A stretch of DNA of 64,000 nt from Aestuariibaculum sp. M13. Lineage in GTDB: Bacteria; Bacteroidota; Bacteroidia; Flavobacteriales; Flavobacteriaceae. This document shows, piece after piece, positions 1 to 64,000 of this stretch. The stretch is taken from the NCBI RefSeq assembly GCF_024723255.1, contig NZ_JANIAC010000002.1, positions 1-64,000 on the forward strand. The letters run 5' to 3'. A program made the translations under genes and the position numbers. Within the stretch, counting starts at the first letter, position 1; each line of letters starts with the position of its first letter. The notes below the pieces were generated by a model. It saw nothing but the letters and a program-made list of their open reading frames with translations. It made no database searches and was not told the origin of the DNA.

Positions 1-89
1 ACAATAATAGAAGAAGACATTCCTTTTTAGGAAATAGAACTATAAGAGAATTTGAATTAGACATGTATAACCTTAAACTAGCAGCGTAG
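1..89 (+). CDS. IS3-family transposase (OrfB-like), C-terminal fragment
   Basis: The window opens inside a reading frame that ends at the TAG at 87-89. The last 28 residues can be read and include RRRHSFLGNRTIREFE. This matches the well-known C-terminal signature of IS3-family DDE transposases (YN..RRHS.LG...P/T..FE), which lies just after the catalytic Glu. Only the tail is inside the window, so catalytic residues cannot be checked. The protein would act on the inverted repeats of its own element, and the right end of that element should follow within a few tens of bases. Confidence 0.72.
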   Translation, partial: NNRRRHSFLGNRTIREFELDMYNLKLAA

Positions 90-127
90 TCATTCAACTA
101 TTTGTCCAGTTTTTTGTTGCAAGTCCA
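1..127 (+). mobile_element. Right end of an IS3-family insertion sequence
   Basis: The transposase tail stops at 89 and is followed by a short non-coding stretch (about 98-127) containing TTGTCCAGTTTTTTGTTGCA and ending in CA near 127. IS3 elements typically end TG...CA a few tens of bases after orfB. The left end is outside the window, so the inverted repeat cannot be confirmed and the exact boundary is an estimate. Confidence 0.5.
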
Positions 128-875
128 TAAAGTAATTCCAGATTATTTAAGACAACAGATTGAATCAAGGACACAAACGTTTCCAAATCCTCCTTATGTA
201 GCCAATTCGTTTAACATTCAAGATATTAATGAGGGTTGGGGAAAAATTAATTTAGATAAATATAGCTTAAACATCACCTCTCTTCCAAGTGGGTATTCTC
301 CATTTCAACTTTTTGATGAAATTAGAAAAAACCTCTCTCAATTTATAGTGGGTGGAGATTTTGACTCTGTCATTAAGTATGGGAGTGTTTTTAACTTTGC
401 CGCAGCAGTTACTTTAGAGCCTTATTCACCTGAAGATGGTGTTGTATGGAATTCTGAAAACCCAATCGGAGCAGCAATGGATTTTGATACTTTTTTAGAT
501 ACTTCTACAGTTGTTTGCGTTGATTATAGTGAAGATGAAATGTTTTGGACATTTGCAACTGTTTATAGTTGGGATCATAGTGGTCATTTTGTTTCAGGAT
601 TAAGGCAATTTGGGCTTGAATCTAATGGACAAGGAGGGTATTCTTTTTATTTGAGAGGAGCCGATAGACTTGGTGGGGCTCTAGATTATTTAGCTAATGG
701 TTTGGAAACTGGTAATGATTATTTATATTTAGGTGCAGGTGATGCCAATTGGAAGAATTTTATGGAGCTTTTAGAGAATTACTTATTGAAAAAACCGGGA
801 GCTTCAGTAGAACATTTCGATAAGTCCAGGACTTATGGGAAAAGACATTGGTATGTAGAAGGAGGTTGTCCTTAA
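102..875 (+). pseudogene. Probable 5'-truncated gene, C-terminal part of an unknown, possibly toxin-like protein
   Basis: An open frame of 257 codons starts at a TTG at 102, with no ATG until residue 126. The first eight or nine codons overlap the presumed IS3 right end, so the original start was probably replaced by the insertion. The body is rich in aromatic and acidic residues, has segments such as SGLRQFGLESNGQGG and FYLRGADRLGG, and ends HWYVEGGCP. There is no signal peptide or membrane segment. I do not recognise a family with confidence. Its position at the edge of an RHS-bearing neighbourhood and the small secreted protein that follows would fit the C-terminal half of a polymorphic toxin, but that is inference. 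It could still be expressed from the TTG or from a promoter in the IS. Confidence 0.5.
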
Positions 876-939
876 ATGTGTAGAATGAACCAAGTACAAA
901 AAAGCTTAAAAAGTTTAAAATTTAAAAAAAAGTAACAAA

Positions 940-1404
940 ATGAAATATTTAATTATAATACTTGCATTTAACTTAGTTTGGAATATGGATTTGACACATA
1001 ATAGACTTGTTAAAGTTGATGATGTTCGTGTCGACCAAGTCTCATTAGCTGAACAATTTTATAATAGGTTAGAAGTGAAACATAATCTCCCTCTTTCCGT
1101 AAATAGGTTTATCAATAGAATAGCAGTAGAGAGGACAGATATACCAGTAGAAATCTGGGAAGAGACTAAGGATTACATCGACTATTCTTATTTTAGCAAT
1201 GATGTAATTAATGTCGTAAATAACTATTATTCAGATTCTGAAATTCAAATTTTGCTAAATGATTATGAAGACAAACCATACATACCAATTACAAAAATTG
1301 AGTTTAGAAAACAAGTGTTTCAAATTGCAAAATCTTTTAACGCCAATTGGGTTATTCCTGACATTAACGAAATATTGACTGATCATGGATATACTCCACT
1401 GTAG
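940..1404 (+). CDS. Hypothetical secreted protein (154 aa)
   Basis: The ATG at 940 begins a hydrophobic N-terminal stretch (about residues 3-15) that could be a signal peptide or membrane anchor. A mostly acidic soluble domain follows, with many Asp, Asn, Ile and Tyr. There are no cysteines and no motif I recognise. It lies 64 bp after the truncated ORF and 36 bp before a small membrane protein, so the three may form one unit. The layout (large C-terminal toxin-like fragment, then a small exported protein) resembles a toxin followed by an immunity protein, but nothing in the sequence itself shows that role. Confidence 0.55.
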   Translation: MKYLIIILAFNLVWNMDLTHNRLVKVDDVRVDQVSLAEQFYNRLEVKHNLPLSVNRFINRIAVERTDIPVEIWEETKDYIDYSYFSNDVINVVNNYYSDSEIQILLNDYEDKPYIPITKIEFRKQVFQIAKSFNANWVIPDINEILTDHGYTPL

Positions 1405-1440
1405 AGCTATGAACGAATATTTTAAAATCAATTTTTATAC

Positions 1441-1728
1441 ATGAAATACCCGATAATTAGAGTGTCGAACTTGTTGTCTTTGATTCTGTTTTTATTCTTT
1501 ACAAATACTGAGGGAGCTGAATATGTTGGATTATATTTTTTTTATACGATTTATTTATGGTTGCTTATTGTCTTGGGCATTGTTGAGATTAACCTTTTAA
1601 AGTTGAATAAAAACGGGCATGGTGATTATGATTCTAAAGACAAATGGTTTTTTCGAGTTTTTGTTGTATCCTTAATTTTAATAATTTTTACTATGGTGCT
1701 TTTGCATATTCCAGAATTCAATAAATAG
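1441..1728 (+). CDS. Small integral membrane protein (95 aa)
   Basis: Three hydrophobic segments are visible: about residues 8-22, 30-50 and 68-88. A short charged loop containing NKNGHGDYDSKDKW lies before the last segment. No family is recognised. It is in the same orientation as the two ORFs before it and is the last gene before the 475-bp non-coding stretch that leads to the integrase. An immunity or accessory role for the preceding genes is possible but unsupported. Confidence 0.5.
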   Translation: MKYPIIRVSNLLSLILFLFFTNTEGAEYVGLYFFYTIYLWLLIVLGIVEINLLKLNKNGHGDYDSKDKWFFRVFVVSLILIIFTMVLLHIPEFNK

Positions 1729-2203
1729 GTTGTTGGTACCCCCTTTAATAGAAAAGGTGTTCTGAATGAAAATATTGCTCTGTGCAAAATCGCCAGATTT
1801 GAATCATGCTCTCATGGAGTTGTGCTTTTACCCAGACTGGACACAAAGCTTGAAACTGTTTGTTACAAAACAAAATCCTAGAAATAAGGAAAAGTGATAT
1901 TACAACTCCGAGTTAAATGGGAAAGAAGTTTTGGTAAGGCTCTGAGGTTAAATTTCCAATCATGTTTACGTCAATGACCTTATTCTTTATGTTGTCCCGA
2001 CTTTTAAGGAATTTAAAAAGTGATAAACTTCAATTAATTGAATGATTTTCAGTAACTTGTGATGTAGGTAAGTTATTTATTACCGTCATACAGTACATTT
2101 AAAAAAGTTACCTATTCGGTTACCTCCTGTATGATGACAAAATAGGTAACTGAAATTTTGATTTGACTTTTGTTTTTAATGTTCAATTTTAAAGCAAAAG
2201 TGT
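1729..2203. other. Non-coding stretch upstream of the integrase; candidate left end of the ICE
   Basis: No convincing reading frame on either strand. The half nearest the integrase contains a cluster of short direct and inverted repeats (see 2085-2150). If the ICE ends here, the attachment core should lie in this interval. I looked for a matching short direct repeat near the right boundary (about 45.2-47.1 kb) and did not find a convincing one by eye. Confidence 0.4.
2085..2150. repeat. Nested inverted and direct repeats before the integrase gene
   Basis: GTTACCTATT at 2107-2116 is the exact reverse complement of AATAGGTAAC at 2141-2150. TCATACAG at 2086-2093 is the exact reverse complement of CTGTATGA at 2127-2134. 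GTTACC is also repeated directly 12 bp on, at 2119-2124. The cluster ends 53 bp before the integrase start. Such an arrangement fits integrase binding sites or an operator controlling int. Confidence 0.5.
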
Positions 2204-3415
2204 ATGAAAACTTCTAGTACTTTCGGTGTCCTATTTTGGTTAAAACTGGCCAATGTTAAAAATGGGGAAGCGCCTCTTTACGCTCGAATCACAGTAAATG
2301 GAAAACGAGCAGAATTATCCCTAAAAAAAAGAATTAATGTTACCAATTGGGATTCAAAGAAATGTAGATTTAAAGGGTTAAGTGAGGAAGCTAAACTAGT
2401 CAATAATTTCCTTAAAAGTGTAAATGGTCAATTGTTTACTATTTATCAAGATTTATGTAGGGATAAGAAATTTGTTTCTGCAAATTTGATAAAGAATAAC
2501 TATTTAGGGATTGATAATGAGAATTATCGTCTTTCTGATATTATAGAGTATCATAATACACATATGAAATCAACTTTACGTTGGGGAACTCAAAAGAATT
2601 ATTATACGACTCATAAATATTTGTCCTGGTTTTTAAAGCAAAAGAGAAAAACTGATGATATTTATTTAACAGAATTAAACTATCAATTTATAATTGATTT
2701 TGAGAGGTTTTTAAGAGGGTATCCTCAAATGGGAGGAAATACTGTAATGAAGCATCTTGAAAGGCTTCGAAAGATGATTACATTGGCTTATAAAATGGAA
2801 TGGATTGTTAAGGATCCGTTTATAAAATTTGCCATTAAATATGAAAAGAAAGAACGAGCCTTTTTAAATGCTATAGAATTGGAGGCAATTGAGAAAAAGA
2901 CATTTTCTATTCCAAGACTTGATTTGATAAAGGATCTTTTTGTTTTTGCCTGCTATACTGGCTTATCATACGGAGATGTTATGAAATTATCTAAAGATCA
3001 TATTTGTTTGGGAATTGATCGAAAATTGTGGATTCATTCGCAAAGAGAAAAAACAAAAGTACCTATTAAAATACCTTTATTGAACAAAGCCATTGAAATA
3101 ATTAAAAAGTATGAGTATCATCCTCAGACTTTTGGAAAACAAACAATTTTTCCAAACATCTCGAATCAGAAACTAAATTCTTATTTGAAAGAAATAGCAG
3201 ATGTTTGTGGGATTAAAAAGAATTTAACGTTTCATGTCGCCAGACATACTTTTGCCACTACAGTAACTTTAAATAATGGCGTACCAATTGAAACAGTGTC
3301 TAAATTGTTAGGTCATACAAAATTATCAACGACCCAGATTTATGCTAGAGTAATGGAGAGTAAAATAAGCGAGGATATTTCTTTATTGGATAGAAAATTA
3401 AATACAAAAATTTAA
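2204..3415 (+). CDS. int: Tyrosine recombinase/integrase of the conjugative element
   Basis: A 403-residue site-specific recombinase that should integrate and excise the ICE. The N-terminal third (about 1-90) is the arm-type DNA-binding domain seen in Bacteroidetes integrases (FWLKLANVKNGEAPLYARIT). A SAM-like core-binding domain follows (about 105-205), then the catalytic domain. Visible active-site residues are H344-x-x-R347, H371 and nucleophile Y380 (in QIYARV). The usual first Arg is replaced by Ser255 in YTGLSYGDV, the same unusual substitution known for IntDOT of CTnDOT. The length is normal and the frame intact. It stands alone with a repeat-rich upstream region, and the excisionase-like gene is far away at 35.9 kb. 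Confidence 0.9.
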   Translation: MKTSSTFGVLFWLKLANVKNGEAPLYARITVNGKRAELSLKKRINVTNWDSKKCRFKGLSEEAKLVNNFLKSVNGQLFTIYQDLCRDKKFVSANLIKNNYLGIDNENYRLSDIIEYHNTHMKSTLRWGTQKNYYTTHKYLSWFLKQKRKTDDIYLTELNYQFIIDFERFLRGYPQMGGNTVMKHLERLRKMITLAYKMEWIVKDPFIKFAIKYEKKERAFLNAIELEAIEKKTFSIPRLDLIKDLFVFACYTGLSYGDVMKLSKDHICLGIDRKLWIHSQREKTKVPIKIPLLNKAIEIIKKYEYHPQTFGKQTIFPNISNQKLNSYLKEIADVCGIKKNLTFHVARHTFATTVTLNNGVPIETVSKLLGHTKLSTTQIYARVMESKISEDISLLDRKLNTKI

Positions 3416-4114
3416 GTTTTATAAATTGATTGTGAAGTTAATGTTATCACACGTTCTAATGGTTTTAAGTGTATAATAAATATTAACCCCTAATTTTTTA
3501 TACCAATAATTCGTAGATTATATTGTTAAATTATAATGTCTATTAAAATTAGAATTTTAGGTTTAGTTCACGAGTGTCGATAATAATTCATTAGTCATTG
3601 ATTGTTTTTGTGTTTATATTAAAAATTAATTCTTAAATCTTCATTAGTAATTTTGAGGTTTGAATTGCTATATGTATTAAAGAGGTAGACATTAAATAAC
3701 CTTATACTTTCAATGATTAGGAATTGCATCCGGCTCATAAACACTTAGTGGTATTGAACACCTTAAATGTAAAGTGGTACAGTTTTATCACTATGTGATA
3801 ATTTTATATCGGTAAGTAATTTTGATATTAACCTTATTATTATTATTATTATTATTATAAAACAAAACCAAGTTTTTATAGTCTACAACCATCTTTAAAA
3901 TTTTGAATTTGTTATTATAATTCGATTTTCCAAAACATTTTATAGGATTAGGAGTTGGGTTAGTGAAAGTGAACTTATGGATGAAAATATTAGTGACAAA
4001 ACTTTATATGAACTTGGGTTTGTAATAATTTATGGTATATTAGTGTAGTGTTTTTCTTGTTGAAAAATAACTATTATAATTGTTTTTTAAATTAAAATTA
4101 GTAAAACCTTGTAA
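3416..4114. other. 699-bp AT-rich intergenic region
   Basis: No convincing gene. It contains a (TTA)8 microsatellite at 3834-3857 and a dyad at 3785-3801 with 7-bp arms TTATCAC/GTGATAA. A 23-codon ATG frame at 3977-4048 has no other support. The promoter of the following response regulator should lie in the last 150 bp, but no clear TAnnTTTG box was found. Confidence 0.5.
3834..3857. repeat. (TTA)8 simple sequence repeat
   Basis: Eight uninterrupted TTA units lie 257 bp before the response regulator gene. Such tracts can vary in length by slippage. It is outside any coding frame, so any effect would be on promoter spacing. Confidence 0.85.
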
Positions 4115-4792
4115 ATGAATATACCATATAATATTTTAATTATTGATGATCATCCCATGATTATTGACGCTTACAGCAGTGCTATAAATAATTCTGAACT
4201 AAGTAAAAATCGGTTTGAAATAAAAATTGAAACTGCCAGTTGCTGTAACTCTGCGATAAGTAAAATAGAAAATAAGGGTTTTAACGAAAATTTGGATTTA
4301 GTTATTTTAGATATTAGTATTCCGCCTTGTGAAGAAAAAAAAATTTTCTCAGGAGAACAATTAGGTATGTTTATTAAATCTATAGTCCCGAACTTAAAAA
4401 TTTTAGTTATCACTTCTTATGATGATTCTTTAAGAATAAATAATATTTTATCCAATTTAAATCCTGATGGCTTTTTGGTTAAAAAGGATATTTCTTCTTT
4501 AGATTTAATTTTAGCAATTGAAACAATAATATCTGGGCATCCATTTTATAGTAATACGGTTAATTTGTTGATAAAAAAGAGAATGGCTAATAAAATTATT
4601 TTAGACGAAAAGGATTTACGGATATTAATGGAGCTTTCTAATGGATCTAGAATGAAAGAATTAATTGATGTAGTCCATTTGTCTAAAGCAGGAATTGAAA
4701 AAAGAAGACGGTTGCTAAAAGTTGCATTTGAAGTGAATGGTAAAAGTGATCGAGAATTAATATTAGAGGCGAAAAAAAGAGGATTTCTATAG
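4115..4792 (+). CDS. Response regulator, NarL/LuxR-like, orphan (ICE cargo)
   Basis: A 225-residue protein with an N-terminal receiver (IDDHPMI near residue 10; phosphoacceptor Asp in VILDISIPP; Thr in VITSYDD; Lys in FLVKKD) and a C-terminal helix-turn-helix domain (about 160-225). There is an extra loop after the phosphorylation site (PPCEEKKIFSGEQLG). The C-terminus has the pattern GIEKRRRLLK...DRELI.EAKKRGF. The same loop and C-terminus occur in the regulators at 49.5 and 56.6 kb, so the three form one family. No kinase gene is adjacent. It probably controls the neighbouring transport and peptide genes, by phosphorelay from a kinase elsewhere. Confidence 0.85.
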   Translation: MNIPYNILIIDDHPMIIDAYSSAINNSELSKNRFEIKIETASCCNSAISKIENKGFNENLDLVILDISIPPCEEKKIFSGEQLGMFIKSIVPNLKILVITSYDDSLRINNILSNLNPDGFLVKKDISSLDLILAIETIISGHPFYSNTVNLLIKKRMANKIILDEKDLRILMELSNGSRMKELIDVVHLSKAGIEKRRRLLKVAFEVNGKSDRELILEAKKRGFL

Positions 4793-4851
4793 ATCTTCTA
4801 CAAATGATTATTTCCATTATGGAAAAATAATTAAATTATTTTTTAAACTTT

Positions 4852-7800
4852 TTAACCAGAGTTTTTTAGTGTAAAAATAGGTAAGTAAAAAAGAATACCA
4901 ATTAAAGAAAAAATAAGACCTCCAATTGTTCCAACCCCCAAAGCAAACCAAAATATTTGATTTTGCCCATCCTTTACAAAAGGAATGAACCCTAAAATGG
5001 TCGATGTAATTGTTAGGGTTATTGGGTATATTTTTTGTTTAAAAGCCTCTAAATATAGGAATATTTTATTTTGATTTGGGAAGTCCTTTTTAAGTTTATT
5101 AAACCCATAGATTATAAAAATAGACGCATTTACCGTAATGCCGCTCAATAAGACAAAGCTTGCAAGTCCTCCTTGATCAAAATTAAAATCAAATAAATAA
5201 AAAGTTAAAAACACCCCTATAAATGATATTGGAATTACACTTATAATAATAAATGGTTGTTTAAAGCTTTCAAAAATTATGGAACATATAAAATAAATAA
5301 TAAGTAATATTAAGAAAAATAAAAAAGTATAATTATTATTTTTATCTTGATTCAAAAACCATCGCCTCGTGTCCGCTTTTTCAAAAGAGTATCCTAAAGG
5401 CAATCTTGGTTTTAGTTCTTTTAGTTTCTCATCCAAAAATTTGGAACCACTTAATTCAGCTCCAGCATACTGAAACTCTACTAGCCTAACATATTCTTGA
5501 TTTTCTTTATAGATATTTTCTTCTTCTCTTTTTTTTGTGATATTAGAAATATCTTTTAAAGCTATTGGAGTATTCAAATTATCTATTGGAGTGTTTTTTA
5601 TAAGCCAAATATCAAAAGTTTTTGATTGTTCAGATTCCAAACGTATCGGTATATATTTTCCTTGGATGTTAATTGAAATATCCTGATGTTTTGATAAAGT
5701 CATTTGCTGTAATTCATCCATAATTTTTAAAGGAGTTTTATTCGCTAGTGCCAAACGTTCTTTATCAATATTAAATTGGTAATTATAAGCTGGTTTTCTT
5801 GACCAGTTACTATTTTCTCTAACCAATACTTTTTGTATTCTAGGATGTTGCTCCAAGACAATTTTTAAACTATCAGCCCAATTATTTAAATTATCATAAT
5901 TATAGCCTTTAGCTTTAACGGAGAAATTAATAATTTCGTTAGCATCATTTCCATAATTAAATCCATTACCAACACCATTTATCTCCCAATCCATACCTCC
6001 AAAATCAAGAGCTTTTCTAATTAACCGAGATTTTAACATAAAAGGAAATGAAGACTTTGAGTACTCTTCTAAAAAAGTAATTTCTAAGCGAGCATAATCT
6101 CCACTATATATATATGTAGTATATTGTTTTATCTCTTTGAATTGTTTTAAATAATTTTCTATTTCTAAAAAGACAGTATTCATTTGATGTACAGTTGCCC
6201 CTTTATCCATTGCAGAAGTAACATATAATTTTGTTTCTTCATTTCTATTATACGATGCGTTTTCGAATACATAATAATTAAATAGTCGAAATGAGCCACC
6301 TAAATACCTGTCTAAATAAGGTCTGATATTATCTTTGTACCATTCATTCCCTAAAGTGTTATTGTATGCTTTTTCATACCAACTATAGTTTTTTTCTAAC
6401 TTTTGAGGCAACATAAAAATGGGTAAACCAAATAATAGAATAATGAATAAAATAACTAGTTTTTTATATCTTAATTCAATAAAAATAATACTTGCATAAA
6501 TATCATAAAATTTCTGTTTGAGTATTTTACTCCAATGTTTTTCTTTTTTTATGGGAAGTTTTATTTTTTCCAAAAGAGCAGGTATTAAAAATAAAGCTAT
6601 AAGTAATGAAACTGATAGATTAATAGTGATAACCAAGGCAAAATCTATCAAATTCACTTTATATTTATCATCTAAAAAATAAACAACAATTAAAGCACAG
6701 CTAGTGGTTAAAGTAGAAGCTAAAATTGGTGCAAATACCGATTTATTATTCTGATGACTAATATGATCTATCATTACAATAATATTGTCTATAATCAGAC
6801 CTAAAGAGATAGTTATTCCTGCAAGAGAATATAGTTGTATTTCGACATTAAAAGCAAAATAGAATAAAAAGGCTATACTAATATTAGCAAGTAGGCTAAT
6901 AAGTGTAATTATTAAAAAATTTAATCTTTTACTAATTAATAGGATAAACAGTAACAATATAGTAATGGTATAAAATGATCTCTCATATATTTTATCTAAT
7001 TCCTGTTTCAGATATTCGGTGCTATCATAGGTTTTAATAATGGTATAGCCTTGAGGCAAACTTTTATCAATTTTCTCTAAAGCTCTATTAATCTCATTAG
7101 TAAGTGTAAGAGTGTTAGCTTGTTTTGAGGCGTATAGATTTAGTGTGATAGAGTTATTTCCATTTATTCTATAATAATTTTGTGTTTCTTGTTCTTGTTC
7201 TTTTATGGTGGTTAATTCATTTAGATATACTATTCTATTTCCGATTTTTGTTATAGGAATGGGGAATTGTAAATCTTCATTTTTAGGCTGAATATAGAGA
7301 GATATATAATTCCCATTAAAATTAATAGAACTTAAAGTTTCTTTGCTAAAATTATTTTTTATGGCTCTAATAATATCTAGCTTAGTGAGTTTTAATTTTT
7401 TTAAAATAGAATTATTATACGTTAAAACATATTCCTTGGGTGTTGCTCCATAAACTTGGGTTTTATCTATACCGTGAATTGCACCAATTATTGGTTCAAT
7501 TTGAGTAATAACTGTTTCCTTAATATCAAAAGGTGATGCACTGCTATTTATGCTATATGATAAAAAAGCTTTAGTATCTTCCTCATTTGGCCTATTAATA
7601 ACTAATGTTGGGTAGCTAACTTGTTTTGGTAATTTTTTGTAAAGTTGTCTAATTATTGTTGCTGTTTCAAAACGAGAGATATCAACATTAGTATATTTGT
7701 CAAATTCTAATACTATATAACCTTTGCTTTTAGAGCTTTTAGAGCTTATTTTTTTTAAACCTTTCAAGGTTGAAAACCCAGCTTCTAATAAAGATGTAAC

Positions 7801-7992
7801 ATCACGCTCTATTATTTGTGGAGAAGTGTTAGCCCAATTATAATTTACTGTTATAGAGGGAAGACTTCGACTTGGGTTTAATTTTACCGATAATTGAGGT
7901 GTTATAAAAATACCTATCACCGATAGGATAATAAACACAATAAATATTTTAAACTTTGAAACTTTCAAATTGTCCATTTTACATGTAAACAT
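4852..7992 (-). CDS. RND-family efflux/export permease (AcrB type)
   Basis: A 1046-residue inner-membrane proton-driven pump subunit. It has the RND layout: TM1 at the N-terminus, a large periplasmic loop (about 40-330), six TM helices, a second periplasmic loop (about 540-860) and the last TM block. The proton-relay site in TM4 reads IID(402)NIIVMID. The ATG at 7992 gives MFTCK; a second ATG five codons later (7977) may be the true start, since family members usually begin close to TM1. It is transcribed away from the peptide gene at 8136 and has no adaptor of its own, so it may share the adaptor and TolC protein encoded at 10.7-16.1 kb. It is clearly diverged from the other permease at 11.7 kb. 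The substrate is unknown. Confidence 0.9.
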   Translation of the reverse strand: MFTCKMDNLKVSKFKIFIVFIILSVIGIFITPQLSVKLNPSRSLPSITVNYNWANTSPQIIERDVTSLLEAGFSTLKGLKKISSKSSKSKGYIVLEFDKYTNVDISRFETATIIRQLYKKLPKQVSYPTLVINRPNEEDTKAFLSYSINSSASPFDIKETVITQIEPIIGAIHGIDKTQVYGATPKEYVLTYNNSILKKLKLTKLDIIRAIKNNFSKETLSSINFNGNYISLYIQPKNEDLQFPIPITKIGNRIVYLNELTTIKEQEQETQNYYRINGNNSITLNLYASKQANTLTLTNEINRALEKIDKSLPQGYTIIKTYDSTEYLKQELDKIYERSFYTITILLLFILLISKRLNFLIITLISLLANISIAFLFYFAFNVEIQLYSLAGITISLGLIIDNIIVMIDHISHQNNKSVFAPILASTLTTSCALIVVYFLDDKYKVNLIDFALVITINLSVSLLIALFLIPALLEKIKLPIKKEKHWSKILKQKFYDIYASIIFIELRYKKLVILFIILLFGLPIFMLPQKLEKNYSWYEKAYNNTLGNEWYKDNIRPYLDRYLGGSFRLFNYYVFENASYNRNEETKLYVTSAMDKGATVHQMNTVFLEIENYLKQFKEIKQYTTYIYSGDYARLEITFLEEYSKSSFPFMLKSRLIRKALDFGGMDWEINGVGNGFNYGNDANEIINFSVKAKGYNYDNLNNWADSLKIVLEQHPRIQKVLVRENSNWSRKPAYNYQFNIDKERLALANKTPLKIMDELQQMTLSKHQDISINIQGKYIPIRLESEQSKTFDIWLIKNTPIDNLNTPIALKDISNITKKREEENIYKENQEYVRLVEFQYAGAELSGSKFLDEKLKELKPRLPLGYSFEKADTRRWFLNQDKNNNYTFLFFLILLIIYFICSIIFESFKQPFIIISVIPISFIGVFLTFYLFDFNFDQGGLASFVLLSGITVNASIFIIYGFNKLKKDFPNQNKIFLYLEAFKQKIYPITLTITSTILGFIPFVKDGQNQIFWFALGVGTIGGLIFSLIGILFYLPIFTLKNSG

Positions 7993-8061
7993 ATAAAAAA
8001 TATAAAGTGAACTTACAGATTATTTTTCAAGAAAGTGAAATGTAAGTGTTTTGAATACTTA

Positions 8062-8089
8062 TTGTAGGTAAATAAGTCTATTATCTTTG
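8062..8089 (+). promoter_or_regulatory. Bacteroidetes-type promoter for the peptide gene
   Basis: TTG at 8062-8064 followed, after 17 bp, by TATCTTTG at 8082-8089, which matches the Bacteroidetes consensus TTTG/TTG...TAnnTTTG. It lies 46 bp before the ATG at 8136. It is the best promoter match found in the window. Confidence 0.65.
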
Positions 8090-8135
8090 TTTGAATTAAT
8101 TACTTTTAAAAAATATTAACATAAAATTTTTTATT

Positions 8136-8321
8136 ATGAAAAAAGCAATTTTAGGGCTAGCTTTCCTAGCGACAATTTTTTTTACAGCTACTGAAGCTTT
8201 TGAGCCTATCGATGTTCAAGCAGGTGAATCACGTCATGATGACGGGGAATGGTGTCCTAGTTCTGGAAGTTCTTGTGTTGTTATTACAGTTCCTAAGAAA
8301 GAGGAGGATGCACAACCTTAA
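8136..8321 (+). CDS. Small exported peptide precursor with CP-x5-C motif (61 aa)
   Basis: The protein has a hydrophobic Sec-type leader (residues 3-18), a spacer with PIDVQAGE (24-31), and a short C-terminal part with two cysteines, C40 and C47, in CPSSGSSC. The mature part would be only about 30-40 residues with one possible disulfide. It has a strong promoter, a hairpin after it, and is followed by a lipoprotein, a thiol-disulfide-like protein, a signal peptidase I and a complete RND tripartite system. This looks like the substrate or signal of that cassette. The leader plus QAGE region is loosely like the NVEALA-type small peptides of Bacteroidetes, a comparison from memory. The function is not known. 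The other ICE peptide at 22.6 kb has the same CP-x5-C spacing. Confidence 0.75.
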   Translation: MKKAILGLAFLATIFFTATEAFEPIDVQAGESRHDDGEWCPSSGSSCVVITVPKKEEDAQP

Positions 8322-8340
8322 ATTCTTAAAGTTCATTTCT

Positions 8341-8390
8341 AGATGTTATACCAGTAAAAAGGTGCAACATCTTTTTTAATTTATAACATC
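8341..8390 (+). terminator. Hairpin after the peptide gene, with an alternative overlapping pairing
   Basis: AGATGTT (8341-8347) pairs with AACATCT (8366-8372) and is followed by a run of T, like a rho-independent terminator. The same left arm, GATGTTATA (8342-8350), can instead pair with TATAACATC (8382-8390), just before the ATG at 8396. The two pairings exclude each other. Partial termination here would give much peptide mRNA and less mRNA for the downstream export genes. Confidence 0.55.
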
Positions 8391-8395
8391 ACATT

Positions 8396-9562
8396 ATGGT
8401 TAAGTTGACTACTGCAGTTATATGCTTTTTTTTTCTTTTTAGTTGTAACGATTTAAAGCCTAATCAAATAAACAATTGTTATTACGATGAAAGTTTATCA
8501 AATAAAAAAATAACTATTATAAAAGAGCTTAATATTTCTATTGATAAAACTAATAATTTCATGAGCACACAAACTTTGGTTAATGGGGACTCATTGATCA
8601 GAGCAAATTACTTTAATATTGCAATTGATATTTTTAGTGTTAAGGAAAGAAAAAAGATAATGACATATAATTTTAAAAATGAGGGGCCTAATAGAATTAT
8701 AAATTTCGGGGGTTCTGGGATTGTTGAAATGAAAGAAAACTCATTTCTTATAGGAAGTCTTTTAGGTGAAATTTATATAACTTATAAGGATTCAATTCTT
8801 TCAAAACATAATTTGTCCGATTTAGATATATTTAAAGACAGAGAGTATAGACTTTACGGAATTAATAGTACGAAACCAATAAAAATAGATGATGATATCT
8901 TTTTTTATCGAGTACCTGAATATTTACAACAGGATAAAGGATATTATAGTGAGAAACTCTTAGTTAAATATAATTTGAAAAATAAATCTCTTGATGAGCT
9001 TAATGTATTGTATCCAAAGGAATATCATTCTGGATTATGGAGCTTTGCCCATATACACCCTTCATTCACAAAAAATAGCGAAAATAAAATAATATTTTCG
9101 TTTCCAATAAATTCTCATTTATATGAATACGATATAAAAACAGATTCAATGGTAACGGTCGATAAATGTGTAAAAAGCAAATTTGATAATTTTCCATTAA
9201 AACCTCTAAAATCAACCTCTGTAGATTTTTATGAAGAAAACAAATATATTAAAGGACAAATAAGGTATCTAAGTATTACTTATGATAAATATAAAAAGTT
9301 GTATTATAGAATGATTGCTTTACCTGTGGAAAATGATGACGATTTAATAAGTAGAGATAAGGACTTTTTGGTTTCTCCAATTGTTCTAATGGTTTTAGAT
9401 AGTGATTTTAACGTTTTAGCGGAAAAAAAGTTAAAAGGAGGGATGTTTAATTATAAAGATTATTTTGTTAATGAAGAAGGGTTTTGGTTATCTAAAAATA
9501 ATCCTAAAAACCCTAATTTTGATGAAGATAAATTGTCTTTTTCATTGTTTAATCTAAAATAA
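8396..9562 (+). CDS. DUF4221-like lipoprotein, probable beta-propeller
   Basis: A 388-residue protein with a lipoprotein signal peptide ending FLFSC17, so probably anchored in the outer or inner membrane facing the periplasm. The rest is a beta-rich repeat protein with the segment NEGPNRI (about residues 95-101). This resembles the EGPNxI motif of the DUF4221 and 6-bladed-propeller lipoproteins that are common next to small peptide genes in Bacteroidetes. It follows the peptide gene by 74 bp and precedes the thioredoxin-fold lipoprotein by 4 bp. It may bind or present the peptide, but no binding residues can be named. Confidence 0.7.
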   Translation: MVKLTTAVICFFFLFSCNDLKPNQINNCYYDESLSNKKITIIKELNISIDKTNNFMSTQTLVNGDSLIRANYFNIAIDIFSVKERKKIMTYNFKNEGPNRIINFGGSGIVEMKENSFLIGSLLGEIYITYKDSILSKHNLSDLDIFKDREYRLYGINSTKPIKIDDDIFFYRVPEYLQQDKGYYSEKLLVKYNLKNKSLDELNVLYPKEYHSGLWSFAHIHPSFTKNSENKIIFSFPINSHLYEYDIKTDSMVTVDKCVKSKFDNFPLKPLKSTSVDFYEENKYIKGQIRYLSITYDKYKKLYYRMIALPVENDDDLISRDKDFLVSPIVLMVLDSDFNVLAEKKLKGGMFNYKDYFVNEEGFWLSKNNPKNPNFDEDKLSFSLFNLK

Positions 9563-9566
9563 ATAA

Positions 9567-10061
9567 ATGAAAAGAATAGTTTATAAAATATATTTTATTT
9601 TAATGATTTGTTCTATATTGTTGAGTTGTAAAAATAAAGTTGAAGGTATTAATCCTAATAAAATTGAATTTAACAATAAGGTTTATAGTTATTTAAAGAA
9701 AGATTTGAATGCTAATGTTGATAAAAATCAAATGTTTATTATTCTAACTACTTATTCTTGTTCAGGGTGTACCAAAACTGCAGTAAATTACTTGAAAAAA
9801 AGTATAAAAAAGCAGAACAAAATTTCATTAATAGCTGTTGGGGATACAAAGAAAGAGACATTAAACTTGGTCGAAACCTTAGGTGATAGATATCAAATTT
9901 ATTATGATTTTAAGGGAATCACATTTGATAAACTAAATCTTCATTCTAATGCCGTCATTGAAATTCAGAATAAAAAAGATTTAATTTTTTATACTTTTGG
10001 TGTAAATGAAAATATAGAATTAATGCTTACTACAATTGATAAATACCTAGATGAAAACTAA
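9567..10061 (+). CDS. Thioredoxin-fold lipoprotein with CSGC motif
   Basis: A 164-residue protein with a lipoprotein signal peptide (LLSC21) and a C65-S-G-C68 motif after a beta strand (MFIILTTYSCSGC), the position of the CxxC site in thioredoxin-like proteins. It lacks the WCxPC context of classical TlpA, so it is a diverged member. A role in forming or shuffling the disulfide of the neighbouring CP-x5-C peptide, or reducing a partner, is plausible. Its end overlaps the start of the signal peptidase gene by 11 bp, so the two are probably translationally coupled. Confidence 0.72.
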   Translation: MKRIVYKIYFILMICSILLSCKNKVEGINPNKIEFNNKVYSYLKKDLNANVDKNQMFIILTTYSCSGCTKTAVNYLKKSIKKQNKISLIAVGDTKKETLNLVETLGDRYQIYYDFKGITFDKLNLHSNAVIEIQNKKDLIFYTFGVNENIELMLTTIDKYLDEN

Positions 10062-10665
10062 CAAATATTATTTAATATTTTTTATAATCTTATTAACCAT
10101 TCTTTTATTCACATGTTTTTTTTCAATATTAAAAGTGCATTCAAGTTCAATGTCAAATACTATAAATGAAGGTGATTATGCATTATTATGTAAAACAAGG
10201 CAAATAGAAAAAAAGGATATTGTTGTTTTTAATTTATTAGACAATAAATATTTGAAAAGATGTGTGGCAATGCCTGGAGATACCATTACGATAAATGTAA
10301 ATGGGGTGAAAGTTAATAGTGATTTCGTCAATGAAAGTTATATAAATAAAACCAAAGGGATAATTCCATTTTTGGCAAATAAAACTTATTTTATGCAAGA
10401 CTATATAGTTCCTTTTAAGGGATTTACTTCAATAATAACACCTCTTTTCTATAAAAAATATGCTCATTTAATAAATGAACTAGAAAATAGTGAATTTAAT
10501 GTTATTGGTGAAAAATATTTTTTAGGCGGAAAAGAAATTAAAGCATATACCTTTCAAGAAGATTGTTTTTATCTTTTAGGAGACAATAGAGATGTGTCAA
10601 AAGATTCAAGATATTTTGGAGCTATTCCCGAAAATAAAATTTTTGGGAAATTAATTTTTAATTAA
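10051..10665 (+). CDS. lepB: Signal peptidase I (S26), dedicated copy
   Basis: A 204-residue inner-membrane serine protease that removes signal peptides on the periplasmic face. There is one N-terminal TM helix (about 7-27), then box B with catalytic Ser33 in SSSM, catalytic Lys69 in YLKRCVAMPGD, and box E GDNRDVSKDSRYFG near the C-terminus. All catalytic residues are present. The protein is short for a flavobacterial housekeeping LepB, which often has two domains and is over 400 residues, so this looks like a dedicated enzyme of the cassette, perhaps for the 61-residue peptide. It overlaps the genes on both sides (11 bp before, 1 bp after). Confidence 0.88.
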   Translation: MKTNKYYLIFFIILLTILLFTCFFSILKVHSSSMSNTINEGDYALLCKTRQIEKKDIVVFNLLDNKYLKRCVAMPGDTITINVNGVKVNSDFVNESYINKTKGIIPFLANKTYFMQDYIVPFKGFTSIITPLFYKKYAHLINELENSEFNVIGEKYFLGGKEIKAYTFQEDCFYLLGDNRDVSKDSRYFGAIPENKIFGKLIFN

Positions 10666-11744
10666 TGAAAAACTTATATTTTATCACACTAATTTTACTT
10701 ATTTTATCTTGTAAAGATAAGAGTATTAATTCTGTAAAACTTTCTAATAATAAGCTTTTGAATAACAATAAAAGAAACTTAAACGTAAGTATAATTAAAA
10801 AAGTTAATTTTCAAAAGCAAATAATAGCTAACGGTAAGGTAGTAGCCCAAAATAAAAGTGAATTACGTTTTAAAACCAGTGAAAGGATTGCTTCTATAAC
10901 AGTTAAAAATGGACAAAAAATTGACCAAGGAAAAACAATAGCATTGTTAGATAATTCACTATTAGAAAACCAACTTAACAGAACCAAAATTGAATTTGAT
11001 AAAGCTGATAAAATACTGCAAGAAGAAAAGATTAATTTTGGATTGGGCGATTTACCAAACGAAAGTATTGAGCCAAAAATTTTAAAGAATCTAAAAATTA
11101 AAAGTGGCTATTTTGAAGCGCAAAACGCTGTAGAGAAAGCTCAATTGCTTTATAATCAAACTATATTAAAATCACCTTTTACAGGGGTAGTTGCTAATAT
11201 AAATACAAAAGCTGGTGATTATATTAGTTCAAGTGATGTGTTTTGCACTGTTATTGGACAACAACAATTTGAAGTAGTATTTTCAGTTTTAGAGAGTGAG
11301 TTATCTTTTATTAAAGAAAAACAAGATGTAACTATTAATTTGTTTGTTGATGAAAGCAAAACTTTTAAAGGTTTAATTACAGAAATTAATCCTTTAGTAG
11401 ATGAAAATGGTTTAATTCAAATAAAGGCTAAAATAATTAAAAAAGATAATATATTGTTTGATGGTATGAATGTTAAAGTGATTGTTAATAAGTCTTTAGA
11501 AGGTGTTACCGTCATCCCAAAGGAAGCATTGGTTTTGCGCTCTAACAAAGAAGTTGTTTTTACAATTGAAAATGGTTTGGCTAAATGGAATTATGTTGAA
11601 ATATTGGATGAAAACAGTAATAGCTATGCCATAAAAAAAGGTTTAAAGTTTGGAGATACCATTATAGTATCTGGAAACATGAATTTATCACACGATACAA
11701 AAGTAAATCCTTTATTTGGATCACAACAGGATGATATAAATTAA
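10665..11744 (+). CDS. RND periplasmic adaptor (HlyD/AcrA family), lipoprotein
   Basis: A 359-residue membrane-fusion protein. It has a lipoprotein signal peptide (LLILSC16), a biotinyl/lipoyl-like half-motif (about 75-110: SERIASITVKNGQKIDQGK), a short coiled-coil hairpin (about 110-165), the second lipoyl half (LKSPFTGVVANINTKAGDYI), then beta-barrel and membrane-proximal domains. It links the permease to the TolC-like channel. Its start overlaps the lepB stop and it is 3 bp before the permease gene, so lepB, adaptor, permease and channel form one operon. Confidence 0.92.
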   Translation: MKNLYFITLILLILSCKDKSINSVKLSNNKLLNNNKRNLNVSIIKKVNFQKQIIANGKVVAQNKSELRFKTSERIASITVKNGQKIDQGKTIALLDNSLLENQLNRTKIEFDKADKILQEEKINFGLGDLPNESIEPKILKNLKIKSGYFEAQNAVEKAQLLYNQTILKSPFTGVVANINTKAGDYISSSDVFCTVIGQQQFEVVFSVLESELSFIKEKQDVTINLFVDESKTFKGLITEINPLVDENGLIQIKAKIIKKDNILFDGMNVKVIVNKSLEGVTVIPKEALVLRSNKEVVFTIENGLAKWNYVEILDENSNSYAIKKGLKFGDTIIVSGNMNLSHDTKVNPLFGSQQDDIN

Positions 11745-11747
11745 ATA

Positions 11748-14700
11748 ATGGTAAAGTATTTAATTAATAGGCCAGTTGCTGTATTTATGGTAACTTTTGC
11801 TTTTTTATTGCTTGGAATTGTTGCTTCTCTGCGTATACCAACTTCTTTAATGCCTGATATTGCAATTCCAGAAATTACTGTTCAATTAACTTACCCAAAT
11901 AATACAACTCGTGAGTTAGAAACTAACGTAGTAAGGCCATTACGTAATCAACTCTTACAAGTTACAAATTTAAAAGATATTGAAACTGAAACTAGAGATG
12001 GATTTGCTACTTTAAAATTATTATTTGAGTATGGAACTAACACAGATTATGCTTTTATAGAAACCAATGAAAAAGTAGATGCTTCATTAAATTATTTACC
12101 GCGTGATTTAGATAGACCAAAAGTTATAAAAGCGTCTGCTACTGATATTCCTATTTTAAATCTTGTAATTTCCTTAAAAGAAGATTATAGTGATGAACGT
12201 TTTCTAGAATTAAGTGAGTTTGTTGAAACTGTCATAAAAAAGCGTATAGAACAATTACCAGATATTGCTTTGGCTGATATAAGTGGACAATCTCAATCTG
12301 AAATTATAGTAACTCCTGATAAAAATAAAATTCAAAGTTTAGGAATCGATAATGATGAACTTGTTAAAGCTATAAAGCAAAATAATTTTGAATTAGGAAA
12401 CTTAATTGTTCAAAATGGAATTTATCAATATAATTTTCAGTTTTCCAATCCGCTTCACACTAAAAAAGATATTGAAAATATTTATTTAAACATCCACGAT
12501 AAATTATTTCAACTAAAAGATTTAGCGGAAGTATCCTTAAGACCGCAATTAGATAGAGGCTTGGTTTATAATAATTCAAATAGAGCTATTGTTCTAGCAA
12601 TAGTAAAGCAAGCTGATGCAAGAGTGTACGACTTAAAAGAAGCTTTAGATAGGTTAACGCTATCTCTTCAAAAGGATTATCCAAATCTCGTATTTTCAAC
12701 CAATCAAGACCAATCACAATTATTAAAACTATCTATTGATAACTTGAAGTCGAGTTTATGGATAGGAAGTATTTTAGCCATATTAATTATGTTTTTTTTT
12801 CTGAAAGACATAAAATCGCCTTTAATCATTGCTATTAGTATACCAGTTTCTTTAATAGTTAGTCTATTTCTTATGTATCTTTTTGGATTGTCTGTTAATA
12901 TTATTTCCCTATCAGGTCTAATACTAGGTGTTGGTATGATGATAGACAATGCTATTATTGTTATTGATAATATTACCCAAAAATTAGAATCTGGTTTTAA
13001 TCTATTTGATGCTTGTGTCCAAGGTACAAATGAAATTATTACACCATTAATAAGTTCTGTATTAACTACTTGTTCTGTTTTCTTGCCCTTAATCTTTTTA
13101 AGTGGAATTGTTGGTGCTCTATTTTATGATCAAGCGGTTGCAGTTTCAATTGGATTAGGTTCTTCATTATTGGTTTCTATTATGGTTATTCCTGTCATTT
13201 TCAAAAAGTTAAAAAATAAGACCTTTAAGTTTGAAAAATGGTTGCGATTTAATATTAAGACACAAAATATTGATTTTTGGTATGAGAAAGGGTATCATTT
13301 TTTCTTTGGAAAAAAACTGATAGTATATGGAATTTCAATAGTAAGTGTCATTATTACTCTTGTTCTTTTCAAAACTATGGAATATTCGCAATTACCAGAA
13401 ATTGATCAAAATGAAACCATCGCAACAATTGATTGGAATGAAAATATTAATGTAATTGAAAACCAAAATCGTATTCATTCTACTTTAAAAGATGTTCCTA
13501 ATATTAAAACTCAGTTTTATCAAGTTGGAGAACAACAATTTTTATTGCAACGAGAGAATACTAGAAGTTTTTCTGAAGCAGTAGTGTATTTAAGATCGAA
13601 TTCTATTTCTGAACTTGAAACTATAAAGGAAAATATTCAAGAAGATATTAAAAAAAAATATCCGAATAGCAATATTAATTTTGAAGCACCTAAGAGTATT
13701 TTTCAATATATTTTTCGTACAAATAAAAGTAAACTCATAGCACAGATACATTCTAATTCCTCTTTGGAAGTTCCTAAAGAAGATGAACTCGCTAGTATTA
13801 ACGCGCTACTAGTAGATAAAACTAGTTCTGAAGTTCCACTAAAACAAACTGCTTCAATTCAAATTTTACACGAAAGTGTTTTACTTTATGATGTTAATTA
13901 TGATGACTTAATTACTGAGCTTAAAACAGCTTTCGATCTAAGCTTTATTGATAACTTAAAAAATGCTCAAAAGTATATTCCTATCAAACTAAATTATGAA
14001 GTTATTGATTTTGAAAATATAGTAAATGGACTATTTGTTAAGAATAAAAGTGATGATTTGATCCCGGTTAAAAATTTAATTAAAGTAAATACAGTACAAC
14101 AATATAAGACTATTACAGCTAACAGAGGTGGTGAATATTTAGGTTTTGATATTTATACACAGAATAACATTGATTCTGAAATAGTTAGTATTCAAAATGC
14201 ATTTCATAAAAGCAAAAATTATAATGTTCGCTTTGGTGGTGATTGGTTAGAGTTAAAGGAAATCAACAGCCAACTGATAGTTGTTGTTATTGTAGCTTTG
14301 TTATTACTATATTTTATTATGGTAGCTCAGTTTGAATCCTTTTGGCAACCTTTAATTATTTTATTTGAAATACCAATTGATATTGGGGGAGCTTTATTAT
14401 TGCTTTGGTTATTTGGTGGTACAATAAATGTAATGGCAGCGATTGGAATTGTTGTAATGAGTGGTGTGATTATAAACGATAGTATTTTAAAAATTCACAC
14501 GATTAATTTATTGCGAAAACGAGGGGTAGGAGTTGAAGATGCTATTAAACAAGCGGGTAAATTGCGTTTAAAACCCATTTTAATGACATCTTTAACAACC
14601 ATACTTGCTCTAACACCATTTTTATTTATGACAGGTTTAGGTGCTCAATTACAAAAGCCATTAGCTTTAACAGTTATTGGAGGTATGATTATTGGGACAT

Positions 14701-14756
14701 TTATTAGTTTATATTTTATACCCTTAATGTATTATACATTTATTAAAAAAAAGTAA
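11748..14756 (+). CDS. RND-family efflux/export permease (HAE1/AcrB type)
   Basis: A 1002-residue inner-membrane pump. It has the standard RND layout of two periplasmic loops and 12 TM helices, with the TM4 proton-relay motif MIDNAIIVIDN (D400-N401). The N-terminus RPVAVFMVTFAFLLLGIVA is typical of TM1. It is part of a complete tripartite set with the adaptor before it and the TolC-like protein after it. Placed downstream of peptide, oxidoreductase and signal peptidase genes, it may export the processed peptide rather than a drug, but the substrate cannot be read from the sequence. Confidence 0.93.
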   Translation: MVKYLINRPVAVFMVTFAFLLLGIVASLRIPTSLMPDIAIPEITVQLTYPNNTTRELETNVVRPLRNQLLQVTNLKDIETETRDGFATLKLLFEYGTNTDYAFIETNEKVDASLNYLPRDLDRPKVIKASATDIPILNLVISLKEDYSDERFLELSEFVETVIKKRIEQLPDIALADISGQSQSEIIVTPDKNKIQSLGIDNDELVKAIKQNNFELGNLIVQNGIYQYNFQFSNPLHTKKDIENIYLNIHDKLFQLKDLAEVSLRPQLDRGLVYNNSNRAIVLAIVKQADARVYDLKEALDRLTLSLQKDYPNLVFSTNQDQSQLLKLSIDNLKSSLWIGSILAILIMFFFLKDIKSPLIIAISIPVSLIVSLFLMYLFGLSVNIISLSGLILGVGMMIDNAIIVIDNITQKLESGFNLFDACVQGTNEIITPLISSVLTTCSVFLPLIFLSGIVGALFYDQAVAVSIGLGSSLLVSIMVIPVIFKKLKNKTFKFEKWLRFNIKTQNIDFWYEKGYHFFFGKKLIVYGISIVSVIITLVLFKTMEYSQLPEIDQNETIATIDWNENINVIENQNRIHSTLKDVPNIKTQFYQVGEQQFLLQRENTRSFSEAVVYLRSNSISELETIKENIQEDIKKKYPNSNINFEAPKSIFQYIFRTNKSKLIAQIHSNSSLEVPKEDELASINALLVDKTSSEVPLKQTASIQILHESVLLYDVNYDDLITELKTAFDLSFIDNLKNAQKYIPIKLNYEVIDFENIVNGLFVKNKSDDLIPVKNLIKVNTVQQYKTITANRGGEYLGFDIYTQNNIDSEIVSIQNAFHKSKNYNVRFGGDWLELKEINSQLIVVVIVALLLLYFIMVAQFESFWQPLIILFEIPIDIGGALLLLWLFGGTINVMAAIGIVVMSGVIINDSILKIHTINLLRKRGVGVEDAIKQAGKLRLKPILMTSLTTILALTPFLFMTGLGAQLQKPLALTVIGGMIIGTFISLYFIPLMYYTFIKKK

Positions 14757-14759
14757 TTG

Positions 14760-16097
14760 ATGAGGATTAAAATTTTCAACTTATTAATCTTTTATTGCAT
14801 TTCATTGTCCGCACAAGAAAAGTGGTCCTTGGAAAAGTGTATTAATTATGCAAAAGTGCACAACATTGATATACAAAAACAACAATTTCAGAATGAAATT
14901 AAAGAAGAAGATATTGTTATAGCTAAAGGGAATTACTTTCCTGATGGTAATTTTAATGCTTCTCAAGGTTTCAGTTTAGGAAATTCGTTTAATGTTTCTA
15001 CAGGTGTGGGACAATTAGAAAGTCGATTTAATAGCTTTAGTTTGTCATCTTCTGTGAATATTTTTAATGGTTTTAGTAATAGATACAAATTTCAACAAGC
15101 CAAATTGTATGCAGAAAAGGGAAATATTGATTTAGAAAAATTACTTTTAGATTTGTCATTAAATATTTCTAATAAGTATTTACAAGTTCTTTTTTGTAAA
15201 GAAATTCTGTCTGTTGCCAAAGAGCAAGAAGCTATAAGTCAAAAAGAAGTTAGTAGATTATCGAATTTATTTAATGTAGGGTTAAAATCCAAAAGCGAAT
15301 TATTAGAAATGGAAGCTACTTTCTCTAAAGATAAAAAAGAAAGATTAATTGCTGAAAACAATATAAGGAATAGCCTCATTGAATTGCAAGAATTGTTAGA
15401 TGTGAAACCGATAGATAATTTTCATATTGAACCTATTGATATTAGTGGTTTTAAGAATGATTTTAAGTTGGTGAAAGAAGATGATATTTATAATAAAGCA
15501 TTAAAAATAAATCCGCTAATAAAATCTACTCAATTAAGTGAAAATATTAACGAGAAGATTATTAGTATAAATAAAGCCAATTTTTATCCTAAATTTGATT
15601 TTTATTATTCATATAGCAGTAGTTATTATCATGTTCAGGGAAGAGAAGATGTTGTGTTCAATCAACAAACTAATCAATTTGAGAACAATGGTTTTTTAGT
15701 TCAGCTAGACAATAATAGAACACATTATCTAGGATTTGCTTTAACAGTTCCTTTATTTAATAAATTTCAAACTCGTTCAAATATTGATAAATCAAAAATT
15801 GAATTAAAAATCATTAAAGTAGAACTTGAAAATCAAAAGAAAGAACTTAAAAACAAAATTGGTATAGCTTATAATGATGTTCGTACGGCCAGAGCTACTC
15901 TGGAAGCTTCTGAGTCCGCTTTTGTATTCCAGGAAGAAGTCTTTTCTAGTGCCCAAAACAAATATGAAGAAGGTATCATTCCTTTGCACGAATTTTTGGA
16001 ATGTAAATCTAATTATATTAAAACACAATCAGGACTTATAAATGCTAAATATGAATACTTATTTAAAATTAAAGTTTTAGAATATTATTATAATTAA
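14760..16097 (+). CDS. TolC-family outer membrane channel
   Basis: A 445-residue outer membrane efflux protein. It has a signal peptide (about 1-19, ending LSAQE), then two OEP repeats with long alpha-helical coiled-coil segments and amphipathic strands (SSSVNIFNGFSN; LGFALTVPLFNKFQTRSNID). I use the ATG at 14760 rather than the TTG three bases before. It starts 3 bp after the permease stop and closes the operon. It should form the exit duct for the RND pump, and possibly also for the second permease at 4.9-8.0 kb, which has no channel of its own. Confidence 0.92.
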   Translation: MRIKIFNLLIFYCISLSAQEKWSLEKCINYAKVHNIDIQKQQFQNEIKEEDIVIAKGNYFPDGNFNASQGFSLGNSFNVSTGVGQLESRFNSFSLSSSVNIFNGFSNRYKFQQAKLYAEKGNIDLEKLLLDLSLNISNKYLQVLFCKEILSVAKEQEAISQKEVSRLSNLFNVGLKSKSELLEMEATFSKDKKERLIAENNIRNSLIELQELLDVKPIDNFHIEPIDISGFKNDFKLVKEDDIYNKALKINPLIKSTQLSENINEKIISINKANFYPKFDFYYSYSSSYYHVQGREDVVFNQQTNQFENNGFLVQLDNNRTHYLGFALTVPLFNKFQTRSNIDKSKIELKIIKVELENQKKELKNKIGIAYNDVRTARATLEASESAFVFQEEVFSSAQNKYEEGIIPLHEFLECKSNYIKTQSGLINAKYEYLFKIKVLEYYYN

Positions 16098-16227
16098 GAT
16101 TAAAATTCTTACAATAGGAACTTGTGAGTATGTGAGATTTTGCTGATTTCTTATGTATAATAGTCAGAAAATAAAGTGTAGGTTAAAGGCATTATTTTTT
16201 ACAGATAATTTACAAGAGTCAAGAGTA

Positions 16228-16731
16228 TTAATGATTTATAATTTCATAGTTTGAGCAATGATTATATTTCGAACTATGATTAATTCCTAAATTCAATTGT
16301 GTTAAACTTTTTTTAAGAACTTTTGCTAATTCTTTTGTAGGTTCTATTTGAATACTATCATTGTCAATCTTAAAAGCAAAATATTCAATTTTTCCAGAGC
16401 TATCAAAATATACTCTAGTAAATATAGTAATGTTAGTCTTTGAAACATTCCATTTAATTTTTGCAGCGCTTATACTTTCACTAATTGCATTTTGAAAATT
16501 TTGGATTTTTTTGACTTTGACACTATCTTTTATTGGGTTAAATGTTTTGGGGTTTAGTAGTTTTGGGTATAAACTGTCTAAGTTTTGCCTATAAAAAGCA
16601 TCATTAAGTTTAGTGTCAAGTACTTTATTTATCAGAACTAGTTCTGAATGATCTTCAATTTGCGCTTTACAACTTATATTTGTCAATAATATGGTGATGA
16701 TTATTAATATTGTTTTAAAAAAAGATCTCAT
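16228..16731 (-). CDS. Hypothetical lipoprotein (167 aa)
   Basis: A lipoprotein signal peptide ends LTNISC21. The mature part is mixed alpha/beta with a segment FTRVYFDSSGKIEYFAFKI that resembles the C-terminal strand-turn-strand of small TonB-C-like or uncharacterised Bacteroidetes proteins, but I cannot assign a family. It lies convergently after the TolC-like gene, on the opposite strand, and seems to be a single-gene unit. No link to the export operon is visible. Confidence 0.65.
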   Translation of the reverse strand: MRSFFKTILIIITILLTNISCKAQIEDHSELVLINKVLDTKLNDAFYRQNLDSLYPKLLNPKTFNPIKDSVKVKKIQNFQNAISESISAAKIKWNVSKTNITIFTRVYFDSSGKIEYFAFKIDNDSIQIEPTKELAKVLKKSLTQLNLGINHSSKYNHCSNYEIINH

Positions 16732-17757
16732 TTTCTTTCCTTTTTAAAATTTAATTGTACCGAATATATTAAAATATTTACATCTACATAAATTTTACAT
16801 TAAAGAATGGTTTATTGGCTACATATACTACTGTATTTATTATAATTTACCGGACATAGTGATAAGAAAATAGGTTTGTTAGATTTTATAATTGCAATTA
16901 TCTGAAGAAACTCTAAATAATATGTCTTAGAATTTTAATAAATGCAGTTGAGGTAATTTATGTCAAGGGCTATGAATGCCAGTCTGCTAAACTTGGAAGT
17001 TAAATTCTTTAAGCCTATTTCCCTTATAAAAAAATTGTTGCTATTTCTTCGATTGCTAATTCCATATTTTTATGACATTAGTGCAAAAAACTGAAATATA
17101 GAACTATTTACGGAGGAGAAAATTTAGCATACCTAAATTTCATGTAAACCTTATTTAATGGTACTTCATATCAAGAACTGGACTAGATCATTATATCCGC
17201 TGTGGAGGGTTCTCGTTTAACGTCCTATTTAGTTTAACAGCACTTGGTACTTTTCGTCTTCCCCAAATTCATTATACACTTGTTGTAAAAAGGATAGAAT
17301 ACTATATAAGATTTCTTTGGGAGTTGAAGAGTGTCTCATGATATTTAGGTATTGGTTATTAGGTTTTAAGTTAAAAAGAAATATTTAGACTTATTTATTC
17401 TCGCTTCGAGATGTTTTAAATTTCAAGTCTTCATTTTAATTCGTTCTTCTCGGCTGTGGCCGTTATCACCATTTTTTGTTAGCAAAGTAATAACATTTAG
17501 AAGTTAATGGGACTGCATAACCAGGCTCGCTTCACTCCCTCTTTTTATAAGTCCCTTATTAATTCTAAATATTCAAAAATTACAGCATCAAAAAAAGGTA
17601 ACAGCTCATAGCTCTATGGGAAGTAAATCAAATTATTAAAGTCATGAAATCATATCAAAACATACCAAATACAAAGCGAAATAAATGAAAATCAAAAAAG
17701 GAAAACGCTTCAGATATATTAAGTAAATCAATTATTAATCATTTAAATATTTTTATC
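16732..17757. other. 1-kb stretch between cargo and mobilisation genes, mostly non-coding
   Basis: No gene of normal length. One short minus-strand frame at 17229-17339 reads like protein and is listed separately. The last part has small hairpins such as CGGC-TGTG-GCCG near 17451-17462. This is probably the junction between the integrase/cargo side and the conserved mobilisation module of the ICE. Confidence 0.45.
17229..17339 (-). CDS. Possible small protein or gene remnant (36 aa)
   Basis: An ATG-initiated frame on the minus strand of 36 codons, beginning MRHSSTPKEILYS and ending EFGEDEKYQVLLN. It has an amphipathic helical look and protein-like composition (few AT-driven Lys/Asn/Ile runs), unlike the surrounding non-coding DNA. 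It may be a true small ICE protein or the remnant of a longer one. No family is recognised. Confidence 0.3.
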   Translation of the reverse strand: MRHSSTPKEILYSILSFLQQVYNEFGEDEKYQVLLN

Positions 17758-18090
17758 ATGAGTACAATTAAAAACAGAGTGCAGTTAATCGGTAACGTAG
17801 GGCAAGAGCCAACGATGACCATTTTAGAAGACGGAAAAAAGTTAGCCCGTATTTCATTGGCCACTAATGAGCATTATAACAATGCCAAAGGCGAAAAACA
17901 AACTAATACCAGTTGGCACAATTTGGTAGCCTGGGGTAAAAAGGCCGACATTGTAGAAAAGTATGTGACTACAGGTAAAGAAATTGCCATTGAAGGCAAA
18001 CTAACTTCAAGAAGTTATGATGATAAAGAAGGCGTTAAACGCTATGTGACGGAAATTACAATTAGTGAAATCTTACTACTTAGTAAATAG
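17758..18090 (+). CDS. ssb: Single-stranded DNA-binding protein
   Basis: A 110-residue OB-fold protein. MSTIKNRVQLIGNVGQEP at the start, then LARISLATNE and TSWHNLVAWGKKADIVEKYV, are hallmark SSB segments. It lacks the long acidic C-terminal tail of chromosomal SSB (it ends ISEILLLSK), as is common for plasmid and ICE copies. It should coat the single-stranded transfer intermediate. It is followed by a strong terminator and then the RadC-like gene, the usual pair in Flavobacteriaceae conjugative elements. Confidence 0.93.
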   Translation: MSTIKNRVQLIGNVGQEPTMTILEDGKKLARISLATNEHYNNAKGEKQTNTSWHNLVAWGKKADIVEKYVTTGKEIAIEGKLTSRSYDDKEGVKRYVTEITISEILLLSK

Positions 18091-18100
18091 AAGTAAAAAC

Positions 18101-18138
18101 AATAGGGTGCTCCCTTTCAAATCAGCACCCTATTTAAT
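18101..18138 (+). terminator. Rho-independent terminator after ssb
   Basis: Perfect 11-bp stem: AATAGGGTGCT (18101-18111) with AGCACCCTATT (18124-18134), then TTAAT. It lies 10 bp after the ssb stop. Confidence 0.75.
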
Positions 18139-18166
18139 CTTAGGTTAAACTTCTAAATCGAAGTAT

Positions 18167-18610
18167 ATGAAAAACAAAGTTAATGAAATACAGGTAAGCT
18201 ATAAAGAAAAGTTAAAAGCTTCTTTATCAATAAAATGCTCTTCAGATGCCAATGAGATTATTTTTAACCATTGGAATCAAAATACCATCGGGTTACATGA
18301 ATCGTTTAAAATCATGCTCTTAAATAACTCTAATAAAGTTAAAGGGATCTATGAATTATCCAGCGGTGGGATTACCGGAACTTTAGTAGATATCAGAATC
18401 TTATTTGCCATCGTTTTAAAGACCCTTAGTACCGGAGTCATACTTGTGCATAACCATCCGTCAAATAAGCTAATTCCTAGTGAAGTGGATAAAAAACTGA
18501 CGGAGAAAATCGTTAAGGCCTCTAAATTTTTGGATGTGGCCGTTTTAGATCATCTCATTATTACACCCTCTGGAGAGTATTACAGTTTCGCAGATAATGG
18601 AATACTATAA
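18167..18610 (+). CDS. RadC-like JAB-domain protein
   Basis: A 147-residue protein with the JAB/MPN metalloprotease-like signature HNHPSNKLIPSEVD (about residues 95-108), matching the HxHx7Sx2D zinc motif. An upstream Glu is less obvious. It corresponds to the RadC C-terminal domain without the N-terminal helix-hairpin-helix region of chromosomal RadC. Such short RadC proteins are common on mobile elements in Bacteroidetes next to ssb and mobilisation genes. Their biochemical role is not settled, and the old link to DNA repair is doubtful. Confidence 0.85.
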   Translation: MKNKVNEIQVSYKEKLKASLSIKCSSDANEIIFNHWNQNTIGLHESFKIMLLNNSNKVKGIYELSSGGITGTLVDIRILFAIVLKTLSTGVILVHNHPSNKLIPSEVDKKLTEKIVKASKFLDVAVLDHLIITPSGEYYSFADNGIL

Positions 18611-18636
18611 AAGTAAATTAAAAATTAATTAAAAAC

Positions 18637-18673
18637 AAACCTTTGGAGCGATCCAGAGGTTTATACTTTTTTT
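18637..18673 (+). terminator. Terminator-like hairpin after the RadC-like gene
   Basis: AAACCTTTGG (18637-18646) pairs with CCAGAGGTTT (18653-18662) with one mismatch and a 6-nt loop, followed closely by a T-rich run. It is 26 bp after the stop. Confidence 0.65.
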
Positions 18674-18858
18674 TCAATTGCTGGGGGGTATTTTAGAAAA
18701 TCTGACGTTTTGAAATCCTGATTTTTTGAAATTCATACGTTTTGGTATCAAATGAATCCATTTGAGTCTAAACGGTATTTTTCGATTTTAAAGGAATCAC
18801 TTAACTTTAAAAGAAGCGGTTAAGAACTGAAAATGAGTACTCCGTTTTGAAAAATTTT

Positions 18859-18960
18859 GTCACGCCCCGGCGTGACGAAATCGGATAGCAAGAGGGTAAC
18901 GGGGGAGACCCCCTGTTACAGTTTGTTATACTCTCGGAACCCCTGTAAACAAAGGGGTTC
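18859..18960. other. Candidate origin of transfer (oriT)
   Basis: Three GC-rich dyads occur in 100 bp just before the mobilisation genes: GTCACGCC/GGCGTGAC (18859-18866 and 18869-18876), GGGGG/CCCCC (18901-18905 and 18909-18913), and GAACCCC/GGGGTTC (18937-18943 and 18954-18960). They stand out from AT-rich surroundings. Position directly upstream of BfmA and the relaxase is where oriT lies in Bacteroidetes mobile elements. The nic site cannot be pinpointed by eye. Confidence 0.55.
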
Positions 18961-19046
18961 GAGGATTTGTGTGTTATGAAGGTGATTTCGTTTTTTATGA
19001 AAAAACGCTCTCAGCCCAGTAAAACCGGTAAATTTTTTATGAAAAA

Positions 19047-19688
19047 ATGGATAAAGGATATGAAAAAGAAGGATTTGACGGCTTGAGAATTAAGTCATCA
19101 GTGGCTCAGAAATTTAGGGTGTTTTGTAGAGAGCAAGGAAAGTCGCAATCGATGAACTTACTCAACATGATAGATTTTTTTAATGGCTATGGTATAAAAC
19201 CTACCGATACATTGGAATCCCATTTGGGAAAGGTAGAAAGTTCTATCAAAAAACGAATCAATTCTTTAGTGGCCATTATCAGAGATATTGAAAAACATCA
19301 GACCGCTCCAACTTATGAAATGTTGCAATTACTCTTTCAGGAGGCAGCTGGTAGTTCGGAAAAATCAAACTCAAATAATGAGACTATAGCTGGACGAAAA
19401 GTTTTGGATCAGCCACCAATATCTTTTGAAAAGCATGAAGCCATTTTAGAGAAAATGAAGAAAGCACCCATTGATGGGTATACGCATTATAAAAACCAGT
19501 ATTTCGATACTCAACAGAAACTACTGGAATTGCAATACCTGTTATCAGATAGCCTGGAGGTGTCTACTTATGTAAGTCCTGCATTTGGTAAGGGCTATGT
19601 ACGACTGGATATTACTAAAGCGAATTATAAAGAATTAAAAGATAAAAGCCATGTATCTGACCATAACACCCCAGAAGATGGGAAGTAA
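19047..19688 (+). CDS. BfmA/BtgA-family mobilisation protein
   Basis: A 213-residue protein. The N-terminal 60 residues resemble a ribbon-helix-helix-like DNA-binding region (GLRIKSSVAQKFRVFCREQGKSQSMNLLNMI), as in BfmA and BtgA. A helical middle and a C-terminal part with coiled-coil tendency follow. These proteins are thought to help the relaxase at oriT. The gene begins 86 bp after the candidate oriT, and its end overlaps the relaxase gene by 38 bp in another frame, implying coupled translation. Confidence 0.85.
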   Translation: MDKGYEKEGFDGLRIKSSVAQKFRVFCREQGKSQSMNLLNMIDFFNGYGIKPTDTLESHLGKVESSIKKRINSLVAIIRDIEKHQTAPTYEMLQLLFQEAAGSSEKSNSNNETIAGRKVLDQPPISFEKHEAILEKMKKAPIDGYTHYKNQYFDTQQKLLELQYLLSDSLEVSTYVSPAFGKGYVRLDITKANYKELKDKSHVSDHNTPEDGK

Positions 19689-20688
19689 CTATTTGCAGAG
19701 CGCTTCTGATTTTGTAAGCTATCTGGAGAAAGAAAACGAAGGAAAAAGTGCTGATGAGCAAATGGAGTATTTCTTTAATCAGGATGCTGATGGTATTTCT
19801 GGTGCCGAGGTGGTTAAGGAAATTGATGCTAATACCGATAGACTGGAAAAGCATGAGCCTAAGTTTTATTCCATCACTATTAACCCGAGCCAAAGAGAAC
19901 AGGCAGCCCTAAAGAATCATGCCGAGGATTTAAAAGCTTATACCCGGGAAGTGATGAAAGCCTATGCACAATCCTTTCATCGCGAAATAGAAGGGCGTAA
20001 GGTAAATGTAAACGATCTTAAATACTACGCTAAAATTGAATATAGTAGAACGTATAAAGGGACCGATAAGGCGGTAAGAGAGAACCAACAGTATATTGCA
20101 AAAGTGGCCAAGCTTCAAAATGATGCCCGAAAGATTGATCGAGGTGAACTTAAAGGAAATCTTAAAGCTATAGAAAAGGAGATTGAAAAGACCAAGACAG
20201 AAGCACCTCATAAACAAAATGGTAAAATGATTGAAGTAGGCATGCCAAAGACAGGATCCCAATCTCACGTGCATATTATCATGAGCCGTAAAGATCAGTC
20301 TAATAAATATAGTATTTCACCTGGGAGTAAATATAAGGCCTCAACCGTGACCCTGAACGGCAAGGAAGTAAAAAGAGGTTTCGATAGGGACAGCTTTTAT
20401 CAAAAGGCCGAAAAACAGTTTGATAAACAGTTTAATTATAAACGACACTATGTAGAACAATACCAGGCTCGAAAAGCGCTTTTGAAATCTCCAGAACAAT
20501 ACATGAAAAAGTTATGGCAGATGACAACAAAACAACGAACATTAGGCTTTCAGATTTTGAAGGATGCAGGTATTAAAACTCAAATTCCTAAGGTGCCTAC
20601 CAACCAGGCAGAGCTTGCAGCTAAAATTGTAAAAGAAATTAAAAAAGGTGTGACACGCGCCATTAAATCCGGATCTATTGAAATATGA
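19651..20688 (+). CDS. Relaxase/mobilisation protein (MobB-like, DUF5712-like)
   Basis: A 345-residue protein that should nick oriT and pilot the strand. The N-terminus MYLTITPQKMGSNYLQSASDFVSYLEKEN and the HVH motif in SQSHVHIIMSRKD (about residue 208) match MobB-type relaxases of Bacteroidetes ICEs. The His pair is the likely metal site. A nucleophile Tyr is probably in the N-terminal region, for example in YLQSA or FVSYLEK, but cannot be fixed. The C-terminal 80 residues are basic. It overlaps both neighbours (bfmA-like before, coupling protein after by 4 bp). Confidence 0.82.
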   Translation: MYLTITPQKMGSNYLQSASDFVSYLEKENEGKSADEQMEYFFNQDADGISGAEVVKEIDANTDRLEKHEPKFYSITINPSQREQAALKNHAEDLKAYTREVMKAYAQSFHREIEGRKVNVNDLKYYAKIEYSRTYKGTDKAVRENQQYIAKVAKLQNDARKIDRGELKGNLKAIEKEIEKTKTEAPHKQNGKMIEVGMPKTGSQSHVHIIMSRKDQSNKYSISPGSKYKASTVTLNGKEVKRGFDRDSFYQKAEKQFDKQFNYKRHYVEQYQARKALLKSPEQYMKKLWQMTTKQRTLGFQILKDAGIKTQIPKVPTNQAELAAKIVKEIKKGVTRAIKSGSIEI

Positions 20689-22145
20689 ACACAACATTAT
20701 CTACCATCGTCCTTGTCATACTGCCAGTAATTATGGTAGTATTGATTCTGTATCTTTTATTTGGGGATAAAGACAGGTATAGAATTTCGAAAAAATACCG
20801 AATGAGGTTACAACTGAATTCTGGAAGTTTAAAAATTGATAACATTAGAAAAGGTGCTAGTATTATTGGCGCCGCTGGTAGTGGCAAGACAGAGAGTGTT
20901 ATCTATCAGTTTTTGCAGCATTTCACAAAACACAAGTTTTGTGGTATTGTCCATGATTATAAAGATCTGGAGCTTACAGAAATGGTATATCCACTGTGTG
21001 AAAAACATCAGATTAAACTTTATACCATTGCTTTTGATACGATCTATTATAAAGTGAATCCCATAGCACCTAAATACTTACCTAGCGAAGAAAGTGTACT
21101 TGAGGTGTCTAAGGTACTTATGGAAAATCTCTTGGAACAAAACCTTTCTGAAGCTATAGGAAGTAATAAATTCTTTTCTGATGCCGTAGAGGGGCTATTA
21201 TCAGGGCTTATCTGGAATCTACGGAGCTACTATCCTCAATATTGTACTTTACCTCATTTAATGGCCTTATACCAATACCTGGATAAGGATGGTCTGGTGA
21301 AGTTTCTTAAAACGGATATCACTGCCCAGGCTATGGCCAGTGCCTTTTTACATGGTGTGGATTCAGAGAAACAAACAGCAGGGGTAAGAAGTACATTATC
21401 TAATGCCTTTAAGAAAATAAGTACCCGTAAACTGTTTATGGTATTATCAAAAGATGAAGTACCATTGAATATCAATGATCCTGAAAATAAGGCCATCATA
21501 GCTATTTCAAATCATCCAAAATATGAATCGACCTTTGCACCGATTATTGCGATGGTGATGCATACCGTAGTCAAACAAATGAGTGAGCGTGGTATGGAAT
21601 CTTCATTTATATTGATGGAAGAGGCGCCAACCATTAAATTACTGCATATGCATCGTATTCCGGCAACCCTGCGTAGTTATGATATAGCAACGGTTTATGT
21701 GATGCAGGATAAGATTCAAAATGATATGTTATATGGAGACAAAGCTAGTCGAGCCATTATTAGTAATCTGTCCTACCAGTTTTTTGGAAAGGCCAATGAT
21801 CCAGATACGGCTCGTTATTATGAGAGCTTTTTTGAAATGGTAATCCAACCAACAAGAGCGGTGACTACTGAAAGCGGTTGGTCATCAAGTAGTCGAGTTA
21901 CCAAAGGAGAAAGGGAGGTCAGTAAACGCCGTGCAAATGATTTTTTTAAATTGAAAACCGGCGAGTTTGTAGCCTTTGCAGATGGTAAGGATAGAAAGGT
22001 GCAATTTCGATTGCTGAACATTCAGAAGAAGAAACCAAAACTGATTGAGTCTTATACAGAGGATGATCTGGATTTAAATTTTAAAAGAATTCATAGAGAG
22101 GTTAGAGATATGTTTGAATCGATGAAGGGGAAAAACGAAGATTAA
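20685..22145 (+). CDS. Type IV coupling protein (VirD4/TraD-like, MobC)
   Basis: A 486-residue membrane ATPase linking the relaxosome to the transfer channel. One N-terminal TM segment (about 5-25), Walker A GAAGSGKT (62-69), and a Walker B-like strand ending SSFILMEEAPT (about 305-315). The C-terminus is charged. It overlaps the relaxase stop by 4 bp (ATGA). In Bacteroidetes ICEs this gene is usually named mobC or traG-like. The frame is intact and the length normal. Confidence 0.88.
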   Translation: MNTTLSTIVLVILPVIMVVLILYLLFGDKDRYRISKKYRMRLQLNSGSLKIDNIRKGASIIGAAGSGKTESVIYQFLQHFTKHKFCGIVHDYKDLELTEMVYPLCEKHQIKLYTIAFDTIYYKVNPIAPKYLPSEESVLEVSKVLMENLLEQNLSEAIGSNKFFSDAVEGLLSGLIWNLRSYYPQYCTLPHLMALYQYLDKDGLVKFLKTDITAQAMASAFLHGVDSEKQTAGVRSTLSNAFKKISTRKLFMVLSKDEVPLNINDPENKAIIAISNHPKYESTFAPIIAMVMHTVVKQMSERGMESSFILMEEAPTIKLLHMHRIPATLRSYDIATVYVMQDKIQNDMLYGDKASRAIISNLSYQFFGKANDPDTARYYESFFEMVIQPTRAVTTESGWSSSSRVTKGEREVSKRRANDFFKLKTGEFVAFADGKDRKVQFRLLNIQKKKPKLIESYTEDDLDLNFKRIHREVRDMFESMKGKNED

Positions 22146-22568
22146 TTTTTAATATAGGAAACAGAAATCTTATCGGGAAATAGATTATATTTAAAATGCT
22201 ATTAATCATTTTAAGAAATGCCCTTGTTTCTAACTAAGCCCTGCTTAAATTGAAATGAGGTTTTTTTATACACATAGGTTATAAATTATCATCTTAATCA
22301 AATTTCAAATTAATTTTTATTGTATTTTGTAAGTGAAAAATTACTTTTTAGCTAAAATAATCCGTTTCAGACAACAAATAATCCCTCAGGAGCAAATTTA
22401 CCTTATTAATTTTACATCAATGAAAATCAATTCAATACAATTGAAGTGAAATGATGTTAAAAACATTTAAATCTTATGATTTAAACATAAAAAATCAATT
22501 GCGCGATTGCAGGGTAAGACCGAAAACCTGTAAAATAGAGTAGGTCAATTAATTTAAAATTTAATATT
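22146..22568. other. 423-bp region before the second peptide gene
   Basis: No gene seen. It holds the inverted copy of the 21-bp-period repeat (22352-22390, listed separately). No clear TAnnTTTG promoter box was found near the ATG at 22569, although a long 5' leader would fit the distance from the repeat. Confidence 0.45.
22352..22390 (-). promoter_or_regulatory. Tandem 21-bp-period operator-like repeat, copy A (inverted)
   Basis: On the minus strand this reads CCTGAGGGATTATTTGTTGT followed by CTGAAACGGATTATTTTAG. Two related boxes, 22355-22370 and 22376-22389, are spaced exactly 21 bp apart. The whole block is nearly identical to 32110-32152, except that the first box has lost its AAAC part. 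The spacing of two helical turns on one DNA face suits AraC-type dimers. It lies about 180 bp before the peptide gene at 22569. Confidence 0.7.
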
Positions 22569-22877
22569 ATGAATAAGTTTAAATTTGCTGTAGCAACTTT
22601 GGTTATTGTTGCCGGCACAATTGGAGCGTTTGCTTTTAGCAACATTAAAGATAAAGATTCTGTGAAAGAGGAAATTCAAACCTACTATTATAGTGTTGAT
22701 TATGAAAGTGGTAGTGATTACGTCATTCTAGAAATTGGATCGCCATCAGGTACCTGTCCTGGAGGGAGTGATGCATGTGAGTTTTCTTCTCCTACATCGT
22801 TAGGAACAACTGTACTGAAGACGGATGTAGATAATGAACAAAATGGAATTGTGGTTTTGGGAAATACTAACCTCTAA
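22569..22877 (+). CDS. Small exported peptide/protein with CP-x5-C motif (102 aa, DUF6520-like)
   Basis: A Sec-type leader (residues 5-23, ending GAFAFS) with the look of Bacteroidetes DUF6520 proteins (MNKFKFAVATLVIVAGTIGAFA), a family call from memory. The mature part is acidic and Gly/Ser-rich, with two cysteines C63 and C70 in CPGGSDAC. The spacing CP-x5-C is the same as in the 61-residue peptide at 8136. It faces a TlpA-like thiol protein and SusD/SusC genes across a strong shared terminator. Function unknown. It could be a surface-exposed or released peptide matured with disulfide formation. Confidence 0.72.
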   Translation: MNKFKFAVATLVIVAGTIGAFAFSNIKDKDSVKEEIQTYYYSVDYESGSDYVILEIGSPSGTCPGGSDACEFSSPTSLGTTVLKTDVDNEQNGIVVLGNTNL

Positions 22878-22887
22878 AGTTAATATA

Positions 22888-22928
22888 ACTAGGAATGGTG
22901 ATATTAACATCACCATTCCTAGTTTTTT
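22888..22928. terminator. Strong bidirectional terminator
   Basis: Perfect 15-bp stem: ACTAGGAATGGTGAT (22888-22902) and ATCACCATTCCTAGT (22909-22923), with a 6-nt loop. TTTTT follows on the plus strand. It separates the convergent peptide and TlpA-like genes and can end transcription from both sides. Confidence 0.85.
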
Positions 22929-24477
22929 ACTCATTTAAAGTTTTTTCTATAATTTCTAATAATGTTTCCAATTCAAATAACTCCTTGCCATCAACAGAAC
23001 GGATAATACCTTCCTGGTCAATCAGAATCATCCAAGGGCAGAAAGGAATTTGATTTTCAATTATAAACGGATGTTTGAACCCCATACCATTGGTATAGAC
23101 ATTCTTTGCATTTGAATCGGTATATATACCTAATTTTATGCCATCTAACCAACGTTGCTTCGACTTATCACTATTAATAGAAAGTATTACAAAATCAGAA
23201 TCATCCTCAAAAAAATTAGGCAACTTAGATGTAATTTCCCTATAAACACTCATACAGCCTCCACAACCATTGAACCAAAAATCTAATAGAACTACTTTCC
23301 CTTCATAATCAGTAATATTTATAGGTTTGCCACTTTCATCATAGAATGTCGCGTCCGAGACTTTAGTGCCAATCCCCTTATTTTTTACGTTTTTCAAAAA
23401 GTTGATACAGTAAGGGTCTTGGAAATAGCTTTTCGTATCTGTAATTATTTCATCAATTTTATTAGTTCTTTGCGTTTGTAGAAATAATAAAACAACTTCT
23501 CTTTCCCTGGCAAGTCCAGTAGTAGTTGATTTAATTCGGTTGTAAACCCAATACTGATCATAACTACCATTAATAATCTCAGCATCTGCAATATACTTAT
23601 CTCTAAGATAACGTAAATATGTAGGGTTATTGGAAAGTACTTCAGGGTTGATATCTTCGCCTTTAACTCTCTTAGATTCATTGGAGAATTTTTCATATTT
23701 TCGAACAAAATCTTCTTTAACATCATTGAAAGAAGATTTAATACTATCATTAAAATACTTTTGTAACCCTCTAAACCCACTACTATAACTGTATAAAACA
23801 TCCGCTTTTAATGATTCATAAGCTAACTCTGAAATAGAATGTTTTTCATTTTCCAAATAGGCCAGACGTTTTTTCTTAATCAATACATTTGCTATAAAAT
23901 CAAAATTTTCATCAAATTCATATAACGGAAATACTTTGCCTTCCCCCTTTATTTTTAATACACTATCTCTAATTTTGTATTTTTCCGAGCCATTTCCGTA
24001 AAACTCACAAGTAGAATGAATACCTCCAGCTGTTTCTCTATGTGAGATATTTATTAGAATACTATCGCCACGTTCCCAAAATTGATTATTAATAATAGGC
24101 ATAATAGGTTTACCTTGCCCTTTATCTGTAAAAGTTCGTGGTTTCATTATAGTAAAATAACCAAAATCTCCTTCAGCAGGTATGTTAAATGTAAAATACC
24201 CTTGTTTTTCATTTGCAGTAATAACCCTATGTCCTTTGTCGTTAATATGTGGATATGGATAAATAGGGTTCAGTAGATATAAAGACAATGTGTCTTCAGG
24301 CTGAGCCTCTTTGTAATCGACCTTTATAGTAAGAAAACGAACTTCTTTTTCTTTAGTATCATCTGTTAATGCTGTATTTCTATAACAGTTACTGTTACCT
24401 ATCAAGATAGCTAGGATCATTAAACCTGTAGTGGCGGTTAACAATACTACGTGCTTGATTTTTATATTTGTTTTCAT
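22927..24477 (-). CDS. TlpA-like thiol-disulfide oxidoreductase (516 aa)
   Basis: An exported protein with an N-terminal hydrophobic leader (about 9-27), a long N-terminal region (to about residue 370) of the DUF4369-like kind, and a C-terminal thioredoxin domain. The active site reads FWFNGCGGC in place of WCxPC. The cis-Pro loop region with PFIIENQIPFCPW follows. TlpA-like proteins of this size are common next to SusC/SusD operons. The gene lies 15 bp after susD and is the last of the operon. It is the second CxxC-type protein in the ICE found beside a small Cys peptide. Confidence 0.82.
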   Translation of the reverse strand: MKTNIKIKHVVLLTATTGLMILAILIGNSNCYRNTALTDDTKEKEVRFLTIKVDYKEAQPEDTLSLYLLNPIYPYPHINDKGHRVITANEKQGYFTFNIPAEGDFGYFTIMKPRTFTDKGQGKPIMPIINNQFWERGDSILINISHRETAGGIHSTCEFYGNGSEKYKIRDSVLKIKGEGKVFPLYEFDENFDFIANVLIKKKRLAYLENEKHSISELAYESLKADVLYSYSSGFRGLQKYFNDSIKSSFNDVKEDFVRKYEKFSNESKRVKGEDINPEVLSNNPTYLRYLRDKYIADAEIINGSYDQYWVYNRIKSTTTGLAREREVVLLFLQTQRTNKIDEIITDTKSYFQDPYCINFLKNVKNKGIGTKVSDATFYDESGKPINITDYEGKVVLLDFWFNGCGGCMSVYREITSKLPNFFEDDSDFVILSINSDKSKQRWLDGIKLGIYTDSNAKNVYTNGMGFKHPFIIENQIPFCPWMILIDQEGIIRSVDGKELFELETLLEIIEKTLNE

Positions 24478-24492
24478 CCTGAATATTTTTTA

Positions 24493-25893
24493 TTATCGAA
24501 TATTTTGTTCGATGTTGCTTAACTCAATTTCATTATTAGGTATTGGAAGCACATATTTAGGGTCACTCGGTAGCAAAGTGTAATCTATACCACCTATTGT
24601 ATGTGTTACAGTTGTCTGAAAATCAGGGTCGACTTGGAATCTTTTTAAATCTTCCCATCTTACATTTCCTGTGAGTGGTAATTCCTTCCTTCTTTCAGTT
24701 ATAATTAATTTTAAAATTGAGTCGGCTTCAGATAAACTATAATTGCTAAAGGAATCAGTTTCATACCTGTTTTTAAGTAAATAATTTAAGCTGGCCAATG
24801 CCCCCTCATTATTTCCTTGTCTTACATTACATTCAGCTTTAATTAGTAATAATTCATTAGTTCCTATACCACAAAATATCTGAATACCCCCAGAATAGCT
24901 GCCATTGAAGATAATGTTGCCATTAACTATCCGGTAGAGGTATTTTTTACGTAAATCTTTTTCGTCGTATGATGTATATAAATCTGAATCTATAAACTGT
25001 TTTTTATATAAACCGGCACCCAAAGAAGGGTAATTGTTGTTTGAAGCATTGAATAAGATTTCAGGGTTATCAATACCGAAACTAGGGAAAGGATACGTTG
25101 ATGTAGAATCCACAAATGCTGTATCATTAAAATTCATCAAGTCACCATTTATTAGAAGTGCATTTTCTGCATGCATTCCAGCTTCTTCATACTTTCCCAT
25201 AACTAAGTATATTTTAGCCAATAATCCTAATGCAGCTGCTTGGTTTGGTCTAAAATTCGTTATTTGTTCCTCTGCAAGTAATACTGAAGCTTCTTTTGCA
25301 TCTTGTAACATTTGTTGATAGGTTTTAGATAGAGAACTTCTAGAATAAAGCTGATTTACATCTGAAGTTAATCGAACAGGTAAACCTAAGTCTGTTTCGG
25401 CGGTTGATGAATCATATGATTTGCAAAATAATTGACTGAGGGAAAACAGAGAAAATGATCTAAAGAACAATGCTTGCCCTTTAATATTGTTTAGTTGTGC
25501 ATCATCGGTATTGTTTTCTAACTCTTTTAATCCATCTAGAACAATATTTGCATATTCCATTATGGCATAGGCATCATTCCAATCACGTGATTCCCCATTA
25601 TTCCATACATCTTTGGCAAAAGTAAATAGGTTTTGTTCTGTTTCAGAAACACTAAGGAAATTAGCTTCTGATAAAACAATGTTATCTGTACCTAATAAAC
25701 CTGCCGCTGGGAATTTCATATTTAGTTTAAATCCATTGTCTAATAATGCTTGAAAATCTTCTAATGTAACCGGAGTCACATCAAGCGAAAGTCTTTTAAC
25801 GTTTAGCCAGTCATCTTGCTTTTGACAAGCAATAGATGATAATAGAAAAATGAGTAAAAGAGCCTTTAAGTATATTGATATATTTGTTTTCAT
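24493..25893 (-). CDS. susD: RagB/SusD-family nutrient-binding lipoprotein
   Basis: A 466-residue surface lipoprotein (signal peptide ending SSIAC23) with the helical SusD fold. Typical segments are the early DDWLNVK, the TPR-like middle (RSFSLFSLSQLF; AALGLLAKIYLVMGKYEEA) and the C-terminal ITERRKELPLTGNVRWEDLKRF. It acts with the SusC-like porin encoded just before it, binding the ligand at the cell surface. No glycan-active enzyme genes are near, so the substrate may be a peptide or protein rather than a polysaccharide. Confidence 0.92.
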   Translation of the reverse strand: MKTNISIYLKALLLIFLLSSIACQKQDDWLNVKRLSLDVTPVTLEDFQALLDNGFKLNMKFPAAGLLGTDNIVLSEANFLSVSETEQNLFTFAKDVWNNGESRDWNDAYAIMEYANIVLDGLKELENNTDDAQLNNIKGQALFFRSFSLFSLSQLFCKSYDSSTAETDLGLPVRLTSDVNQLYSRSSLSKTYQQMLQDAKEASVLLAEEQITNFRPNQAAALGLLAKIYLVMGKYEEAGMHAENALLINGDLMNFNDTAFVDSTSTYPFPSFGIDNPEILFNASNNNYPSLGAGLYKKQFIDSDLYTSYDEKDLRKKYLYRIVNGNIIFNGSYSGGIQIFCGIGTNELLLIKAECNVRQGNNEGALASLNYLLKNRYETDSFSNYSLSEADSILKLIITERRKELPLTGNVRWEDLKRFQVDPDFQTTVTHTIGGIDYTLLPSDPKYVLPIPNNEIELSNIEQNIR

Positions 25894-25895
25894 AA

Positions 25896-28800
25896 TTAAA
25901 AATTTGCTGTTATTCCAATTGAAACGGATAGTGGAGAAGGGAGTGTATGACCTGTCTCACTATAATAATCAGGGTCAATACCATGTTTGTTTTTACGCCA
26001 GACAATACCTAAATTCTTGGCGTAAACGAATGCTTGTAGTGTACTAAAAGCCCCATTCTTAAAAATACTTGTAAAATCATAACCAAGTCTAATGTCTTGT
26101 AATCTAATATGATCACCTTTTTCAACTAATACCTCGGAATATTTATAAAAGGTAGCTCGATCTGAATTGGTAGGATATACAATAGAAGGAACATAGGTCG
26201 AAATTTCATCTCCCGAATTCTGCCATCTTTTTGCAAAATCTATATTTGGTGTACCGCGTAGAATTTCTGCATAATTGGGATTTATAGAACCTCTTCTAAA
26301 ATAGTAACCGAGTTTGTAAAGGAAATTTAAAGAGAGATGAAAACCTTTATAATAGAAATCATTTCTTAGTGATCCATAAGTAGTAGGTATGGCGGAACCA
26401 TTAAAAACTAAGTTTTTTGGTTCAAAATTATCGATAATCCCACTATAATCTTTGCTAATTTCATCATTTAAATACCCCTGAGGATCACCTGTATTAGGAT
26501 CTAAACCAGCCCATTGATAACTAAAAATACTATGTAACGGATTACCAACAATACCAGTTGTGTAATTTTGAATACTATTTGAAGTTTGAGGAACTAAATA
26601 TTCAGTAAGTTTATCGTTCATAACACTCATCAAGAATGTTGTATTCCAAGAAAAATCACCCTTTATATTAATACTATTCAAACTTAAATCTATACCATTA
26701 GTTCTTGTACTTGCCGTATTGCCATTATACCTCTGGAATCCTGTTTGTGGAGCTAAAGGGGTATTTACTACTAAATCCAGTCCTGATTTTTGATAGTACT
26801 CTAAGGTCCCGCTTAAACGGTTTTCTTTCAATCCAAAATCTAACCCAATGTTTATATTTTTTATACGCTCCCATCTTAGTTCGGGATTTGGGGCATTATT
26901 AATATTAATTGTATTTAGGTTGGTATAAAAAAATGAAGTGTAGCTACCCGTTAAATATGCAGAACCATTATAAACATTACCATTATATCCGTAAGTAGCT
27001 CGAAGCTTTAACAAAGGAAGCCAGGTTATGTTATAGAAAGACTCTTTACTTAAAGTCCACGCTCCACCTACAGACCATAACGGTGTTACTCTGTCATTAG
27101 ATTTTACTCCAAAAATATTTGATCCGTCTTTACGGGCACTTAGATTAAGAGTATATTTATTATCATAAGAGTACGCACCATTTATATAATATGATATATA
27201 TCTGTATAAGGCGCTATTTTTGTTTCCTGAGGCCAATTGCTGGATTCTGGCACTACCGGATGGATTGGTAGGGTAGAAGTCATTATAATTAAAAGTAAGT
27301 GTACCTGTTCCATAATCAGGATCATAACCGTAAGTGCCCCAAACTTGACTTGTTGTTTTTCGTTCTCTAATTTCGGCTCCTACTAGTCCAGTAATTAGAT
27401 GTCTTTTGAAACTTTGATTGTAATTTATCTGGGCTCTTAAATTATTGGTTTGCCAATTGTAGTTACTTACTCTGTGTATATCGCCAAGAGGAATAATATA
27501 ACTCAACTCATTAGTGTTAGAGTCGTATTGAGAAAATCTATTAATTAAATCTCGTGTATAAAAGGTGTTTTGATTGTAAATTTCTTGGTTTTCGATATGT
27601 TGTTTCTCAATCTGGTAAATTATCTCTCCGCTTAAACTTGGAAGGAACTTATATTTTGAAGATACCCTTAATAAATAACTGTTTATAGTATTTGATTTAT
27701 TTGAATTTTCAATTTCTTTAAGGGGGTAATAATTCCAATCCAGAAAATTTTGAGCCCTAGTTTGGTCTATAAACGATGGCCGGTATTTGTAATTAATTGG
27801 TAATGGAACTCCTTCTGAATCTGTTAGTGAGAGATATGGAATTATTGAGGTAGTATTATACTTGTAATTCACTAAAGAGTAATTTACACCATTTTCGTAT
27901 TCGAATTCATTAGATAGATTTTGTTTATTGTTACTGTAATTTACTGCCGCTGTCAGTTCCAGATTTTTGGTAGGCTTATAGGTGTTCTGACTATTTAACG
28001 TAATACGTTCAAAGCCATTGTTTATTAAATTATCACGATTTTTATCCAAGCCAAATGATAACTGATAAGTCATATCCTGTGTTCCGCCACGAAGCCCGAC
28101 ATTATATTGCTGGTTAATTGCTCTTTGATATACATATTTAGAAATATCATCGCGCACATCCTTGTTTTCAAGTAGCATTAATTGATTATTTGCTTCTTGT
28201 TCAGACAACATCCCATTTCTTTTAGCATTCAAAATTTCAACTACAGGGGAAACAGCTGGATAAGAAAACGTATTATTTAGGTCGCTATCAAAGTATCCCT
28301 GATCAAATAAATAAGATTCAACTGAGATATAATCAGAAGATTTCAAATTATTAGTATCATAATTTAAGTCGGGTTTGTCAATAATTGTAATAGAGCTATT
28401 AAATTCTATTTTCATTTTTTGATTGTATTGCCCCTTTTTGGTAGTAATAACAATAACTCCATTTCCAGAACGAGCTCCCCAAATCGAGGCAGCGGCAGCG
28501 TCTTTTAAAACTGTAATAGATTCTATATCATTTGGATTTATATTTCTTAAATCTCCTTCAAAGGGAAAATTGTCGATTACAATTAGTGGGTTGGCATTTG
28601 CATTTATAGTGCTTTGCCCTCTTATGCTTATACCACTATTGTTAGAAGAAAATCCGGAAGTATTAACTTGATTATTAGCTGTGTTATCATTAAATAACAT
28701 TCCGCTTGTCATTCCCCTTAACCTATCAGTAATATTTGTAGAAATTGAACGATTAATGAGTTCTTTATTAATATGGTCAATAGAGCCAGTGGTTCGCTCT

Positions 28801-29189
28801 TTAGGAGTACTTTGATATCCTGTACTTACAATTTTTACAGCATCAAGTTCGGTAATATGTTCTTGAAGTTTAATTTGTATTTCTTTACTACCATTTATTG
28901 CCATAGTTTGTGACTTATAACCAATTGCAGTAATTAATAAGCTATCATTTGGATTAACTTCAATTTCAAAAGCGCCATCAAAATCTGTAACAACACCTTT
29001 TTTTGTATTATTAGATATTACGTGTACTCCTGCAAGAGGCATTCTTGTGGTATCTGTTATTCTACCGTTAATTGTAATGTTTTGAATTTGAGGCGCAACT
29101 GACAAGAGTATTGTATATAAAGGTATACAAAGTGTTAAGTAGGTAAAGAATATGCACCGATTCCTTATACCTAATGGTAAATTTTTCAT
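25896..29189 (-). CDS. susC: SusC/RagA-family TonB-dependent outer membrane transporter
   Basis: A 1097-residue outer-membrane protein. It has an N-terminal leader (about 10-32), a carboxypeptidase-regulatory-like domain (about 37-110: GRITDTTRMPLAGVHVISNN), a plug domain starting near VSTGYQSTPKERTTGSID with the SusC-type SIRGQSTINANANPLIVIDN, then a 22-strand barrel. It is the first gene of a minus-strand operon with susD and the TlpA-like gene (gaps of 2 and 15 bp). It imports its ligand using TonB energy. Its carriage on an ICE next to a small exported peptide is notable. Confidence 0.94.
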   Translation of the reverse strand: MKNLPLGIRNRCIFFTYLTLCIPLYTILLSVAPQIQNITINGRITDTTRMPLAGVHVISNNTKKGVVTDFDGAFEIEVNPNDSLLITAIGYKSQTMAINGSKEIQIKLQEHITELDAVKIVSTGYQSTPKERTTGSIDHINKELINRSISTNITDRLRGMTSGMLFNDNTANNQVNTSGFSSNNSGISIRGQSTINANANPLIVIDNFPFEGDLRNINPNDIESITVLKDAAAASIWGARSGNGVIVITTKKGQYNQKMKIEFNSSITIIDKPDLNYDTNNLKSSDYISVESYLFDQGYFDSDLNNTFSYPAVSPVVEILNAKRNGMLSEQEANNQLMLLENKDVRDDISKYVYQRAINQQYNVGLRGGTQDMTYQLSFGLDKNRDNLINNGFERITLNSQNTYKPTKNLELTAAVNYSNNKQNLSNEFEYENGVNYSLVNYKYNTTSIIPYLSLTDSEGVPLPINYKYRPSFIDQTRAQNFLDWNYYPLKEIENSNKSNTINSYLLRVSSKYKFLPSLSGEIIYQIEKQHIENQEIYNQNTFYTRDLINRFSQYDSNTNELSYIIPLGDIHRVSNYNWQTNNLRAQINYNQSFKRHLITGLVGAEIRERKTTSQVWGTYGYDPDYGTGTLTFNYNDFYPTNPSGSARIQQLASGNKNSALYRYISYYINGAYSYDNKYTLNLSARKDGSNIFGVKSNDRVTPLWSVGGAWTLSKESFYNITWLPLLKLRATYGYNGNVYNGSAYLTGSYTSFFYTNLNTININNAPNPELRWERIKNINIGLDFGLKENRLSGTLEYYQKSGLDLVVNTPLAPQTGFQRYNGNTASTRTNGIDLSLNSINIKGDFSWNTTFLMSVMNDKLTEYLVPQTSNSIQNYTTGIVGNPLHSIFSYQWAGLDPNTGDPQGYLNDEISKDYSGIIDNFEPKNLVFNGSAIPTTYGSLRNDFYYKGFHLSLNFLYKLGYYFRRGSINPNYAEILRGTPNIDFAKRWQNSGDEISTYVPSIVYPTNSDRATFYKYSEVLVEKGDHIRLQDIRLGYDFTSIFKNGAFSTLQAFVYAKNLGIVWRKNKHGIDPDYYSETGHTLPSPLSVSIGITANF

Positions 29190-29867
29190 AATTTTGAATT
29201 TGAATTGAACAATTAAGTTGTTTGATTAATAAGCCTCCTGTAGACCGCTCAAAGTTTTTCGGGAGGTTTCTCGTTTTACCGTCATGCAGTAATTGACCCA
29301 ATTTTTGAATTTGGGCTGTTTCAGAAGTATTATTTCATAGGCATTCTATTTGAAAGATTTATTCATTTTAAAGAATACCCGAGCAGAACACCTTTTTGTG
29401 CTAACTATTAAATCAAGTAGGATTTACAACTGCTCAGATATGCTGTAACTAACTCAAAAGGTTTATCTCATAGGCAATTAGTTTAATTTTAGGTTATTAA
29501 AATCATTAATTTTTAACCAGAATTAATTTAGTTTCAAAAATTAATTTGGTTAATAGAATATCAAAAACAATTATTTTCTTTGTCTTGTTGGTAATATTGT
29601 CGGAAACAATTAAAGGGAGAATCGAAGAGTATGAGATAAAATGAAGAGCATAAATCCGAAATCAAAAAATCGTAAATCTCATACTAATAGAATATTGGTA
29701 TTCAAATGGGGTTTTTAGGTTTTTTCTTAAAGAGAATATCGAATACGGATAATAGCAACATATAACTTAGTTGCATTTCCATATATTGTATTTTAAAACA
29801 AATATGATGTTTCATATCTTTCTTTAAGTGTATTGCTTTACAATTACAATTATCAAAGAATATAGCT
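29190..29867. other. Upstream region of the susC operon and spacer
   Basis: No gene of note. In the minus-strand leader of susC there is a hairpin: GCCTCC (29233-29238) with GGGAGG (29261-29266), 45-70 bp before the start codon. It may be a terminator left from an upstream unit or a leader structure. The rest up to 29867 is AT-rich with nothing recognised. Confidence 0.4.
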
Positions 29868-29894
29868 ATGAAAAGAAGACTACGACTTAATTAA
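29868..29894 (+). CDS. Possible leader peptide (8 codons, MKRRLRLN)
   Basis: ATG AAA AGA AGA CTA CGA CTT AAT TAA, ending three bases before a long region of alternative hairpins. A very short basic ORF directly before mutually exclusive stem-loops is the usual layout of a translation-coupled attenuator. By chance an 8-codon frame is easy to find, so support comes only from its position. Confidence 0.3.
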   Translation: MKRRLRLN

Positions 29895-29897
29895 AAA

Positions 29898-30030
29898 GGG
29901 CGTGAGCTCAACTTATCTGATAGAGGTACTGGTATACCACGCAACGATAAGTTATAACAGCCCACGCCCGGGTACGTGAGCATTTCTACTTATCATCTCG
30001 TTGCAAAAAAGTACCAGTTTCCTATCAGAG
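29898..30030. repeat. Complex region of direct and inverted repeats with competing stems
   Basis: Visible pairings: GGGCGTG (29898-29904) with CACGCCC (29963-29969); AACTTATC (29910-29917) with GATAAGTT (29946-29953); the 10-bp palindrome TGGTATACCA (29930-29939) in the loop. Competing pairings: GCAACG (29941-29946) with CGTTGC (29999-30004), GATAAG (29946-29951) with CTTATC (29989-29994), and CTGATAG (29918-29924) with CTATCAG (30022-30028). CGTGAGC...ACTTATC also occurs twice in direct orientation (29901-29917 and 29975-29994). It could be a regulatory RNA leader for the XRE gene or a recombination/structured DNA site. Confidence 0.7.
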
Positions 30031-30106
30031 ATTCAAAGCGAATGCTTTAATATTTTAAAGTATCGCAAATATATGTTATTAAACAAATATATAAAACATT
30101 TATTAA

Positions 30107-30141
30107 ACGACAAAATTTCATTATAATCTATTTTTTGTCGT
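30107..30141. promoter_or_regulatory. Operator-like dyad before the XRE regulator
   Basis: ACGACAAAA (30107-30115) is the exact reverse complement of TTTTGTCGT (30133-30141). It lies 25 bp before the ATG at 30166. Such a dyad is a natural autoregulatory site for the helix-turn-helix protein encoded next. Confidence 0.55.
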
Positions 30142-30165
30142 CTAATGTATTTGTCAATTTGATAT

Positions 30166-30645
30166 ATGGCAAAATTGGATAATTTAGAACTTCTTAAAAT
30201 ACTAGGGAGTAAGATTGCAGAACAAAGAATTAGGGAGGATTTGGAAATTGAAGATGTTGTAGAAATGACAGGCCTTACGTATAATACAATTTCTAAAATT
30301 GAAAATGGTTCTGATACCTACTTGTCTAATTTTATATGGGTATCCTTAGCTTTAAATATTCATCCTAAGGAATTATTGGACATAGATCTGGTAATTAGAC
30401 CCAGGTATGAACTAACCCCGAAAAGAAAAGAGAAAAGTCGATTGACAAAGAGAATTGAAAAGTTAATTCATGAAGGATTTTTTAAGTCTCCTAGGAAAAC
30501 AAATGAGGTATTACAAAAACTAGAAGAAAATTATCAAATAAAGTTAGAGTCTAAGAATGTTTCAACTATTTTAAAAAGATTCGCTAAGTCCGGAGATTTA
30601 AATTTGTCAAAGGAAAGAAATCGAAATTTATATTTTAATAAATGA
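30166..30645 (+). CDS. XRE-family helix-turn-helix transcriptional regulator
   Basis: A 159-residue protein. Residues about 10-70 are an XRE/Cro-type HTH (GSKIAEQRIREDLEIEDVVEMTGLTYNTISKIENG). The C-terminal half (about 90-155) is basic and may be a second small winged-helix-like domain (FFKSPRKTNEVLQKLEE...VSTILKRFAKSGDL). It follows a structured leader and a dyad, and is convergent with the PAS-AraC gene (13-bp gap). It probably controls ICE or cargo genes and itself. Confidence 0.82.
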   Translation: MAKLDNLELLKILGSKIAEQRIREDLEIEDVVEMTGLTYNTISKIENGSDTYLSNFIWVSLALNIHPKELLDIDLVIRPRYELTPKRKEKSRLTKRIEKLIHEGFFKSPRKTNEVLQKLEENYQIKLESKNVSTILKRFAKSGDLNLSKERNRNLYFNK

Positions 30646-30658
30646 TTTTCACTTTTCC

Positions 30659-31630
30659 TTAATCTACCTTTTTATTATTATTTAACTTTCGTAAGTTACT
30701 AGGTGTATAATTATATTGTTTTTTAAATGCCCTAGAAAAATGTGCTGAACTTACAAAACCTGTTAAATTCATAATTTCTTTAATTGGTAAAGATGTAGAT
30801 TTTATTAATATATGAGCTTTTCTAAGTTTCTCAGACATATGATATTGAGTAACAGTCATACCGTAAAGATCTCTAAACCCTTGTTTTATTTTGAAATCAT
30901 TTGTGTGGTGTTGAATGGCCAGAGATTTTAGAGAGCCCAATGCCTTTTCTGGGTTATTTGCAATTTGTTCACCAATATTTCTGATTTTAATACGATCTTC
31001 TATATTGATTAAGGGTGAATTTTTTTTTAGTTCTGTATTTCTGTTTATTCTTTTTAGTTGTTTATCGATTTTACGTTTGAGTTTTTCGGTGAAAAATTGA
31101 CGATTACTGGCGACATCCATGAATGTTACTAAAAGATAATTCTCCGTATTATTTACATTTAAAAGTTTGAATACTTTACAATAAACAGGAAGTAATAGAG
31201 CTGTTTTGGTTTGGTAGGTCAGTTGAACTTGGTTTTCATAATTTGATTTTTCAAGTGAAGCTTTAAATGTTTTCTTCCAGATAGGTTTTGATTCATCATC
31301 TAGTAGGTTTTCAAATGATTTATTAATTAATTCTTCCTCTTTAAATTTTAAAATTTTTGATGCATTTGGATTACTTTCCATAATAACTCCATTGGGGTCT
31401 AAAAAAAATACCGCTTGAATTAATGATGAGTATTCAGTATGCATTGAAATAAAACATTGATGCATGAAAGATTGTTGTATTTCTTCAGCAGTTAAATTTA
31501 ATAAGGCAATAAGAGCTTCATATTCATCTTTATCATTACTTCTGGGAAGCCGATAGGAGAAATTACCTTTTGAAAGCTCAAAAAGAAATTTTTTAATAAG
31601 ATTCAATTTTAAGTTTGATTTGGAGTTCAT
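30659..31630 (-). CDS. PAS-domain AraC-family transcriptional regulator
   Basis: A 323-residue cytoplasmic regulator. A HAMP-like start (about 8-50: ELSKGNFSYRLPRSND) has no TM helix. A PAS domain follows (about 65-190: VFFLDPNGVIMESNPNASKIL). The C-terminus is an AraC HTH pair (about 235-318: PIKEIMNLTGFVSSAHFSRAFKKQYNYTPSNLRK), the classic second-helix motif. PAS suggests sensing of a small ligand. It is transcribed after the STAS-like gene (11-bp gap). The tandem 21-bp repeats in the divergent promoter (32111-32147) are the likely binding site. Confidence 0.85.
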   Translation of the reverse strand: MNSKSNLKLNLIKKFLFELSKGNFSYRLPRSNDKDEYEALIALLNLTAEEIQQSFMHQCFISMHTEYSSLIQAVFFLDPNGVIMESNPNASKILKFKEEELINKSFENLLDDESKPIWKKTFKASLEKSNYENQVQLTYQTKTALLLPVYCKVFKLLNVNNTENYLLVTFMDVASNRQFFTEKLKRKIDKQLKRINRNTELKKNSPLINIEDRIKIRNIGEQIANNPEKALGSLKSLAIQHHTNDFKIKQGFRDLYGMTVTQYHMSEKLRKAHILIKSTSLPIKEIMNLTGFVSSAHFSRAFKKQYNYTPSNLRKLNNNKKVD

Positions 31631-31641
31631 AATGTCAGGGT

Positions 31642-32016
31642 TTATTTTATATTTAATGTTTTTAGATATTGCAGTCCTTCATCATAATTGGTAAATACTT
31701 TTGTGGGGACTTTCGGGGAACTATTAGCAACATACATTTCTGATAAGATATCAGATAAAGGAGTGTTTGATATTAATGCAACTGCTGTGCTATACAAAGA
31801 GCCTTCCGAGGCCAGATAATCTCTTGCTTCTATATTTATATTTCGTATGCCTCTAATGTCGCAAAGGATGGGATAACTTACGCCATTTTGGATTTTTAAT
31901 CGATCTTCAACAATTTTAATAGCTGCTTTTAAATCAATATCTACGTGCTCCTTGTATATAAAAAAGAGAAGATTATTTTCTATCCACAGGGATGCATAAT
32001 CGTTTTCAATTTTCAT
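31642..32016 (-). CDS. STAS/SEC14-like small protein (124 aa)
   Basis: An alpha/beta protein with the order and size of STAS-like domains (LLFFIYKEHVDIDLKAAIKIVEDRL; YPILCDIRGIRNINIEARDYLAS). It resembles the small flavobacterial proteins annotated as STAS/SEC14 or DUF7793, a family call from memory. No phosphoacceptor Ser of the anti-sigma antagonist kind can be named with confidence. It begins the two-gene operon with the PAS-AraC regulator and faces the PLP enzyme gene across a 247-bp promoter region. It may be a partner that tunes the regulator. Confidence 0.6.
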   Translation of the reverse strand: MKIENDYASLWIENNLLFFIYKEHVDIDLKAAIKIVEDRLKIQNGVSYPILCDIRGIRNINIEARDYLASEGSLYSTAVALISNTPLSDILSEMYVANSSPKVPTKVFTNYDEGLQYLKTLNIK

Positions 32017-32110
32017 GGGACTGGTACTTTTTTGAGTTAGGGGTTTTCAAGTTACAATATTTTGTGGTTTAATTATCAGTAGTTTAGGTGGGTTTTTGCT
32101 AAAAAGTTGC

Positions 32111-32147
32111 CTGAAACGGATTATTTGTTGTCTGAAACGGATTATTT
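32111..32147 (+). promoter_or_regulatory. Tandem 21-bp-period operator-like repeat, copy B
   Basis: CTGAAACGGATTATTT occurs at 32111-32126 and again at 32132-32147, exactly 21 bp apart, in the divergent promoter region of the STAS/AraC operon and the PLP enzyme gene. Same-face direct repeats are typical AraC-family targets. An almost identical block in inverted orientation lies at 22352-22390. Confidence 0.75.
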
Positions 32148-32263
32148 TTTAGTTTGAAAGGGTTTTCTGGTGTTTTGTTGGCTCATTTTGATTAGTTTCA
32201 AATGATTTTAATTGGTTGTCTAACCAATTATTCTAACCCTAACCCCATAAAATTTAGACGCAT

Positions 32264-34690
32264 ATGGCTAAAATTAAACCTAACAACTTTTTGGATATTG
32301 TTGATGAAGTATTCACAGACGCCACCAGACAAGGTGTACTTCATTTATACGCCGATGGAGAAACCTTATCAGGGAGAACCATTGGCATTGATGGTAAATC
32401 TTTATTCCATTTTGGAACCACAGGCTATCTAGGTCTGGAACAGGATGAGCGCCTCAAACAGGCCGCTGTAGATGCCATACTAAGGTATGGCACCCAATTT
32501 CCACTATCTAAAACCTATGTATCACATCCATTATATCAAACTCTGGAGGAGAAGATAACCCAGATGTATGGAAACCCTGTGATTATTACTAAAAACAGTA
32601 CCCTGGGACATATAGGAGTGATTCCTAGTGTAGTTTCTGATCAGGATGCCATTGTATTAGATCATCAGGTGCATTGGAGTGTTCAGAATGCAGCAAAACC
32701 ATTAAAAACCCGAAGTGTCCCTATTGAAATGATCCGGCATAATAATCTAAATATGTTAGAAGATAAAATAAAGACCTTGTCATCAAAACATAAAAAGATA
32801 TGGTATATGGCAGACGGATTGTATTCCATGTATGGTGATGCTGCTCCTGTTAAAGCACTAATGGAACTCTCCAACAAATATCCACAGCTGCATTTGTATT
32901 TTGATGATGTTCATGGTATGAGTTGGGCAGGTAAACATGGTACAGGCTATGTGATGCAAGAACTTGGAGAACTTCCTGAGCATGTACTGGTTTTTGGAAC
33001 ACTAAGTAAAACCTTTGGCGCCAGTGGAGCGGTGATGACCTGTTCAAATAAGAAGCTCCATAGTAAAATTAAAACCTTTGGAGGACCGCTCACGTTTTCA
33101 GCACAGTTAGAACCAGCCTCAGTAGCTGCTGCCATTGCATCGGCTGATATACATTTATCGGATGAGATTTATATGTTTCAAAAGGAGTTAAGAAATCGTG
33201 TTAATTATTTCAATACATTACTTAAAACAACCGATTTACCCCTTGTAGAAGAAAATGAGTCTCCGGTGTTTTATATTGGAACTGGGATGCCCATTACCGG
33301 TTACAATTTTGTAAACCGCTTACTTAAAGAAGGCTTTTTTGTCAATTTGGGACTTTTTCCAGCAGTACCCGTAAAGAATACCGGCGTAAGAATTACCATT
33401 TCCAGACATAACAGAACAGAGGAAATCAAAGCACTCACCGAAGCGATGGTCTACCATTATCCAAAAGCATTGGAAGCCACCCATACCACAAAGGATAAGG
33501 TGTTTGCTGCCTTCAATTTAAAAAACAAAGTATCAGAATCATCAAAATCAAATGATGTTCAGGGGCTTAGTGTTCAGTTAGAACATAGTATTTCAAAGAT
33601 TGATGCCGCAACCTGGGATAGCTTGTTTGGTTCCAGAGGAGTATTTGATTATCACGGCCTTCGATTTTTAGAAAGGACATTTACCAATAAAGCCTCAGAA
33701 ACACATAATTGGCAGTTTTATTATTTGATAATCAGTGATCAGATGAATAAACCTGTACTGGCGACTTACTTTACCTATGCGCTTTGGAAGGAAGATATGC
33801 TGGCACCAGAGTCGGTATCCAGAGCTATTGAAGACAAGCGAAAAGAAGATCCAAACTATATGTGTTCTTATGTGCTTAGTATGGGATCCTTATTTACAGA
33901 AGGCGATCATCTCTATATCGATCAATCGCATCCGATGTGGCTTAAAGCGATGCAGCTGATGCTTAATCAGGTGGATACATTGGATAAGAGCTTAAATCCC
34001 TCTATGATAGTGTTTCGGGATTTTAAAAAGGACGAAGTGCTCAATGAGTTTTTTCATAACCATGGGTATTTTAAAGTGACCATGCCGGAATCCGCTCAAA
34101 TTTCCAAACTCAAATGGGAAGATACGCAGTCTTATGTCGAGAAACTAACCGCAAAATCACGCCGTCACTTTAGAAAAGATATACAACCCTTCGAAGCCTG
34201 TTTTGAAGTGGAGGTTAAGTTGCAGATTTCAAATCAGGAAAGCGAGGTGTTTTATCAACTTTTTCAACAGGTGAGTGCCAATAATTTGGGGCTTAATATG
34301 TTTGATTACCCCAAGGAATTACTTAATGAGATGTCATTACATCCTCACTGGGAGTTTATCATATTGCATTTAAAAGCAGAGTATACTAATGAGAAAAAAT
34401 CAATACCAGTAGGTGTGATGTTTTGTTACAGTAATTCAGGGAGCACCTATGTACCGGCTTTTATAGGTATGGACTATGAGTATCTGCAATCCTATCAGGT
34501 ATACAGACAGCTCTTGTTTCAAACCATAAAGCGGGCAGGAGCATTAGAAAAATCCAGTGTTGATTTTGGACTCACGGCAGCATTTGAAAAGAAAAAGCTG
34601 GGCGCCGAGGTTATCGAGAAAGTAGCCTATATGCAAGCGAAGGATAATTTTTCATTGGAACTGATGGAAATGATGGGAGGTACTAAATAA
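32264..34690 (+). CDS. PLP-dependent alpha-oxoamine synthase-like enzyme fused to a GNAT-like domain (808 aa)
   Basis: The N-terminal half (about 1-400) is a fold-type I PLP enzyme of the AONS/KBL/SPT/CqsA group: HLYFDDVHGMSWAGKHGTGYV (PLP-binding Asp and His), FGTLSKTFGASG (Schiff-base Lys), and a typical C-terminal RITISRHN. The C-terminal half (about 440-808) looks like an acyltransferase of the GNAT or peptidoglycan-bridge type (KSRRHFRKDIQPFEA; VPAFIGMDYEYLQSYQVYRQL). Related enzymes join acyl-CoA to an amino acid, and CqsA makes the CAI-1 autoinducer, so this fusion may make an acylated signal. It is transcribed towards rteC and divergently from STAS/AraC. The product is unknown. Confidence 0.8.
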   Translation: MAKIKPNNFLDIVDEVFTDATRQGVLHLYADGETLSGRTIGIDGKSLFHFGTTGYLGLEQDERLKQAAVDAILRYGTQFPLSKTYVSHPLYQTLEEKITQMYGNPVIITKNSTLGHIGVIPSVVSDQDAIVLDHQVHWSVQNAAKPLKTRSVPIEMIRHNNLNMLEDKIKTLSSKHKKIWYMADGLYSMYGDAAPVKALMELSNKYPQLHLYFDDVHGMSWAGKHGTGYVMQELGELPEHVLVFGTLSKTFGASGAVMTCSNKKLHSKIKTFGGPLTFSAQLEPASVAAAIASADIHLSDEIYMFQKELRNRVNYFNTLLKTTDLPLVEENESPVFYIGTGMPITGYNFVNRLLKEGFFVNLGLFPAVPVKNTGVRITISRHNRTEEIKALTEAMVYHYPKALEATHTTKDKVFAAFNLKNKVSESSKSNDVQGLSVQLEHSISKIDAATWDSLFGSRGVFDYHGLRFLERTFTNKASETHNWQFYYLIISDQMNKPVLATYFTYALWKEDMLAPESVSRAIEDKRKEDPNYMCSYVLSMGSLFTEGDHLYIDQSHPMWLKAMQLMLNQVDTLDKSLNPSMIVFRDFKKDEVLNEFFHNHGYFKVTMPESAQISKLKWEDTQSYVEKLTAKSRRHFRKDIQPFEACFEVEVKLQISNQESEVFYQLFQQVSANNLGLNMFDYPKELLNEMSLHPHWEFIILHLKAEYTNEKKSIPVGVMFCYSNSGSTYVPAFIGMDYEYLQSYQVYRQLLFQTIKRAGALEKSSVDFGLTAAFEKKKLGAEVIEKVAYMQAKDNFSLELMEMMGGTK

Positions 34691-34757
34691 ATATAACACA
34701 TATGTAAATTGTCATCTTAATACCTATTCTCTCAAGGTATATTAAACACTTGTCTGA

Positions 34758-35603
34758 ATGGATGGAACTTATGATCATGTCGTGGGAGAGTTTACTACAA
34801 AACTTTCAGAATTAAATATAGAAACCCCAATAAGTCTCAAAAATACCAATGAAGGTATTCTTTTATGTAATAATGCCCTATACCACCTGAAAACTATCGT
34901 TGACAAGAATGGGTTTAAAACCATAGAAGATGAGATTAATTTTTTCAAAAGGGTCAAGGTCGAACCACTGAGCTTACTGGTGTATTTTATTGAAGTGCGT
35001 TCCTGTCAACTTCATATGCCTAAGTTAGGATCGCGTCACAAATTGGCGTTTCTAGACAAGAAAATGGGACGAATTAATAAGTTTTTTAATCGCCATTCAG
35101 ACTTTGTTCATTATATGGAACAGGATCTCTGTTATCTGGATAAGCAGTATTTCACAAGATCTCATCAGGTGTTTCCACTATATGCCCTTCCAGAATCATC
35201 CTATTTGGATCCCAAATTTTTTACTTCACATGATATGCTTTGGGCAAGAATCAAGGGCATGAACCATTATACTATCTATATCCGAAACCTTATAAAGCAG
35301 ATTAAACAACAGAGTAGAAGTCATAATCCGAATCAAAAAATGACCAAACCTATGGAATGGACGGCTTCTAAAATAGCCCTTATCGAACTTCTTTATGCCA
35401 TTCATGAAACACAGGTGATTAATCATGGAAAAGATGATATCAAAACCATGGCACATTTGTTTGAACAGCTCTTCGGTGTTCAATTAGGAAACATCTATAA
35501 AACCTATTCAGAGATCAAGGCCAGAAAGGGCACCAGAGCTCGGTTTTTAGAGGAACTCATAGAACGTTTTAATCATAAAATGGATCAAGATGATGCCTTT
35601 TAA
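34758..35603 (+). CDS. rteC: RteC-family regulator of ICE excision
   Basis: A 281-residue helical protein matching RteC of CTnDOT-type elements: LFHKY-like N-terminal helices, IRSCQL-type segment (FIEVRSCQLHMPKLGS), and a C-terminal helix-turn-helix-like part (TASKIALIELLYAIHETQVINHG...MAHLFEQLFGVQLGNIYKTYSEI). In CTnDOT, RteC activates the excision operon by binding inverted repeats upstream of xis2c. Here the next gene is excisionase-like, with an 11-bp inverted repeat between. RteA and RteB are absent, so upstream control differs from CTnDOT. Confidence 0.88.
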   Translation: MDGTYDHVVGEFTTKLSELNIETPISLKNTNEGILLCNNALYHLKTIVDKNGFKTIEDEINFFKRVKVEPLSLLVYFIEVRSCQLHMPKLGSRHKLAFLDKKMGRINKFFNRHSDFVHYMEQDLCYLDKQYFTRSHQVFPLYALPESSYLDPKFFTSHDMLWARIKGMNHYTIYIRNLIKQIKQQSRSHNPNQKMTKPMEWTASKIALIELLYAIHETQVINHGKDDIKTMAHLFEQLFGVQLGNIYKTYSEIKARKGTRARFLEELIERFNHKMDQDDAF

Positions 35604-35632
35604 AAACATTAAAATTTTGTAAGAATTGTATT

Positions 35633-35780
35633 CGGAGTTACGTGCAGGTTACGTATGCCAAAAAAAAACATGATTTTCATAAAATTTAGATTGTTTTGAA
35701 GGGTGAATTATATCAAAATGGACTATAAAAAGCACTAAATCGCACCAAATTTCAAAATGTTAAAGTTTGACGTAACTCCG
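35633..35780. promoter_or_regulatory. 11-bp inverted repeat between rteC and the excisionase-like gene
   Basis: CGGAGTTACGT (35633-35643) is the exact reverse complement of ACGTAACTCCG (35770-35780). Further TTACGTA-type boxes lie beside each arm, including the palindrome CTTACGTAAG (35786-35795). In CTnDOT the region at this position carries the RteC binding site, so this is the candidate RteC operator, by analogy. Confidence 0.55.
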
Positions 35781-35844
35781 TACGACTTACGTAAGAAATA
35801 CATCAAAAGGATTCAGCTTTGCCAGTAGAAAGTCAAATCAATGC

Positions 35845-35893
35845 AAAGTCGCCCAAAGGTTATTTAAGGGATTTCTCGGGCGGCTTTGTTTTT
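35845..35893 (+). terminator. Terminator-like hairpin in the leader of the excisionase operon
   Basis: AAAGTCGCCC (35845-35854) pairs with GGGCGGCTTT (35878-35887) with one G-T pair, followed by GTTTTT. It lies only 20 bp before the ATG at 35908. It may end a transcript coming from rteC, or act as an attenuator of the transfer operon. Confidence 0.6.
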
Positions 35894-35907
35894 AAAAATC
35901 TAATCTT

Positions 35908-36201
35908 ATGGCAGCAACAATTATTACCACAGATGATCTTTATGAATTTAAAATTGAATTACTTGAAGATCTAAAAGCACTTCTAAGCAAGGAAACAGAA
36001 AATCGCACCAGAAAATGGTTAAAGTCACCAGAGGTGAGAGAACTCCTGGGGATTTCACATGGTACTCTTCAGAATTTACGAATCAATGGAACACTACCGT
36101 ATTCCAAAGTCGGGGGCGTATTGTATTATGACTACCAGGACATCATCAAGGTGATTGAGAATAGTAAGATTCACAACAAAATTAAAACTAAGGGATTATG
36201 A
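35908..36201 (+). CDS. Excisionase-like helix-turn-helix protein (97 aa)
   Basis: A small MerR/excisionase-type winged HTH: KWLKSPEVRELLGISHGTLQNLRINGTLPYSKVGGVLYYDYQDIIKVIE spans residues about 36-84, the standard pattern of Xis-like proteins in Bacteroidetes ICEs. It should bind DNA near the attachment site and favour excision, or control transfer. It follows rteC with a repeat-rich leader and overlaps the next gene by 4 bp. Confidence 0.85.
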   Translation: MAATIITTDDLYEFKIELLEDLKALLSKETENRTRKWLKSPEVRELLGISHGTLQNLRINGTLPYSKVGGVLYYDYQDIIKVIENSKIHNKIKTKGL

Positions 36202-36728
36202 AAGGGATGAATTATATTAAACATATGAATGCCGTCTTTCTCTTATTTTCAAAAGATAGCAGGTTGAACCCTACCCATATTAGTCTGTATATTGCATTAT
36301 TTCAACTTTGGAATACCTATCATTTTCCAAATGAATTTTTTATCAACAGACAAGAGGTTATGTCCTTGGCTAAAATAGGTTCGAAATCCACATACCATAG
36401 ATCTATAAAGCAACTTTCGCATTGGAATTATTTCAGTTACAATCCGTCTAAAAATAAATTTAAGGGGAGTCAAATTATGATGTTCCATTTTGGGACAAGA
36501 AGTGAACAAGAACTGTACTGCATCGGTACCAAAAGTGGGACAAGAAGTGGACAAGAAGTGGTACGTAAAATAAAACATATACAAACGGGAATAAACAAAA
36601 AAAACAATAACAAACAGGAAAATTTAAATTTTGAAAATTTTTCAGAAAAAAACAAACATAACGGCAGTGTCTCATATGAAGACAACTTAAAGACAAAAAC
36701 CAACAAAAAATATGATGAGCCGTTATGA
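36198..36728 (+). CDS. Winged-helix-like DNA-binding protein of the ICE (176 aa)
   Basis: The N-terminal 100 residues resemble the helical DNA-binding part found in replication-initiator-like or transcription proteins (LNPTHISLYIALFQLWN...INRQEVMSLAKIGSKSTYHRSIKQLSHWNYF). The C-terminal third is low-complexity, Asn/Lys-rich and acidic (KKNNNKQENLNFENFSEKN). Genes of this kind sit between the xis-like gene and an ATPase in Flavobacteriaceae conjugative elements. Both ends overlap neighbours by 4 bp, giving a tightly coupled three-gene unit. The precise role is unknown. Confidence 0.65.
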   Translation: MKGMNYIKHMNAVFLLFSKDSRLNPTHISLYIALFQLWNTYHFPNEFFINRQEVMSLAKIGSKSTYHRSIKQLSHWNYFSYNPSKNKFKGSQIMMFHFGTRSEQELYCIGTKSGTRSGQEVVRKIKHIQTGINKKNNNKQENLNFENFSEKNKHNGSVSYEDNLKTKTNKKYDEPL

Positions 36729-37387
36729 AACAAATTCAGCCACATATCATCATCGATGGGGATCAGAAGTTTGTGATAGGGGAATTGCAAGGCAGCAAAG
36801 TCACCTACGATTTTGACAGCATTTTGAAATACCTTCTTCACAAGGGCCAGGAACAGTTTGGTACCATGTTCAAGCTTTACGAAGAAGACCGGGATATTTT
36901 GTTTAAGCTTTGCAATTATTTCATCCGGGATGAGGCCAACTGCAAACGTCTGGATATTGATACGGGCAAAGGTCTGTTACTCAGCGGGCCTGTCGGGTCT
37001 GGGAAAACAACCCTGATGAAACTCCTTCGAACCATCGTGCCTCATCAGAAGCCTTACAAGATCATTCCATCACGTAATGTGGTTTTTGGTTTTAACCATC
37101 TGGGTTATAAAACCATTGAGGATTACGGGGATACACACTACCTGTGTTTTGATGATCTGGGTATTGAACCCATGGGCAGACATTACGGCAAGGACTGCAA
37201 TGTGATGGGAGAGATTATCTTATCGCGCTATGAGCTGTTTTTAAACCACAAAATCAAAACCCATATCACCACCAACCTCAATGCCCAGGAACTTGAGGAG
37301 CGTTATGGCAATCGGGTGCGTTCCCGAATGCGGGAGCTGTTCAACCTGATCGCTTTTGAAACTTCAACCAGGGATAAGCGTAAATAA
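36725..37387 (+). CDS. AAA+ ATPase (DnaC/IstB-like)
   Basis: A 220-residue ATPase with Walker A GPVGSGKT (88-95) and Walker B YLCFDDLGIE (about 138-147), followed by a sensor-like TTNLN and a C-terminal RVRSRMRELFN. The layout is that of helicase-loader or IstB-like ATPases. It may load a helicase or assist replication of the excised ICE. The base composition is clearly more GC-rich than most of the window, as is the amidase gene that follows, suggesting a different source for this piece. Confidence 0.78.
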   Translation: MKQIQPHIIIDGDQKFVIGELQGSKVTYDFDSILKYLLHKGQEQFGTMFKLYEEDRDILFKLCNYFIRDEANCKRLDIDTGKGLLLSGPVGSGKTTLMKLLRTIVPHQKPYKIIPSRNVVFGFNHLGYKTIEDYGDTHYLCFDDLGIEPMGRHYGKDCNVMGEIILSRYELFLNHKIKTHITTNLNAQELEERYGNRVRSRMRELFNLIAFETSTRDKRK

Positions 37388-37481
37388 GCGTATTAGCCTT
37401 TTTTAATCCAGTCTTGAAGGATTTTGTAAAATGCGATAATAATCGCCTTTAGACAAGCAAACAGTTCGGTGTAAATCGTTT

Positions 37482-38138
37482 TCATAGTTTTGAATTTAGT
37501 TGATGATACAGCCCTTCAAGTAAAGCCAGAGCCATAGCTGTAATGTGTTTGGGATTAGAAAAATAGCCAGCTTCATCACTCTGCGAGATAAACCCCATTT
37601 CAATCAGAACAGCAGGATAGTGGGGGATGGAGGTTCTGAGTACTGCAAAATTGGCCGTTTTAATGCCTCGGGACTCAAACCCCAGTTTGTGATGATAATT
37701 TTTCAACATACAGTTTGCCAAAGCAAGAGAATTGTAACTGTAAATTCCAATCCCTTTCGGAACAAAAACTTCAATACCCCGCGCAAAATGCTTCGAAGCA
37801 TTGCAATGAATCGATACAAAAGCATCGGCATGCAATGTCTTGGCAAGCCGATTTCGATCGGTTAAGGATACCAGTGTATCGGCGTATCTGGTGAGATATA
37901 TTTCCAACTGATTTTCAAACAGGATTTGGTTTAATCGTAACATCTCCTGAGCTATGGCCAGAGTGATGTTTTTTTCCTGAATGCCAAAACCAACAGCCCC
38001 AGCATCCAAACCCCCATGACCGGGATCTATCACTACAACAGATTTTGAATTTGCATTTTGAGTAAAACACAAACCCCAAAACATCAAAATCAGCAGAAAA
38101 CTGACGTTTTTGAAACAAGATTTTAGAATTTTTTTCAT
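37482..38138 (-). CDS. N-acetylmuramoyl-L-alanine amidase (Amidase_3), exported
   Basis: A 218-residue peptidoglycan hydrolase with a signal peptide (about 12-30), then the zinc amidase fold: VIDPGHGGLDAGA (first His), QEKNITLAIAQEM (Glu), VSIHCNAS (second His) and the C-terminal IEMGFISQ (catalytic Glu). All metal and catalytic residues are present. On the opposite strand between the ATPase and traE, it is well placed to open the cell wall for the transfer apparatus. Confidence 0.9.
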   Translation of the reverse strand: MKKILKSCFKNVSFLLILMFWGLCFTQNANSKSVVVIDPGHGGLDAGAVGFGIQEKNITLAIAQEMLRLNQILFENQLEIYLTRYADTLVSLTDRNRLAKTLHADAFVSIHCNASKHFARGIEVFVPKGIGIYSYNSLALANCMLKNYHHKLGFESRGIKTANFAVLRTSIPHYPAVLIEMGFISQSDEAGYFSNPKHITAMALALLEGLYHQLNSKL

Positions 38139-38181
38139 GTTTTCCGGTTTTTAAGTCTCTGATTTTCATACGATTTGATAG

Positions 38182-38207
38182 CGTTTGATTCGAAATAAAA
38201 TCAAACG
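38182..38207. promoter_or_regulatory. Dyad in the divergent amidase/traE region
   Basis: CGTTTGATT (38182-38190) and AATCAAACG (38199-38207) form a perfect 9-bp inverted repeat with an 8-nt spacer, 44 bp upstream of the amidase and 108 bp before traE. It may be an operator shared by the two divergent units. Confidence 0.5.
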
Positions 38208-38314
38208 AATCTAATAAATATTATTTATGTAAATTATTGAAAATCAATAAGTTGAATGTAAATATATTGTAATTTTATAACATCGAAAAAGTTGTTAATC
38301 AAAATACAAGTCAG

Positions 38315-38602
38315 ATGAAAAAAGCAATCTATTTTACAATCTTAAGTTTTTTGATCTCAGGAAGCAGTTTTGCTCAGATCGGAGGTATTGAACAATCGGT
38401 AAATGATGTATCGGATACCATCCGAAGTGTCTTTCCCATCATTTTGGGCGTGATATTCTTAGTTGGTTTCCTGTTTAATGCCGGTCACTTCTTTGGTGAG
38501 AACTCCGATTTAAAAAAAGGTATTACCCGAGTATTGGTTTTTGTATTAATAGCAGGTGCTGTTGTTGGCATCTTTACCTACCTGATTGGTATTGTTGTCT
38601 AG
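38315..38602 (+). CDS. traE: Conjugation protein TraE (DUF4134)
   Basis: A 95-residue protein with a signal peptide (ending SSFAQ21) and two TM helices (about 40-62 and 70-93). It matches the TraE family of Bacteroidetes ICEs, the VirB2-like pilin candidate. It is the first gene of the transfer operon, which reads traE-F-G-I-J-K-M-N on the plus strand. Confidence 0.88.
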   Translation: MKKAIYFTILSFLISGSSFAQIGGIEQSVNDVSDTIRSVFPIILGVIFLVGFLFNAGHFFGENSDLKKGITRVLVFVLIAGAVVGIFTYLIGIVV

Positions 38603-38613
38603 AGGGGGGTGAT

Positions 38614-38892
38614 ATGAAACAGTTCAAGGTTTATAAAGATATCAGAAAACAAGCCATGATTATGGGACTGCCCATAGCTTTGTTTGCCCTTATGATGACC
38701 AGTGTGTTGGTCTCTCTTCTGGTGATCATCTTTTCATTTAAAATATTGATTGTTGTTTTGGTTGTTGGATTAAACCTTGGACTGTATATCACCTTAACCC
38801 ACCTAGCCAAAGGCCATTTGAAATGGCAACTGGGCAGTGTCTTTCCAAAACTCATTTCAGTAAAACAAGTAAACACGACCTCTTATGAATAA
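38614..38892 (+). CDS. traF: Conjugation protein TraF (DUF4133)
   Basis: A 92-residue inner-membrane protein with two closely spaced TM segments (about 15-37 and 39-58), VirB3-like. An unusually good Shine-Dalgarno-like stretch, AGAGGGGGG, lies just before the ATG, which is rare in this phylum. It overlaps traG by 8 bp. Confidence 0.88.
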   Translation: MKQFKVYKDIRKQAMIMGLPIALFALMMTSVLVSLLVIIFSFKILIVVLVVGLNLGLYITLTHLAKGHLKWQLGSVFPKLISVKQVNTTSYE

Positions 38893-41290
38893 GCTGAATT
38901 TGATGCAGTATTACCCCATTCTGGATGTTCAGGAGCATATGGTTTTTGCCTCCAATGGGAATGTGATTTTGGGCTATACGTGCCAATTGCCTGAGATCTA
39001 TTCCCTGTCTGAGGCAGATTTTGAAGCCATTCACGGCATCTGGTTTCAGGCCTTTAAAGCCTTGCCAGTAGGTACAGTGATTCATAAACAGGATATTTAT
39101 AAGAAAAGCAGCTACTCGGCTGAAGAACTACCCAATACTTCATTTTTAGAACAAGCTACCGTCAATCACTTTAAAGACCGTAAGTACTTGGAGCATGAAT
39201 CACTACTGTTTTTTAGTATGCCACATCAAAAGGGAACAAACACCTCAAAATATGTGAATCCCTTCAGGGCGGCAGATAAAGGCATTTATAAAGCAATGGA
39301 TATGAAAGTGGAAGCTTTTGTGGCTTCGGTGAGTGATGCCGTTTCCTTTGTTAATAACAGTAGAAAGATAGGGCTTAAACCAATAACGCAAGAAGAGATA
39401 CATAAACAAACCTTGGATTATTTCAATGGTTATAATGCCGATGTACTCACCGATATGAGACTCCATGGTTCCAGTATTGATATTGGGGATCATCAGTTTG
39501 ATGTGCTAGCCATTAATAATGAAGGCTGTTTTGGAGAAGGCGTACAGAGTAGTAAAACCAATGATAAATTTACTTCAGACAGTTTTGTGTTTCATCAGGG
39601 TTTTATGGATGGATTAGGACTAAACTTAAATGAAAACCACATCATCAATCAGATCATTTATCTGGATGATAAGCACCAATGGCGAAAACTACTGGAAAAG
39701 AAAATAGAAGAATTAAAAAAGAGTTCCAATTTCGGCACGCAGAATAAGGTGGTGCTTGGGAAGATTGAAGATGTCGTTGATCAGATTAATCAGGATGAGA
39801 GCGCAAGAATTATTCGTGGTCATCTGAATATCATATTTTGGGATACAGATACCGAAAAGCTAAAAAGTATCGCCTCTAAGATTAAGGCGGAGTGTAAAGA
39901 GCTGGATATTTTGCCGTATTATCCAAAAGGCGAGGAGCGCAAGCAGTATATTTTAAATTCCTATTTCTGTCACAGTTCTAACTTTTCCAATGAAGATTTA
40001 TATGTGACCGATTTAAAACATGCCCTGTGTCTGTTTATCAATAACACGAATTATCAATCGGATGGAACCGGTGTTATTTTTAATGATAGGCAATTCAATA
40101 TCCCAGTACTAAAAGATGTCTGGGATGAAGGGAAAAAACGTATCAAAGCCAGAAACTTTGCCATTTTTGCGCCAACAGGTGAGGGGAAATCCTTTCTGGC
40201 TAATAACATCCTTAGGCAGTATTTTGAGAGTCAGGTACGTCTGGTGATTATTGATCTGGGTGGATCGTATTCCAAATTTGCGAAACTCTATCCCGACGAT
40301 CATATCATTTTACGTTATGAACAAGGCAAGAACCTGGGGATAAATCCATTTTATGTGTCCAGTGCTGAGGATGTGACTCCTGAGCGGTTGGAAGATCTGG
40401 CTACTTTTATTTTGGAACTCTTAGCTTCAGAGGATAAAGCCTCAAAAGGCGAGGAAGTGGCCATTAAAAAGGTGCTTCGTTATTATTACCTCTATACCAA
40501 AGATAAAGTTTACTCTCTGGCTGGTCTTTACCGATTCGTAGATAATCAAAGGGAACATTTACTAAAAGACCTAGGGATTGAAGAGCGCTATTTCAAGCTT
40601 TATGATTTTCTACATGTGCTATCGGAATATGTGGATGAGGGGCTGTATAGTTTTCTCTTTAATACCGATGCCGATCAGACTTATAAAATCGAAGATAAAC
40701 GCCTCATTATTTTTGAACTGGATGAAGTTCGGGATAATAAGGAAATCTTATCGGTGATGCTTAAGCTAATTAAGTCTGCCATACAGCGAACCATTTGGAG
40801 AAACAAAGCAGAGCGTGGGATTATCCTATTTGATGAGTTTGCCAAGCAACTTAAGTTTAAAAATGTACTGGAGAGTGTGGAGTTCTACTATCAGGCCATC
40901 AGAAAGCAAAACGGCGCCATTGGTATCATTTTACAATCCATTAATCAGTTACCCGATAATTCCACATCCGCCAGTATTTTGGAAAATACTCAGGTCGTGT
41001 ATAGCCTACATAATGAAAAAGGCTATGATGAGCTTCAAAAACGACTGAATCTCTCCGCTCATGATCTGAATCAACTAAAGTCTATAAGGAACAATCTCTC
41101 AGGTAAACGCAAGTATACCGAGATGTTTATCAAGATTGGTAAGAGTTCTAATATTTTCAGATTAGAGGTGCCCAAAGAGGTCTTTGCAGCTTATTTAACG
41201 GACGGTAAGGAACACGAGATCATCATGAATCTGTATGAGCAAACTGGAGATATGCAGACCGCCATACAAACCTATGTCAAACAATTATAA
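38885..41290 (+). CDS. traG: Conjugation ATPase TraG (VirB4-like)
   Basis: An 801-residue ATPase that powers assembly of the transfer channel. Walker A reads APTGEGKS (429-436), with Ala instead of the first Gly. Walker B lies near RGIILFDEFAKQ (about 645-655). The N-terminal half is the VirB4 domain. The length and order are normal for the family. Confidence 0.93.
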   Translation: MNKLNLMQYYPILDVQEHMVFASNGNVILGYTCQLPEIYSLSEADFEAIHGIWFQAFKALPVGTVIHKQDIYKKSSYSAEELPNTSFLEQATVNHFKDRKYLEHESLLFFSMPHQKGTNTSKYVNPFRAADKGIYKAMDMKVEAFVASVSDAVSFVNNSRKIGLKPITQEEIHKQTLDYFNGYNADVLTDMRLHGSSIDIGDHQFDVLAINNEGCFGEGVQSSKTNDKFTSDSFVFHQGFMDGLGLNLNENHIINQIIYLDDKHQWRKLLEKKIEELKKSSNFGTQNKVVLGKIEDVVDQINQDESARIIRGHLNIIFWDTDTEKLKSIASKIKAECKELDILPYYPKGEERKQYILNSYFCHSSNFSNEDLYVTDLKHALCLFINNTNYQSDGTGVIFNDRQFNIPVLKDVWDEGKKRIKARNFAIFAPTGEGKSFLANNILRQYFESQVRLVIIDLGGSYSKFAKLYPDDHIILRYEQGKNLGINPFYVSSAEDVTPERLEDLATFILELLASEDKASKGEEVAIKKVLRYYYLYTKDKVYSLAGLYRFVDNQREHLLKDLGIEERYFKLYDFLHVLSEYVDEGLYSFLFNTDADQTYKIEDKRLIIFELDEVRDNKEILSVMLKLIKSAIQRTIWRNKAERGIILFDEFAKQLKFKNVLESVEFYYQAIRKQNGAIGIILQSINQLPDNSTSASILENTQVVYSLHNEKGYDELQKRLNLSAHDLNQLKSIRNNLSGKRKYTEMFIKIGKSSNIFRLEVPKEVFAAYLTDGKEHEIIMNLYEQTGDMQTAIQTYVKQL

Positions 41291-41321
41291 ATAGAAGTTT
41301 AACCATTAAAATCCAATTGTC

Positions 41322-41903
41322 ATGAAGCATAAAATCAGAACATTAGCTTTAATATTCACCATTATTGTGTTAATGCCAGCAGGCGCTGCCTGTCAGGGGA
41401 TGCCAGTATATGATAATACAAACTTTATCAGTCTGGCTAAATCGCTTATAGAGTCGGCCAAGCAGACCTCACAACTACTAAAAACTGTTAGTTTTTTAAA
41501 AGAGCAAAAAGACCGTATAGAGCAGGTGAGTAATGTCATCAAACAGCTCAATGCTGTAAAGGAATTGTATAAAAACAATCAGCAGCTCTATAATCTCATA
41601 CAGGATGATTTAAGAAAAATACTGAACTCCCCACACATCAGACCTGAAGAGGTTGCCCGAATCTCAGCATCTTTTGATGCGATTATAGAACAATCACTGG
41701 AGGATCTGGATTTTGTATCTCAGATTTTATCAAGTAACACCCTTGATATGACTGATGCCGAGCGTGCGGTATTCTTAAAAGAAAAGGAAGAGCAGTCCAA
41801 AGAGATGGTGGCTGAAGTCACTTTGAAAACGAAGCGCTATAAAGAAATCATAGCCTTTAGAGACATGCAGGATCGCATCAATAACCGGGAAACAAACTAT
41901 TAA
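41322..41903 (+). CDS. traI: Conjugation protein TraI (DUF4141, VirB5-like)
   Basis: A 193-residue exported helical protein with a leader ending AGAACQG (about 20-26) and long coiled-coil stretches (about 45-110 and 150-190). It occupies the TraI place between TraG and TraJ in Bacteroidetes ICEs. TraH is not present between TraG and this gene. Confidence 0.8.
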   Translation: MKHKIRTLALIFTIIVLMPAGAACQGMPVYDNTNFISLAKSLIESAKQTSQLLKTVSFLKEQKDRIEQVSNVIKQLNAVKELYKNNQQLYNLIQDDLRKILNSPHIRPEEVARISASFDAIIEQSLEDLDFVSQILSSNTLDMTDAERAVFLKEKEEQSKEMVAEVTLKTKRYKEIIAFRDMQDRINNRETNY

Positions 41904-41906
41904 ACA

Positions 41907-42746
41907 ATGGCTGGTATTTTTTTAGGCATCGGATTGGAATATGTAGACGCTGTATTTACGACGATTAAAAACAGTGATTTTGCAGAGTATACGATAACGG
42001 GGATGAAATCTCTGGCTGTGCTGTTTTTTCTGATTAATATCTTAAAAAAATACAATGAAGGTATCGCTAATAAAGAGGGATATACCTGGGGACTGACTCC
42101 TACAGAACTGGCCAAGAACTTTGCCGTGGTCATCTTAGTGATATTTTCCACTCAGGTACTAAGTGTATTTGATGGGATATTGGTTGCCATTGAAAACCAG
42201 TATAGAGATACGGCTCCGGCACTCCTTCCGCTTCAGATGCAGGATCTGGATATTGAAGCTGACGTGAGTGCCATGGAAGCCGCCAAAAAGGCCATGATAT
42301 TATTGTATGAAGCATTGGTAACACCACTGTTTGGGTTAAAAGTAGTTGCATTCATTATAGCACTATTTCTATGGCTTCTGGATCTGTTTATCTATCCCTT
42401 GTTTTTAGCAGAGCGTTATTTTTTACTGGGCATTATGCAGGCCTTTTTTCCACTGGTCATTAGTCTTTCTGTATTTGAAAAGTTCAGAAGTATTGGCTAT
42501 CATTTTTTTAAACTCTATGCAGGGGTGTATATGTTGGTGCCAGCTTTTTTTCTGGTTAATGTCTTTGTCAATAATCTCTATACCGAGATCAATTCCAACT
42601 TTTGGTCAGAACTGTTTGGAACCGATTGGGGAAGTCATCTTTTTGGACCAGTGTTGGAATTAGGATCCATTGGATTCATTGTCTTTTTGAAGTTTAAACT
42701 CTACCGGCGAGCTACCTCTTTTACCATTCGATTATTTACTAATTAA
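41907..42746 (+). CDS. traJ: Conjugation protein TraJ (VirB6-like)
   Basis: A 279-residue polytopic membrane protein with at least five TM segments (about 30-50, 68-88, 140-162, 175-200, 205-228). It matches TraJ of CTnDOT-type elements and should be a core part of the inner-membrane channel. It starts 3 bp after traI. Confidence 0.87.
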   Translation: MAGIFLGIGLEYVDAVFTTIKNSDFAEYTITGMKSLAVLFFLINILKKYNEGIANKEGYTWGLTPTELAKNFAVVILVIFSTQVLSVFDGILVAIENQYRDTAPALLPLQMQDLDIEADVSAMEAAKKAMILLYEALVTPLFGLKVVAFIIALFLWLLDLFIYPLFLAERYFLLGIMQAFFPLVISLSVFEKFRSIGYHFFKLYAGVYMLVPAFFLVNVFVNNLYTEINSNFWSELFGTDWGSHLFGPVLELGSIGFIVFLKFKLYRRATSFTIRLFTN

Positions 42747-42758
42747 AAAACTTGTCTT

Positions 42759-43370
42759 ATGAAAACCCCTTATAAAGATATTTACTCAGTACTGAAACTA
42801 AACCGATTTATTGTTTATACCGTGGTCATTGCAGCAGCCATTGTCAGTGTGGTGTCTATACTGTTGGTTATAAAACAGCATAAGCAAATGACGGAAAATG
42901 CCTTTGCCATAAGTACGGAAGGAAGTGTGATTCCCTTGAAACTCGTGTCGCAGTATGAGAATCTGGAAGTAGAGGCTCTATCACATCTAAAATTGTTTCA
43001 TAAATATTTCTATGATATCGATGCGACAAATTATGAGCGTCAACTGGAAAAAGCCTTATGGCTGGGTAACAGCTCCGTGGATGCGCTTTATAGACAAAAG
43101 AAAGCTGATGGGGTGTATAACCGGCTCCTTCAATATTCTTTAGTACAAAAGGTAACACAGATTAGTTCTCAAGTTAATATTCAAAAGGAGCCCTATCAGT
43201 TTGAAACCACTATCATTTTTGAAATTAATAGAGGCGCAGTGATTGATAGGTATGAGCTTATTTCAACTGGGTCACTGATTCATGTCGATCGGAGCTTTCC
43301 GAATAATACCCACGGACTTTTGATAACTAATTATTTTGAAAAAAGCTTAAGGAAATTAGAAATGAATTAA
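42759..43370 (+). CDS. traK: Conjugation protein TraK (VirB8-like)
   Basis: A 203-residue protein with one N-terminal TM helix (about 18-40) and a soluble periplasmic domain. It matches TraK, the VirB8-like scaffold. It is 12 bp after traJ. The usual traL gene does not follow. A 107-bp gap with a small dyad GCCCAT/ATGGGC (43389-43401) is there instead. Confidence 0.87.
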   Translation: MKTPYKDIYSVLKLNRFIVYTVVIAAAIVSVVSILLVIKQHKQMTENAFAISTEGSVIPLKLVSQYENLEVEALSHLKLFHKYFYDIDATNYERQLEKALWLGNSSVDALYRQKKADGVYNRLLQYSLVQKVTQISSQVNIQKEPYQFETTIIFEINRGAVIDRYELISTGSLIHVDRSFPNNTHGLLITNYFEKSLRKLEMN

Positions 43371-43477
43371 ACACGATTCATTATGAAAGCCCATAATGGG
43401 CAATAGGTTAAAATTAGTTTTTACCTACAGAAATAATTTAATAACTGAACCTTAGGTTCTTGATAAAATTTGAACAG

Positions 43478-44413
43478 ATGAAATTAGAAAAAAATAAAAT
43501 GGTATTTGCTGGCATCATTCTTTGTGTCCTGCTGTTTATTGGCGGATATGGAATCATGCTTAAGGAAAAGGATAAGGCCCCTGAAATGAATACGAATCAA
43601 ATATTATTGCCTGATCTCAACGATGACAAAAAACAATATGAATCTAAACTAGAAGCCATAAATGACTTAAAAGAAGTCAAACAGACCAATGCTCCCAGTA
43701 TCTATGATGAGCGATATCTGGACTCTTTAGGCGTTTATGATACAGGTTATATCGACAAGCAAAAATTAAAAATAGTTGATAGTATCTATAGAAATAGTAG
43801 AATCTATTATACTGATGATCCTGAAATAAGAAGAAATCAGGGAAAAAGGAGTTTGCCAGTAGCGGAATCCAAAACGATTATTCCTGAAGTACAATCAGAT
43901 AAAATAATAGAAGAAGAAACAGATGCTAAAACTTTGGCACTGGAACATCAACTTTTTTTTGCTTCAAACCCTCAAGGCGTTGTTTCTGGAGCTTATGACA
44001 AATACATTCCGGTGGTTGTTGACGGGACTCAAACTGTGAAAGCCAACTACAGAATAAAAATGCGGCTTTTAGAAGATACTGAAATCAATGGCAGAATATT
44101 TCCTAAACATACGGAAGTGTATGGCTTTATAGATTTTAAACCCAATAGAACGATTATCGATATCAGTAACCTGAATCACTATCCTATTAAACTAAAGGCT
44201 TATGACTGGACTGATGGCAATGAAGGTATTTATGTGAAAAATAGTTTTAGAGGTGAGGCCACCACCGAAGTTATCGGTGATGTCGTTCAGGATATCAATA
44301 TCGCTGGGCTACCTCAAATAGGAGGAGTGAAGGGGATTTTTCAGAGACATAACAGGAGTATTAAAGTTACGGTATTGGATAATTATAAACTATACCTCAA
44401 AATAGATCAATAA
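43478..44413 (+). CDS. traM: Conjugation protein TraM (VirB10-like)
   Basis: A 311-residue protein with one TM helix (about 8-26), a long charged linker (about 30-150), and a C-terminal domain (about 170-311: IPVVVDGTQTVKANYRIKMRLLED) typical of TraM. I use the ATG at 43478 rather than the TTG at 43460, because TM1 then starts at the normal distance. It spans the periplasm, linking inner and outer membrane parts. Confidence 0.87.
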   Translation: MKLEKNKMVFAGIILCVLLFIGGYGIMLKEKDKAPEMNTNQILLPDLNDDKKQYESKLEAINDLKEVKQTNAPSIYDERYLDSLGVYDTGYIDKQKLKIVDSIYRNSRIYYTDDPEIRRNQGKRSLPVAESKTIIPEVQSDKIIEEETDAKTLALEHQLFFASNPQGVVSGAYDKYIPVVVDGTQTVKANYRIKMRLLEDTEINGRIFPKHTEVYGFIDFKPNRTIIDISNLNHYPIKLKAYDWTDGNEGIYVKNSFRGEATTEVIGDVVQDINIAGLPQIGGVKGIFQRHNRSIKVTVLDNYKLYLKIDQ

Positions 44414-44430
44414 CCCTAAAACAATTCATT

Positions 44431-45228
44431 ATGAGAATTTTAAATATGATAGCCATACCATTTTTAATGAGCTTAACTTTAAACGCACAACACTTAAAGC
44501 CTTTGGATACGATTTATGCCAATGATAAAATGAATGTGGCGTTATTTTTTCCAGATTATATTCGTCAGGGAATAACTGGATCGGAGGATTTTGTATTTAC
44601 CTATAACAGGGAAAAGAAACAGTACTTTGGATTATTACAAGCAAGACCAGGACATCAAAGCAACCTCTTAGCTGTTACTGATAATGGGCAGGTGTATTCT
44701 TATATTGTTAAGTATAAAGATTCCATAACAAGGCTCAATTATTTTGTGTCTGAATCAGAAAGTATCGGAAATGAAATTCCTGAAATACCGATTAAGGAAA
44801 GTATTATTAATGAAGATTCTTTAACGATTAAAAAGCATCAGTATTATGAAAGGTTCAGCCAGTATCTTTTAGGACAGGATTATTTTGCCGAGCGTACCAA
44901 ACGTAAAAAGGGAGTTGTTTTAAAACTTTTAGAAACCAGATATCAAAATAATGAGGTTTATTTAGTATTTGACATTAAAAATAAGTCAGAGATTGATTTT
45001 GAAATAGATTATCTAAAGGTGTATAGGGTATCATCGAACAAGAAAAGAAAAGCATCCTATCAGCAATTGGAACTTGATGTTATTTATAAATGTGAATTTC
45101 CTAAAAAAGTAGTTATTGGTAATTCACAAATGTTTGTTTATGTGTTAACTAAGTTTTCAATGGGAGATAATGAAAGATTGGAAATTAGTATTTTGGAGAA
45201 AAATGGAAATAGAAAAATAGCATTATAA
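44431..45228 (+). CDS. traN: Conjugation protein TraN (VirB9-like)
   Basis: A 265-residue exported protein with a signal peptide (ending LTLNAQ20) and a beta-rich body (YANDKMNVALFFPDYIRQGITGSEDFVF) typical of TraN, the outer-membrane-associated partner of TraM. It is the last intact tra gene here: TraO, TraP and TraQ do not follow. A decayed second copy of its 3' end lies 0.7 kb downstream. Confidence 0.88.
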   Translation: MRILNMIAIPFLMSLTLNAQHLKPLDTIYANDKMNVALFFPDYIRQGITGSEDFVFTYNREKKQYFGLLQARPGHQSNLLAVTDNGQVYSYIVKYKDSITRLNYFVSESESIGNEIPEIPIKESIINEDSLTIKKHQYYERFSQYLLGQDYFAERTKRKKGVVLKLLETRYQNNEVYLVFDIKNKSEIDFEIDYLKVYRVSSNKKRKASYQQLELDVIYKCEFPKKVVIGNSQMFVYVLTKFSMGDNERLEISILEKNGNRKIAL

Positions 45229-45363
45229 ATTTATTTTTTAAGTTAAAACTGTCCTTACATCGATTATACTGGTCTCAGAAGGTTTTATTTCATTTTAAGT
45301 TTATAATTTATTCTCTAAAAGGTAAGAATAATCATTATATTCATAATTCAAAAAACACAAAAT

Positions 45364-45732
45364 ATGGCTTTAACAGATTTTTTTAGGATAAATTTTCCAT
45401 ATGGAATGAAGAAAAATAGTAAAGGAGAATGGTTTGTTTTTAATCGCGAGTATGTACCAATTGGTTTTAATACTGAAGTATTTAAAAAGAATAATATAAA
45501 TAGAGACACTCCGCATGGTGATTTACCAATTTATGCAAAGTATAAAAAGCTGACTGATTCAGTTATTTTAGAAATTGTGGAAGAAGAAACTAATGTTAAA
45601 AGAAATAAACAAGGTGAAATTGAAACCGTTTGGTTTTATAATGATGAAACTAACCCCAGAACAAATCCAGTGTATTGGGACTTGTATTTTTATATAATTA
45701 TGGAGCTTTCTAAGTTAGAAATTGCACAATAA
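45364..45732 (+). CDS. Hypothetical protein at the right side of the ICE (122 aa)
   Basis: An intact, soluble, aromatic-rich protein with no signal peptide (GEWFVFNREYVPIGFNTE; PHGDLPIYAKYKKL). Its composition is protein-like and the frame is clear of stops. No family is recognised with confidence. It lies between traN and the traN remnant, so it is probably ICE cargo or an ICE-edge gene. Confidence 0.65.
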   Translation: MALTDFFRINFPYGMKKNSKGEWFVFNREYVPIGFNTEVFKKNNINRDTPHGDLPIYAKYKKLTDSVILEIVEEETNVKRNKQGEIETVWFYNDETNPRTNPVYWDLYFYIIMELSKLEIAQ

Positions 45733-46134
45733 CAAATGAATTTTAATTTGCTATAGGGCTTTGCTTGGATAAGTGTGGAATTGTTGATTGTATCATGGTT
45801 TATTATAGCCATGTTTCATATTACGATCATTCACATCCTAATGAAATTTAGATTGAAATTCAAGATCTTTTTCAGTTTGTATAGTATTATTTATAAATGT
45901 GATTTAATTTAAAAGGTTGGAATTGGGGATTCTGCCAAGTTTGTTTATGTACAATCTAAGTTTTCATTTGCATACAATGATAGAATGGAATTCGAGTTGT
46001 TAGAATAAAGAAATAGAAAAGAGTTAATTGAACGAAATTTTATCGAAGTTGTTGTAGATGTTTAGATTTATTAAATAAAAATATTTAATAGAAAAGCCTT
46101 AATTTTTCTAATGTAACTCCATTAAATTGATTTT
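45733..46134. other. Region with the traN remnant, right boundary of the ICE
   Basis: Besides the remnant (45883-46065) nothing coding is seen. A short dyad CATGG...CCATG lies around 45795-45813. The last 70 bp are very AT-rich and lead to the LytTR gene. This is the most likely place for the right end of the element. Confidence 0.45.
45883..46065 (+). pseudogene. Decayed 3' end of a second traN
   Basis: Reading 45883-46065 in one frame gives IIYKCDLI, stop, KVGIGDSAKFVYVQSKFSF, then AYNDRMEFELLE, stop, RNRKEL. The intact TraN ends VIYKCEFPKKVVIGNSQMFV and YVLTKFSMGDNERLEISILE. The same order of matching residues with two in-frame stops shows a degenerate copy. It indicates an older related element or a partial duplication at this end. 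Confidence 0.8.
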
Positions 46135-46893
46135 TTGTGCGTCTGTAATTTTACAAACCAAAAGGTAATCGATTTGTATAATTATTTTATTGTAGATAGT
46201 AAGGAGAGTTTACTAAATAACTATTTAGTAAAGCAGTTGGAAGAATTATCAGGCTTTAATTGTATTGGAGTTTCAAATGATTATAATCAATTAATGAATA
46301 TGATTCTTAAGGAATCACCGGATATCATTTTCATAAATATTGATATAGAAAATTTTAATGCATTTGATCTAAAGAAAGAGGTAAATGAATATTTAAATAC
46401 CAGACCAGAGTTTATCGCCATGTCAAGATCTAAGGAGAAAGCTTATGAATCAATAAAAGCTGGTTTTTTTGATTATTTGTTATTACCCATGGAAGATTTA
46501 GATTTAAGAAAATCAGTACTTAGATTTAAAAAAAAACGCCCTAAAAAGGCAATTAACACAATATGTCTGAAATCGTATAAAGATTACAGGTATTTAAATG
46601 TGGAAGAAATCCTTTTTTTAAGAGGAGATAATAATACAACAGACTTTTATATGGAGGATGGAAGTGTTATCAACTCATTTAAAACCCTGAAGACTTACGA
46701 ATCTATCTTACCACAGAATTTTTTCAGGGTTCATAAAAGTTATATTGTGAATACTAACTTTGTTTCTAGAATTAATTATGGAGATTCTAAATGCACACTT
46801 AAAAAAATCAATAAAAATGTACCATTTACCCGTTTTTACAAAAATAATGTAGAACAAATGGTAAACAATTTAGCTCCTAGTTTAGCAGTGTAA
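46135..46893 (+). CDS. LytTR-family regulator with a degenerate receiver
   Basis: About 250 residues. The N-terminal part (about 14-130) has the receiver fold, but the position of the phosphoacceptor Asp is Asn68 (DIIFINIDIENFNAF, aligned with DLIFLDINMP), and the acidic pair near the start is reduced to VDS. The C-terminal part (about 145-245) is a LytTR DNA-binding domain (EILFLRGDNNTTDFYMEDG; FFRVHKSYIVNTNFV). No ATG is available early in the frame, so a TTG at 46135 or a later TTG must be used. It is probably a phosphorylation-independent regulator. Confidence 0.8.
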   Translation: MCVCNFTNQKVIDLYNYFIVDSKESLLNNYLVKQLEELSGFNCIGVSNDYNQLMNMILKESPDIIFINIDIENFNAFDLKKEVNEYLNTRPEFIAMSRSKEKAYESIKAGFFDYLLLPMEDLDLRKSVLRFKKKRPKKAINTICLKSYKDYRYLNVEEILFLRGDNNTTDFYMEDGSVINSFKTLKTYESILPQNFFRVHKSYIVNTNFVSRINYGDSKCTLKKINKNVPFTRFYKNNVEQMVNNLAPSLAV

Positions 46894-47127
46894 ATTGTTG
46901 TTTTCTCTCCAAACCTTGCATGTTTCTCTTAGAGGTATAGCTTTTACTAAATACGCTTTTAAAAGTTTCTACTGTTGTTTTTTACAGTATACATTTGCCT
47001 TCAATAAAGAATTCTTTTACTGATTATCAATACACTAAAAAACGTGTTTTGACTCAGTTTCATGCGCGCATTTCGAGTTTCAGCTAGCATCTGGCTCATA
47101 CCTATTGTCTAATTAAAACGAAATGCA

Positions 47128-47289
47128 ATGCTATTAAAGCGTACCTTTTTTTGGGGAATTATAATATTCTCAAATATTTTATTATCCTGTACAAAACAAG
47201 ATATAGATCAGGATGACACATTAATTACTGAATTTGATGTTCATGCAACTGACCCAGATGATAAACCTATAACACCGCCAAATGATTAA
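47128..47289 (+). CDS. Small lipoprotein (53 aa)
   Basis: A short frame with a lipoprotein signal peptide (IILSNILLSC-like, Cys21) and a 32-residue acidic tail ending ITPPND. It has its own strong terminator 10 bp after the stop and lies 162 bp before a TPR histidine kinase. Small acidic lipoproteins or peptides of this kind next to TPR kinases may be ligands or periplasmic partners, but nothing proves that here. Confidence 0.65.
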   Translation: MLLKRTFFWGIIIFSNILLSCTKQDIDQDDTLITEFDVHATDPDDKPITPPND

Positions 47290-47299
47290 TTATTTTACC

Positions 47300-47330
47300 A
47301 AGGCCCTAAAAATTTAGGGCCTTGATTTTT
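47300..47330 (+). terminator. Strong rho-independent terminator
   Basis: Perfect 11-bp stem AAGGCCCTAAA (47300-47310) and TTTAGGGCCTT (47313-47323), then GATTTTT. It ends the small lipoprotein gene. Confidence 0.88.
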
Positions 47331-47450
47331 ATGTGGGACTATTTAAGTGTATTACTTAATAATGTGTGAAAAATTGGTTGTAATATGTTGTTGATATTCA
47401 CTATGTAAAGGTTATAATTATCTTAAATCTCATCCTATTTACATTTTATA

Positions 47451-49517
47451 ATGTTTTTTTTGCAAAAAAAACTAGGTTCTTTGAAATTAAATCGAAATAA
47501 AATATTTTACAAAATTGGCCTTTCAATACTAATAGCTGTATTCCTTATTTCTTGCCATTCCAAAAATAATGTTAGTAAACAAGTCTTTGATCAAAAAGTG
47601 ATAGATAGCATATCTGTTTTGGTTAAAGAAGGTTTTGTTTTCACAGGATTGAATGAAGATAAAACTGAAATTTTAAACAATACTATTTCACTTATTGATA
47701 GAATTCAAAATGATACTTTGAGACTTAGGGTGCTTTCTAATATTAGTACGGAGGCTTTAAATTCCCAAAATGAGGTTTTATTTGACCGCTTAAATAAAAA
47801 AAGGCTTCAATTAGCAAAAACTTTAAAAGATACTGTGGAGGTAGGTGTTTCTTTCTTTGATTATGGAAGTTTTTACGCAACAAATGAGGTTTTTGATAGT
47901 GCTTACTTTAATTATCAACAAGCTAATAAGTGTTTTGAAAGTATAGACGATGACTATTGGTCGGGTAAAACTTTTTACAGTATGTCTTCGATTAAGAATG
48001 ACTTAATGGATTTTACGGGTAGCGAAAAACTTGCTTTTCAGGCAGTGAAGAAATTAGAAGGATTAAATAAAAATACATCTCTTTATCTGTGCTATAATCT
48101 TATTGGTATTAATTTTCAAAAACTAAATAAGTTTGAAAAGGCCTTATTTTATCATAATAAAGCTCTAAGAATATATTCAAAGATTAAAGATAAAGGAACT
48201 TATTCTGTCACCAGTTTAAATAATTTAGGTTTAGTTTACCATCAAAACGGAGATTATCAAAAGGCTATTGAATCTTTTCGTGAGGCATTACAGTTTGATG
48301 GGCTAAGAGAGGTAAATGTTAGGTTATATGCAAAATTATTAGATAATTTAGCTTACAGTCGTTTTAAGTTTGGTGATACTACAGGTCTTTTAAGAGATTT
48401 TGAAAAGGCCTTAACTATTAGAGATAGTATGAGTAATATATCTGGGATTGTAATTAGTAAACTACATCTGGCTGAATATTATGAATCAAATTATAAGCTT
48501 GATATGGCAATAATCAATGCTAAGGAAGCTATTGAGCTAGCAAAATCAGTTAATAACTATAAAGATGAATTAGCTGGTCTTAAGTTGCTTTCTGAATTCG
48601 ATAAAAAAAATGCCTCAAAATACCTTAAATCTTATATAGCTTTAAATGATAGACTACAGATTCATGAGAGATCCATAAGAAATAAGTTCACGAGAATAGA
48701 ATACGAAACAGATGAATATATTGAGGAGACAAATCGTTTAACGATTCAAAATATATTGATATCTGTAATTGGGAGTACAATAATTGTAATCCTGATTTTA
48801 TTTTATTTATTTCACAGGCAGAAGGCTAGAAATGAAGCCCTTCGACTAGAGCAAGATCAGCAAAAGGCAAATGAAGAGATATATTCTCTAATGATGAAAC
48901 AACAGATTAAATTGGAGGAGGGTAGAAGAGAGGAAAGAGATAGGATTTCAGAGGAGTTGCATGATGGTGTTTTGGGAAGGCTTTTTGGTACAAGGGTTGG
49001 ATTGGGGTTTTTAGATTTAAGCGGGAAAGAAGAGGATGTGAAGGATTTCAGTGCATATGTGAATGAATTACATGTGCTTGAGAATGAAATCAGGGATATA
49101 TCACATGCCCTTAAAAATAGTATATTGAAATCAGAAAGTAGTTTTTTTTCTGTAGTAGAGGATTATATAACTAATTTGAGTAAGTCACATAGATTTCATT
49201 TTGAAATAAAAGAGGATAAAAATATTCTATGGGGTGATGTTGATGCTAAAGTTAAAGTAACTTTGTATCGTATTATTCAGGAAGCCATTCAAAATATCAT
49301 AAAGCATGCTCAAGCCAATAATATAGTTATTGAATTTTGTTTTAAAAATGATAAGTTAATATTGAAGGTTAAAGATGATGGGATTGGGTTTGATAATACA
49401 AAAATGAAACAGGGAATAGGATTAAAAAATATGCAGTCTAGAGTGAATAAATTTAATGGTTCGATTGATATTTTTACAAAACATAAAGGAGGAACATTAA
49501 TAACTGTTGAAATTTAA
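47451..49517 (+). CDS. TPR-containing sensor histidine kinase (HisKA_3 type)
   Basis: A 688-residue membrane kinase. It has a lipoprotein-like or TM start (VFLISCHS near 32), a periplasmic TPR region (about 60-400: for example LYHQNGDYQKAIESFREALQFDG-type repeats), a TM helix (about 430-453), a short coiled coil, the HisKA_3 dimerisation part with the phosphorylated His in SEELHDGVLG, and a HATPase domain with N box EAIQNIIKHAQ, G1 DDGIGFD and G2 GIGLKNM. Seven bases separate it from the response regulator after it, so they form a two-component pair. Confidence 0.92.
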   Translation: MFFLQKKLGSLKLNRNKIFYKIGLSILIAVFLISCHSKNNVSKQVFDQKVIDSISVLVKEGFVFTGLNEDKTEILNNTISLIDRIQNDTLRLRVLSNISTEALNSQNEVLFDRLNKKRLQLAKTLKDTVEVGVSFFDYGSFYATNEVFDSAYFNYQQANKCFESIDDDYWSGKTFYSMSSIKNDLMDFTGSEKLAFQAVKKLEGLNKNTSLYLCYNLIGINFQKLNKFEKALFYHNKALRIYSKIKDKGTYSVTSLNNLGLVYHQNGDYQKAIESFREALQFDGLREVNVRLYAKLLDNLAYSRFKFGDTTGLLRDFEKALTIRDSMSNISGIVISKLHLAEYYESNYKLDMAIINAKEAIELAKSVNNYKDELAGLKLLSEFDKKNASKYLKSYIALNDRLQIHERSIRNKFTRIEYETDEYIEETNRLTIQNILISVIGSTIIVILILFYLFHRQKARNEALRLEQDQQKANEEIYSLMMKQQIKLEEGRREERDRISEELHDGVLGRLFGTRVGLGFLDLSGKEEDVKDFSAYVNELHVLENEIRDISHALKNSILKSESSFFSVVEDYITNLSKSHRFHFEIKEDKNILWGDVDAKVKVTLYRIIQEAIQNIIKHAQANNIVIEFCFKNDKLILKVKDDGIGFDNTKMKQGIGLKNMQSRVNKFNGSIDIFTKHKGGTLITVEI

Positions 49518-49524
49518 TAAAAGA

Positions 49525-50202
49525 ATGAAGAAGATTTTTAATGTGTTAGTAGTAGATGATCATCCACTTATTGTTAAGGCTTACCAGAAGGCTCTTGAAC
49601 ACGTGAGTGAGGAGAATTTGAATTGTCATTTTAATTTTGAATCGGCAAATGATTGTGATACGGCAGTTATTAAAATAGAGCAAGCTTTGATACAGGATGG
49701 TTTTGATTTGGTGTTTTTAGATATAAGCCTTCCTCCAACAAAAGATGGGAAAATGATCTCAGGAGAAGAATTAGGAGTTCGGTTAAGACAAGCTTTTCCT
49801 GAAGTAAAAATAATTGTCTCCACATCACATAACAAAAACATTCGTTTAAATAGTATTTTTAAAAGTCTAGATCCGGAAGGGTTTTTGATAAAGAATGATT
49901 TAACTTCCGAGGTTTTAGTTGAAGCTATTAATACAATCATGACAGATCCTCCTTATTACAGTAAAACTGTATTGAAATTTTTGAGAAAAACGTCTTCAAA
50001 TGACTTTGTATTAGATAAAGTCGATAGACAGCTCTTGTATGAAATTTCACGAGGAACAAAAATGAAAGAATTACCAGATATATTAATGTTGTCCATTGCT
50101 GCGGTGGAGCGAAGAAAAAGAATTTTGAAGGAGGTTTTTAATGTGGAAGACAAAGGAGATCGAGAACTTATTCAAGCTGCTGAAAATGCTGGTTTTATAT
50201 AA
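49525..50202 (+). CDS. Response regulator, NarL/LuxR-like (partner of the TPR kinase)
   Basis: About 225 residues from the ATG at 49525 (the TTG at 49507 would overlap the kinase gene). The receiver has VVDDHPL, phosphoacceptor Asp in VFLDISLPP, Ser/Thr in VSTSHN, and Lys in FLIKND. The C-terminal HTH ends with AAVERRKRILKEVF...DRELIQAAENAGFI. The loop PPTKDGKMISGEELG is shared with the regulators at 4.1 and 56.6 kb. It is convergent with the secretion operon and may control it. Confidence 0.9.
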   Translation: MKKIFNVLVVDDHPLIVKAYQKALEHVSEENLNCHFNFESANDCDTAVIKIEQALIQDGFDLVFLDISLPPTKDGKMISGEELGVRLRQAFPEVKIIVSTSHNKNIRLNSIFKSLDPEGFLIKNDLTSEVLVEAINTIMTDPPYYSKTVLKFLRKTSSNDFVLDKVDRQLLYEISRGTKMKELPDILMLSIAAVERRKRILKEVFNVEDKGDRELIQAAENAGFI

Positions 50203-50207
50203 AATAA

Positions 50208-50260
50208 AACGCTCTAATTAATTAAAATTAAAGCGTTGTGGTCATTCTTTTTTCTCTCAA
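50208..50260. terminator. Terminator between convergent units
   Basis: AACGCTCTAATT (50208-50219) pairs with AATTAAAGCGTT (50226-50237) with one mismatch, followed after a few bases by TTTTTTC. It lies 5 bp after the response regulator. Confidence 0.6.
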
Positions 50261-50382
50261 GTTAAAGAATTAATAGCGATACAAATTTAACTTGTTTATC
50301 GAAATTTAGAATAAGGTTTTTCATTAGTTATTTTAAGGTGTTTTTTTTGCATATTGAGTTTTATCTAAGCGAGCTTATAAGT

Positions 50383-50889
50383 TTATCCATAGCTTTTAAG
50401 AAGAATCTGAGCTTGAAGGTACTGTTTTGAAGTTTTGAAATTGGTTTTCTTTTCAAAATGAAGATTAATGATTTCTCCAAATTTGGTTTCTTGTTCTAGT
50501 ATATATATTAGCTTTATTATAGAATTGTAAGATCCTTCGAGTGTAAATTGATATGTGTTTATTATTAAATCATTTGATGGAACAGTATGAGGCTCAATAA
50601 AATTTATAACTTTTAAATCTGTACTATCAGCATAAGTATTGATGGTTTGTAGTAGGTTATTTTGAATAGAGCCTTTATTTAATCTGTATTTACTTAAAAT
50701 GGAATCAAAATAAACTTGCTTTTGTTTTAAAATTTGCATTTGTCTGGGTGTATCTTCTAGAAGGACAGATGTATTTTTTAATGAATTAAACTCCTGCCTG
50801 ATGGCAATCGTTTTAGAGATCGCTAGTTTATATGCTAGTACTAAGGTTAAGATAAAACCAACAATTAACCATATACTTTTAGTTTTCAT
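50383..50889 (-). CDS. PilO/GspM-like secretion protein
   Basis: A 168-residue protein with one TM helix (about 7-25), a coiled coil (about 30-75) and a C-terminal ferredoxin-like part (TYQFTLEGSYNSIIKLIYILEQE), the layout of PilO/GspM proteins. It overlaps the GspL-like gene by 11 bp and is the last gene of the operon. It should form a heterodimer with that protein in the inner membrane. Confidence 0.75.
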   Translation of the reverse strand: MKTKSIWLIVGFILTLVLAYKLAISKTIAIRQEFNSLKNTSVLLEDTPRQMQILKQKQVYFDSILSKYRLNKGSIQNNLLQTINTYADSTDLKVINFIEPHTVPSNDLIINTYQFTLEGSYNSIIKLIYILEQETKFGEIINLHFEKKTNFKTSKQYLQAQILLKSYG

Positions 50890-52087
50890 GCTTTAAATAT
50901 ATTTTTAAACTAAATTCCGATTGAGATGATGATACATTAGAAAAATTTAAAATTTCTATTTTTTGTATCCATTCTAGCTTTTCAAGCTCATTAATCCACA
51001 AAGGAAAAGACTCATTATTTGAAGATTCTCCTGAGATTAATATAGTATTTTCATTAATTTCAATAGGTTGGGATGCTTTTATTCGTTTTTCCAAAGGATG
51101 ATAGTTCAGTTCTGTTAACAAAATAAAATCAGGCGATTTCTGAACGATTTTATTTATATAAAATGAACTTCTAGAGGAACTTATTTTAAGCATGTCATCT
51201 GCTTTTTTTTGCAATCTACCAACATCTTCTTGTAAAGCTTGAATATTTTGTTTTGTAGTTTGATGGATTTGAGTTTCTTCTTTTAACAAATTAACTCGTT
51301 CAAAATAATGGTTAAAAACAAAAAAATTAATTAATAAAATCGATAGTATAAAAACTCCTGAAAACTTTAGAAATTCTTTAAAAAACCTTGATTCTACATA
51401 ATTTTTATGCAGGGATTGAATTAGAGGTTGGAGGTTGTGTTGTGGTTTAAAATGATTTAAAACAGAATTTAGTGCTCCAGAAATTGATAATATATAATTG
51501 CTATTCGATTGGATTCCATTAATATCGTAAAATTCCTCAGAATCGTTTTTTGTTTTTTCAATTGTGACAATTGTTTGGTTGTAGCATGAGATTTTAGAGT
51601 TTGAAGTATATATATAATCTGCGTTAATAAAATTCGATAAGCTTTCAATTGCCAAGTTTCCCAGAGAAATCCGAGTTATATTTATGTTGAAATTGGCATA
51701 TTCGGAAATTAATCCAGCAACATGTTGTTTTCGACATATACTTATAAAATGATTGGAGTCTTGACTCACTATTTCATAATAAAACTCATCTATATTGATG
51801 TTTGGGAAAGCTTCATAAACTAAATTTAAGGGTTCATGTTTGTTGTTATTTAGTCTTTTAGTAAGTACATTTTCGTTATTAATAATGATTGAGGCATGTT
51901 GATGGTTACTTACTTTTGTGGATAGTTTCTCAATAGAGGTTGCATTAAACTGTGATTTTATTTGTAATTCACTTTTGTGCTTTTTTAAAATTGTGGCGTA
52001 TATAATGTTTTGTCCATTTTGTGAACTATGCTCAATGCCACAAAATATATTGCCATACTTTAAATATGTTTCAAGTTTCCTTATCAT
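50879..52087 (-). CDS. PilM-PilN/GspL-like secretion protein
   Basis: A 402-residue protein with an N-terminal actin-like cytoplasmic part (about 1-220), a TM helix (about 240-260) and a periplasmic coiled coil plus small domain (about 265-402). This is the layout of GspL, equivalent to PilM fused to PilN. It links the ATPase to the periplasmic platform. It begins at an ATG that overlaps the secretin stop by one base. Confidence 0.75.
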   Translation of the reverse strand: MIRKLETYLKYGNIFCGIEHSSQNGQNIIYATILKKHKSELQIKSQFNATSIEKLSTKVSNHQHASIIINNENVLTKRLNNNKHEPLNLVYEAFPNINIDEFYYEIVSQDSNHFISICRKQHVAGLISEYANFNINITRISLGNLAIESLSNFINADYIYTSNSKISCYNQTIVTIEKTKNDSEEFYDINGIQSNSNYILSISGALNSVLNHFKPQHNLQPLIQSLHKNYVESRFFKEFLKFSGVFILSILLINFFVFNHYFERVNLLKEETQIHQTTKQNIQALQEDVGRLQKKADDMLKISSSRSSFYINKIVQKSPDFILLTELNYHPLEKRIKASQPIEINENTILISGESSNNESFPLWINELEKLEWIQKIEILNFSNVSSSQSEFSLKIYLKHEN

Positions 52088-54267
52088 TAATAAATTACAG
52101 TTGGTTTTATAAGTACAGTCAGTTTAGATTTCGAATCCTCACGTTTACGTTGACTAAAAAGCCATTTTATAACAGGAACTCTCGCTAAGAAAGGGACACC
52201 TGATCCTGAATCATTTTTAACTTGTTCTTCTAATCCTCCTAAAACGACAATGTCCTGATCCTGTACACGTATGATAGAACTAAATTCTCTAGAACTTAAA
52301 TCAGGTGGAGCATCTTCAGCAATTCTTAATCCAAAGCTGGATTGAATAACAAAAATATCTAAGGTTACTTGACCATCTCCAGAAACCAGAGGCTTAATAG
52401 TTAATCCTAGTTCAGCATCAATGGGTTCATAGTTTGTGATTTCAGAAGTTTGAGGGTTGTCTGTTCCATAAATATTGCGCTGCGTTACCGCGTAATAAGA
52501 GGTCTGACCATTGGAAAAAGTTGCTCTGTGGCCGTTTAGTGTAGAAAGTTTTGGTGTTGAACGGATTTTGATATTCCCATTACTTTCCATAGCTTTTATA
52601 GTAGCAAAAAAATTAGGCACAACTTTTCCTAAATTGACATGTCCAAATCCATCAAACCCATTAAGCACTTTGTTAATGGTTTGGGCTCCTAAAGTCAAAT
52701 CTGTTTTTGGATAAATACTTCCTTGAGTTTCGACAGATTCTTCACCTATACCCCAGCTTACCCCAGCTTCAATAGTGGAGTTTCGATTAACTTCTAGTAG
52801 CATGACCTCGATTAATATTACAGGGATTGGTTTATCTATTTTTTTGATAAATTCTTTGAATCGCTGAACTTTTGTAGCTGTACCTAAGACGTAAAAGCTA
52901 TTTAACTCCTGATCAATTTTAATATCTAAATCGTCCTTTATGTTTTCGGGAAGAATGTTTAATAATGCTTCCACTTGAGTGTTTGAATTAGAAAAACTAT
53001 TTTGACTATTGTAGTTAATATTTTCTCTATTATTTCTGTTAGAGATAGAATTCGAATTGTAATTATTACTATTGGTGTTGTTATAGCTATTACTGAAACG
53101 ATCTTGTGTGTTATAGGTTCTTCCCACTGTTCTATTTGAACCTGCTGAAGGATCAGAGAGAATTTCTATAGAGCGATGGAGTAAAGGAATGATAGCCACT
53201 TCCCGAACACTTAATTGATCCTCTGTTCCAAAGAAATAGATGTTGTTTTCTTTTTTAAAGGTAAACTTTGTAGCATTTTGAGATTGCTTGAAATTTTGAA
53301 TTTGATTTGTTCTACTGTTGTTACTTTGTGGTTGTATGTCTATTTCAGATGATGTACTAATCTGAGAACTTTGTTCAAATATTTTTGTTAGCAAATCCTC
53401 AAAGGAAATAGATTTTGTTTTAAAGGTTATATTTCCAGCTTGTTCTAAAGGAGTTGCAGTAAAAATATTTATATCTAGAGCTGTTCCAATATCATCAATT
53501 ATTGAAGATATAGGCGTATCCATGAAGTTTACCTCCAAAAGTTTTCTGTTTTTATCTAAGATTTTAAAATTTAGATTAGAACTTTTTGTTCTTCGTATAG
53601 AATTGTCAGACGCATTGTCTGAAGCATATTCTTGGAAAATGTAAAAACCATCTTTTGTTTTTTCTAGTTCTAGTTGATTAGCCAAAGCGAGTTTATCCAT
53701 AGCAGAATCGAAAGGCATACTCTTAATGTAAGAGGTTAAATTGTTGGATTCCATTCCAGGAGTAAATACCAGATTTTTGCCAGATTCATCTATTATCCGT
53801 TTAAAAACGTCGTACAATTTATCATTTTTAGCATCAATACTAATGGTGTTTTCTCCCGGGTTGTAAGTAATTGGAATAATTCTTTCCTTTTCTTGTTCGA
53901 TGGGAGCCTTGTATTTTTTGATGGCTAAAATATTACCTGAAAAATCTATGGTCAAATCATACTCTTTACATAAAAAGGCTAATAAATCAGCAACAGTAAC
54001 ATTTGAGAAATTATTAATAATAGAAGTTTGATTCAGTTCGGGAGAAAGTGTAATGTTAATATCATGTATTTCTGAAATTCCTAAGAGCAAATTAGATAAG
54101 GTTATATTGCTAACGCTGATTTCAGTTTTGACTTTTTCTGAGAGCCCATTATTATCAACAGCTAAAATGTCTAGTTGATTTTTTATTGAAGCTATTCGGT
54201 TGTCATACCCTTGAGCAAAACAGAGGTTAAGGCTTAAAAAAAGGATTAAATTAAAATAGAATTTCAT
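52087..54267 (-). CDS. gspD: Type II/IV pilus secretin (GspD/PilQ-like)
   Basis: About 726 residues from the ATG at 54267, which starts a clear signal peptide (MKFYFNLILFLSLNLCFAQ). The upstream TTG is not needed. There are N-terminal STN/N0-like domains (ADLLAFLCKEYDLTIDF and similar), an Asn/Ser-rich linker (about 395-440), then the secretin core with VPFLARVPVIKWLFSQRKRE and LTVLIKPTVI at the end. It forms the outer-membrane gate of the machine. Confidence 0.9.
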   Translation of the reverse strand: MKFYFNLILFLSLNLCFAQGYDNRIASIKNQLDILAVDNNGLSEKVKTEISVSNITLSNLLLGISEIHDINITLSPELNQTSIINNFSNVTVADLLAFLCKEYDLTIDFSGNILAIKKYKAPIEQEKERIIPITYNPGENTISIDAKNDKLYDVFKRIIDESGKNLVFTPGMESNNLTSYIKSMPFDSAMDKLALANQLELEKTKDGFYIFQEYASDNASDNSIRRTKSSNLNFKILDKNRKLLEVNFMDTPISSIIDDIGTALDINIFTATPLEQAGNITFKTKSISFEDLLTKIFEQSSQISTSSEIDIQPQSNNSRTNQIQNFKQSQNATKFTFKKENNIYFFGTEDQLSVREVAIIPLLHRSIEILSDPSAGSNRTVGRTYNTQDRFSNSYNNTNSNNYNSNSISNRNNRENINYNSQNSFSNSNTQVEALLNILPENIKDDLDIKIDQELNSFYVLGTATKVQRFKEFIKKIDKPIPVILIEVMLLEVNRNSTIEAGVSWGIGEESVETQGSIYPKTDLTLGAQTINKVLNGFDGFGHVNLGKVVPNFFATIKAMESNGNIKIRSTPKLSTLNGHRATFSNGQTSYYAVTQRNIYGTDNPQTSEITNYEPIDAELGLTIKPLVSGDGQVTLDIFVIQSSFGLRIAEDAPPDLSSREFSSIIRVQDQDIVVLGGLEEQVKNDSGSGVPFLARVPVIKWLFSQRKREDSKSKLTVLIKPTVIY

Positions 54268-54292
54268 ATAAATTGGTAAGTTATAGGACAGG

Positions 54293-55702
54293 TTAATCAA
54301 TTAAAAGCGCATAGACTTCCTCGATAGAGGTTATGCCTTCAGCTATTAACTCAAGGGCATTATCTTTGAGTGTTTTAATTTTATTAGCATTTAAATATGA
54401 ATCAATTTCTAGTTCATTGTTTTTTATATGGGGTGTTAAAGATTTAGAAACGGGTATGATTTCATAAATTGCTTTTCGTCCTAGATAGCCTGTATGATAG
54501 CATTGATTACATCCAATTGGAATATAATGCATATTTAAATGTTTTGGTTTGTGAAAATGCAAAGGAAAGTCTTCTTTTCCAATAGGTCGTTCTTGCTTGC
54601 AAGTAGGGCATAAATTTCGGACTAAACGTTGCGCAACACTAACATTTAAAGTGCTTGCAATTAGAAAAGGCGGAACACCCATGTCTATAAGTCTAGAAAC
54701 CGTTGCCCATGCAGAATTGGTATGCACCGTAGATAGAACTAAGTGACCAGTAAGCGCGGCTCTAATAGCCATATTAGCCGTTTTTACATCTCGAATTTCA
54801 CCAACCATTATAACATCTGGGTCTTGTCTCAAAAATGTCCTTAATGTGCTAGAAAAGTCAAGTCCAATGTTTTCTTTTAACTGTACTTGATTCACACCTT
54901 CTAAGGTGTATTCAATTGGATCTTCAATAGTTACAATGTTTGTTTTATCATCATTTAATAATTTAAGCGTAGCGTAAAGCGTCGTGGTCTTTCCTGAACC
55001 GGTAGGTCCTGAGATGAGAACTATGCCATTCGGCCTTTTGATGGTTTCTTTATAAATTTTAAGTTCTTGTTGAGTAAAACCTAAATCCTCTAATTGTATA
55101 TGATTTGCATCCTTACTTAATAAACGAAGTACGATTTTTTCGCCATGCAGAGTGGGTAAAGTAGAAACACGTATATCAAATTCGGTATGGTTTGTCTTAA
55201 TGGTTATTCGACCATCTTGCGGTAAGCGTTTTTCCGAAATATCTAAACCAGCTTTAATTTTTAATTTATTGATTATAACAGGGTATTCATGTAAGGCTAT
55301 AGAAAAATACTCTTTTAGTTTACCATCTAATCGAAATCGAATACGGCATTTATGTTCGTATGGTTCGAAATGAATATCACTACTTCCTAAGTTTTTAGCG
55401 GTGAGCAGTAATTTTTCAAGAAAGTCATTGGAATAGTGTAAATCATCCTGTTTTTTGTGCTGCGATTTTCTGTAATTCAGTGTCAGATACTTAAGAATAT
55501 TTTCTCTGGAGTCTGTAACTATTTCAATTTCATGACCTAAAATAACCTGTAATTCTTGTTTAAATGACAGACTATCGTCTTCAGCTTTAATTACTAAGTG
55601 CTTTTCCGTTTCTTTTATTGGTACGATTTTATAATGATATGCAAGTTCGCTATCTATTTTTTGGATCAAAGAAGGAGAAATTTGAAACGTTTGATTTTCC
55701 AT
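54293..55702 (-). CDS. gspE: GspE/PilB-type secretion ATPase
   Basis: A 469-residue hexameric ATPase. It has an N-terminal GspE-N domain (about 1-80), Walker A GPTGSGKT with Lys238, an Asp box and Walker B (DPDVIMVGEIRD), a His box (GHLVLSTVHTNSA), and the zinc-binding cysteines CPTC...CNQC near residue 365-400. It energises pilin polymerisation. All key motifs are present. Confidence 0.94.
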   Translation of the reverse strand: MENQTFQISPSLIQKIDSELAYHYKIVPIKETEKHLVIKAEDDSLSFKQELQVILGHEIEIVTDSRENILKYLTLNYRKSQHKKQDDLHYSNDFLEKLLLTAKNLGSSDIHFEPYEHKCRIRFRLDGKLKEYFSIALHEYPVIINKLKIKAGLDISEKRLPQDGRITIKTNHTEFDIRVSTLPTLHGEKIVLRLLSKDANHIQLEDLGFTQQELKIYKETIKRPNGIVLISGPTGSGKTTTLYATLKLLNDDKTNIVTIEDPIEYTLEGVNQVQLKENIGLDFSSTLRTFLRQDPDVIMVGEIRDVKTANMAIRAALTGHLVLSTVHTNSAWATVSRLIDMGVPPFLIASTLNVSVAQRLVRNLCPTCKQERPIGKEDFPLHFHKPKHLNMHYIPIGCNQCYHTGYLGRKAIYEIIPVSKSLTPHIKNNELEIDSYLNANKIKTLKDNALELIAEGITSIEEVYALLID

Positions 55703-55708
55703 AATGAA

Positions 55709-56179
55709 TTAAAATTGATAAATAGTTTCAATGATGTTTGACCAATACCCTAAATAGATAGCTCCGATGAAACAAGACATGTATCCTGCTAAAGGAATTG
55801 TAGTAGATTTATTTTTTAAAATCAAATGAAGAAGAAGTGAAAATATTAATGCAAATACAAAAACGACGATAAATGTTACGGTAGGGAAAGTACAAGTTAA
55901 AGCAAAAAATAGAAGAATATCCCCAAGTCCTATGGCCTGTTGAAAATCAATTTTTAGTTTCAATTTTATGTAGAAATATAAAATAAAAATCATTAAGGAA
56001 ACAATGGTTGTATTTGTAATAAAATTTATTAAAAAAGTATGCCATGAGGAATGGTTCAAGTATAGATAAGCAAATAAAATAGCAGATATAGGAAATAATA
56101 TCCAATACACTAAACGCTGCTTAATGTCTTGATAAGCTATACTAAACAATACAAATATTAATAGTATTTTAAAAACCAT
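55709..56179 (-). CDS. Prepilin peptidase (A24), short form
   Basis: About 156 residues with several TM helices and both catalytic Asp regions: AYQDIKQRLVYW and GLGDILLFFAL (GxGD). The N-terminal methyltransferase domain with its cysteine tetrad, found in full PilD/GspO, is missing, as in many short A24 enzymes. I use the ATG at 56179; a GTG precedes it. It cleaves the prepilin encoded just before it. Confidence 0.85.
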   Translation of the reverse strand: MVFKILLIFVLFSIAYQDIKQRLVYWILFPISAILFAYLYLNHSSWHTFLINFITNTTIVSLMIFILYFYIKLKLKIDFQQAIGLGDILLFFALTCTFPTVTFIVVFVFALIFSLLLHLILKNKSTTIPLAGYMSCFIGAIYLGYWSNIIETIYQF

Positions 56180-56182
56180 CAC

Positions 56183-56584
56183 TTAATCTTTTACGGTTTG
56201 AATAGGAATACCGTTTTCATCAATCTCCCAAACATTGAATGTGCCATCTCCATCGAAATCAGTAATTGCAGTTGCTCTTGCTTTAAACTGATTGTTATTA
56301 CTTGCTATGATTTCGTAAGTATAGTTACTTGTTCCGTTTTCATTAACCGTTTTCGGGGGCGTAAAATCGATATCATTAAAATCAAACGCATATGTAGAAT
56401 ACATATAACGATATGAGGTTTGTGAATTATAAATGTATTTGAGTTGAGTTTGTGCTTCAATGCTTTTAGTTTTACTAATGAGTGGCATTAAATTAGGTAA
56501 AGCTAAAAGAAGTAATATACCTATGATAATTAATACAATTAAAATTTCCTGAAGATTAAATGCTGGAATTTTTTTTATTTTCAT
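56183..56584 (-). CDS. gspG: Type II secretion major pseudopilin (GspG-like)
   Basis: A 133-residue prepilin. The leader ends at PAF, with cleavage expected before FNLQEILIVLIIIG (Phe at +1, Glu at +5; Ala instead of Gly at -1). A long hydrophobic helix and a globular part follow. The C-terminal segment ITDFDGDGTFNVWEIDENG looks like the calcium-binding loop of GspG. It is the first structural gene after the regulator. Confidence 0.88.
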   Translation of the reverse strand: MKIKKIPAFNLQEILIVLIIIGILLLLALPNLMPLISKTKSIEAQTQLKYIYNSQTSYRYMYSTYAFDFNDIDFTPPKTVNENGTSNYTYEIIASNNNQFKARATAITDFDGDGTFNVWEIDENGIPIQTVKD

Positions 56585-56595
56585 AAAGTCATTTT

Positions 56596-57270
56596 TTATA
56601 TAAAACCTTTTTGTTTAGCTGTTTCTACTAGCGCTTTGTCATCTCTACTAGGTGTATCAAATATTTCTCTTAATAGTTTTTTTCTTCTCTCTATACCTCC
56701 TAAGGATAGATTAATAATTTTTGGAAGATCTTTGGTTTTGTATCCTAATGAAAGATAATGAAGAATTTTTCGGTCAATATCGTCTAAAACATGTTTGTTT
56801 GATAATTGACCTGTAATGAGGTTGTTTATACTATTACTATAAACAGTTTGTCCTGATAAAACATTTTTAATACCACTAGATAAGTTTTCCAGTGAAATAT
56901 CAGATTTAATTAAAAAGCCTTCAGGCTTTATTGTTTTAAAGATATTGAATAGGGCATGGTTGTTATTTAAAGCTGTTAAAACAATAATTTTGATATTATT
57001 AAAGTATTCTCTCAGCTTAATTCCTAAATCCTCACCAGATAAAATATTGTGTTCTCTTGAAGGTTTTAGGTTTATATCCAGAATAACTAAATCAAGAGGT
57101 TCAGTAATTTGACTTTTGTTAATTATGTCAATTGCTTCATCACAAGTAAAAGCAGTATTAATTTTAAAGTTTACAGCATTTACTTTGTTAGTATTTTGAA
57201 GCATGTCTTGTTTGATAGCATCCGCAAAAATAGGGTGGTCGTCAACAACAAGTACGTTTTTTAAATTCAT
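56596..57270 (-). CDS. Response regulator, NarL/LuxR-like, heading the secretion operon
   Basis: A 224-residue protein with receiver VVDDHPIF, phosphoacceptor Asp in VILDINLKP, Thr in VLTALNN, Lys in FLIKSD, and an HTH with GIERRKKLLREIF...DDKALVETAKQKGFI. The loop SREHNILSGEDLG is shared with its two relatives in the window. It is 11 bp before the pilin gene, so it is cotranscribed with the machine it probably controls. The TPR kinase at 47.5 kb is a candidate partner. Confidence 0.9.
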   Translation of the reverse strand: MNLKNVLVVDDHPIFADAIKQDMLQNTNKVNAVNFKINTAFTCDEAIDIINKSQITEPLDLVILDINLKPSREHNILSGEDLGIKLREYFNNIKIIVLTALNNNHALFNIFKTIKPEGFLIKSDISLENLSSGIKNVLSGQTVYSNSINNLITGQLSNKHVLDDIDRKILHYLSLGYKTKDLPKIINLSLGGIERRKKLLREIFDTPSRDDKALVETAKQKGFI

Positions 57271-57302
57271 AGGTTAAGTTTTGTTAGGGTTGTGTTCGTG
57301 GA

Positions 57303-57310
57303 CAAACATA
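57303..57310 (-). promoter_or_regulatory. Promoter -7 box of the secretion operon
   Basis: On the minus strand TATGTTTG matches TAnnTTTG, about 33 bp before the ATG at 57270. No good TTG box is seen at the -33 position (the stretch is A/T-rich), so it may need an activator. Confidence 0.45.
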
Positions 57311-57860
57311 ATTATATGTATTAAAAAAAAACTAAGGTAAAACCCTATAAAAAGTAAGGGTATGTCATAAGTGTCTTTTGTTTTTTAGGTAGTAAAAACC
57401 TTATGTTCTTAGGTTTAATTAATTAAAAGTTAATTTTATAAGAATTAAAATTACGTGGAAAATCAGAAATTCAATTTGGATATAGGAAAAGTTCAATTGA
57501 TTTTAAGTTGTAGAAAAACGATGATAATTACTGTTTATCTTGTTAAATAAAGAGAACTTAATGAAACTTACACAGTATCAAATTTACAAATTATATAGTT
57601 TGAATAAAAATAAGCTTTTCTTGAACGTTAAAAACTTGTTTGTCCATTTTTTCCTTTAATCCTTAGCTAAAAACCAATCATTTAAATGTTTTTATATCTA
57701 GTCTAAGTTGTCAAAAAGTTCTCAATAAAAAACAAGTATCGATAAAAATAACCATGAAATAAAAGTATGGTAACACCTTCATTTTTGTAATGACATTCCG
57801 TTTTAGGGTTGGGTTGGTTGGTTTTATTTTCGTAGCTGAGTTTTCTATAAAAACAACTTT
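57311..57860. other. 550-bp intergenic region between divergent secretion and RHS units
   Basis: No gene or strong repeat seen. It is AT-rich and must contain the promoter of the small secreted protein and RHS gene on the plus strand, though no clear TAnnTTTG box was found near 57861. Confidence 0.4.
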
Positions 57861-58397
57861 ATGAAAGTAAAACAAAAAATACAGCCTTTTGAAATGAAAA
57901 ATTTTAGCAAACAAAATGAGATTTATTTTTTCAGTTTTAAACGACGGGCTTTATTGCTCTTAGTATTACTTGTTTTTAAGGTAGTTGATTTATCAGCTCA
58001 AGAAATTAATGTCAATGGAATACAAGAGGACCTTGTTGGTAATTGGGTTTTTGAATTGGATGAATCTATGACTTTAATGGATGCCAGATCAAAAGCGGCA
58101 TATGGAAAAATGAAAGATGTTGTCAAAACAAGAGTTGATAAGGCTTATAAAGGAAGGCGATTTATTTTTCGGAGAGATGGAAGTTTCTCTCAAGTTTTAG
58201 AAAACGGTAGAGAAATAAATGGCACATGGCAAATAGTTAATCAATTGGTAGAGATTTTAAATCCAAATAGAGTAGTTAGAAAATTTAAGGTCAAAGAGGT
58301 TACAGCAAATAAATTGGTCTTGATCCCAATTGAAAAGGAAGGTAAACCAGGGAATATTCTTTTTAACCAATGGAGTTTTGTGAAAGGATTGGAATAA
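57861..58397 (+). CDS. Small secreted lipocalin-like protein
   Basis: 178 residues, or 168 from the second ATG at 57891. A hydrophobic segment (about 29-47, ending LSAQE) is the likely signal peptide; the true start is probably the second ATG because the first would give a very long N-region. The mature part is a small beta-barrel-like domain with LVGNWVFELDE, FRRDGSFSQVLENGREINGTWQI and a C-terminal WSFVKG, the pattern of lipocalin-like DUF domains. It is 10 bp before the RHS gene and probably cotranscribed. Confidence 0.65.
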   Translation: MKVKQKIQPFEMKNFSKQNEIYFFSFKRRALLLLVLLVFKVVDLSAQEINVNGIQEDLVGNWVFELDESMTLMDARSKAAYGKMKDVVKTRVDKAYKGRRFIFRRDGSFSQVLENGREINGTWQIVNQLVEILNPNRVVRKFKVKEVTANKLVLIPIEKEGKPGNILFNQWSFVKGLE

Positions 58398-58407
58398 AAA
58401 TTGAATT

Positions 58408-61400
58408 ATGAGAAAATTAATAGATTATTGTAAAGTTAGGAGGATATATAGGATTGCTTTAATTCTTTTTTTATTTAGTTCTTTAAGTTCTTATGCACAA
58501 TTTGAAATTGTAGGAGACCCTAATCCTATTGAAGGAGATGTAGTTCCATATTTATTTCCTGCTGATGATTATGGATATGACACCAATGGATGGTATTTTA
58601 TATGGGATGTTACAGATGGTGTTTTTGAAGAAACTAACACATACTATTATGAAGACTATGATATTCCAGAGGTCTTTATTGAATGGACAACACCAGGGTG
58701 GCAAATGATATTTTTATATGTAGAGGATTATAATTCAGATGTTTATTATATGGAATATGAGGTGGAAGTGGGCGAATATATCGCTGATCCTGATATTCCA
58801 ATTTGGAATAATGATACATGTAATCCTGTTTTAACAATTGGTAACCCTCCTGATGGGGTTACTTGGTATTGGCAAGGGAAAGAAGCTAATGGTACCAGTA
58901 CAGCCAAAGGTTCTGGCTCTATTTATTATCCAGATGAAGGAAGTGGAATATATTATTTAAGAGCTAGGAATTCGAGTGGTACATGGAGTGATAATTCAAC
59001 CTCGGTTGAAATTATCGTTACCCCAACTACTTTATGGTATACAGATACAGATAATGACGGTCTAGGAGATCCAGCAAGTACACCTATAAGTAGTTGTACA
59101 AAGCCTAGTGGTCGTGTATCTAATAATTTTGATCAGTGTCCTACAGTATCAGGTAACCCTTTAAATAATGGTTGTCCGGGAGAGGGTGATTTAGGATCTA
59201 CTGATAAGAATTACGTGCATACCATAACCCCGTTTATAGCAGTTAGTAATATTTCACAAATAAGTAATAATGCGGATAAGGGAGAGGATGTTGTTTATTA
59301 TGATGGTTTGGGAAGAACCATACAGAGTGTCGGCATCCGATCTGGAGGACAAAGTCAGGATATAAAGCTTCCCATGATTTATGATGAATTTGGAAGGCAA
59401 TCAAGAAGTTATTTGCCATATGCGACAACAACAAGTTCGGTATCTAGTTTTACTAGTAATTCAACATTAATATCAAATTTAAACTCTTATTATTTAACTA
59501 AGTATCCCAGTCAGTTAAATTCTAGTACTCCTAACGCTTACAGTGAAACTCGATTTGACGCAAGTCCGTTAAGTAGGGTATTGGAAAATGGAACCCCTGG
59601 AGAGGATTGGCTTATAAACTCAATTAGCGATAGTGATCACACAACAAAATATGAGTATAATACCAATGGGTTTAAAGAGATTTATAATATAAATTATCCA
59701 GGGTCAGGACAGTCCTTGTCACTTTCCAGCTATTATGGAGAAGGTGTATTGCTAAAGAATACAGTAAAGAATGCTAATTGGGTTACCTCAGATGGTAAGG
59801 TCAACACAAAGGATGTTTTTACGGATAAAGGAGGGAAGAAGATAGCAGAGTATAGTTATGTTTTAGAGGCTTCAGTGGTTAAAACCTTAAAAACCTATTA
59901 TGTATATGATAATTCAGGTAATTTGGTTTATGTGTTAACCCCAAAATTATTTGTAGCCATAGGAAGCAGTACAACTGTTTCAGTGACTAATTTGAATGAT
60001 TTGGCTTTCCAGTATAAATATGATGTATTTAACCGTCAAATAGAGCAAAAGGTACCAGGTAAGAAGCAGTGGGAGTATATGGTTTATGACCAGTTGGATA
60101 GACCTATTCTTACCCAAGATGAGAATTTAAGAGCAAGTGATAGTTGGTTGTTCACCAAGTATGATGTTTTTGGAAGAGTGGTATATAGTGGTTTATTTTC
60201 ATATAATGGAAATAGGGTTAACTTGCAAGCCGAAGTAGATAGTTATATAGATGCTAATTCGGAAAACTTATCTAATGTAGAAACTAGGACATCAGAATCA
60301 AATATTGAAGGGGTAACTATTAATTATTCTAATACTGCCTACCCGATAGAAGAGTTGGAAATATTGACAGTTAATTACTACGATGATTACACGTTTACAG
60401 ACGCCGATAAGCCTACGACACCTACCAGTGTATTGGGGCAAACAGTTACCACAAGAACCAAGGGACTTTCTACAGCGACCTGGACAAAAACGTTAGGATC
60501 TTCTACATGGACAAAAAGTTATACCTATTATAATGAAAAGGGAGGGGTAATAAAAGTTTACGAGAAAAACCATTTAGGAGGTTATACAGATAACCAAAGC
60601 AAATTAGATTTTATAGGGAGGACTGAAAACTCAACGACAACGCATCGACGAGGCAGTTCAGGAAGTGTATTGACTATAGTGGACCGTTTTGAGTATGATC
60701 ACACCGGGCGTCCATTAGAGCATTATCAAACGGTTAACAGTAATCCAGAGCAACGTATAGCCAAGCATACTTATGATGAGTTAGGTCAGCTGGTTAAAAA
60801 GGAAATAGGAGGCACAGGTGGTAGCTATTTACAGGCCATAGATTATGCTTATGATATTCGAGGAGCTCTAAAGGCAGTTAATGATGTTGATAATTTAGGA
60901 AGCGATTTGTTCGCTTATGAGCTGAATTATGAATCAGGCGAAGGAACTAATTACACTTCAACGTATAATCAATACAACGGTAACATATCTCAGATGGTAT
61001 GGAAGTCAGCCCATAACAATGTCAAGAAATCGTATATGTTTAAGTACGATAAACTAAACAGATTGCAGAATGCCTATTATGGGGAAGGTAGCAGTTTAAA
61101 TACCAATTGGAACAAATTTGAATTAAGCATTTCTGGATATGATTTCAATGGTAACATAAGTAGCCTTACCCGTAAGGGAGGAAGTATGGGAAGTACCATT
61201 GATAATCTTACCTATTACTACGATGCAGGGAATCAATTAATGAAGATAGTTGATGCTTCAGGTTCGAGCGGATTTGTGAATGGGACTAATACTGGAGATG
61301 ACTATACGTATGATGATAACGGAAATCTTACTAAAGATCTAAATAAGAATATCACTTTAATAGAGTATAACCATTTAGACTTGGTAACTAAAGTTACTTT

Positions 61401-62835
61401 TGGGGATGGTAAACGTATTGAGTTTTTATATGATGCTTCTGGGGCAAAACTACAAATGAAATATGTTAATGGAGGCAGTACTACTGCGACAGACTATATT
61501 GGAGGGTTTCAGTACCAGCAAAGTGTGTTACAGTTTTTTCCGACCCCAGAGGGTTATGTGGAACATAATGGAGGGATTTACAATTATGTGTACAGTATAA
61601 AGGATCATTTGGGTAACGTTCGCATAAGTTTTAAGGACGGGGATAACAATAACATTGTTAACAGTTCAGATATCCTCTCAAACACAGATTACTATCCAAT
61701 GGGTATGCCTCATTACGGGGAATATGCTATAAACTCTACATATAATTTTAAATATCAAGGAAAAGAGTTACTAAAGAGTAATAAATACAACATGTACGAT
61801 TTTGGTAGTCGTATGTATGATCCGTCAGTTGGTCGTTGGTTTAATACTGATCCACAGAACCAATTTGGTAGTCCCTATTTGGCTATGGGTAATAATTGGG
61901 TAGTGTCTGTAGATCCCAATGGAGAGTTTGCTTTTGTACCCATTTTAGCAGCTGCGATGATAGGAGGAATGATTAGTGGGGTACAGACAGATATGTCTGG
62001 AGGTGATTTTTTGCAAGGATTTGTTAAAGGTGCTATTATTGGAGGTGTTACATCAGTTGTTGGTCAAGTAGCTAATGGATTAAATATGGCTAAGTCGTTA
62101 GGTGTTGGCTTTTTTAGAGGAGCATATGTTGGCGCTTCTGGGGGAGCAGCTGGAGGATTGACTTCTGGGATATTAGATGGAAATGATTTTGAAGAAACAT
62201 TAATATCGGGAGGAGTTGGTTTAATTAGTGGAGGGGGTATAGGTGGATTAGCATCTGGTATTACCGCAGCAAATCATGGAGGTAATTTTTGGACCGGTCA
62301 TGGGGCTACTTTTGAGGTGCCAGCTTTTAATTATAAAGGAGAAAATCAAGTCGGTGAAGGTATGGAATATACAACTGAGTATGGTAAGGGATATTTAGAT
62401 TATTTTCCAGATATGGAACATCCTTATAGATATTATGCTGATGGGACGGCTCCAAAGGGGTATATATATAATGAAAAAAATGGAGTATTATATAGTAAGA
62501 AAGGAACAGGTGCCTTAGCGGTGACAAGATATGACCATACTATTCTAAGGTCAGATATGTATATGGGAAGAGCGGCTTTTGTAAGTAAAGAAGCTCTTTA
62601 TTTAACTACTGGACATGAGTTAATGCATATAGCGCATTTTAGTGCAGGTTTATTCAGTGAAGTTAAAGGGCATAATTCAATTTATGATTGGCAGTATCAA
62701 CAAGCAAAAGCTTGGGGGTTACACGACATGGCTAGATCTTATAAATCTAGAATATTGCCAGGTTTTTTTAATAGAAATTATGATTGGAATAAATATTGCA
62801 TTGGTATTTGTCCAACAAAGGGTTTTTTAAATTAG
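58408..62835 (+). CDS. RHS-repeat polymorphic toxin-like protein with C-terminal HExxH domain
   Basis: 1475 residues. Signal peptide (about 15-31), PKD/Ig-like N-terminal domains (to about 210), a thrombospondin-3-like calcium motif (DTDNDGLGDP...DQCPTVSGNP), a DUF6443-type start (NYVHTITPFIAVS, about 270), many YD/RHS repeats, and the RHS core end (YDFGSRMYDPSVGRWFNTDP, about 1131-1150; SVDPNGEF). After the core comes a Gly-rich hydrophobic region (about 1175-1290), then a variable C-terminal domain with H1403-E-L-M-H1407, a zincin-type metalloprotease motif. The layout is that of a polymorphic toxin with a protease-like tip. The next gene is a probable immunity lipoprotein. Confidence 0.88.
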   Translation: MRKLIDYCKVRRIYRIALILFLFSSLSSYAQFEIVGDPNPIEGDVVPYLFPADDYGYDTNGWYFIWDVTDGVFEETNTYYYEDYDIPEVFIEWTTPGWQMIFLYVEDYNSDVYYMEYEVEVGEYIADPDIPIWNNDTCNPVLTIGNPPDGVTWYWQGKEANGTSTAKGSGSIYYPDEGSGIYYLRARNSSGTWSDNSTSVEIIVTPTTLWYTDTDNDGLGDPASTPISSCTKPSGRVSNNFDQCPTVSGNPLNNGCPGEGDLGSTDKNYVHTITPFIAVSNISQISNNADKGEDVVYYDGLGRTIQSVGIRSGGQSQDIKLPMIYDEFGRQSRSYLPYATTTSSVSSFTSNSTLISNLNSYYLTKYPSQLNSSTPNAYSETRFDASPLSRVLENGTPGEDWLINSISDSDHTTKYEYNTNGFKEIYNINYPGSGQSLSLSSYYGEGVLLKNTVKNANWVTSDGKVNTKDVFTDKGGKKIAEYSYVLEASVVKTLKTYYVYDNSGNLVYVLTPKLFVAIGSSTTVSVTNLNDLAFQYKYDVFNRQIEQKVPGKKQWEYMVYDQLDRPILTQDENLRASDSWLFTKYDVFGRVVYSGLFSYNGNRVNLQAEVDSYIDANSENLSNVETRTSESNIEGVTINYSNTAYPIEELEILTVNYYDDYTFTDADKPTTPTSVLGQTVTTRTKGLSTATWTKTLGSSTWTKSYTYYNEKGGVIKVYEKNHLGGYTDNQSKLDFIGRTENSTTTHRRGSSGSVLTIVDRFEYDHTGRPLEHYQTVNSNPEQRIAKHTYDELGQLVKKEIGGTGGSYLQAIDYAYDIRGALKAVNDVDNLGSDLFAYELNYESGEGTNYTSTYNQYNGNISQMVWKSAHNNVKKSYMFKYDKLNRLQNAYYGEGSSLNTNWNKFELSISGYDFNGNISSLTRKGGSMGSTIDNLTYYYDAGNQLMKIVDASGSSGFVNGTNTGDDYTYDDNGNLTKDLNKNITLIEYNHLDLVTKVTFGDGKRIEFLYDASGAKLQMKYVNGGSTTATDYIGGFQYQQSVLQFFPTPEGYVEHNGGIYNYVYSIKDHLGNVRISFKDGDNNNIVNSSDILSNTDYYPMGMPHYGEYAINSTYNFKYQGKELLKSNKYNMYDFGSRMYDPSVGRWFNTDPQNQFGSPYLAMGNNWVVSVDPNGEFAFVPILAAAMIGGMISGVQTDMSGGDFLQGFVKGAIIGGVTSVVGQVANGLNMAKSLGVGFFRGAYVGASGGAAGGLTSGILDGNDFEETLISGGVGLISGGGIGGLASGITAANHGGNFWTGHGATFEVPAFNYKGENQVGEGMEYTTEYGKGYLDYFPDMEHPYRYYADGTAPKGYIYNEKNGVLYSKKGTGALAVTRYDHTILRSDMYMGRAAFVSKEALYLTTGHELMHIAHFSAGLFSEVKGHNSIYDWQYQQAKAWGLHDMARSYKSRILPGFFNRNYDWNKYCIGICPTKGFLN

Positions 62836-62837
62836 TT

Positions 62838-63512
62838 ATGAAGATATTTAGTTTAATAAGTTTAGTGATATTGTTTATGTTTAACGGATCATGTATATCA
62901 AAAAAGATAGAGAAAATCCAGAATGTAAATGTTCTTGAATATCATAATTTTTATGAATATGAAAACAAAAATGTTATAGATCAAATTAAGATTTTATATA
63001 GTTCAGGTAAAGAGTTTAATAAAATTGATGATTTTCAAGTTAGAGATTTGAAAAATCAAAATATTTTAATAAATGGGGATCTATTTGATTTGGTGTTTGA
63101 AAAGTGTTTTTTGAAATATTACAATGATGATAAACTTTATATGAGTACTTTAAAGGAAACTTCTCAATTATATTATATAGGTAAGTTAGATCAAAGTACT
63201 TTTTTTTACACTCAATTTTTTTTGTTAAAAATAACGGATAAAAAAAAAACTTTTTTAATTGAGAAGTTAATTATGTTGAACTCAAATTATAATTCGTTAA
63301 CAGCTTTAATAAATTTATCAGATAATCGTTGTTTTGATGAAGGTTGTGAAAGTAGGATAAGCAGGAGAATTAGTACTAATAAATTTATTATAGAGTTTAG
63401 TCCCTATTCGGCAGATTTAATTAATGAAAGTCCTTGGAGCACTGAAGAGGTGTTCTATACTTACTTTAATTTTACTAAAGATGGTTATCTAAACATTAAA
63501 ATGAGGGATTAA
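62838..63512 (+). CDS. Probable immunity lipoprotein
   Basis: 224 residues from the ATG at 62838, which gives a clean lipoprotein signal peptide (FMFNGSC19). A longer frame begins earlier but overlaps the toxin gene and is less likely. The mature part is beta-rich and acidic with no family recognised. It starts 3 bp after the RHS stop. A single small lipoprotein directly after an RHS toxin tip is the classical place of the immunity protein, and a periplasmic location would fit a toxin that acts on envelope proteins. Confidence 0.7.
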   Translation: MKIFSLISLVILFMFNGSCISKKIEKIQNVNVLEYHNFYEYENKNVIDQIKILYSSGKEFNKIDDFQVRDLKNQNILINGDLFDLVFEKCFLKYYNDDKLYMSTLKETSQLYYIGKLDQSTFFYTQFFLLKITDKKKTFLIEKLIMLNSNYNSLTALINLSDNRCFDEGCESRISRRISTNKFIIEFSPYSADLINESPWSTEEVFYTYFNFTKDGYLNIKMRD

Positions 63513-63675
63513 TTTTATTGCTTCTTGAGAATTAATAATAGGATTTAAACAAGAGGATTTGGATTTATTAGTAATTAAGGTTGAAAAAGACTTTTGTTTT
63601 ATTCTTTAAGCTGTCTTCAGCTGTTAGATAATTGATTACTGATAAAGAATTAAAAAACATAAACTGTATTAAAAA

Positions 63676-64000
63676 ATGAAAAGACTAGGATTAGTTTTAT
63701 TATTGGTAACCATAAAATTTTACGCCCAAGATGCGGTAGATATAGGCACACCTGCAAGAAGTCCGTTTAATTTGGGAGGAGATATCCAAGGAGTTATACA
63801 AAATAGTGTTAATGAAGTTACTGGCAAGGTGACATTTTCATTACCATTAGGGACTATAGGAGCATCGACGGTTTCTTATGGTTTGAACTTGACCTATAAT
63901 GGGCAATCAGCATTTAAAAATGGAAAGGAGACCAATAAATATAACCCAACCAGTGTGGTTGGTGTAGGTTTTTCATTAAGTGTTCCAAAAATCATGGTAG
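63676..64000 (+). CDS. Start of a large secreted RHS/SpvB-like protein (cut by window end)
   Basis: An ATG at 63676 opens a frame that runs to the end of the window, 108 codons. It has a signal peptide (MKRLGLVLLLVTIKFYAQ), then IGTPARSPFNLGGDIQ, VNEVTGKVTFSLPLGTIG and SYGLNLTYNG, the pattern found at the start of Bacteroidetes RHS-type surface proteins. The rest lies outside the window. Confidence 0.75.
   Translation, partial: MKRLGLVLLLVTIKFYAQDAVDIGTPARSPFNLGGDIQGVIQNSVNEVTGKVTFSLPLGTIGASTVSYGLNLTYNGQSAFKNGKETNKYNPTSVVGVGFSLSVPKIMV

Follow-up and report, generated by a model that had tools for sequence, protein, structure and literature searches.

A Putative Maturation and Export Cassette for a Small Cysteine-Containing Peptide, with Two Unlike RND Permeases, in Bacteroidota

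Genes and Features of the Locus

The cassette considered in this study lies within a stretch of 64,000 nt (the window, by which I mean the whole of the DNA that was analyzed), between an integrase gene and conjugation genes. Its open reading frames were confirmed by ORF calling and family search at the positions given by a first-pass annotation, and all of the genes named there are present, as a tight operon on the + strand (8136-16097) and an RND permease gene on the - strand (4852-7992) that is transcribed divergently. The spacings between successive genes of the operon, from the peptide to the TolC-like channel, are 74, 4, -11, -1, 3, and 0 bases. I will refer to the two permeases as RND1 and RND2, according to the clades in which they fall.

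4115-4792, + strand: response regulator, 225 aa, receiver family; an orphan, judged not to be part of the system
4852-7992, - strand: RND permease 2 (RND2 clade), 1046 aa, ACR_tran
8062-8089, + strand: promoter-like site TTG-N17-TATCTTTG, a loose consensus upstream of the peptide gene
8136-8321, + strand: precursor peptide, 61 aa, with a Sec-type leader and a core with C-x6-C; no family
8342-8390, + strand: hairpin between the peptide and propeller genes, from folding (z -4.6 versus shuffles); holds a T run
8396-9562, + strand: DUF4221 beta-propeller lipoprotein, 388 aa (DUF4221 E 9.5e-20; lipobox Cys17)
9567-10061, + strand: thioredoxin-fold lipoprotein, 164 aa (CSGC = Cys65, Cys68)
10051-10665, + strand: short signal peptidase I (S26), 204 aa (Peptidase_S26 2e-32)
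10665-11744, + strand: RND periplasmic adaptor (MFP), 359 aa, HlyD, with a lipoprotein-like start
11748-14756, + strand: RND permease 1 (RND1 clade), 1002 aa (ACR_tran 4.9e-168)
14757-16097, + strand: TolC-like outer-membrane channel, 446 aa (OEP 5.9e-54)

The response regulator, which the annotation had placed at the edge of the cassette, was rejected as a part of it, a relative being found in 1 of 118 related loci. Its gene is convergent with that of RND2, with 59 bases between them, and two paralogues lie elsewhere in the window.

The Precursor Peptide, Its Promoter, and the Hairpin

The peptide matched no Pfam family up to an E-value of 0.1, the model of the NVEALA peptides (PF14055) included, and a Phr-type model with an E-value of 0.047, below its cut-off, was disregarded. 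Peptides with a leader and a C-x6-C pair like its own lie directly before the propeller gene in two related loci (L065 and L069), so a chance open reading frame is unlikely. Judging from its alignment with those two peptides and that of L058, it is likely to be cleaved after Ala29 (VQA) or Ala21 (TEA). The number and spacing of cysteines differ widely among the peptides of related loci. In some relatives the leaders of one locus are seen to be far more conserved than the cores: 1.00 versus 0.29 in L113, 0.93 versus 0.23 in L216, and 0.93 versus 0.24 in L217. Over 31 pairs the difference is modest (medians of 0.41 and 0.31), and some pairs from L007, L051, L216, and L217 show the opposite; the window cassette has a single peptide.

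A site of the form TTG-N17-TATCTTTG, which I take to be the Bacteroidota-type promoter consensus, begins 74 bases 5' of the peptide gene. The annotation had spoken of a clear promoter: the site is there, but its clarity is not, since the same loose pattern matches four further places within 3400-17000, and the promoter should be regarded as tentative. A scan for sigma-70 promoters gave three sites, all on the opposite strand and at chance level, and these were set aside.

The sole terminator-like site found by the same scan falls inside the peptide gene. The hairpin that follows the gene was found by folding and is possibly a partial terminator or a processing site. Hairpins after the precursor gene are found in lantibiotic operons as well. 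Among peptide-propeller gaps of 35 to 200 bases, 24 of 29 have a hairpin with z ≤ -2.5 relative to 40 shuffles per gap, versus 29 of the 90 control gaps used (from 156), and the count is 19 of 23 when the three loci fetched for their NVEALA matches (L216, L217, and L230) are left out. In a folding of 11 hand-picked gaps, 7 gave z ≤ -3, two gave -1.9 and -2.3, and two (one of them 18 bases long) gave none. The results for L071 and L074 differ between the two foldings because the ends of the gaps were set differently.

The Propeller Lipoprotein and Its Link to the Peptide

The product of 8396-9562 had been called a propeller-like lipoprotein, and this is borne out by its match to DUF4221 (PF13970; 71.8 bits versus a cut-off of 23.4), its lipobox cysteine, and a predicted model with the fold of a beta-propeller, whose best structural match is 3s9j (TM 0.75/0.80).

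In the 96 loci anchored on RND2, a short, cysteine-containing peptide of the exported type lies no more than 500 bp upstream of 27 of the 69 propeller genes, whereas the same is true of 23 of the 714 remaining genes (p = 4e-18), and the figures for all 111 loci are 39 of 104 versus 27 of 851. The link persists when the three NVEALA loci, or the whole of L216-L230, are removed. Because the finder of peptides is permissive, with one or more ORFs called in 31 of the 40 control windows and in 14 of 14 RND2 windows, only the position of a peptide beside a propeller is informative; the mere presence of a peptide-like ORF in a window was rejected as evidence.

Across genomes, propellers of the PF17170 family (E ≤ 0.001) are found in at least 36 of the 39 that are RND2-positive, versus at least 95 of the 356 others, while NVEALA matches over the cut-off occur in at least 2 of 395 genomes, both RND2-positive; these counts are lower bounds, as both searches score only 5 or 15 candidates per genome. 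DUF4221 is over its cut-off in 9 of the 198 genomes searched, and 8 of those carry RND2. Among the matches listed, which again give a lower bound, 8 of 11 NVEALA matches lie 13 to 27 kb from RND2, and of the 74 places listed for PF17170 in RND2-positive genomes, 51 are far from RND2 and 23 are not. Since propellers occur without RND2 or far from it, they may have further functions, or may serve the pump from elsewhere in the genome.

The Thioredoxin-Fold Lipoprotein and the Signal Peptidase

The CSGC protein has no family match over cut-off. Its description as a thioredoxin-fold lipoprotein is upheld by a model of that fold (pLDDT 85.6) with matches to ResA, CcmG, and TlpA, the fold models in this study having been built on shallow alignments of 22 and 16 rows. 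Both cysteines of the motif, C65 and C68, are invariant in 22 of 22 aligned proteins (22 of the 32 relatives listed). A proline before the fourth strand is a hallmark of thioredoxin-fold thiol-disulfide oxidoreductases; most of the aligned relatives have it, and the window protein has an asparagine. Taken alone, the protein was rejected as an anchor for finding relatives of the cassette, as it occurs in 2 of 119 genomes, the window's own included.

The catalytic residues claimed for the signal peptidase, Ser33 (in SSSM) and Lys69, are indeed intact in the product of 10051-10665, and the GDNR-SKDSR box is present as well. Apart from a long one on C5, the S26 genes of the window genome both sit in cassettes of this kind.

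Two Unlike Permeases

To place the permeases, trees were built that took in 5 of 80 named loci (the best 80 of 535 relatives found in a scan of genome contigs) and controls from 29 of 40 control windows, those with an ORF between 850 and 1299 residues long. The RND2 proteins of 28 loci form one clade (support 1.0) that holds 0 of the 29 control tips. The RND1 clade mirrors it (support 0.96) and holds one control, L212, an RND1-type gene from an RND2-positive genome on a 13-kb stretch ended by the contig end, which I have kept in the counts. The distances within the two clades are correlated over 24 loci (r = 0.968, reached in 0 of 2000 permutations), and the two cassettes of the window genome follow the same pattern. 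The two unlike permeases are inherited together, alongside a single adaptor and a single channel, the arrangement of MdtABC. RND2 is the best marker of the system.

The families of the permeases, adaptor, and channel are efflux families, and one might suppose that the RND pair expels drugs, bile, or host peptides, with the peptide and propeller as stress-sensing or regulatory parts. I consider this unlikely. In the trees, 28 of the 29 control pumps, which come from the same genomes, fall outside the clades of the two permeases. Both are also under the cut-off of 1250 of the NCBIfam drug (HAE-1) model (RND1 502, RND2 287) and that of 701 of the metal (HME, CusA/CzcA) model (RND1 310, RND2 134), a weak argument, the models having been run on RND1 and RND2 alone. 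Moreover, efflux leaves the repeated modules of peptide, propeller, and thioredoxin-fold protein, and the S26 peptidase, unaccounted for. The best match of RND1 in the PDB is MdtB (269 bits), while RND2 is remote from any pump already known, with 136 bits against AcrB and 107 bits against the MdtC model (cut-off 1774).

A small cysteine peptide beside RND genes also brings to mind metal handling as in CusCFBA, with the peptide as a periplasmic metallochaperone feeding a metal pump. The CusA/CzcA score of RND1 would fit, but it falls below the metal-pump cut-off, the cysteines vary widely in number and spacing, and the peptide has no family match, all of which makes this reading very improbable.

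Recurrence of the Cassette

The neighborhood of RND2 was compared in 14 windows (of 16 fetched from the close clade, L050 and L053 being omitted as their genomes were absent from the control search) with that of other ACR_tran genes in the same 12 genomes, for which 40 windows were picked by hand. Propellers were found in 12 of the 14 versus 0 of the 40, thioredoxin-fold proteins in 7 versus 0, S26 peptidases in 5 versus 0, and propellers with a peptide upstream in 8 versus 0, although the part profiles, built from the case loci, favor detection at those loci. One pump, G351:C4:114066, whose distance of 9 kb from an NVEALA match was known beforehand, was omitted from the controls; in L230, where its gene spans G351:C4:114045-117089, a propeller and an NVEALA peptide lie 8 to 9 kb from it, and counting it makes the control figure for propellers 1 of 41. 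The S26 and thioredoxin-fold proteins, present in 5 and 7 of the RND2 windows, are to be seen as frequent modules rather than invariant parts of the system. Among 40 named RND2 loci with full flanks, 6 are without any of propeller, S26, ligase-like, and thioredoxin-fold proteins, and within 10 kb the second RND permease is missing in 6 and the adaptor in 9.

The peptide is found elsewhere together with the propeller, CxxC lipoprotein, S26, and RND genes, the co-occurrence on which the first-pass annotation had staked its proposal. The gene neighborhoods and trees support a real, conserved system recurring across Bacteroidota. The window genome itself has a second, fuller cassette, which carries a Wzy_C/TPR ligase-like protein. 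A position between integrase and conjugation genes is one where cargo collects (no tRNA that might be an att site lies within the 64,000-nt window), and the genes might be unrelated cargo set side by side on a mobile element. However, the recurrence of the set next to RND2 in further genomes, the mirrored trees, and the second cassette make this hardly credible.

Membrane proteins of the Wzy_C/TPR kind occur also in the operons of L006, L114, L120, and L125, and a profile (TM637) that mixes them with a second family, of lipoproteins (Transglut_core in L120, no Pfam match in the second cassette), matches 17 of the 40 full-flank loci. These facts, along with the lipoprotein nature of the propellers, would suit an envelope or surface system, in which the peptides would remain attached to the cell, either on the propellers or linked to glycan by the ligase-like protein, with the RND pair moving outward the peptides themselves or a lipid or glycan partner. 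Yet no match to the ligase-like gene was found in positions 1-18000 of the window, leaving its cassette without such a protein, and a TolC channel argues for release. Of the alternatives, I find this the least improbable, though still doubtful.

Comparison with Known Systems

The annotation had seen here a candidate for an undescribed system, and I found no description of it, nor any mention of NVEALA or DUF4221, in open-licence full texts. The closest parallel is to NVEALA peptides (PF14055) with six-bladed propellers (PF17170, PF15869, PF13970), which share with the window a short Sec-type precursor, an A-x-A leader end, a cysteine core, and a propeller lipoprotein directly 3' of the peptide; in one such locus (L114) the run of genes that holds them also encodes an S26 peptidase, an adaptor, a pair of RND permeases, and a channel. 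The window cassette has the features that delineate this type, an exported cysteine peptide directly 5' of a propeller lipoprotein and an RND2-clade permease accompanied by an adaptor, a channel, and a partner from the RND1 clade. It differs in a peptide with no PF14055 match and a shorter leader, in having no Wzy_C/TPR protein, and in the divergent RND2.

MdtABC-TolC, as outlined in PMC8277102, has two unlike RND permeases in a heterotrimer with one adaptor. The window resembles it in having an unlike pair of permeases with a single adaptor and a single channel, but RND2 is far from known pumps and linked to peptide genes. The same source presents RND pumps mostly as exporters of drugs, metals, and siderophores, and the ribosomal peptides of Gram-negative bacteria as cargo of ABC transporters, dedicated ones in the case of bacteriocins and microcins. 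Those systems have leader and core with a dedicated protease and exporter, to which the precursor, signal peptidase, and pump of the window would correspond, but the window would use Sec and signal peptidase rather than a C39 peptidase, and RND rather than ABC. The thioredoxin-fold lipoprotein shares fold and CxxC with ResA, CcmG, and TlpA, and differs in its low identity (7 to 18% in the 50 best fold matches), its lipoprotein nature, and its missing proline. Lastly, the Chryseobacterium RiPP of the lipoprotein pathway, described in PMC12636315 as an MNIO-modified lipidated macrocycle, is likewise a Bacteroidota peptide that uses steps of an export pathway, but the cassette genes named here include no MNIO-type enzyme of the sort outlined there.

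A Proposed Path for the Peptide

The gene content, the co-occurrence, and the distinct permeases make it probable that the cassette is, as proposed in the annotation, a dedicated line for the maturation and export of a small secreted peptide; the steps of transport, cutting, and redox chemistry, and the activity, I infer from gene content. Going by its leader, the 61-residue precursor would cross the inner membrane via Sec. The cassette's signal peptidase, perhaps along with the housekeeping one, would cut at the A-x-A site and so leave a core of some 32 (or 40) residues, in which the thioredoxin-fold lipoprotein may form, break, or proofread the C-x6-C bond. One adaptor, one TolC, and two unlike permeases, probably as a mixed trimer, would make up a pump that takes the mature peptide from the periplasm and releases it outside. 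The propeller lipoprotein, which would be specific to the peptide module, could serve in holding, surface capture, or self-protection, and the hairpin might allow precursor in excess over machinery. Most likely the peptide would act on competing or sister bacteria, and I rank antagonism above signaling.

Whether this extends to a phylum-wide route seems to me evenly balanced. Sec-exported leader-core peptides would mature in the periplasm, by way of signal peptidase and thiol lipoprotein, and leave through a two-permease RND exporter, which would be shared while the modules of peptide, propeller, and thioredoxin-fold protein are exchangeable, the whole partly borne on conjugative elements and including the NVEALA peptides of gut Bacteroidales. 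If true, there would be a Sec-plus-RND route for a class of small secreted cysteine peptides across Bacteroidota, gut genera included, and a role for DUF4221/DUF5128 propellers and NVEALA peptides. Tables in PMC10434189 list, from B. thetaiotaomicron, BT0662 (O-antigen ligase), BT0664 (6-bladed beta-propeller), BT0667 (signal peptidase I), and BT0669 (RND adaptor), with p values of 0.11 to 0.35, and their names and numbering suggest that they form such a cassette.

Gene organization of the cassette

The open reading frames place nine genes where the first-pass annotation had put them, and they are given below. Seven form a run on the + strand, with successive spacings of 74, 4, -11, -1, 3, and 0 bases.

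Genes of the cassette and their positions in the window
4115-4792, convergent with RND2: response regulator
4852-7992, divergent from the operon: RND2, second RND permease
8136-16097, first gene of run, + strand: peptide of 61 residues, with a Sec-type leader and a C-x6-C pair
8136-16097, second gene, + strand: DUF4221 beta-propeller lipoprotein (family match)
8136-16097, third gene, + strand: CSGC thioredoxin-fold lipoprotein (Trx)
8136-16097, fourth gene, + strand: short S26 signal peptidase (family match)
8136-16097, fifth gene, + strand: RND adaptor (family match)
8136-16097, sixth gene, + strand: RND1 permease (family match)
8136-16097, seventh gene, + strand: TolC-like channel (family match)

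The peptide gene had also been credited with a clear promoter. A site resembling the Bacteroidota promoter consensus is present, starting 74 bases 5' of the gene, but the pattern is loose and matches four more times within 3400-17000. The response regulator is one of three paralogues within the window (4115-4792, 49507-50202, and 56596-57270), 39 to 42% identical; one follows a TPR histidine kinase, and one adjoins genes at 50383-56584 that by eye are pseudopilin/secretin-like.

RND2 as marker and its partner permease

RND2, used as the marker of the system, finds a match at E <= 1e-100 in 39 of 395 genomes of the phylum, and the surroundings of 20 of these places, up to 20 kb each, were retrieved. 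A scan of genome contigs gave 535 relatives, the best 80 of which make up the named loci, among them loci from Maribacter, Capnocytophaga, Hyunsoonleella, Parapedobacter, Parabacteroides, Bacteroides, and Phocaeicola vulgatus ATCC 8482. A tree of 81 permeases, including 29 controls and taking in five of the 80 named loci, places the RND2 proteins of 28 loci in a single clade (support 1.0) with no control tips. RND1 forms a second clade of 25 tips (support 0.96), whose one control tip (L212) is an RND1-type gene from an RND2-positive genome. The distances within the two sets are correlated over the 24 loci that have both (r 0.968, with none of 2000 permutations as high), and each of the two cassettes in the window genome keeps its own matching pair. 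RND1 and RND2 are inherited as a pair. Both fall below the cut-offs of drug and metal pump models in a scan that covered these two permeases. According to passages of PMC8277102, RND trimers of mixed composition (MdtBC is one) are rare.

Peptide-propeller modules beside the exporter

The surroundings of RND2 were compared with 40 control windows, each around another RND gene (ACR_tran family) of the same 12 genomes. The first-pass annotation had proposed a set consisting of peptide, DUF4221 protein, CxxC lipoprotein, signal peptidase, and RND pump. The propeller bears this out, appearing in 12 of 14 RND2 windows and in 0 of 40 controls (1 of 41 if one RND pump, omitted as near an NVEALA match, is counted), but Trx appears in only 7 of 14 and S26 in only 5 of 14, each against 0 of 40. 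A propeller with a peptide upstream is found in 8 of 14 RND2 windows and again in no control window. Taken by itself, the permissive peptide finder does not separate the two sets (14/14 vs 31/40). Co-occurrence of the peptide with the rest in other genomes, which had likewise been anticipated, holds up at the level of individual genes: within the 96 RND2-anchored loci, a peptide lies no more than 500 bp upstream of 27 of 69 propeller genes vs 23 of 714 other genes, and the corresponding figures for all 111 loci are 39 of 104 and 27 of 851. A small CxxC protein follows the propeller in 18 of 121 cases, as compared to 13 of 789 for other genes.

Flanks are complete in 40 of the named loci. Of these, at least two RND genes are present in 34, an adaptor in 31, a channel in 33, a propeller in 24, S26 in 16, Trx in 11, and a match to a ligase-like profile (one that mixes Wzy_C/TPR membrane proteins with a second, lipoprotein family) in 17. 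Six of the 40 lack propeller, S26, ligase-like protein, and Trx within reach. The parts of the cassette belong together, and peptide-propeller(-Trx) units repeat beside a single exporter.

The association was also examined in reverse. Of 198 genomes, nine have DUF4221 above its cut-off, and eight of the nine are RND2-positive. The PF17170 propeller (E <= 0.001) is found in at least 36 of 39 RND2-positive genomes vs at least 95 of 356 others. For the RND2-positive genomes, 74 PF17170 matches are listed: 23 are no more than 25 kb from RND2, where about one would be expected, and 51 are farther off. NVEALA peptides (PF14055) exceed their cut-off in at least 2 of 395 genomes, both RND2-positive; of the 11 matches listed, eight share a contig with RND2, at 13 to 27 kb, and three are on other contigs. 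In Parapedobacter defluvii (L114), a single strand carries an NVEALA peptide, propeller, S26, Wzy_C/TPR protein, adaptor, RND1, channel, and RND2. Since the NVEALA peptide heads this propeller-S26-RND run, NVEALA peptides are joined to the cassette of the window. Some of these genomes also have peptide-propeller pairs that lie apart from RND2 (L225, L226, L229), as if a distant pump could serve the modules. In a separate stretch (L230, G351:C4:112750-125840), which lacks RND2, a propeller and an NVEALA peptide lie 8 to 9 kb from an RND pump of ordinary appearance.

Seven stretches around weaker RND2 relatives (27 to 30% identity) come from other classes of the phylum. In six (L054, L055, L056, L057, L058, and L060), there is a propeller with a short Cys peptide within 400 bases of it, and the seventh (L059) has pumps and adaptor only. 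The L058 peptide aligns with that of the window across leader and Cys loop, in a model that was itself built with the L058 peptide. MauE-family membrane proteins encoded in L055 (278-736) and L058 (4123-4638) are possibly a second redox part.

Predicted folds, precursor peptides, and hairpins

AlphaFold models built from alignments of relatives give the CSGC protein a thioredoxin fold (pLDDT 85.6) and the DUF4221 protein a beta-propeller (pLDDT 85.5). Foldseek ranks CcmG, ResA, and TlpA highest for the former, at a modest TM (about 0.4 to 0.5), and there is a profile match to ResA-type chains; the top PDB match of the latter is 3s9j, the DUF4221 protein BVU_1028. All 22 aligned Trx relatives keep both cysteines, and all 16 aligned propellers keep the lipobox Cys. 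The window Trx has Asn in the column before the fourth strand, where most relatives carry Pro, and the redox direction is therefore not readable from sequence.

For the mature window peptide with its disulfide formed, the predicted monoisotopic mass is 3426.51 if cleavage follows Ala29 or 4325.95 if it follows Ala21, and reduction would add 2.016. Over 31 peptide pairs from 8 multi-peptide loci, median identity is 0.41 in the leader vs 0.31 in the core (p 6e-4). Three striking pairs (1.00 vs 0.29 in L113, 0.93 vs 0.23 in L216, and 0.93 vs 0.24 in L217) show the pattern to be expected if one machine for processing and export served changing cargoes; core identity exceeds leader identity in L007, in several pairs of L051, and in one pair each of L216 and L217. 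The gap between peptide and propeller in the window contains a predicted stem (z -4.6). Among such gaps of 35 to 200 bases, 24 of 29 have a hairpin with z <= -2.5 (median -4.2), as compared to 29 of 90 same-strand gaps of control loci (median -1.2; p 1e-6). The simplest reading of a hairpin after the precursor gene is a putative partial terminator or processing site.

A possible route of export

Judging from the protein families, the peptide would cross the inner membrane by Sec, the precursor would then be cut by S26, thiol handling would follow, and the RND-TolC pump would release the peptide last. The standard view, as given in passages of PMC8277102, is that ribosomal peptides leave mainly via dedicated ABC transporters, bypassing Sec. 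The cargo may kill, signal, or coat; I lean towards antagonism with protection, because the cores change and the propellers are module-specific. The families are already known by name (NVEALA, DUF4221, DUF5128, S26, RND). The first-pass annotation had called the system undescribed, and no account of the combination was found in open-licence literature. B. thetaiotaomicron genes in the range BT0662 to BT0669 are named in tables of PMC10434189; they resemble a portion of this kind of cassette and, if they are one, would offer a handle on the system in a laboratory strain, VPI-5482.

The second cassette and the mobile context

S26 occurs at three places in the window genome: contig C5 carries a long form, presumed to be the housekeeping enzyme, and the other two are those of the window and of a second cassette (C3:105184-127586, covering L010 and L007). 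The latter lies all on one strand and comprises a lipoprotein that matches the ligase-like profile without a Pfam match, a Wzy_C/TPR protein, propeller, Trx, adaptor, RND1, channel, a 67-residue HTH-like protein, three peptides, two further propeller-Trx pairs (three in total), S26, and RND2. The window cassette has no Wzy_C/TPR protein. Wzy_C O-antigen-ligase-like membrane proteins with TPR repeats also occur at L006 168-2081 and L120 2580-4307, the last beside a transglutaminase-core protein (1144-2655); both kinds possibly serve in peptide modification or anchoring. Very small HTH-like proteins (66 to 73 residues), recognized by eye near peptide genes (C3:117439-117642, L088 3190-3390, and L051 13363-13584), are possible cassette regulators.

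The window cassette sits between a tyrosine integrase (2204-3415) and, on the other side, conjugation genes (DUF5712, coupling-protein, TraG, TraM, and DUF4138; 19651-45228), and is therefore probably cargo of a conjugative element. Additional cargo may include SusC/SusD-like genes (identified by eye) as well as an AhpC/TSA-domain gene at 22927-29189. At 58408-62835 there is a large protein (1475 aa), RHS-repeat-like by eye and possibly a polymorphic secreted protein, with a small open reading frame downstream.
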